This document shows, one piece after another, positions 1 to 28,735 of a stretch of DNA of 28,735 nucleotides. This DNA comes from a virus. The number at the start of each line of letters is the position of its first letter. The first letter of the stretch is position 1. The notes below the pieces were generated by a model. That model was not told the origin of the DNA. It searched no databases and saw nothing but the letters and a program-made list of their open reading frames with translations. The stretch covers positions 1 through 28,735 of the IMG/VR virus record IMGVR_UViG_3300020191_002080; one strand, given 5' to 3'. The translations under genes and the position numbers were made by a program.

Positions 1-3000
1 AAAGCTAACAGTATAATGGCTAAAAGCTTGAAGCTTACAACAGATCGCTATCTAGAAAACTACCTTGAAAGTAAAGGTATGAGTCCTTTCGCTAAATCTC
101 TATCAGACACCAAGAAAGATTTAGCTCTAAAAAGTGCTGAAAAAATATGGAAAGAAGGAGGAAGCTCTCAAGTCAGTGGATATAATTTAAGCTCTGGATT
201 TATTCCTAATTTCAGATCTAAATCTCAAATGAAGAAAAACATTAAAGATGGAAGAGCTTATGAAACTTTTGTTGGTCAAATTTTTAATAGGACACCGAGC
301 TATAATGCCCCGATTGATTTTTACGGACCAGTTAGAGCTTCTGCTTCTCATTTAAAATACATTAGCCCATCTTTATCGAAAAAACATATTTCAAATAAAA
401 CCCTAGGTTATGATTTTATTGACGCTCATTCTGGCCCCGGCCACACCAGTGCTCAACTATTTAAAAAGTTTTTAAATGAAGGTATAATAGACCAAAATGA
501 TATCGATGATTATTTTGGAACTGGTGTAACTGGTGAAACTTATAAAGGTAAACCTATTGATTTAAGTTCATTTTTTACTGAAGTTAATCGCTCAGGCAAT
601 GAAGGTATAGCTAGAAAAACACACAAAGGTATACCTTTTATATATAAAAAAGATGTTTTTGGAGGTAAATCTTCTGGTTTTATTCCTAATTTCGCCAACC
701 CACTTGAAGAAGCTGTAGATAGAGAAGAAAAGGCTGGTATACCTCGTTCTCAAATTAGAATATCTAGGGACTCAAGTTTAGTTTCTCGAGGAAACCCCAT
801 GGGTCTCGGCGTTATAAATACAAGAGATGAACCTGGTGGCATTAAACAAGGAATAAATAGAGCAATAAGAATGGGCATCGATCCCAAAACTCATGGTGCC
901 AGCTCTGGATTTATACCCAATTTTAAAGAAAGTGATAACATGGGAATGGGTAAATTGTTTGCTCTTACATCATTAACTTATGCTGTTGAGGGATTTGTAT
1001 CGCAATTATCTAGCCTTGAAGAAGAAACTAGTAAAACTGTCAAGGGTATAGTTGGTGTCACTCAAGGGCTTTCTCAAGCAGTTTTAGTTGGCAGCTCTTT
1101 CAAAGAAATAGCTCAAAGCGGAGGAAAACTAGGGAAAGTATTTGGCGCGATTGGGCCCCTTGGAGCAATTGTTGCTGGTGCAATACCCGTTTTTCAAGCG
1201 GTAAAAGAAAACACTGACTGGCTGGATAATTCTCTTGATAGGTTAAATAAATCAGCAGCAAAAACATCCAAAGGTTTAGATTCTCTAACTACCGCAATTT
1301 CTCAAGCTCAAGATGTTGAGTCTACAAGAAACGAAATCACAGAACTCAACAATTCTGCATCACTAAATACATTTGATGGTCAGCTTAAAAAGTTAGAGCT
1401 TGAAACAAAGCTAGCCAAACAAAATACCGAATTGTCTAAATCTGCCAACAGTTTAAGTAAGAATTTAAATCTTTCAGGCGAAGAAGTGCAATTAATGACA
1501 TCAGGTACGACTGAAGGCATGAAAGCTTTACAAGAAGCTCAACTTCTTTACGCCAGGAAATTAAACGGAATACAAGTCAGTAAAGGGCTTCAAAGAGATG
1601 AAAGCAAAAGAGATTTTTTAGACAAAACTTTGGATGCTGGAGCCGTTAGTGCTTCATTAGGAAATTTAATGATTGATATTGCTTCTGGAAATGCTAATGT
1701 TTTTGATATGGAAAACAGTTTCCCACAATTTCAGAAATCATTGGATGCGGCAGGAAGACTTTTTGAAGATTCAGGTGTTTTTGATAGAACTGATGCATCC
1801 ATTTTAAGAGACCCTAATTCTGTGAAATCAGCTAGAATTCTAGCTGCTAGAAGCTTAGGCAGTTCGGTTTCCATGAATGAATCCGCCCAAGGTATACTAG
1901 ACATAAATCCAAATTTAAGTGGTAGTAAATATCTTGAAGGTATTAAGAAAAATGTTGAAATTGCACTTAAATCTGGAGATGCAGGTCAGGAAGGGGCGGC
2001 TGTTCAAATCCAACAAATACTAGAAGGAATAGGTGATGATCCTAGTTTACAAAAAGAAGGTAGCGAAGACCTTAAAGCAATATACGGTCTTCTTAAAAAA
2101 TACAAATCAGAACTAGAAAAAGATGTAGCAACCAGAAAAGGAGACCTCGAACAGTCTAGAAAAATGGCTGCCATTCGAGCTCAAATGTCTACAATCATCG
2201 AGCGACAATTTCAGGCGGAAAAAAATAGACTAGATATAATTTCAGCTCAGCAAGGTTTAGATTCCTACACAAAAGACCTTGATAATCAATACAAAATCAA
2301 AGCAGGCATTGTTACTAAATCCAATCAAGTTGAAATGGAGATGGCAGCCAAACGAAAAGCAAGTGACGAAAGGTATGCCAATGAGCTTGCCAATATAAAT
2401 AACGAACGAATCAAAGCGTTGAGATCTGAAATCTCAAAATTTTCTGGTAAAACTAGTAATGCTTTTAAAGCGGATACGTTTGCTATAGACCCAGATACAG
2501 GCAAAGGTCTTACTGGTAAAGAGAAAATAGATGCAGAAGACAAAGCCTTTTTGAAACAAAAACAATCAATAGTTAAAACATTACAAAACACTGGAAACGC
2601 CGATCAAAATTTCACAAATCAAGTACTTGACGCTAAAGAATTTGATGAAGTTAAAATAAGAATAACTCAATGGTTACAACATCTAACCTCTACTGGCAAA
2701 GCCGCAGAGACAATCGCATCCCTGCAAGGCGAAATTTTTGATGAAAATGCTAATGTATTACAAAATCTCGACAATATTAACACAAACTCTGCGTTAAGTG
2801 TGGCTAAATCCGCTCAATTAAAAAATATCGAAGATAAAAAGAATGATGCATCAGAAGACGAAATTAATATGCGACTAGGAACATTGGGGTATGTAAAGAA
2901 AGAATTAAATAGAATTAAAAATACTCCAACCAACAAATTGAATGACGTTATTTCAGAAAATTTAAAAATTAGTAAGGGTCTATCTGACATTGAGTACCAG

Positions 3001-6000
3001 AATTTAAAAAATAGACAAATATATACTCGTGACGGACAAGGACTTTTAGAACTTCAAGAAGAACAGAAATCGATTGCCCACACAAGTGTAATGAAAGAGT
3101 ATGAATCACTTTTTATTACTGGTCAACGTTTAGCAGCCGAAGAAGAATTAAGAAAAAAGTACGGCGAATATAAAGGCATTATAGAGCAAAAAGTTGCCAA
3201 TGAAATAAAAACTATGGGTTTTACTGCTGAAGATGACACAGAGCTCCTAAAGCAACAAAGAGATCAAAAATATTTTTCCATTAAAGCTGACACTGATTAT
3301 ACATTGGCAGTTAATGCTGCTGCAAGAGCTCAAGAAGAATTTAACGCTAATTTAGATAATGGCAGGTTCTTACTAGATGCTAAGCACGAAATGGCTGAAG
3401 CAGAAAGAGATTACACAAGAACACTAGTAAAATTAAAAGCCAAACTTGCAGACAACTTCTTTTTCGAAGAAGGCCAAAGATCTGTAGACATGAAAAAGAG
3501 TACCGATCAAAGTGAAATGCAAAAACTTAAGGGCGAAAGGTCTGCTTACGAACAAAGGGGTGCCGGAGTAAGAGTTGCAGAAAAAGACCTTGAAATTGCC
3601 CGTAAACAAAAAGAAATAAATCTAGAGCTTGGTAAAGAAGCTCTATTCAGAGATACAATCACAGAAAGAATAAAAGAAAACAACCTTGCACTTGAGAGAT
3701 TTGGCGAAACTCTAGCCAATACAACTTTTGATGCCGTTGAAACTGGTTTTCAAGATTTATTTAAAAATATTACAGAAGGCACAATGTCTATGGGAGACTC
3801 TATAAAAAGTTTTGCTGGCGGCATAGCCAAAGCTGTTGGTGATGCCTTAACTGCTAGAGCCACAAAACAAATTACTACAGGAATAATGGAGCTTTTTGAT
3901 TTCAAGAATTCAGGCGGCTTAATTAAAGGTTATGCTTCTGGCGGAACCGTTGGTGGCTCCAATAAAGTCCCAGCAATGTTAACTAATGGTGAGTATGTTG
4001 TAAAGAAAAAAATTGTTGATCGCCTAGGCATTAATACTTTTGATAATATAAATAAATCTGGAACACTAGATGACTTATACAATCAACCAAACGAAGATCT
4101 TTTTGACTTACAAACTGAAGGTGCATCTCAAATGCCTCAAATTACACAAATGTCAAGTGGGGGACTTTTAGGTCAACATTTATTCACTAAAGATAACACG
4201 GTTGATTCAGGTTCTGCACAATATACAGATCAAGGCGTAATGAGCCCAGATCAAATGCATTCACTAGATCAAACTATCAGTAGGTTTAACGGTGGAGTAG
4301 TTAGTTTATTACAACATTTTAGAGATGGATCAACTGGTGGAGTTCAAGAAAAAAAATCCTGGGTCCAAGAAAAATGGCAAGCAACTAAATCTCATTTTAC
4401 TAGCGATGAAGCTAAAGATGCCTACCAGGATATTGCTGAAGGCGGTGGCTATATGCTAGGTAAATATTTAGGCAGCGACAAGTCAAATAAAAACAGCAAA
4501 GACAATGCTCCGATAGCTCCCGAACAATACAAAAAATTAAACGTTTCCTCTGCTCTGGATATTGACCCACAAAGCAATATGATGAGTGGCAGATTTAAAG
4601 CTAACGACCAGTACAGAAAAGATTACGGCCAATATTTGTTAGATAAATACGAATATGACATAGATCAAAAAAATCAAAAAGTATTAAATAGAATGAATCA
4701 ACTCAACAGTCTGGCAACCGGTTTCACAAGTATGATTGCTGCTAAAGGCTTAGGCAAACAACTTGACATAATGAAAGACGGAATGAAAGGCGGGATGTCT
4801 AACAAAGAATATCGAGCAAGTATGAAAAATCTACCCAAAGGTTGGGAACATAAGGGTTTTGTTAATCCTCCAAAAACAATGAATAAAGAAGGAGGTTCAT
4901 CTACTGCTCAAAAAGTTGGCAGTAAAACTATAGATATCAGTGGTTCTGGAGCTATATCTGGAGGCGGTAGTCAAAATAAAATTACAACTACATCTCAAGA
5001 ATTTGCAAATTATCAATCAAAGACCTACTCTAGAAATTTCAGCTCCAATATGCAAGACCTTTATGATAACATTTACAACAGCAATGAGATGAATAATGGG
5101 GGCGTAGTATCTTCGACTTTAAGCCATTTTAACCGTGGTGGATCTGTGAATAGTTCTGTACTTAACAGTAATCCATACTCTTATTTTAACCGTGGTGGAT
5201 CTGTGAATAGTTCTGTACTTAACAGTAATCCATACTCTTACTTTAACCGTGGCGGATCTGTGAGTAGCTCTGTATCACACAGTAATCCATACTCTTACTT
5301 TAACCGTGGTGGATCTGTGAATAGTTCTGTACTTAACAGTAATCCATACTCTTACTTTAACCGTGGCGGATCTGTGAGTAGCTCTGTATCACACAGCAAT
5401 CCATACTCTTATTTTAACCGTGGTGGATCTGTGAATAGTTCTGTACTTAACAGTAATCCATACTCTTACTTTAACCGTGGTGGATCCGTCAACAGTTCTG
5501 TATCACACAGTAATCCATACTCTTACTTTAACCGTGGCGGCTCCGTAAACAGTTCTGTATCACACAGCAACCCATATTCTTACTTTAACCGTGGTGGATC
5601 CGTCAATAGTTCTGTACTTAACAGCAACCCATACTCTTATTTTAACCGTGGTGGATCTGTAAGTAGCTCTGTATCACACAGCAATCCATACTCTTACTTT
5701 AACCGTGGTGGATCCGTCAATAGTTCTGTACTTAACAGCAATCCATACTCTTATTTTAACCGTGGCGGCTCCGTAAACAGTTCTGTATCACACAGCAACC
5801 CATATTCTTACTTTAACCGTGGTGGATCTGTAAGTAGCTCTGTATCACACAGCAATCCATACTCTTACTTTAACCGTGGTGGATCTGTCAACAATTCCTC
5901 TTGGACTGTTAATCCATACTCTTATTTTAACCGTGGTGGTTCTGTTAGTTACAATAACTCCTCAGTTAATTCTCATTCCATGCAATATATGAGCGGAGGA

Positions 6001-6381
6001 GGTAAAGTTAAAGGCCCAGGAGGCATAGATAAAGTTGGACCTGTAATGCTTGATAAAGGCGAATATGTTATAAAAGCATCTAGCGTTCAGAATGTAGAAA
6101 AAAAATACCCAGGATTCTTTAATAAATTAAATTCAATGAAAATGAATAAAGGTGGAGTGGTTCAATCAAACAGCGACCCTATATCTAATATATCAAATGA
6201 TACAAATAATTCATCCAATTCTTCGAGCAATGTTACTGTCAACATTAATGTTTCGTCGGAAGGTTCAGCTCAAGTTGATGGTGGAAATTCAAATCAAAAA
6301 GAGTTTGCAAGTAAAATCAAAGAGGCTGTAGTCGGTATAATTGCTCAAGAAAAAAGAGTAGGAGGTATGTTGCGTGGCTAA
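1..6381 (+). CDS. Tail tape measure protein (lambda gpH-like), open at left edge
   Basis: Sets tail length and is ejected with the DNA in long-tailed phages. The frame is open from base 1; the first in-frame ATG is at 16, with no ribosome site, so the true start may lie upstream. From the ATG (2121 residues): SSGFIPNF motifs at 59-66, 219-226 and 296-303 separate two compact N-terminal segments; a hydrophobic stretch lies at 375-396; a charged, largely helical body runs to about 1235; a lambda-H-type end follows (about 1236-1295). Then come Gly-rich segments with two copies of a PAML/PVML..GEYV[VI]K motif, at about 1319-1330 and 2009-2020, common near the ends of tape measure proteins. Between these copies lies a 15-copy, 19-residue repeat (1705-1989). 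Position just before M-, L-, K- and J-like genes agrees with the call. Family call is firm; the functions of the N-terminal inserts are unknown. Confidence 0.9.
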   Translation, partial: KANSIMAKSLKLTTDRYLENYLESKGMSPFAKSLSDTKKDLALKSAEKIWKEGGSSQVSGYNLSSGFIPNFRSKSQMKKNIKDGRAYETFVGQIFNRTPSYNAPIDFYGPVRASASHLKYISPSLSKKHISNKTLGYDFIDAHSGPGHTSAQLFKKFLNEGIIDQNDIDDYFGTGVTGETYKGKPIDLSSFFTEVNRSGNEGIARKTHKGIPFIYKKDVFGGKSSGFIPNFANPLEEAVDREEKAGIPRSQIRISRDSSLVSRGNPMGLGVINTRDEPGGIKQGINRAIRMGIDPKTHGASSGFIPNFKESDNMGMGKLFALTSLTYAVEGFVSQLSSLEEETSKTVKGIVGVTQGLSQAVLVGSSFKEIAQSGGKLGKVFGAIGPLGAIVAGAIPVFQAVKENTDWLDNSLDRLNKSAAKTSKGLDSLTTAISQAQDVESTRNEITELNNSASLNTFDGQLKKLELETKLAKQNTELSKSANSLSKNLNLSGEEVQLMTSGTTEGMKALQEAQLLYARKLNGIQVSKGLQRDESKRDFLDKTLDAGAVSASLGNLMIDIASGNANVFDMENSFPQFQKSLDAAGRLFEDSGVFDRTDASILRDPNSVKSARILAARSLGSSVSMNESAQGILDINPNLSGSKYLEGIKKNVEIALKSGDAGQEGAAVQIQQILEGIGDDPSLQKEGSEDLKAIYGLLKKYKSELEKDVATRKGDLEQSRKMAAIRAQMSTIIERQFQAEKNRLDIISAQQGLDSYTKDLDNQYKIKAGIVTKSNQVEMEMAAKRKASDERYANELANINNERIKALRSEISKFSGKTSNAFKADTFAIDPDTGKGLTGKEKIDAEDKAFLKQKQSIVKTLQNTGNADQNFTNQVLDAKEFDEVKIRITQWLQHLTSTGKAAETIASLQGEIFDENANVLQNLDNINTNSALSVAKSAQLKNIEDKKNDASEDEINMRLGTLGYVKKELNRIKNTPTNKLNDVISENLKISKGLSDIEYQNLKNRQIYTRDGQGLLELQEEQKSIAHTSVMKEYESLFITGQRLAAEEELRKKYGEYKGIIEQKVANEIKTMGFTAEDDTELLKQQRDQKYFSIKADTDYTLAVNAAARAQEEFNANLDNGRFLLDAKHEMAEAERDYTRTLVKLKAKLADNFFFEEGQRSVDMKKSTDQSEMQKLKGERSAYEQRGAGVRVAEKDLEIARKQKEINLELGKEALFRDTITERIKENNLALERFGETLANTTFDAVETGFQDLFKNITEGTMSMGDSIKSFAGGIAKAVGDALTARATKQITTGIMELFDFKNSGGLIKGYASGGTVGGSNKVPAMLTNGEYVVKKKIVDRLGINTFDNINKSGTLDDLYNQPNEDLFDLQTEGASQMPQITQMSSGGLLGQHLFTKDNTVDSGSAQYTDQGVMSPDQMHSLDQTISRFNGGVVSLLQHFRDGSTGGVQEKKSWVQEKWQATKSHFTSDEAKDAYQDIAEGGGYMLGKYLGSDKSNKNSKDNAPIAPEQYKKLNVSSALDIDPQSNMMSGRFKANDQYRKDYGQYLLDKYEYDIDQKNQKVLNRMNQLNSLATGFTSMIAAKGLGKQLDIMKDGMKGGMSNKEYRASMKNLPKGWEHKGFVNPPKTMNKEGGSSTAQKVGSKTIDISGSGAISGGGSQNKITTTSQEFANYQSKTYSRNFSSNMQDLYDNIYNSNEMNNGGVVSSTLSHFNRGGSVNSSVLNSNPYSYFNRGGSVNSSVLNSNPYSYFNRGGSVSSSVSHSNPYSYFNRGGSVNSSVLNSNPYSYFNRGGSVSSSVSHSNPYSYFNRGGSVNSSVLNSNPYSYFNRGGSVNSSVSHSNPYSYFNRGGSVNSSVSHSNPYSYFNRGGSVNSSVLNSNPYSYFNRGGSVSSSVSHSNPYSYFNRGGSVNSSVLNSNPYSYFNRGGSVNSSVSHSNPYSYFNRGGSVSSSVSHSNPYSYFNRGGSVNNSSWTVNPYSYFNRGGSVSYNNSSVNSHSMQYMSGGGKVKGPGGIDKVGPVMLDKGEYVIKASSVQNVEKKYPGFFNKLNSMKMNKGGVVQSNSDPISNISNDTNNSSNSSSNVTVNINVSSEGSAQVDGGNSNQKEFASKIKEAVVGIIAQEKRVGGMLRG
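190..924 (+). repeat. Three dispersed SSGFIPNF motifs bounding inserted domains of the tape measure protein
   Basis: The eight-residue motif SSGFIPNF is encoded at 190-213, 670-693 and 901-924. The DNA copies differ at synonymous positions, so these are old protein-level repeats. The first interval (152 residues) contains GRAYETFVGQIFN and APIDF; the second (69 residues) contains a block from about DREEKAGIPRSQIRI to NTRDEPGG. From memory, motifs of this GFIPNF type recur in long tail proteins of marine phages, where they seem to act as spacers between swapped domains. Function is inferred only. Confidence 0.7.
5128..5982 (+). repeat. 15-copy, 57-base in-frame tandem repeat in the tape measure gene
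   Basis: The core codons for FNRGG recur exactly every 57 bases, with the Asn codon at 5131, 5188, 5245 and so on to 5929. The 19-residue unit reads FNRGGSVxSSVxxSNPYSY. Two main versions mix along the array: one with SVLNSNPYSY and one with SVSHSNPYSY; copies 14 and 15 have diverged. Some neighbouring units are almost identical in DNA, which points to recent duplication by unequal recombination or slippage. Single ancestors of the motif, such as MNNGGVV, RFNGGVV and MNKGGVV, lie outside the array in the same protein. Length variation would be expected here, in register with codons. Confidence 0.97.
6360..6366 (+). promoter_or_regulatory. Shine-Dalgarno AGGAGGT selecting a GTG start at 6374
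   Basis: AGGAGGT ends seven bases before the GTG at 6374. It lies inside the last codons of the tape measure gene. It is the only near-perfect ribosome site among the gene starts here, so it may be partly accidental, since the same bases encode Val-Gly-Gly. It still favours GTG 6374, and no better start in that frame is visible. Confidence 0.6.
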
Positions 6382-7177
6382 CAAAAGCTCTATATCCAAC
6401 TATGAACAAAAGCTTTATATAGATGGCATTGAAGCTCTTGGTGTTACTAGTATAGATGGAGGTTATGAAATCAGTGAAGACCCAATATATATCCTAGGTA
6501 AAGGTTTTACATATGGCGTAAAACAAGGAGCAATAGTTGGAAATTTTCAAGTCTCTAAATACTACATAGGAGATGAAATTTTATTGTCTTACACAGGAGA
6601 TAAAGCTATGAATGGTAGCATTAACTACGAAGGCAAAACATTTGGATTTGAAGATGCATATTTAAGCGAATACTCTTTAAGTTGCGGAATAGGTCAAATA
6701 CCTACAGCAAGCGCACAACTTCAAGTTTACGGGGATATTGGTTCTGGCATCGATCATTTTGGCAACGAACCCGTCCCAGAAATACAAATACCTAATCAAG
6801 GCTCTATACAGATAAATGTAGATGGTTTTGAAAGTAATAGGGTTTCTGATTTTTCTTATACTATGCGAATGAATAGAACTCCAGTATATGCAATTGGCTC
6901 TCCTTTCCCAGTAACTGTCCATCAACAATTCCCAGTTATTCAAGAATGTTCGTTTACTCTTGAGATTTTTGATTATGAAATCAATCAGCTTAAATCTTCT
7001 TTAATTAAACCAATATCCCAAGATCTAAGTATAAGTTTAAATAACCCTATTAGCGATTTAAATATTAATACATTTACATTGAAGGACGCTAAGCTTACTA
7101 ATCAATCCTTAAATTCAACTTCTGATACAGTGATGATTGCTAATTTAACTTACAGTGCATATATAAATAAGAGATGA
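6374..7177 (+). CDS. Putative phage tail structural protein, paralog of the next gene
   Basis: A 267-residue, beta-rich protein without signal peptide or membrane segment. The start is GTG with a strong ribosome site; it overlaps the tape measure gene by eight bases. The N-terminus has a pattern (IDGIEALGVTSIDGGYEI, 16-33; FQVSKYY at 58-64; a following DEILLSYTGD) that I associate with tail tube or tail-tube-like proteins. Residues 90-120 and 157-175 match residues 199-229 and 271-289 of the next gene product (for example DAYLSEYSLS against NAYLSSFAFS, and MNRTPVYAIG against INRVPKYSLP). Lambda has no gene between H and M, so this pair is extra. A role in the tail-tip ring or distal tail is inferred from position; the exact family is not settled. 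Confidence 0.6.
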   Translation: MANKSSISNYEQKLYIDGIEALGVTSIDGGYEISEDPIYILGKGFTYGVKQGAIVGNFQVSKYYIGDEILLSYTGDKAMNGSINYEGKTFGFEDAYLSEYSLSCGIGQIPTASAQLQVYGDIGSGIDHFGNEPVPEIQIPNQGSIQINVDGFESNRVSDFSYTMRMNRTPVYAIGSPFPVTVHQQFPVIQECSFTLEIFDYEINQLKSSLIKPISQDLSISLNNPISDLNINTFTLKDAKLTNQSLNSTSDTVMIANLTYSAYINKR

Positions 7178-8343
7178 GTTTATTACCTTACGAAAATGTA
7201 CCTCTGTATCTTGCCGAAAAAGGTAAAGAGGGTGAGTACATCTTTGCAGAAAGAGCTTCACTGAACCTTAATCAATCAGTTTCAGTAGATCGTCAGATGG
7301 ACGATAACATTATTCAAATAGCTGCATATAGTGATGGGTCAACTATAGATTACTCTAGCCATACTTTTTTACCTAATGAAGATACCTTAATTACTTTAGG
7401 GCCAATAGGTGGTCCTCCGAAACCTATAGCTACTTCAATTTATTCCATAGAAAAAGATTCAAAAATAACATTTCCTAATGGAAAGCATTTATATTTTTCT
7501 AAAGAAATACGACCTTCAGGTAATGATTATGTGATTGAAGTTTATGCAAAGAGTGGGGGTTGGAGTTTAGATGAAAATGAATGTCAAAATGGATACTTTA
7601 ACCCAGAATTAGGTTATTCAGCAAAATCTCCAATAGAAGGTTCACTAGCAGTTGACTTTTATTTAAACACGGGAAACATGCCGAATTTTTTTAATATAAC
7701 TGGAATAGCTGACCCAACTAAATACCCTCCAATATCCAACGAATCAATAACTGGATTTTTGGGAGATTTTGAATTTCAGAATGCCTACTTATCTTCTTTC
7801 GCTTTTTCTGTTTCAGCTAATGCGATAGTTCAAGCTTCGGCTAGTTTTCAAATTTATGGTTTAATTAAAAAAAATACCGAGTTATCTAAAAACTATTATT
7901 CTTCAAGCTTGTATCAACAACAATCTATACCTCATGGTGAGAAAAGTCAAATCATAGGCATAAAAGCTTTAGGAATGGATTACGCCACTTCATTTTCTTA
8001 CTCCGCTCAAATTAATAGAGTTCCCAAATATTCATTACCAGAAGATGATGAAATTCCTGAATTTGGATTCGTTCCTTCTAGAGTCTCAAAAAGAGAGACT
8101 ACAGTATCTGTAAGTATAGAAGGCACAAATATAGATCCATCTATTATTAACAAAGCTTCAAAAAGAGAGAATGTTGAAATTTCATGTGAGCTATACGACC
8201 TTTCTTATCAAAACTATAAAAATAATTCGGCAGGTTTTATGCAAAAATTTGTTTGTAATGGAATGGTTGATAGCGAATCAATTTCTATCAACTCACTAGG
8301 CTTTCTAGAGGGTTCCTTTTCTATAACAAAATACATACAGTAA
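7174..8343 (+). CDS. Putative phage tail structural protein, larger paralog of the preceding gene
   Basis: A 389-residue protein whose ATG overlaps the previous stop in an ATGA junction, suggesting translational coupling. Residues 199-229 (FEFQNAYLSSFAFSVS onward, ending FQIYG) and 271-289 resemble the corresponding parts of the gene before it, so the two probably arose by duplication. It is about 120 residues longer, mainly through extra N-terminal sequence with a segment at 92-135 (SIEKDSKITFPNGKHLYFS and onward) that looks like a separate small beta domain. No catalytic motif, signal peptide or membrane segment is visible. Position among tail-tip genes makes a virion role likely. It could form a hetero-oligomer or consecutive rings with its paralog, which is inference. 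Confidence 0.55.
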   Translation: MSLLPYENVPLYLAEKGKEGEYIFAERASLNLNQSVSVDRQMDDNIIQIAAYSDGSTIDYSSHTFLPNEDTLITLGPIGGPPKPIATSIYSIEKDSKITFPNGKHLYFSKEIRPSGNDYVIEVYAKSGGWSLDENECQNGYFNPELGYSAKSPIEGSLAVDFYLNTGNMPNFFNITGIADPTKYPPISNESITGFLGDFEFQNAYLSSFAFSVSANAIVQASASFQIYGLIKKNTELSKNYYSSSLYQQQSIPHGEKSQIIGIKALGMDYATSFSYSAQINRVPKYSLPEDDEIPEFGFVPSRVSKRETTVSVSIEGTNIDPSIINKASKRENVEISCELYDLSYQNYKNNSAGFMQKFVCNGMVDSESISINSLGFLEGSFSITKYIQ

Positions 8344-9497
8344 TGGACTTAAGAAACACAGAAACTAATGGTATAAATGTTAAGCCTTCTTTTGGATCTT
8401 CAGCATCTTTTTCTTGCTCTAATAAATCTTTCACTTTTGGGGACAACTATACTACCATAATGCCCGATGGTATAAACTCATTAAAAATGAAATTAAATTT
8501 AAATTTTAATGATTTAATTGACAGTGAGGCATTAGACTTAATTTCTTTTTTTCAAAATCAATTTTACTATAAAATTCAAGATTATAATAACCTAGGCTAT
8601 TTTAATAATAAAAGAGTTCCAGCTTTTAGTTATTCTCCTTTTTATCCTTATAAGACAAATTTCTTTAATTGTGTTACTTATAATCATGAAAAAGTTCACT
8701 ACGATGTAAATTCTGTTACAGCATCACTCGAAGCTACTTCTGCAAGTTCTCTATCTAGTGTTGATAGTTTTCTTGCTTCCTATGACATTACAGCTATTGG
8801 GTCTTTGTCTAGCCCTATTGTTAATGCAAGTCTACATAACACATCAGACAGCAAAACTATACTATTAAACAGCAATAGTTATTTATATCACCCGACCTCA
8901 TACAAGTCATTTAGAGTTTTATCTGATGACATTTCCGTTTCTCCTGGAGCTACTCAAACGATTAACATTGATAATAGTCATGGGTTGTTCGAATCTTTCA
9001 ATGATGGGTTAACCAATCAAACGAATTTAAGAAGTTCAATTTTCATTAAAAAGCCACAACACTCTTCTTTTTTTCCCTACTCTCCCATCACAACTGAAAA
9101 TGACACGTTTGGTTTTTCTATGTTTGATTTCAGACCAAATCAGCAAACAAATTTATCTCATTCTCCTAAATTCAAAAAAACAACGATATCAGATTCTTAT
9201 TCTAAATATAATTTGTATGGATTTAACCCAAATTTATTTAATATGCAACTGAGTTTTAATGGAAGAAGTAATGAGGAAACTAAAAGGATTTTACTTTTTT
9301 TAGAAAGTCATTTAGGTTATAAAAAGTTTGGATTTCATATACAGAAAGATTATACATCTTCACCTTCTAATGACCTCAATAACACACCCCACAGAAAAAG
9401 TATGTCTTTATATTATTGCCCAGAATGGACTCATACCTTTACTTATTATAATAGTCACGATATTACTGCAACTTTTATTGAATGTCCTAGTTTTTAA
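8343..9497 (+). CDS. Minor tail protein, lambda gpM-like, internally duplicated
   Basis: Joined to the previous gene by a one-base TAATG overlap. Residues 29-131 follow the lambda gpM pattern: a K/F-x-FGDNY near the start, a D/AGIN turn (42-45), a beta strand, a helix ending ISFFQNQFYY, then FSYSPFYPYKTNFFNCVTY (95-113) and a closing strand. Lambda gpM is about 109 residues; this protein has 384. Residues about 290-381 repeat the fold pattern: MQLSFNGRSNEETKRILLFL (301-320), GYKKFGF, then LYYCPEWTHTFTYY and a final strand. The linker between them (about 135-260) is Ser/Asn-rich. I infer two gpM-like domains in one chain. In lambda, gpM acts in assembly of the tail tip just after H, which matches the position here. 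Confidence 0.7.
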   Translation: MDLRNTETNGINVKPSFGSSASFSCSNKSFTFGDNYTTIMPDGINSLKMKLNLNFNDLIDSEALDLISFFQNQFYYKIQDYNNLGYFNNKRVPAFSYSPFYPYKTNFFNCVTYNHEKVHYDVNSVTASLEATSASSLSSVDSFLASYDITAIGSLSSPIVNASLHNTSDSKTILLNSNSYLYHPTSYKSFRVLSDDISVSPGATQTINIDNSHGLFESFNDGLTNQTNLRSSIFIKKPQHSSFFPYSPITTENDTFGFSMFDFRPNQQTNLSHSPKFKKTTISDSYSKYNLYGFNPNLFNMQLSFNGRSNEETKRILLFLESHLGYKKFGFHIQKDYTSSPSNDLNNTPHRKSMSLYYCPEWTHTFTYYNSHDITATFIECPSF

Positions 9498-9513
9498 TTT
9501 ATTATAAAATATA

Positions 9514-10419
9514 ATGAAAAGCTCTATATCCAAAGAAGTTTTTGCAGAAAACCCTTCCGCAATAATAACCCTTTTCAGGATTTCCTTATCTCAAAAAAGC
9601 AGAGGTAATAATTACTATTTTCATAGCGGTGAAAATGGTTACCAAAAAAGTATATATTATGATTCAGGTGAAAATGAATACTTTTATGTTCCTTTTTCTG
9701 CGGATGGCTTCACTTCTACCAATAGTGAATTCCCTAGGCCCACTTTGACATTTGATAATTCAGATGGTTTTTTTGGTTTAAAAACTAGGTTTTTTGATGA
9801 TTTTATAGGTTACAAAGTAACAAGGATTAGAACCTTTGTTAAATTTCTGCATGGCATAAACTTTCCAAATAATATAAATCCATTTGGCACACCCACAGAA
9901 GACTCTTTTCCTCATGAAAATTATATAATTAATCAGAAAACTCAAGAAAATAATAATATTATTTCTTTTGAACTATCTTCTCCCCTCGAAAAAGAGAATG
10001 CCTTCCTTCCTAATAGAAAAATAGTATACAATACCTGTCAGTGGATGTATCGAAGTCCTATTGGTTGCGGTTATTCTGGTATACCAAAAACAGACGGCAA
10101 AGGGAATCCATTCACTGGAGATGACGGCCTTTTTAGTTCGATAAAAGCAGGTAGCCCCCTGGAGTATAGCGGTAGTGCGACTTACAATAAAGGTGACTAT
10201 GTTAAAATTACTGATTACGAAAACCCTCAAAACGGATCGTCTTTTTATGTATGTCTTAAAAACGGAACTGTTGGTCATAACCCGGAATCTAATAAATCTT
10301 TATGGGTACAAGATGCTTGCCCTAAAAATATATCTGGATGCAGATCTAGATTTAACAACATAATAGAAAATAATAATGGATTACCCTTTGGAGGATTCCC
10401 AGGATCCTGGAAGCAATAA
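9514..10419 (+). CDS. Tail tip protein, lambda gpL-like, with Fe-S cysteines and a sugar-binding-like insert
   Basis: The 301-residue product closely follows lambda gpL (about 232 residues): PRPTLTFDN at 74-82, VTRIRTFVKFLHGINF at 102-117, NTCQWMYRSP at 173-182, CGYSG at 185-189 and DACPKNISGCRSRFNN at 267-282. Lambda gpL binds a 4Fe-4S cluster through four cysteines; the likely equivalents are Cys175, Cys185, Cys269 and Cys276, with the same seven-residue step in the second pair. Between the pairs sits an insert of about 70 residues containing ATYNKGDYVKI (222-232), SFYVCLKNG (243-251) and SLWVQ (262-266), a layout like small CBM5/12-type chitin-binding modules. No Shine-Dalgarno precedes ATG 9514; the leader is AT-only. 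The start is supported by the match beginning near the N-terminus. Confidence 0.85.
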   Translation: MKSSISKEVFAENPSAIITLFRISLSQKSRGNNYYFHSGENGYQKSIYYDSGENEYFYVPFSADGFTSTNSEFPRPTLTFDNSDGFFGLKTRFFDDFIGYKVTRIRTFVKFLHGINFPNNINPFGTPTEDSFPHENYIINQKTQENNNIISFELSSPLEKENAFLPNRKIVYNTCQWMYRSPIGCGYSGIPKTDGKGNPFTGDDGLFSSIKAGSPLEYSGSATYNKGDYVKITDYENPQNGSSFYVCLKNGTVGHNPESNKSLWVQDACPKNISGCRSRFNNIIENNNGLPFGGFPGSWKQ

Positions 10420-11128
10420 AGTTATTCTTTCTGCATTTAAACGATCATTAGCTTTTAATGATCGAGAAGAGTGTGGTTTATTTGCTTGGTCAGATCAATA
10501 TAGATTGAGTTTTGAATTTATACCTTTAAAAAACAATGATAGTTATGACAATAAATCTTTCATTACGTCTAGCTCAGACTATTATGACTTGTATGTAAAT
10601 GACAGAATCATATCCCTATTCCATAGCCATATAGATGACGACCCAACACCCAGCCCTTTAGATATAGAAATCGCAAAAAGCTTTTGCTTGCCTTCTTTGA
10701 TTTTTTCCAACAAAAACAAAAATACTTATCTATTTTATCCAGAATCCTATAAACCTAAAAAGTTAGAAAATAGGATTTTTATTCCATATTTCCAAGATTG
10801 TATTAGCTTTATTAAAGATTTCTTTTTTATTAATCTCGAGATTAATTTTTCAGAAACCATAAAAGACTGGTCAAGACCAAGAAATAATCCAAATGAAAAG
10901 CTGTTAAAATTAATTTCCTTGCATTTTAACGAAGTTAATTTAAGCGATATTAAGAATAATGATGTTGTTATTTTTTTTCCGACCGTTGATAACCTTTTTC
11001 ATTTAGGTGTTTTTGTTGAAAATAAATTCATCTACCACCACCCTTTTGAAGGTAGACCTAAAAAAGAATTATTTAATCAAACATTAACCAATAAAGTGTA
11101 TAAAGTATATAGGCATAAGGATTTATGA
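10376..11128 (+). CDS. Tail assembly peptidase, lambda gpK-like (JAMM domain plus NlpC/P60)
   Basis: A 250-residue protein with both domains of lambda gpK. The N-terminal JAMM metalloprotease motif appears complete: Glu31 in EECGLF, His83 and His85 in FHSHIDDD, then Ser93 and Asp96 after the expected seven residues. The C-terminal NlpC/P60-like cysteine peptidase has Cys142 in QDCISF, a DVVIFF strand at 196-201, His209 in FHLGVFV, and His221/222 as candidate third residue. NlpC/P60 enzymes usually cut peptidoglycan peptides; JAMM enzymes cut peptide or isopeptide bonds, and both have been suggested to act in tail-tip processing and cell-wall passage. The ATG overlaps the gpL-like gene by 44 bases, an unusually long overlap here, and has no ribosome site. 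The stop overlaps the next ATG. Confidence 0.87.
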   Translation: MDYPLEDSQDPGSNKVILSAFKRSLAFNDREECGLFAWSDQYRLSFEFIPLKNNDSYDNKSFITSSSDYYDLYVNDRIISLFHSHIDDDPTPSPLDIEIAKSFCLPSLIFSNKNKNTYLFYPESYKPKKLENRIFIPYFQDCISFIKDFFFINLEINFSETIKDWSRPRNNPNEKLLKLISLHFNEVNLSDIKNNDVVIFFPTVDNLFHLGVFVENKFIYHHPFEGRPKKELFNQTLTNKVYKVYRHKDL

Positions 11129-14100
11129 AAAGGTTTGTTTTATATGGGGAGTTAAGTGATAAATTTACTAAAGAAATTTATCTAGATGTTTCTACACCAA
11201 ATGAAGCTATCCATGCGTTATGCCTACAATTTAAAAATTTCAAATCTTATTTCATCTCCAAAATAAACTCTGGTGTAACCTTTGAATTTGTTGATACTCA
11301 AAACAATAATTACGATATAATTTTTGGCAACATTTTATTTAAAGATTCTGAGTATTCCTTAATGCCAAAAATCGCTGGAAAGCAGGGCTTCATGGGTGGA
11401 CCGATAGGAGGCTTTATATTAAATGCTGGTATGGGCTTTGCGATGCAAAAGCTATCTGATAAATTAAATTTCATGGAGGACGACGGTAAACCAGAGTACG
11501 AAATAATTACCACAAATTCATACATATATACCGACAATGACAATCGAGCAGAACAAGGATCTCCAATACCAGTAGTTTATGGTCAACTAAGAGTTGGAAC
11601 AAAAGTTATACACGCTAATGTTGAAAATCATGATTTTGATTTTAAAACAGCTCAAATATATTTGTCTGATGCCATTAGCTCAATAGATCCAAATATAGGT
11701 ATTAATAAAATTTTAACCAATTCACCAGATGGTCAAGACTTGAGGTCAATTACCTCCACTGATCAATTTCAAATATATAAGTATAACGACAAGAGGTCTG
11801 TTAATTTTGGTGGACAAAATAATGCTAAAACATTTAGCTCAGATCAAAATAATGAATCTTTTACTGAAGGTTACGATAATTCTTACTGGGCTGGGGAAAG
11901 ATATGTGTTTGGCCCTTCTGAATCAAAGCGAGTAACAAAAAGAAGCTCAACATCTACATTACCATCTTCTGACGTTGCAAGACCTTCAGTTTTTCCGCTA
12001 GTTGGTTTAGATGTGTCGATGAGACCTCAAGGAGAAAACGACCAATGTGTAATACATCATAGTAGTTCTGGGCCTAACGCTATTGCATTCAAAGCTCCTG
12101 GCACACCTATGACAGTTGGGTCTCGGGGAAATTATCAAAAACTAGAATCTATAAGTTTTTACAAAACGCTAGAAATTATATCAGAAGGCCCAATAGCTGG
12201 TCTAGCCATGCCAATAACTGGAGCAGTTGACAATGGAGAAGTTTCTTACCCTTTAACAATCCAACAGCCTGAATTTACTGAATACCAAATACAAATCAGA
12301 AACTTATCTTATTTTGAATATCCTGCTGGTATAGATCATTCTTTAGCAGACTCATTGGAGCCTGATGCCACTAATGGATTGCTTCATATTGTATCGTCAG
12401 GTTCAAAATATAAAGATGTTAATGGAAATATTTTAAATGGAACAAAAACCATATTAGCAAACTCTCAAGAATCCAATTCTGATAACTTGTATATTAGTAT
12501 AGACAAACCAAATAATACTCATTTAGCTAATATTGATAAATCTGAATTTTTAGATAAAAACCTAGAATCCATTTCAATATCTTCCAATAGAATTTTTAAA
12601 ATCACAGGCACGACGTTAGAGTTTAATGATTCTACTAATTTAAGCACTGGAGGAATTCCTTCTCAATATAGAGATGGAGATTATTTTTTATTAAAAGAGC
12701 TTTCAGATCAAACAGAACAAGAAAACAGTATTCAAGAATGGTCTGATGATTCATCGATAAATCAAGAAATTCCATTTTTTGAAGGCGAAGGCTATAATAG
12801 TAAGCCTGAGAATTTTGAAATGCATCCTCCATCAATACCTTTAGATTTTAGTTATCTTATAGATAAAAGAAGGCAGAGAGAAGATTGGTTTTCTAAAGCT
12901 AGAGCTTCTGATTTAGGTTCTTTAATGGGTATTCAGAAACCTCAATCTAATTTAGATATAGACTCAGCTTTGTCTGCTATAAATAGTAATGAAGCCACCA
13001 ATTTAAATGTTTATAATGGTGATGTTTCGTCCGTAGAGTACGAGCCTTATGGCGATGATTTCTTAACTCTCAGGGGTAACCATGTTGATCATTTAGGTAA
13101 TCCAATAACTTACGATAGAATGTGTCGCATTTACTTTAAAGGCACGAAAAATTCCACTTCAGTTTTAAGAAACTATAAGGACTTAGAGGTTTACTTGCAT
13201 GTAGGCTTTATTGAACGTAATGATGGTTATGCTTTTTTTTGCAATACTAAGAATATGCCTGAGGTTGATGGTATTGGTGGCCCTTCTGTAGAAACTTACA
13301 AAAATGAAATGATCGATACTTATGCATTAGGTGAAAGAGTTTCGGGTCCCGGGTCTTATAGTTATAAGATTGTTGAGTCTACACAAGGAGCCACATATTT
13401 TGTTCCTGCATTTTTAAAATTAGATTTACAGACATACATTTCTGCAGGTAAGGTCCCGACGGACTGGAATGGCATAGAAAACTGGTATGTACAAAAACAA
13501 ATTAACGGTAACTGGCAATACGATCAATTCGGAGCTGGAGCCTTCCCTTATCTTGCACGAACAATTATACCGCCATCAATAGAAGAAGCCCAAGTTTGGA
13601 CTAGATTTGAACGCTGGACATCTTCTCTTCCAACGGAATATGTCATATACAATAAATTCACTACAGATATTTATCAGCCAATATTTACTCAAGAACCTGA
13701 CGAAAATCCTGATAATTATGATTTCTACAATGAGCAAGTTGATTACCGCATTGGTGATATAGTAAAGATCCCTGGGGAGACGTATGATGTTATAGAATCT
13801 AATAGCTACAACCATATGTATAAAGCTATTACGAATATAACCTCAAAACCAGACAACGCTATTCTATGGACTTCTAGCCAAAGCTATATTGAGGGTAAAA
13901 TAGTTTTCCTATCAGAAGATCCAGATACTTTTTATGAAGCTCAACAAGATATTGAATCAGTATCTCTCGAAGGTTCATTTGCTAGTCAAAGTAATTTTAG
14001 TACATTTTTCGAAGAAAACACCGCAATATTTTCAGAAGGTGATGCTTATAAAATTGACAATGATAATGGAATCACTGTAGTTTACGAAGTTACAGACAAC

Positions 14101-17100
14101 TTTAGAAAGATAACTTCTCCAACTGCTTGGAGCGACTCGGTCAGTTATATAGTAGGTTCTACAGTTGATTTTAATGGCACAATTTATATCGCTGACGGCA
14201 TTAATGATCCTGACGTAGGCCAGGATCCGACGCAAAACACAACTGATTGGAGCGAGTATGACTGGAACGATTACAAGCCTTGGATAGATAGTCATAACAA
14301 ATGGAAAACAATCTCTTATCACGAACCAGGAGAATCTAATGCTTGGCTTGAATATGAATACAATACAATGGACCCTCTAGAAGATGCTGATGAATCGATA
14401 TGGAGATTCGTTGAATTAACAGCCATACCCCCACCTCAAAGCGTAAAAGAGTGGGATTATTATGGAGACTATCAATCAGGCGATCAGTTTATTTATGATC
14501 GTAGAATATATAAAGTATTAGAAGATATTGTTTCACCGTTACGAGAAGCTCCTTTTGCTGACACAAATAGGGATAGTGATGAACGTGTATTTGAACAGCC
14601 ATTACCTGAAGGAGCTATTCAACTCGCATTAGATCCGCCTCAATGGGATCGAGATAAATTATATACTTATGGTGATAAAGTTCATTTGAGAGACCCTGAA
14701 GATGGCTCAAAAGCTTACTATATTTATGATAAATGCACTACTGAAAAAGAAAGAACTCGATCACCGTTAACTTTGCTAAATTGGAAACCAATTAGTTACC
14801 CTAGTCCTATTTTCGGATCTAGAAATAATTACAGATGGATTATTGACTATCAAGACAAATCTGAATCTGATGTTGTGGAGTTTCAAAAAACAAGTTATGC
14901 TAGTTTAGTGCCATTAGTTAGATTCGCAAGTCCCTTCTCTTACCCGTTATGGAATTCTACAAACGAATATCAAGGCTTTTATTTCCAAAGAAAATATTCT
15001 GGTTATTCCAAAGCTAAAACATTTGAAGAAAATTTTCATGCTTTTCGCAATGCAGCTCAGAACGGAAATTCTTATACTTTATCAAGAGTAGATAAATCTT
15101 TTGTTGTAGTTCAATATGAAGGGCAACTCTTCAAGTTGAAAGATGGAGAATATATTGGTCCTCCGGAAGATGATCCTAGGTTGGCTACTGTTAGTTCAAG
15201 TACTGTTGACTGCATTTTTGATGCGGCAGGCAAGAGAATAACATCTTCGCAGGTATCTCTAGTTAATGATTTTGAAGATGATATAAATACTGATGAATTT
15301 GCAGATCTTCCGACGATTGAAACTACAATAATTGGGGAAAATGGCGACCCTATAACTTACTCTTCTCCAGAAATAACATACCCTGAATATGATCCACCGA
15401 TAGACTCAAATGGAAATGTTCACCCTAAATGGGAAAAAATTATTCCCCATGAAAGACCTAGTGTTAATGATTCAAGGTTCGAAGTTAATGAAGTCTGGAT
15501 GCAAGCTGGCAGAACTATTGATGAATCTTCTTTTGATTTATCTAATTATAAAGCTCAACCTCTAAACAAGTTTTACCACAGCAAAGATGGCGTCTTCTTA
15601 CGAAAAGATCCACCACCCACCAATGCAGGAGGTATACTTGGAGCTTTAGCTGGGCTATTCTCCAAAGTTAAAGGTATATACCAGTCTCCTAGGCTTGAGC
15701 ATAGAATTCAATACAAGCACACACCTTGGCTTGATCTAATCGGTAACGCTGGCTCTAATTTAACGATAGGAGATTTCATTAGAGAAGTGTATACCAATCA
15801 AAGAGGTTTTTATGAAATAAAAATCAAGAAATTTTACAAAAAAATTAAATATGAGCATCACGCTGTCAATGCCATGCCTTGCTATCACCCAAACGGTGAA
15901 AATTTTAATGAAGCAATTATTGCTGCTTTCTCTCAAGCTAACCCTGATCTCAAAGATTTTTTTAATAAAAACTTATTAGTTAAAGAGCCTAGGGTTTCTA
16001 ATAGTAGAATTAGAAGTAATGTTGTATCCAGCCAAAAAGATCACGATGAAATTCAAGCTAAAATGTATAAAACTCTCAGAACTAGATGTTTGAATTTTAC
16101 TGTTGGTGTTGGTGGTCACCCTCATCCATTTGCATCTGATGATGAGGCTAATTATTATTATGGCGGAGAGGATTATGGATTCCCTAGTTATCATTTACAG
16201 TCTCATAAATTCGTTTCTGAACAAAATGGTTTCTGGGGAGAAAGTCTAGAGACATTAAATAACATACAGTTCTTACAGGTAGGACCAACCCCTCAAGATT
16301 ATTCTGTTTTTCCTAGAGGATTTTACGATGCCGATTTATTTCCAAGGGTTACGGTATTTATTTTACGTAAAAGAAATAGTACCAGAATAGACATAGTGCC
16401 AACTTCCATAGAAGCTTTTGCTGAGATTGATCCCGCTAGCAAAAATGTTAAAAATATTTATTTATTGAGAGTGCCATCTAGATGTGTTTACGATTCTATC
16501 TTAACCACGAAATGGAATTATATTTCACCAACATCATACAAAAACTCAAAACCAAGTGTGGTATTCGGTGAAGAACCTTTTCAAGACGTAGGTGTTTATT
16601 TGAAGATTGATGGTAGTCATGGTTATTACTCTATTTCTTTCAATAATACAGAATCTACTGGAAATAACCTATATAGTATTTCTAATTCATCAAATGTACC
16701 AAGCAATAACACTTTCGGTCTAAAAAATGGATGGGCCAGCCATGTAGAACATGATAATGTAAACCCAAACCAAGATTTAGGTATGTATAAAAACAATGCA
16801 GTATTGGATTTAGTTAGTTATGCACCTTATTCTGATTCAGCTAAAATTAGAATTACCACAGAGTCTATAAATGTATCTAGCGGATTAGATAAAAGATTTT
16901 ATTCTTCAGCTATTCCAAACACCATCAATACTGGTAGAATTGTAGATTTTAGTGTTACAAATAAGGGTTCTGGCTACTCACAAAGGTCTTCCGTTAGTGT
17001 TTATGACAATAGTTACATTATTAGAGCAGTAAATGTAAGCGGGAATGAGCGGGGTTATCTTCCTCAATTAACCTTCAGTATACTAGGCCTACCTAAAAGT

Positions 17101-20100
17101 AAATTTGATAACACTAATCTATCAATCGCACAACTCAAAGAGTATGTAACTGTAAGTTTGATATTAAAAGCTTCTTATAGAGGCAGAATAGAAGGGGATC
17201 AAAATAGAACTGGAAATGCTGCCGACAATATAGCTTTATCTCAAAAAGGTTTAGCTATATACAGGCCAGGCACAGGTTTTTCTGGACCAAATGACACTGT
17301 TATATTCTTAAACCCTGATTATTATCCTGATTTTTCTAATGAACAAAAAAATAGAATAAATCAAATCAAAGATGCATTAGATTCAGATTTAAGTATTTTA
17401 AATGAAGCTGAAAACTTATTGCCCGATCATGCTTTACCTAAGTCGCCTTTCATTGCTCTAGCGGAAAAACAAAATGGAAGTGTTTTTAAGTTCAAGCAAA
17501 TTCAAAAAGGTGAAGGTTTTAATATTTACGAACCTTTACCAAACTTATTCGAACCACCTATTAAAAATTTAGTTAAATTTATAGCTGACTTTAAAGATGG
17601 ATCACTAGAATCCTTGAAGTTAGATCTCAATCAAGAAGTTGTTAATTACTCAAACAAAGATGATAATGTAAAGTTAGTATTTGCTCCTCCAATTCTACTT
17701 GGTTCAGATATGCCAGAAAATGAACCTTCTACAGATCCATATAAAAAATTTAGGTCAATTTATTTAAACGATGTCCCAATTCGTGACCACACACAAAGAT
17801 TTAACTATTCAAAGTTTCACTTTGATATGCGCATAGGTCATTTCAAAAATGCCACTTCCACTTTTCCAATTGAAGGCACTCTTGCTACAGAAGCTAGAAG
17901 TTCACTAATTTCTGATGAATTTAGGATACCTAATTACACTTCTTTTATAAATTACCCATTATATGCCCCAAGAAATGAGGGCGAAAAAGATTATTTTTAT
18001 TCATACACAATTAAAAATCCAGACATAACAGATGTAAGTTTTTCCATAAAGATAAAAGAACTACATTATATATATGAAGGAGACGAATCTGTTCAATATA
18101 TGAATTTAATTCCTATAATTGGTATGGTTCTTGGCTGGATGATTGGAACATGGATGGCTGAGAAGTTGTTAGATTTAATTCCAGATATAACCTTCGGTTT
18201 TGGTTTTGGCGCTGTAAGCGGTTGGACTATACCTGGAATCCGTGGAATTATTGAATCGGCTTTAAATGCACTAACTTATGCATTCGTTATCGCGGGAGGA
18301 GTTCTTGGTGCGTTAGCTGGAATAGAACTAGCTAGAAGTGCATTTAAATGCTCTCAATTACCTTGGCTTTGCATAAAAATTGGAGAGCTTATTAAAAATA
18401 GTGGAGAAATTTGGCCAGCAAAAATGAGAATTGCAATAGAGCACGGTTTAGAGGGAGAAACATTACTAACTGATTCGGTGATATTTTCTGGATGTGTTAC
18501 ATCTCCATATGTTAAAGATATTTATATTAAAAATTTACCAAAGGCTAAACCGTTAAATTCTTCTTCTAGAATATTTAAAAATAGAATTTTTAGAATATAT
18601 AGAATTACCAGGGAGCTTGATCCGGTTGAGGGAGGGCTTGCTGAAGCTAGATTTAAAATTGATTGTGAATTGCTTTCTGCCACTGAATATGTTGGCGGAT
18701 TTTTTGCGTATCCTAGTACCGCAATTATGGCTACTAGATTCAATTCAAAAGATTTTCCATCCATCCCCAAAAGAGAGTATATAGTTAAAGGAAAGCTAGT
18801 CAAGGTTCCTTCAAATTATAATCCAACCGCCCGCTCTTACTCTGGTGCCTGGAATGGATCTTTTTCTAGCAAGTTAAAATGGACCAGTAATCCAGCTTGG
18901 GTTATTTACGATTTGCTTGTTAATCAAAAATATGGAATGGGCAAATATGGAATCACTGAAAGTGACATTGACAAATGGTCTTTTTATTTGTTTTCTCAAA
19001 AATGCGATGAACTCGTTGATGTTTTTGTTGATGGCTTACTCACTAAAGAAAGAAGGCATATGTGTAATTTATACATGGATTCAGAATCTGAATCTTTTGA
19101 GTATATTAAAAATTTACTTAACATATACAATGCATCTATTAATTTTGCTCAAGGTAAAATAGCTCTTGTTCAAGATGCACTTTCTTTTTCCGGGCCAATA
19201 ATGTTCTTTAATAATTCAAATATCTCAGAGTCGGGTTTCACTTACTCAACTTCTCCTCGAACAAAAAAAATCAGTGCAATCACTATTGATTATTTAGATG
19301 AAAGGGATAATTATATGCCTAAGAGTGAATATGTTGAGGATTCAGAATTAATAAAACTTTTTGGCTACTCTCACACCAGGGTTGCTGCTAATGGAATTAC
19401 TAGAAAAGGTGAAGCTTTTAGGTTGGGATGGAGTAAATTACTTTCTCAAAAATATGCAAAAGAATTAATCTCTTTTACTTCTGGATTAAAAGTTGCCTAT
19501 TTAAGCATTGGTGATATTATTGAAGTTCTTGACAATAATAAAGTTTCTAAGCATTCCGGGGGCAGGATTATGAAAATAATAGATAGCCATACTATTGAAT
19601 TAGATATACCAACAGAAGCATTTTCTGGAGAAGTTGATTCTTTACTTTTGGAAGTTGATGACTTTGTATACCCTTCTTGGGATTCTAGTACCAACTATAC
19701 TATACCTTCCACGGTTGTTCACAAGGGTTCTCATTATATTTTAATTAAAAATCCAGAATTTAAAATATCTCCAAATTTTGATCCAGATCACTGGTCTTTA
19801 ATTTCAAATGAAAATTTACGAAAGACCAGGGTTGAATCTTTCAAAATTAATTCTGTTAATGGGTTTCAAGTTTCGTTTGTAAATTCCATAAATAACACAT
19901 CAGCAGGTTACTCCTGGGTTATCAAAGAAAACTCAAACCCTGAAGATTTAATAGAACCAAAGCAATATAGAATAGAAAAAATATCAGAAAAAAACGATAT
20001 TGAGTATGAAATATTTGCATCTGAATATAACAAAGATAAATATATAGCTATTGATCAATTGTCTAGCAGCAATATGTCCCTAGGTGACTTTGATATTCTT

Positions 20101-22458
20101 GATGATGATTATGACGATCATTTCGTAAAAATAAGTGCTCCAGCCACTCAAACTCCAACTCCTTCTATCACTCCAACAATCTCAATCACTCCAACAATAT
20201 CAGTTACTCCATCAGTTACAATAACACAAACAAGCACAATTACTCCAACAAGTACGATTACTCCAACAAGCACAATTACTCCAACAATCTCAATCACTCC
20301 AACAATATCAGTTACTCCATCAGTTACAATAACTCCAACAAGCACAATTACTCCAACAAGCACAATTACTCCAACAATCTCAATCACTCCAACAATATCA
20401 GTTACTCCATCAGTTACAATAACACAAACAAGCACAATTACTCCAACAATATCAGTTACTCCAACAATATCAGTTACTCCAACAAACACAGTTACCCCAA
20501 CAAGTACGATTACTCCAACTATATCAGTTACTCCAACTATATCGGTTACTCCAACAAATACATTTACTCCTACAAGTACAGTTAGTCCAACTATATCGAT
20601 TACTCCTACAACAACACCAACCATATCGATTACTCCTACAACAACACCAACCATATCAATTACTCCTACAACAACACCAACCATATCGATTACTCCTACA
20701 ACAACACCAACCATATCGATTACTCCTACAATAACACTAACCATATCGATTACTCCAAGCATAACGCCAACTATATCAGTAAGCCCAACTATTTCGATAA
20801 CTCCAAGTAACACCCCAACTCTGACCCCTACTCCAAGCATAACGCCAACAGTCAGTTTCCCTGCTGGAGCATTAAATCTTACAGTAGATCAAACTACACT
20901 TTACGTTGTTGAGGGTCAAAGTTCCCAAGTTCGGGTTGTTCGCACTGTTGATGATGTATCCTGGAGGGGGGAAGTTAGAATTCGTTATAGTTTAAGTGTT
21001 TACGATAACTCTTCTTTATCTGCAGATACATCAGACTTCGTAGAAAGAAGTCGAATTATTACATTGAAAGGCAATCAATCAGAATTTTTTATTCCAATAA
21101 GAGCCAAAGCTGACAATGTAGATGATGATTATGAGGTATTTGCTTTAACTATTGAGCCTTTAGATCTTGATTCAAGAACAAATATAACTACAGTAAACCT
21201 TTATCCCCAAGACGTTTACACGTCAAAAGGTTGGAGTACATTAATTTCTATATATCCACCCACACCACCTTTTAGTCTAAGTAACACCCCAACTCTGACC
21301 CCTACTCCAACAATTTCGATCACTCCATCCATTACTCCTTCAATTAGTACAACAATTTCAGTAACTCCTGTAATCACCCCAAGCACAACGCCAGAACCTA
21401 GTTTTACTCCAACCGTTACTATTACGCCAACAATAGAAGAAACTAGAACTCCCACACCTACAGTTACCCCAACCATATCAGTTACTCCTAGAATAATTCA
21501 AGATTTGAATGTTAACTTGAACGCTTATGCTATAGTTTCAGAAGATAATACAACGATTGATTTTGATCGCGATGGTACTTCAGATGGAACGCGCCAGACT
21601 TTAAAAATAAATGTTTATCGATCAACCGGTGCAGCTACAGATTTGTCTATACCTTTTGATTTTACAATTAAGATTTTTAAGGATGTGTCTGATAACGCAA
21701 CCCTAGATGACCTTAATCAAGAAATTAGAAATGCTGAAGAATTTGACGACGATGCCAATACTTGGGTATTGTCTGATAATATAGTTTACGAAAATAGATA
21801 CAGTTTTGATGCTGAAGAATCAGAAAAATTAATAAACATCTCAACCAGAGATGAATTTTCTAATATGAGATTCACTGAAGATGATCTTACTCCTGAAGGT
21901 CTAGAGAGCTTAACTTTAGTTATTGGTGATTATAAATTTCCTGGTACTGATGAAAGATTAAGTTCAAGCCCGCAAAATGTAACTTTCGAAGATTTTAATG
22001 AAGATTTAGATATGTGGGTGGATAAAACTGTCAAAGTATACATAACTGATAATGACATAGTTTGGATTTTAACTTTTCTAGATGAAAATGGCGATAATAT
22101 TACAACTAATATTTCTATAACAAGGGAAGATTTTCTTGGCGATAATACCTTTCCGTCATTACCTATTGAAACTTTAGAATTAGAACCTATTGATGATGAC
22201 GGTTCGATGGGTTATCGTATCGCTGAAACAGAAGGAGATCTTGGGCGCTTTAGGGAATCAAACTTAATAATTGATGCTGGAGGCCTTAATTTTGACACTC
22301 TTATATATGATGATCAAGAAATTAACATCAGCACTTGGATAACTTCTGAAGACGACCACACTATTATACGCTTATTAGAAACGGATACATTTTTCCACCA
22401 AATCATTGGACTCATAACTAGACCTGGCATCCATCGCATTACCCTTAAAATTGAATGA
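11125..22458 (+). CDS. Giant tail tip/host-specificity protein, gpI-gpJ fusion (3777 residues)
   Basis: Starts in an ATGA overlap with the gpK-like gene. Residues 1-115 match lambda gpI: LYGEL, TPNEAIHALC, and a Gly-rich end GGPIGGFILNAGMGF. GpJ-type sequence follows: SPIPVVYGQLRVGTKVI near 147-163 and IISEGPIAGL (351-360). The main J core is at 2515-2700: FFAYPSTAIMATRF, KLVKVPSNYNP, NPAWVIYDLLVNQKYGMGKYG (2589-2609), KCDELVDVF and AQGKIALVQDAL. Large extra regions separate these parts: YxxGDxV/W modules near 1000-1050, 1172-1222 and 2850-2892, a GSGY strand motif (1945-1951), and a hydrophobic region at 2326-2400. The C-terminus has a Thr/Ser-Pro tract (3005-3244), a Calx-beta-like domain (about 3250-3365, with VVEG and DDDYEVFALTIE), a second tract (3378-3458) and an unknown domain. 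Lambda gpJ has 1132 residues. Role: tail tip, receptor binding and probably membrane contact. Confidence 0.88.
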   Translation: MKRFVLYGELSDKFTKEIYLDVSTPNEAIHALCLQFKNFKSYFISKINSGVTFEFVDTQNNNYDIIFGNILFKDSEYSLMPKIAGKQGFMGGPIGGFILNAGMGFAMQKLSDKLNFMEDDGKPEYEIITTNSYIYTDNDNRAEQGSPIPVVYGQLRVGTKVIHANVENHDFDFKTAQIYLSDAISSIDPNIGINKILTNSPDGQDLRSITSTDQFQIYKYNDKRSVNFGGQNNAKTFSSDQNNESFTEGYDNSYWAGERYVFGPSESKRVTKRSSTSTLPSSDVARPSVFPLVGLDVSMRPQGENDQCVIHHSSSGPNAIAFKAPGTPMTVGSRGNYQKLESISFYKTLEIISEGPIAGLAMPITGAVDNGEVSYPLTIQQPEFTEYQIQIRNLSYFEYPAGIDHSLADSLEPDATNGLLHIVSSGSKYKDVNGNILNGTKTILANSQESNSDNLYISIDKPNNTHLANIDKSEFLDKNLESISISSNRIFKITGTTLEFNDSTNLSTGGIPSQYRDGDYFLLKELSDQTEQENSIQEWSDDSSINQEIPFFEGEGYNSKPENFEMHPPSIPLDFSYLIDKRRQREDWFSKARASDLGSLMGIQKPQSNLDIDSALSAINSNEATNLNVYNGDVSSVEYEPYGDDFLTLRGNHVDHLGNPITYDRMCRIYFKGTKNSTSVLRNYKDLEVYLHVGFIERNDGYAFFCNTKNMPEVDGIGGPSVETYKNEMIDTYALGERVSGPGSYSYKIVESTQGATYFVPAFLKLDLQTYISAGKVPTDWNGIENWYVQKQINGNWQYDQFGAGAFPYLARTIIPPSIEEAQVWTRFERWTSSLPTEYVIYNKFTTDIYQPIFTQEPDENPDNYDFYNEQVDYRIGDIVKIPGETYDVIESNSYNHMYKAITNITSKPDNAILWTSSQSYIEGKIVFLSEDPDTFYEAQQDIESVSLEGSFASQSNFSTFFEENTAIFSEGDAYKIDNDNGITVVYEVTDNFRKITSPTAWSDSVSYIVGSTVDFNGTIYIADGINDPDVGQDPTQNTTDWSEYDWNDYKPWIDSHNKWKTISYHEPGESNAWLEYEYNTMDPLEDADESIWRFVELTAIPPPQSVKEWDYYGDYQSGDQFIYDRRIYKVLEDIVSPLREAPFADTNRDSDERVFEQPLPEGAIQLALDPPQWDRDKLYTYGDKVHLRDPEDGSKAYYIYDKCTTEKERTRSPLTLLNWKPISYPSPIFGSRNNYRWIIDYQDKSESDVVEFQKTSYASLVPLVRFASPFSYPLWNSTNEYQGFYFQRKYSGYSKAKTFEENFHAFRNAAQNGNSYTLSRVDKSFVVVQYEGQLFKLKDGEYIGPPEDDPRLATVSSSTVDCIFDAAGKRITSSQVSLVNDFEDDINTDEFADLPTIETTIIGENGDPITYSSPEITYPEYDPPIDSNGNVHPKWEKIIPHERPSVNDSRFEVNEVWMQAGRTIDESSFDLSNYKAQPLNKFYHSKDGVFLRKDPPPTNAGGILGALAGLFSKVKGIYQSPRLEHRIQYKHTPWLDLIGNAGSNLTIGDFIREVYTNQRGFYEIKIKKFYKKIKYEHHAVNAMPCYHPNGENFNEAIIAAFSQANPDLKDFFNKNLLVKEPRVSNSRIRSNVVSSQKDHDEIQAKMYKTLRTRCLNFTVGVGGHPHPFASDDEANYYYGGEDYGFPSYHLQSHKFVSEQNGFWGESLETLNNIQFLQVGPTPQDYSVFPRGFYDADLFPRVTVFILRKRNSTRIDIVPTSIEAFAEIDPASKNVKNIYLLRVPSRCVYDSILTTKWNYISPTSYKNSKPSVVFGEEPFQDVGVYLKIDGSHGYYSISFNNTESTGNNLYSISNSSNVPSNNTFGLKNGWASHVEHDNVNPNQDLGMYKNNAVLDLVSYAPYSDSAKIRITTESINVSSGLDKRFYSSAIPNTINTGRIVDFSVTNKGSGYSQRSSVSVYDNSYIIRAVNVSGNERGYLPQLTFSILGLPKSKFDNTNLSIAQLKEYVTVSLILKASYRGRIEGDQNRTGNAADNIALSQKGLAIYRPGTGFSGPNDTVIFLNPDYYPDFSNEQKNRINQIKDALDSDLSILNEAENLLPDHALPKSPFIALAEKQNGSVFKFKQIQKGEGFNIYEPLPNLFEPPIKNLVKFIADFKDGSLESLKLDLNQEVVNYSNKDDNVKLVFAPPILLGSDMPENEPSTDPYKKFRSIYLNDVPIRDHTQRFNYSKFHFDMRIGHFKNATSTFPIEGTLATEARSSLISDEFRIPNYTSFINYPLYAPRNEGEKDYFYSYTIKNPDITDVSFSIKIKELHYIYEGDESVQYMNLIPIIGMVLGWMIGTWMAEKLLDLIPDITFGFGFGAVSGWTIPGIRGIIESALNALTYAFVIAGGVLGALAGIELARSAFKCSQLPWLCIKIGELIKNSGEIWPAKMRIAIEHGLEGETLLTDSVIFSGCVTSPYVKDIYIKNLPKAKPLNSSSRIFKNRIFRIYRITRELDPVEGGLAEARFKIDCELLSATEYVGGFFAYPSTAIMATRFNSKDFPSIPKREYIVKGKLVKVPSNYNPTARSYSGAWNGSFSSKLKWTSNPAWVIYDLLVNQKYGMGKYGITESDIDKWSFYLFSQKCDELVDVFVDGLLTKERRHMCNLYMDSESESFEYIKNLLNIYNASINFAQGKIALVQDALSFSGPIMFFNNSNISESGFTYSTSPRTKKISAITIDYLDERDNYMPKSEYVEDSELIKLFGYSHTRVAANGITRKGEAFRLGWSKLLSQKYAKELISFTSGLKVAYLSIGDIIEVLDNNKVSKHSGGRIMKIIDSHTIELDIPTEAFSGEVDSLLLEVDDFVYPSWDSSTNYTIPSTVVHKGSHYILIKNPEFKISPNFDPDHWSLISNENLRKTRVESFKINSVNGFQVSFVNSINNTSAGYSWVIKENSNPEDLIEPKQYRIEKISEKNDIEYEIFASEYNKDKYIAIDQLSSSNMSLGDFDILDDDYDDHFVKISAPATQTPTPSITPTISITPTISVTPSVTITQTSTITPTSTITPTSTITPTISITPTISVTPSVTITPTSTITPTSTITPTISITPTISVTPSVTITQTSTITPTISVTPTISVTPTNTVTPTSTITPTISVTPTISVTPTNTFTPTSTVSPTISITPTTTPTISITPTTTPTISITPTTTPTISITPTTTPTISITPTITLTISITPSITPTISVSPTISITPSNTPTLTPTPSITPTVSFPAGALNLTVDQTTLYVVEGQSSQVRVVRTVDDVSWRGEVRIRYSLSVYDNSSLSADTSDFVERSRIITLKGNQSEFFIPIRAKADNVDDDYEVFALTIEPLDLDSRTNITTVNLYPQDVYTSKGWSTLISIYPPTPPFSLSNTPTLTPTPTISITPSITPSISTTISVTPVITPSTTPEPSFTPTVTITPTIEETRTPTPTVTPTISVTPRIIQDLNVNLNAYAIVSEDNTTIDFDRDGTSDGTRQTLKINVYRSTGAATDLSIPFDFTIKIFKDVSDNATLDDLNQEIRNAEEFDDDANTWVLSDNIVYENRYSFDAEESEKLINISTRDEFSNMRFTEDDLTPEGLESLTLVIGDYKFPGTDERLSSSPQNVTFEDFNEDLDMWVDKTVKVYITDNDIVWILTFLDENGDNITTNISITREDFLGDNTFPSLPIETLELEPIDDDGSMGYRIAETEGDLGRFRESNLIIDAGGLNFDTLIYDDQEINISTWITSEDDHTIIRLLETDTFFHQIIGLITRPGIHRITLKIE
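14122..14800 (+). other. Sugar-binding-like module cluster inside the J-like protein
   Basis: Two clear copies and some weaker ones show the small CBM5/12-like layout: Trp, about six residues, Y-x-x-G-x-x-V, a turn, Y-x-A, then a distal Trp. Copy one has AWSDSVSYIVGSTVDFNG starting near residue 1001 (14125), then IYIAD and DPTQNTTDW. Copy two has QWDRDKLYTYGDKVHL (from residue 1173, 14641) and LLNWKPI (Trp1220). Weaker versions appear at 13735-13960 and 14448-14560. Binding to chitin or another polysaccharide is a family inference from the motif, not shown. Confidence 0.5.
18099..18324 (+). other. Hydrophobic hairpin-like region in the tail tip protein
   Basis: Residues 2326-2345 (YMNLIPIIGMVLGWMIGTWM) and 2379-2400 (ending AFVIAGGVLGALAG) are long enough and hydrophobic enough to span a membrane. 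A Gly/Phe-rich turn, FGFGFGAVSGWTIPG, lies between them. They sit just upstream of the gpJ core. I infer a membrane-interacting segment used at infection, because virion proteins of this type are otherwise soluble; a buried trimer core is the alternative. Confidence 0.55.
20137..20856 (+). repeat. Mucin-like Thr/Ser-Pro tandem repeat tract in the J-like gene
   Basis: About 240 residues made almost entirely of Thr, Pro, Ser, Ile and Val. Basic unit is 18 bases (xTPTxS). From about 20605 to 20760 the unit is 30 bases, ITPTTTPTIS, in exact register. A higher-order pattern is also visible: the same CCATCAGTTACA segment starts at 20209, 20317 and 20407, steps of 108 and 90 bases. The + strand is very poor in G. 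Such tracts act as extended linkers and are typical O-glycosylation substrates. The open frame on the opposite strand across this tract is a by-product of the repeat. Confidence 0.95.
21256..21498 (+). repeat. Second, degenerate Thr/Ser-Pro linker tract
   Basis: Encodes about 80 residues of mixed TPT, ITPS, SVTP and TPEP units between the Calx-beta-like domain and the C-terminal domain of the J-like protein. A SNTPTLTPTP block is shared with the end of the first tract (20805-20834 and 21280-21309 are nearly the same DNA), suggesting copying between the tracts. Less regular than the first tract. Confidence 0.9.
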
Positions 22459-23339
22459 ATTATTTAAAATTTAAATTACCAACTTTCAATAAACAACACA
22501 ATGAATTATTGGTTGATGTTTATAAAAATGACACCTTTGAAGAGCGTTTTTCTATAGCTCCAAACTCCCCATTTTTTACATTAAATGATTGCGAAGAAGT
22601 TGATAGATATAGAATACATGTAACACCCTCAAATTACGGTTCTGTTTATGATTGTATTTTAATTTCAGAAGAAAAATTTATAATAAATCCATTAATAAAT
22701 AATCTTAAATTTGATTCTATTTCTTTAAATGGTAATAAAAATCAGATCTTTTTCGATCAAGATTCAAATAGTTATGTATGTAAAACTAAAAGCTTAAGTG
22801 AATTAAATGCAATAGATTTTAAAATTCTCTACGAAGAAAACTTCATTGATCCATCATCTTCCATTTTAACTAAATTTACAGCAGAAGTTTTTGAATTAAA
22901 TGGTGAGCTAATTCAAACATTTGACTTAATTGACTCTCATAATTTAATCTTCAAAAAAAATGCGGGCATCAGGGACTATAGAATTGATTGCGAAATATCC
23001 TCAGTTTACTCTGGTAACTCTAAGTGTTCTATCTTTCTATCAACACCGATCCCAGAGGTGCGCAGAATTAGCCATAGGTTAGATTTTTCCAATCGAGAAG
23101 ATTCTATAGATATATTTTTTAATTTATTTTATAGCTTTAACCCAAAGGAAGTGAAATGCACTGCTTTCTCAGATAAAGAAAGAACAAAAATTGTGTCTGA
23201 AAATACATACAATTCAACTAATTTAATTCATGAATCAATTCCCTATAATACTCATAGGTTTTTTGAATTTTCTATATATGACTCTTTAGGTTTATCTTCT
23301 CGTCATGAATATTATAAAGATTTTTACTTTTCAAAGTAG
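22455..23339 (+). CDS. Unknown beta-rich protein downstream of the tail tip gene
   Basis: A 294-residue product that I do not recognise. ATG overlaps the J-like stop (ATGA), so it is probably co-translated with the tail tip protein. The composition is rich in Asn, Ser, Phe and Ile with alternating hydrophobic residues, as in several Ig-like or fibronectin-like beta sandwiches. No signal peptide, membrane segment or catalytic motif is visible. In lambdoid phages the position after J is often taken by outer-membrane or fibre genes. A tail-tip accessory or baseplate-fibre connector is a reasonable guess but only that. Confidence 0.6.
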   Translation: MNYLKFKLPTFNKQHNELLVDVYKNDTFEERFSIAPNSPFFTLNDCEEVDRYRIHVTPSNYGSVYDCILISEEKFIINPLINNLKFDSISLNGNKNQIFFDQDSNSYVCKTKSLSELNAIDFKILYEENFIDPSSSILTKFTAEVFELNGELIQTFDLIDSHNLIFKKNAGIRDYRIDCEISSVYSGNSKCSIFLSTPIPEVRRISHRLDFSNREDSIDIFFNLFYSFNPKEVKCTAFSDKERTKIVSENTYNSTNLIHESIPYNTHRFFEFSIYDSLGLSSRHEYYKDFYFSK

Positions 23340-23369
23340 AAAACATAACTTTTTATATTAATATATATT

Positions 23370-23753
23370 ATGAGTGATTTAAATTTCCTGAAAGACCTGT
23401 TAAAAATAAACCAAGATAATTTTGCTATGTCTAGTAAAGATAGAAAAAAAATGGAAGACTTCCAAAAAGGTTTAAAGGAAGGCTTCTTGTCTAAATTTAA
23501 ACCTGAAGAGCAAGAAGTCATGAAAGAATTGTGGAAAGAAAAAAATCTTTCAAAAATCATTGAGGGTTTAGGTGAAAACAAAGATGTAGATTTAATTGGA
23601 ATGACTGATGCTATCATAGATAAGTTTTCCGAAGAAGGTGTTTTCACTCATAATGATGTATCTATTGACCCTGCTGATCTATTCAATAAATACCATCAGC
23701 TTAAAGCTAAACATAAAAAATACGAAGAATCAGAAGACATAAATAACTTCTGA
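23370..23753 (+). CDS. Small charged helical protein of unknown function
   Basis: A 127-residue product, very rich in Lys, Glu and Asp, predicted by eye to be mainly helical (LKDLLKI, KKMEDFQKGLKEGF, EEQEVMKELWKEK, QLKAKHKKYEE). It has no cysteines, signal peptide or membrane segment. It stands apart from both neighbours by short gaps (30 and 36 bases) and its leader is AT-only, without a Shine-Dalgarno sequence. Position between the tail tip and glycosyltransferase genes allows a role as assembly chaperone or adaptor, but nothing in the sequence proves this. Confidence 0.55.
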   Translation: MSDLNFLKDLLKINQDNFAMSSKDRKKMEDFQKGLKEGFLSKFKPEEQEVMKELWKEKNLSKIIEGLGENKDVDLIGMTDAIIDKFSEEGVFTHNDVSIDPADLFNKYHQLKAKHKKYEESEDINNF

Positions 23754-23789
23754 AAATATTCAATAACCTATCAATCATTAGTGTAATAT

Positions 23790-24833
23790 ATGCTAATGAA
23801 TATATTATTAACTGCGACTTTTAATAGAAGTTTATTTGTAAATGGATTGAATCAAAATATCGTATTCTTAGCGGAGATGCTTAAGGATATGGGGTATAAT
23901 GTTTCCATTTGCGTAAACCATGATGTAGAAGAATGCCAAGATCCTCCCTTGGATATTTTAATCATGGAAGAACATGAAATTGGTGATTATGAATTTGATT
24001 ATATTTTGCAAACCGGATCGTTATTAAAAAAAGAAACGATTGATATCGCAAAAAGTAAAAATCCAAGATGTAAGCATGTTCACGTGCATTACGGTAATAG
24101 ATTAATGACTGATGTCGAGTTGTGTGATTCAACAGATAAAATGGCACTTAATACTCACAAGGTAGATGAAGTCTGGGTGTCTCCTCATTATTCTTTTTCT
24201 ATTCCTTATTTACAAACTTTTTACAATATACAGAAAGTCTTCACTATTCCTTATATATGGAGCCCTAAGTATATGGATTTATCACAAAGATATAAACCTG
24301 GTCAAGACAAAAACATTGGTGTCATGGAGCCCAACCTCAATATGACTAAGAATTGCTTGATACCTATCTACTTAACAGAAGCAGCCTACAAACAGGAGCC
24401 CCACTTAATAAACAGGTTAGAAGTTCATTGTGTTTCTAAATTCAGGGAAAAATTATACTTTAGAAGTTTAATGTCAAAACTAGATATAGTTAAACATAAT
24501 AAATCATTTTTTGGTGATAGGATTTCAATGAAAGATATATTTAATACATCGAATGTTATTGTTTCCCATCAACTACTTAATTCTTTAAATTATGTATACC
24601 TTGAAGCTTTATATCTAGATATACCTATTATACATAATTCTTTCGATATTAAAGAGGTTGGTTATTTTTACCCTGGTTATGATATCAATACTGGAGCTCA
24701 ACAGTTAATTAGAGCCTTAAAATTTCACGACGACAATATAGATACATATAGGTCAGCAGCTAAAAACGTATTGCATAAATTTTCTCCTAACAATGACCGT
24801 GTTCGAGAGCAATATAGAAAGTTGCTTTCATGA
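23790..24833 (+). CDS. DUF2827-like GT-B glycosyltransferase, first of two paralogs
   Basis: The 347-residue product has the GT-B outline I associate with DUF2827: FVNGLNQNIVFLAEML (16-31) near the N-terminus, a nucleotide-sugar half beginning with NVIVSH (255-260), and YLEALYLDIPIIHNS (270-284), which matches the E-x-L-x-x-x-x-P-x-I-H-N acceptor signature of this family. It probably transfers a sugar from a nucleotide donor; substrate and acceptor are unknown. Two close starts exist, ATG 23790 and ATG 23796; the second gives MNILLT, closer to MKIGIT in the paralog, and is perhaps the real one. No ribosome site precedes either. No signal peptide or membrane segment is visible, so it should act in the cytoplasm. 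Confidence 0.8.
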   Translation: MLMNILLTATFNRSLFVNGLNQNIVFLAEMLKDMGYNVSICVNHDVEECQDPPLDILIMEEHEIGDYEFDYILQTGSLLKKETIDIAKSKNPRCKHVHVHYGNRLMTDVELCDSTDKMALNTHKVDEVWVSPHYSFSIPYLQTFYNIQKVFTIPYIWSPKYMDLSQRYKPGQDKNIGVMEPNLNMTKNCLIPIYLTEAAYKQEPHLINRLEVHCVSKFREKLYFRSLMSKLDIVKHNKSFFGDRISMKDIFNTSNVIVSHQLLNSLNYVYLEALYLDIPIIHNSFDIKEVGYFYPGYDINTGAQQLIRALKFHDDNIDTYRSAAKNVLHKFSPNNDRVREQYRKLLS

Positions 24834-25933
24834 AAATTGGAATTACCATTAACTTGTCCCAAAATTTTTGGGCGAACGGTCTAAATCAAAACGTAAAATT
24901 CATTTACGATGTTTTTCGTAGGCTAGGTCATGAGGTTTATTACGTCACTAAAGAAAAACCTAATAATAACCTAAGTTTTAATCACAAATATATGTTTTTC
25001 TCTGATGTAATTAATGATGAATCTGAAAGTTTTGATGTTTTTATTTTAGCTGGATTTGAAATTCATCATAAAATTATTTATAAGATAAAACAAAGAAAAA
25101 AAAATTGCAAAGTATTTTTATTGCAGTTAGGAAATAAAATTATGTTCGACTTAAGGGATCTACTTCATCCGCCAGAGGGTGATGAAGTATCAACTAAGAC
25201 AAGTGAATTTGGTAAGTTATTAGATTCTATTTGGATTTCTCCTCATCATGAATTTGGTGCAGAATATATCAAGGTTGAGTATAATAATAAAAATGTAAAG
25301 GTGGCTCCTTATGTTTGGGACTCGCACTTCATTGAAAATAAAATTCATGAATTAAAGAAAAAAGGGTTCAACCCATTTTTTAAACCTGAAACAGTTAATT
25401 CTGTTCAAATATTTGAATCAAACCAATTAATTAACAAACATTTCTTAATTCCTTTCTGTATTGCTCAAAAATTTGAAACTTTATTCCCTAATAAATTATC
25501 TAAAGTAAATATATATTCTACCCAAAGATTTAGGGATAATACTTTTTTTACAGTTCATATGTCAAAATTTGACATCGTTAAAAAACAAGGTTTAACTTTC
25601 TTCAATAACCGGTGGTGTACCCTTGATGCTTTATCTAAATTTGGAGGAGTAATTGTTTCTCATCAATATGATAATGATTTAAATTATTCTCATTTTGAAG
25701 CTCTTTACATGGGACTACCACTAGTGCATAACTCTAAAACTTTAATGGATGAAGGTTATTATTATCCTGACTTTAATGTAGACATCGGTGCCAAACAATT
25801 ATATAATGCTATACTTAACCATAAAGATGTTCACGATGAATACATGCAAAGAGGCAGAGAGTTTGTAGCTAAATATAGCCCCTATCAAACTTCTATATTA
25901 AATCAATATCAATTACTGCTTGAGAATAAGTGA
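24830..25933 (+). CDS. DUF2827-like GT-B glycosyltransferase, second paralog
   Basis: Overlaps the first paralog in an ATGA junction. The 367-residue product matches it along its length: FWANGLNQNVKF (13-24), SIWISPHHEFGAEYI (133-147), MSKFDIVK (244-251), GVIVSHQYDNDLNYSHFEAL (273-292) and MGLPLVHNS (294-302). Overall identity is moderate, so the duplication is old and the two probably differ in donor or acceptor. Tandem retention suggests they add successive sugars or work as a pair. No membrane segment is seen. Family call strong, substrate unknown. Confidence 0.82.
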   Translation: MKIGITINLSQNFWANGLNQNVKFIYDVFRRLGHEVYYVTKEKPNNNLSFNHKYMFFSDVINDESESFDVFILAGFEIHHKIIYKIKQRKKNCKVFLLQLGNKIMFDLRDLLHPPEGDEVSTKTSEFGKLLDSIWISPHHEFGAEYIKVEYNNKNVKVAPYVWDSHFIENKIHELKKKGFNPFFKPETVNSVQIFESNQLINKHFLIPFCIAQKFETLFPNKLSKVNIYSTQRFRDNTFFTVHMSKFDIVKKQGLTFFNNRWCTLDALSKFGGVIVSHQYDNDLNYSHFEALYMGLPLVHNSKTLMDEGYYYPDFNVDIGAKQLYNAILNHKDVHDEYMQRGREFVAKYSPYQTSILNQYQLLLENK

Positions 25934-28320
25934 AATTAAACAAGATATCAAAATCTTTTTTTATTAATCTTGATCGCCGAAAAGATAGACTAGATCATAT
26001 ATATAAAAATACCCCATTTTTTACAGAGAGATTTCCAGCTGTTGACTCAAAATCTCTAGAATTGACGGATGAAATAAAAAAACTATTTCCCAATGGTTTA
26101 TATCTTAAAAAGAAAAAATCAGAAATAGCATGTGCGATTAGTCATTATAAATTATGGAAACAGTTAGTAGAAGATAAAAATGCAGATAATTATTTGATAC
26201 TTGAAGATGATGTTGTATTCGAGAAAGGTTTTACTAAATTCTGGAATAGCGTATGGTCTCACCATATTCCACGAGATTATCACCTACTGTATCTTGGAGG
26301 CTGCCAGCCATACAATAAATCGCAATACCACAAAGCATTACAGCCATACAATAATTATTTTAATAATGTAAAAAAGCAAGACTTCTTTACTAAAGATGAT
26401 CATTACTGGCACATGAATGCTTCCTCTTATGTTATATCCAAACAATGCGCCTCTTTAATGTGTCAATGGGTCGAACAAAGAGGATTTGATGGCGCCCTTG
26501 ATTTCTTTATGATTAATTTTGTAAATAAAAATAAACTATTCTCTGCGCCGAATAAATTATTTCATCTTAATCCACTAATGGCTAGACAAATACACGAGGA
26601 AAATAATAACATAGAATTAGATAAAAATTCTGATATTAGGTTTGATGAAGATAGATTTACTGAAGCAACTAATTCTACTTATGATGTGTGCTTTTGTTGC
26701 GACTCTAATTTAATAGAATACGCAATAAATCCAATTAATGCATTATACCAAAAAAATAAAAATAATAACATTAATATTCATTTTATTTATTCTGGAAAAG
26801 AATCTGACTTAACATTTATAGAGCAATTTTTATTGGATAAAAATAATATCACCTTCAAGAAATACATGCAAAAAGAATTAAGAATTGAATGTGATCAATC
26901 ATGGAAATCTATAAGTCACATATCAAGCTCGTCAAATTTAAAATTACAAATGCCAGAGATACTAAAGGATGTTAATAAGGTAATATACTTTGATATAGAC
27001 ACAATTCCTTATGTCAATTTGAGTGAATTTGATAATGTAAAAACAGATATTTCTGGAATTGCATTGAGACCAGAAATTAAAAATGGCTGGAGAACATTTA
27101 ATGGGTCCAAAGGAACTGTGACTGAAAATAAAAATCCACTTAGTTTTGGAGACCGAGTGCTTGGTAATTGTGGAGTTATTGTTTTAGATTTAAAAAGACT
27201 TCGGAAAGAAAAATTTACAGATTTTTGCTTAAAAGAAAAGATGCAAAATAATTATAAAATTCCTACTACTGGAGGAGATCAAGATGTAATCAATCTATTT
27301 TGCAAATGTAATTTCGATGTACTGCCCGACGAATTAAATATACTCGCCATGGATCAGTTAAAAGAAATTTCTGGTAATCGTTTTAAAATGCAAAACTGTA
27401 TTACATTTCAAGAAGATGGAGTCCATTTATTAAAAAGAGATAATATAACCGAACAAAATGAAGGGGTATTACATTTTATTGGAAAAGATAAACCTTGGAA
27501 TAGTGATTGCTTAGGTTCTGAATTCTGGGGTAAGTTTAGTTTAAAACCAATCCAAACTGATACAGATTTAAAAACAAAGCAAAATGAATTCATTAAATTA
27601 AAAAATGAATGGATGAAATTTAAAGATTATAATTTTCTTGATTTTGTAGCTAAAAACCTACCAAAGCGAGGAGTTCCCAAAGAAAAATATACTTGTTATA
27701 ATCCTGGAAAAAAGATAGGAATTGTTTCATTGTATACTCCAGAAATATCAGAATACGCAATCGATTCTGAAATCAGTATACGAGATTATGCTTTTAAACA
27801 AGGATACACATTTCACGTTTATAGAGACAAATTAGATGAAGAATCTCATCCAAACTGGTCTAAACCACACGCTATCCTCAATCATTTAGATGACCACGAA
27901 ACAATTGTATGGATGGATTCTGATACTATCATTTTTAACCCAAATCAAAAGTTTGAAAATATTTTAAGTGAGTGTGTTCCAATTAAAAAAATAATTGCTT
28001 GTGAGGATATTGGAGCTAATTCTATGTTAAATAGTGGAGTTATATTTTTTAGAAATCACAAGTATACAAAAAACCTAATAAAAAGATGGAAAGATTTTCA
28101 TGGAAATAAAAGTGAACTGTATTCTAGCGGAGGAGATCAGGAGGTTTTTTGCGATATTCTGAAAAGATCTGATCCTCATGGAAGTAATAGAAAAATTTTC
28201 CCAATGAGTAAATTTAATACCGACCCAAGGCTTGTCGATAATGAAACTTTTATCATGCACTTTATGGCTTACGGAAACACCTTAAAGTCAGTGTTTATGC
28301 GGTATTGGGGCTCAAAATAG
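25930..28320 (+). CDS. Three-domain glycosyltransferase (GT25-like, GT8-like, GT34-like)
   Basis: GTG start in a GTGA overlap with the previous gene; the start is fixed by INLDRRKDR (12-20), a GT25 hallmark near the N-terminus. Residues 1-220: GT25-like, with EIACAISHYKLW (65-76) and LEDDV (91-95). Residues 250-540: GT8-like, with the metal-binding IYFDIDTIPY (352-361; Asp355 and Asp357), GNCGVIVLDLKRL (412-424), TGGDQDVIN (447-455) and HFIGKDKPW (515-523). Residues 595-796: GT34/GMA12-like, with HPNWSKPHAIL (640-650), VWMDSDTIIFN (660-670), NSGVIFFRN (701-709), SGGDQEVF (733-740) and HFMAYG (777-782). All three keep their acidic metal-binding motifs, so three transfer steps may sit in one 796-residue chain. 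No membrane segment is visible. Substrates cannot be read from the sequence. Confidence 0.85.
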   Translation: MKLNKISKSFFINLDRRKDRLDHIYKNTPFFTERFPAVDSKSLELTDEIKKLFPNGLYLKKKKSEIACAISHYKLWKQLVEDKNADNYLILEDDVVFEKGFTKFWNSVWSHHIPRDYHLLYLGGCQPYNKSQYHKALQPYNNYFNNVKKQDFFTKDDHYWHMNASSYVISKQCASLMCQWVEQRGFDGALDFFMINFVNKNKLFSAPNKLFHLNPLMARQIHEENNNIELDKNSDIRFDEDRFTEATNSTYDVCFCCDSNLIEYAINPINALYQKNKNNNINIHFIYSGKESDLTFIEQFLLDKNNITFKKYMQKELRIECDQSWKSISHISSSSNLKLQMPEILKDVNKVIYFDIDTIPYVNLSEFDNVKTDISGIALRPEIKNGWRTFNGSKGTVTENKNPLSFGDRVLGNCGVIVLDLKRLRKEKFTDFCLKEKMQNNYKIPTTGGDQDVINLFCKCNFDVLPDELNILAMDQLKEISGNRFKMQNCITFQEDGVHLLKRDNITEQNEGVLHFIGKDKPWNSDCLGSEFWGKFSLKPIQTDTDLKTKQNEFIKLKNEWMKFKDYNFLDFVAKNLPKRGVPKEKYTCYNPGKKIGIVSLYTPEISEYAIDSEISIRDYAFKQGYTFHVYRDKLDEESHPNWSKPHAILNHLDDHETIVWMDSDTIIFNPNQKFENILSECVPIKKIIACEDIGANSMLNSGVIFFRNHKYTKNLIKRWKDFHGNKSELYSSGGDQEVFCDILKRSDPHGSNRKIFPMSKFNTDPRLVDNETFIMHFMAYGNTLKSVFMRYWGSK

Positions 28321-28366
28321 TCAAAAAAAAATTTCACAAAATAGATAATTAGCTGTACATAAAGGT

Positions 28367-28735
28367 ATGGCAAAGATATTCTCAACCGAGAAATTATCAA
28401 TTAATGAGGATAGTATCCGCATTAAGTCGAGTACAGCTGGAGCGTTTGAAATTACAGACGCTAATGACAATGTACTAATTAGTCGTGCTACAATTGAAGG
28501 TGATGTTGCTAGCCTTAACACTCAAGATGCTACTAATAAAAGTGCTCTTGATGCCGACATCGGTAGCTTAGCTACAGTTGAGTCTGGTAATGTTAGTGAT
28601 CTTCAAGATGATGTTGCTAGCCTTAACACTCAAGATGCTACTAATAAAAGTGCTCTTGATGCCGACATCGGTAGCTTAGCTACAGTTGAGTCTGGTAATG
28701 TTAGTGATCTTCAAGATGATGTTGCTAGCCTTAAC
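28367..28735 (+). CDS. Tail fibre-like protein, 5' part only, cut by the window end
   Basis: From ATG 28367 the frame stays open for 123 codons to the last base. About 45 N-terminal residues (beginning MAKIFSTEKLSINED, with FEITDANDNVLISRA at 27-41) resemble small N-terminal beta domains of phage fibres. They lead into 36-residue repeats with VASLNTQDATNKSALDADIG and a following SLATVESGNVSDLQDD, a heptad-like pattern typical of trimeric fibre shafts. An AAAGG lies directly before the ATG, too near to be a normal ribosome site. The 46-base gap upstream is AT-rich with no convincing promoter or terminator. Position beside the glycosyltransferase genes makes it another possible acceptor. Confidence 0.75.
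   Translation, partial: MAKIFSTEKLSINEDSIRIKSSTAGAFEITDANDNVLISRATIEGDVASLNTQDATNKSALDADIGSLATVESGNVSDLQDDVASLNTQDATNKSALDADIGSLATVESGNVSDLQDDVASLN
28502..28735 (+). repeat. Perfect 108-base tandem repeat in the fibre gene
   Basis: Copy one is 28502-28609 and copy two 28610-28717; by eye they are identical at every base. Copy three starts at 28718 and is cut by the window edge after 18 bases. The unit encodes 36 residues in frame. Identity at synonymous positions shows very recent duplication. The real copy number cannot be known from this window and may be collapsed in short-read assemblies. Confidence 0.93.

Follow-up and report, generated by a model that had tools for sequence, protein, structure and literature searches.

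Background

In phage lambda, the Fe-S domain of the tail tip hub protein gpL lies on the outer surface, and the cluster is held by Cys173, Cys182, Cys205 and Cys212 (PMC10721106). The cluster is widely conserved in gpL and its role is an open question (PMC10721106); the C-terminal region of the protein has been remarked on for its hypervariability (PMC13243795). The insert that splits the corresponding domain in the hubs of RcGTA and roseophage R4C owes its description as oligosaccharide-binding to similarity with a domain of phage LKA1 gp49, and it resembles a domain of the T4 hub (PMC7296036, PMC10276861). Hayes et al. (2018), as cited in PMC8540738, reported functional carbohydrate-binding modules (CBMs) among those inserted in Dit proteins, and a carbohydrate-binding module of the A-1(L) neck fibre did not bind the host in the assay reported (PMC10966104). 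In the CBM5 family, chitin is gripped by an almost fully conserved aromatic pair (Y282-W283 in CjCBM5), which is separate from the aromatics of the fold core (PMC8449059). Our literature search for a CBM in gpL found no relevant paper.

Here we describe a gpL homolog from an uncultured phage in which a small domain of predicted CBM5/12 fold lies between the two cysteine pairs. The window, that is, the whole stretch of DNA analysed, comprises 28,735 nucleotides (positions 1 to 28,735 of IMG/VR virus record IMGVR_UViG_3300020191_002080).

Results

A gpL homolog in a lambda-like tail operon

The operon is lambda-like, with a tape measure gene, genes for two tube-like proteins, a gpM homolog, gpL, a gpK homolog and a gpI-gpJ fusion, so that the gene order M-L-K-I-J of the gpL family is present at this locus. 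The features referred to below, all on the + strand, are:

8343..9497, +, gpM homolog (distal tail protein), two gpM-like halves fused (PF05939, E 1e-14)
9514..10419, +, gpL homolog, tail tip hub protein, 301 aa (PF05100, TIGR01600, phrog_18, lambda gpL 8iyk_L)
9514..10011, +, N-terminal hub domain (HDI-like), residues 1-166 (VIA-align matches to hub N-domains)
10036..10068, +, first cysteine pair, C175 and C185 (aligned with lambda C173/C182)
10069..10143, +, linker after C185, residues 186-210, of variable length (clade alignment)
10144..10314, +, inserted domain of predicted CBM5/12 fold, residues 211-267 (AlphaFold2, Foldseek, VIA)
10252..10254, +, Cys247 of the insert (C in 42, A in 13 and S in 1 of 56 distinct inserts)
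10318..10341, +, second cysteine pair, C269 and C276 (all four Cys kept in 127/129 rows)
10376..11128, +, gpK homolog, JAB plus NlpC/P60 (phrog_30, E 3e-19; PF14464 and PF00877 weak)
11125..22458, +, gpI-gpJ fusion, central fibre protein with CBM_5_12-like repeats (phrog_32, phrog_31, PF02839)
14125..14190, +, best PF02839 CBM_5_12 stretch within gpJ

The identity of the 301-aa product is supported by matches to PF05100 (Phage_tail_L; E 5.3e-33, 114.5 bits against a cut-off of 25), TIGR01600 (E 6.2e-40, 136.8 bits against a cut-off of 70.75) and phrog_18 (E 4e-54), and lambda gpL (8iyk_L) was its top match both in the PDB sequence search and in fold searches. Residues 1-168 match the hub N-domains of lambda, T5, RcGTA, R4C and JBD30 (VIA-align).

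Several other features of the window were recorded. The gpM homolog contains an internal tandem duplication (residues 1-145 against 245-384; hhalign probability 97, E 2.4e-11) that also occurs in related sequences of the window clade; by analogy with the fused distal tail protein of JBD30, three duplicated copies could form a six-domain ring. About 14 copies of a 57-bp (19-aa) tandem repeat (NSNPYSYFNRGGSVNSSV) are found at 5128-5945, close to where the tape measure ORF ends. The region after the tail genes (23790-28320) encodes a DUF2827 protein (Pfam E 1e-65), another ORF that resembles it on visual inspection, and a glycosyltransferase in three parts (GT25, GT8, GT34-like), and at the contig end (28497-28735) a 108-bp repeat, with copies 99% identical, lies in a fibre-like ORF.

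Four cluster cysteines are kept while the distance between the pairs varies

The product contains cysteines at positions 175, 185, 247, 269 and 276. When it is aligned to 8iyk_L, C175/C185 fall opposite the first lambda pair and C269/C276 opposite the second, and the alignment breaks exactly at the insert; the cysteine spacing is 10/84/7 in the window against 9/23/7 in lambda, with 83 residues separating the pairs (C185 to C269) as compared with 22. We collected 129 full-length homologs (IMG/VR, GenBank phages and genome contigs), and the four cysteines are present in all but two rows (127/129), the exceptions being the two gpL copies of L087, one partial E. coli phage record. The sequence-only reading had proposed that the cluster cysteines 175, 185, 269 and 276 are retained, and both the lambda alignment and the homolog rows bear this out. 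One of the two exceptional copies (L087:70-939; Escherichia phage vB_EcoS-885R8, ON470602.1) has S, A, A and S at the cysteine columns and adjoins the second, truncated gpL copy.

The length between the pairs is bimodal, with 21-22 residues in 69 rows (which include lambda and six other cultured phages), 67-127 residues in 60 rows and no intermediates; the four-cysteine rows divide into 67 of lambda type without the insert and 60 with it, proportions that do not represent natural frequencies because the homologs were gathered by pattern, one pattern lying within the insert itself.

The insert has a conserved motif and a variable linker

In practically all insert-bearing homologs, the motif W..[ST].Y..G[DN].V...[FY]Y[VF][CA]....P....W..D reaches the third cysteine. 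Its Y, G, P and W are invariant among 45 inserts, the equivalents of Y224 and W264 included, and the final W is present in 56/56 distinct inserts; such Tyr and Trp residues have a core role in the CBM5 fold (PMC8449059). An HMM built solely from the inserts of other clades recovered the window insert from a six-frame translation of the window at E 3.4e-14, the best match in the reversed-sequence control having an E of 0.75, and the pattern is thereby ruled out as a product of chance. Together with the alignment break, this result upholds the earlier proposal of a YxxGDxV...FYVC...W insert between the pairs. Its placement stood and its bounds had to be adjusted, the folded domain covering residues ~211-267 after a 25-residue variable linker.

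Cys247, which had already been noted as a cysteine of the insert's own and is indeed present in the 301-aa product, occupies the alignment column of the YxA alanine in chitin-binding domains and is itself replaced by Ala in some inserts; judged from these alignments, it is probably a buried residue and no ligand. A role as fifth cluster ligand is unlikely, since the position is Ala in 13/56 and Ser in 1/56 distinct inserts.

The insert is predicted to adopt a CBM5/12 fold

An AlphaFold2 model of the full protein, built with 44 homologs, gave pLDDT values of 86-97 across residues ~190-270 and below 50 for residues 161-174, and the insert modelled alone had a mean pLDDT of 83. With the insert alone, Foldseek returned 2d49 at probability 0.99, and the VIA list was headed by S. 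griseus chitinase C (1wvv_B; Z 7.3, 1.3 A over 45 residues), with more CBM5/12 domains below it, as well as CBM5/12-like ones from phage fibres and tailspikes; Z scores of 6-7 are weak by themselves, and the weight of the result lies in one family topping the list and in coverage of the whole domain. In the full model, residues ~214-268 superposed (VIA-align) on the chitin-binding domains of a Vibrio chitin deacetylase (4nz1_A, 1.3 A over 46 residues) and of S. griseus chitinase C (1.7 A over 45). That the insert would fold as a CBM5/12-like unit had been put forward as a check, and the models of both the full protein and the insert alone agree with it. On these models, which are of high confidence, the insert is predicted to be a small beta domain in its own right, with a CBM5/12 fold.

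The Pfam profile search gave no PF02839 match for the window insert, and PF02839 matched only 6/44 gpL homologs at E <1 (best E 0.063). Direct sequence searches of the insert against PDB or Pfam CBM families found nothing significant, and in the PHROG search no model covered it. The inserts do match the CBM repeats of gpJ (hhalign E 5e-6, probability 86), which in turn match PF02839 and PDB chitin-binding domains, so that the sequence link between insert and CBM5/12 is an indirect one that runs through the gpJ repeats. The gpI-gpJ fusion as a whole matches PF02839 at E 6e-7, phrog_32 at residues 1-170 and phrog_31 at E 6e-98. This protein (11125-22458) is very long, with 3777 aa, several CBM_5_12-like repeats and Thr-Pro-rich repeats at 20170-20806.

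Related modules were also encountered in other settings. Among related loci, L004:5229-5813 encodes a gpM homolog with an N-terminal module like the gpL insert (insert HMM iE 5e-4), weaker matches occur in L005, L074, L075 and L176, and L068:3980-5752 encodes a 591-aa gpL homolog with the insert and a long C-terminal extension.

Distribution of the insert

In a tree of the core calculated without the insert, 33/34 insert-bearing representatives form one group (support 98/94) that is separate from every short form and consists of uncultured phages. The remaining insert-bearing representative, L064, comes from an unrelated lambda-like operon and is placed among the short forms. Constraining all inserts to one clade gave an AU p of 0.105, so that a single origin is still allowed. 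No insert was found among cultured phages by tblastn; ON470602.1, considered as a cultured carrier, consists of two joined gpL copies. Of two scans of genome contigs for prophages and hosts, the first gave no match; the second turned up three loci, all from metagenome-assembled bins, plus a short form from Roseococcus.

Sugar-binding residues and selection

The position of the chitin-gripping aromatic pair is non-aromatic in 55/56 distinct inserts (K249-N250 in the window) and carries an aromatic in only 1/56; the fold-core aromatics are retained. With that pair missing, sugar binding by the insert is putative. The sequence-only reading had described a sugar-binding-like module, a view that stands for the CBM5/12 fold and its site and finds no support for sugar binding, the pair being absent across the family. 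Purifying selection acts on insert and core alike (median dN/dS ~0.07 and 0.05, respectively), the insert's dN is 1.8 times that of the core, and identity within the window clade is 0.46 for the insert versus 0.65 for the core. The alignment further indicates that an inter-strand loop of the insert is highly variable in length.

Discussion

A proposed role for the inserted domain

Our preferred reading, to which we give about even odds, is that of a gpL hub with a CBM5/12-fold domain in the inter-cysteine loop that most likely serves weak multivalent adhesion. The domain would be built into the loop between the cysteine pairs, and the four cysteines would clamp both loop ends around a [4Fe-4S] cluster, the presence of which is suggested by their conservation. 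With the loop ends so clamped, three copies of the domain should protrude as knobs, and by the lambda structure these would be displayed on the outer surface of the trimeric tip. As the tip approaches the cell, these knobs would most likely adhere, weakly and multivalently, to some conserved glycan or surface polymer, together with the similar modules in gpJ and, in related phages, also in gpM. The functional CBMs of Dit proteins and the outer position of the Fe-S domain in lambda speak for this reading; the absence of the chitin-gripping pair from 55/56 inserts, the low Pfam CBM_5_12 score of even the best gpL member (E 0.063) and the A-1(L) module that did not bind its host speak against it. 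The low dN/dS does not suit a receptor binder that diversifies; a weak ligand that is conserved, or else a structural role, would fit better.

The second of these roles is the alternative that we regard as a real, if less probable, possibility: the CBM5/12 fold would act as a structural part that packs on tip proteins (gpI-J, gpM or fibres), stabilising the cone or docking a protein, with no sugar involved. The family-wide absence of the chitin-binding aromatic pair and the strong purifying selection on the insert both favour this alternative, and phage domains of the same fold occur in tail fibres or baseplates of Milano, 7-7-1 and Pa193 and in tailspikes. However, the highly variable length of the inter-strand loop, the lower identity of the insert than of the core within the window clade and the external location of the Fe-S domain in lambda all speak against it.

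We consider it improbable that the insert is instead the OB-like domain of the RcGTA and R4C hubs, drifted from a common ancestor. The site is the same and the cysteine spacing nearly equal (9/82/7 in JBD30 and 10/84/7 in the window), but the insert matches chitin-binding domains, and the RcGTA, R4C and JBD30 hubs align with the full model (VIA-align) only over residues 1-168, although a lacking match to the insert does not by itself prove a different fold. Finally, that residues 200-265 are merely an elaboration of the core gpL fold of all homologs can be dismissed, for the insert, universal as it is in the window's own clade, is absent from 67 four-cysteine homologs of lambda type, including lambda and six other cultured phages, which have only 21-22 residues there, and AlphaFold2 models it as a separate domain matching CBM5/12.

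The inter-cysteine loop as a possible docking slot

Beyond the adhesion reading, we tentatively suggest that the gpL inter-cysteine loop may be a recurrent docking slot for unrelated domains, in which the Fe-S cluster would act as a loop-closing staple that allows exchange without disturbance of the hub. Its occupants would be OB-like or beta-sandwich domains in RcGTA, R4C and JBD30, and a CBM5/12-like domain in the large clade of uncultured phages and perhaps, a second time, in the lambda-like L064. Homologs that have a domain between the ligands, and others that lack one, form a clear series on which this staple role can be tested.

Comparison with known systems

Lambda gpL (8iyk_L; PF05100, TIGR01600) shares with the window protein the N-terminal hub domain, the four cysteines spaced 9-10 / x / 7 and the order M-L-K-I-J, and differs from it in the stretch that separates the pairs, which has 22 residues and holds no further domain. 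The RcGTA hub g13 (PMC7296036) and the roseophage R4C hub (PMC10276861) are closer in architecture, since their Fe-S ion-binding domain is likewise split, by an insert of ~82 residues, a likeness of site that rests on published residue ranges; their insert is described as oligosaccharide-binding (OB-like), whereas that of the window is CBM5/12-like. The upper baseplate protein gp50 of JBD30 has 81 residues between the pairs Cys147/156 and Cys238/245 (PMC11445458), but its domain II is described as a beta-sandwich with a helix. With the CBM5/12 domains of S. griseus ChiC, S. marcescens ChiB and V. cholerae chitin deacetylase (PF02839), the insert has the fold and the core Tyr, Gly and Trp in common; unlike them, it lacks the exposed aromatic pair after YxAK and sits in a loop of a tail protein. 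The evolved Dit proteins of siphophages of Gram-positive bacteria also carry a carbohydrate-binding module within a tail-tip ring protein (PMC8540738), although the carrier protein and the CBM families are different and no Fe-S loop is involved.

The hub inserts of RcGTA, R4C and JBD30 and the evolved Dits thus provide precedents for the insert architecture. What is new is that the gpL Fe-S loop carries a CBM5/12 fold, that this arrangement is spread through a clade of uncultured phages and that none of the cultured phages searched has it. The CBM-like decoration of evolved Dit proteins thereby gains a counterpart in uncultured phages, at the gpL Fe-S loop.
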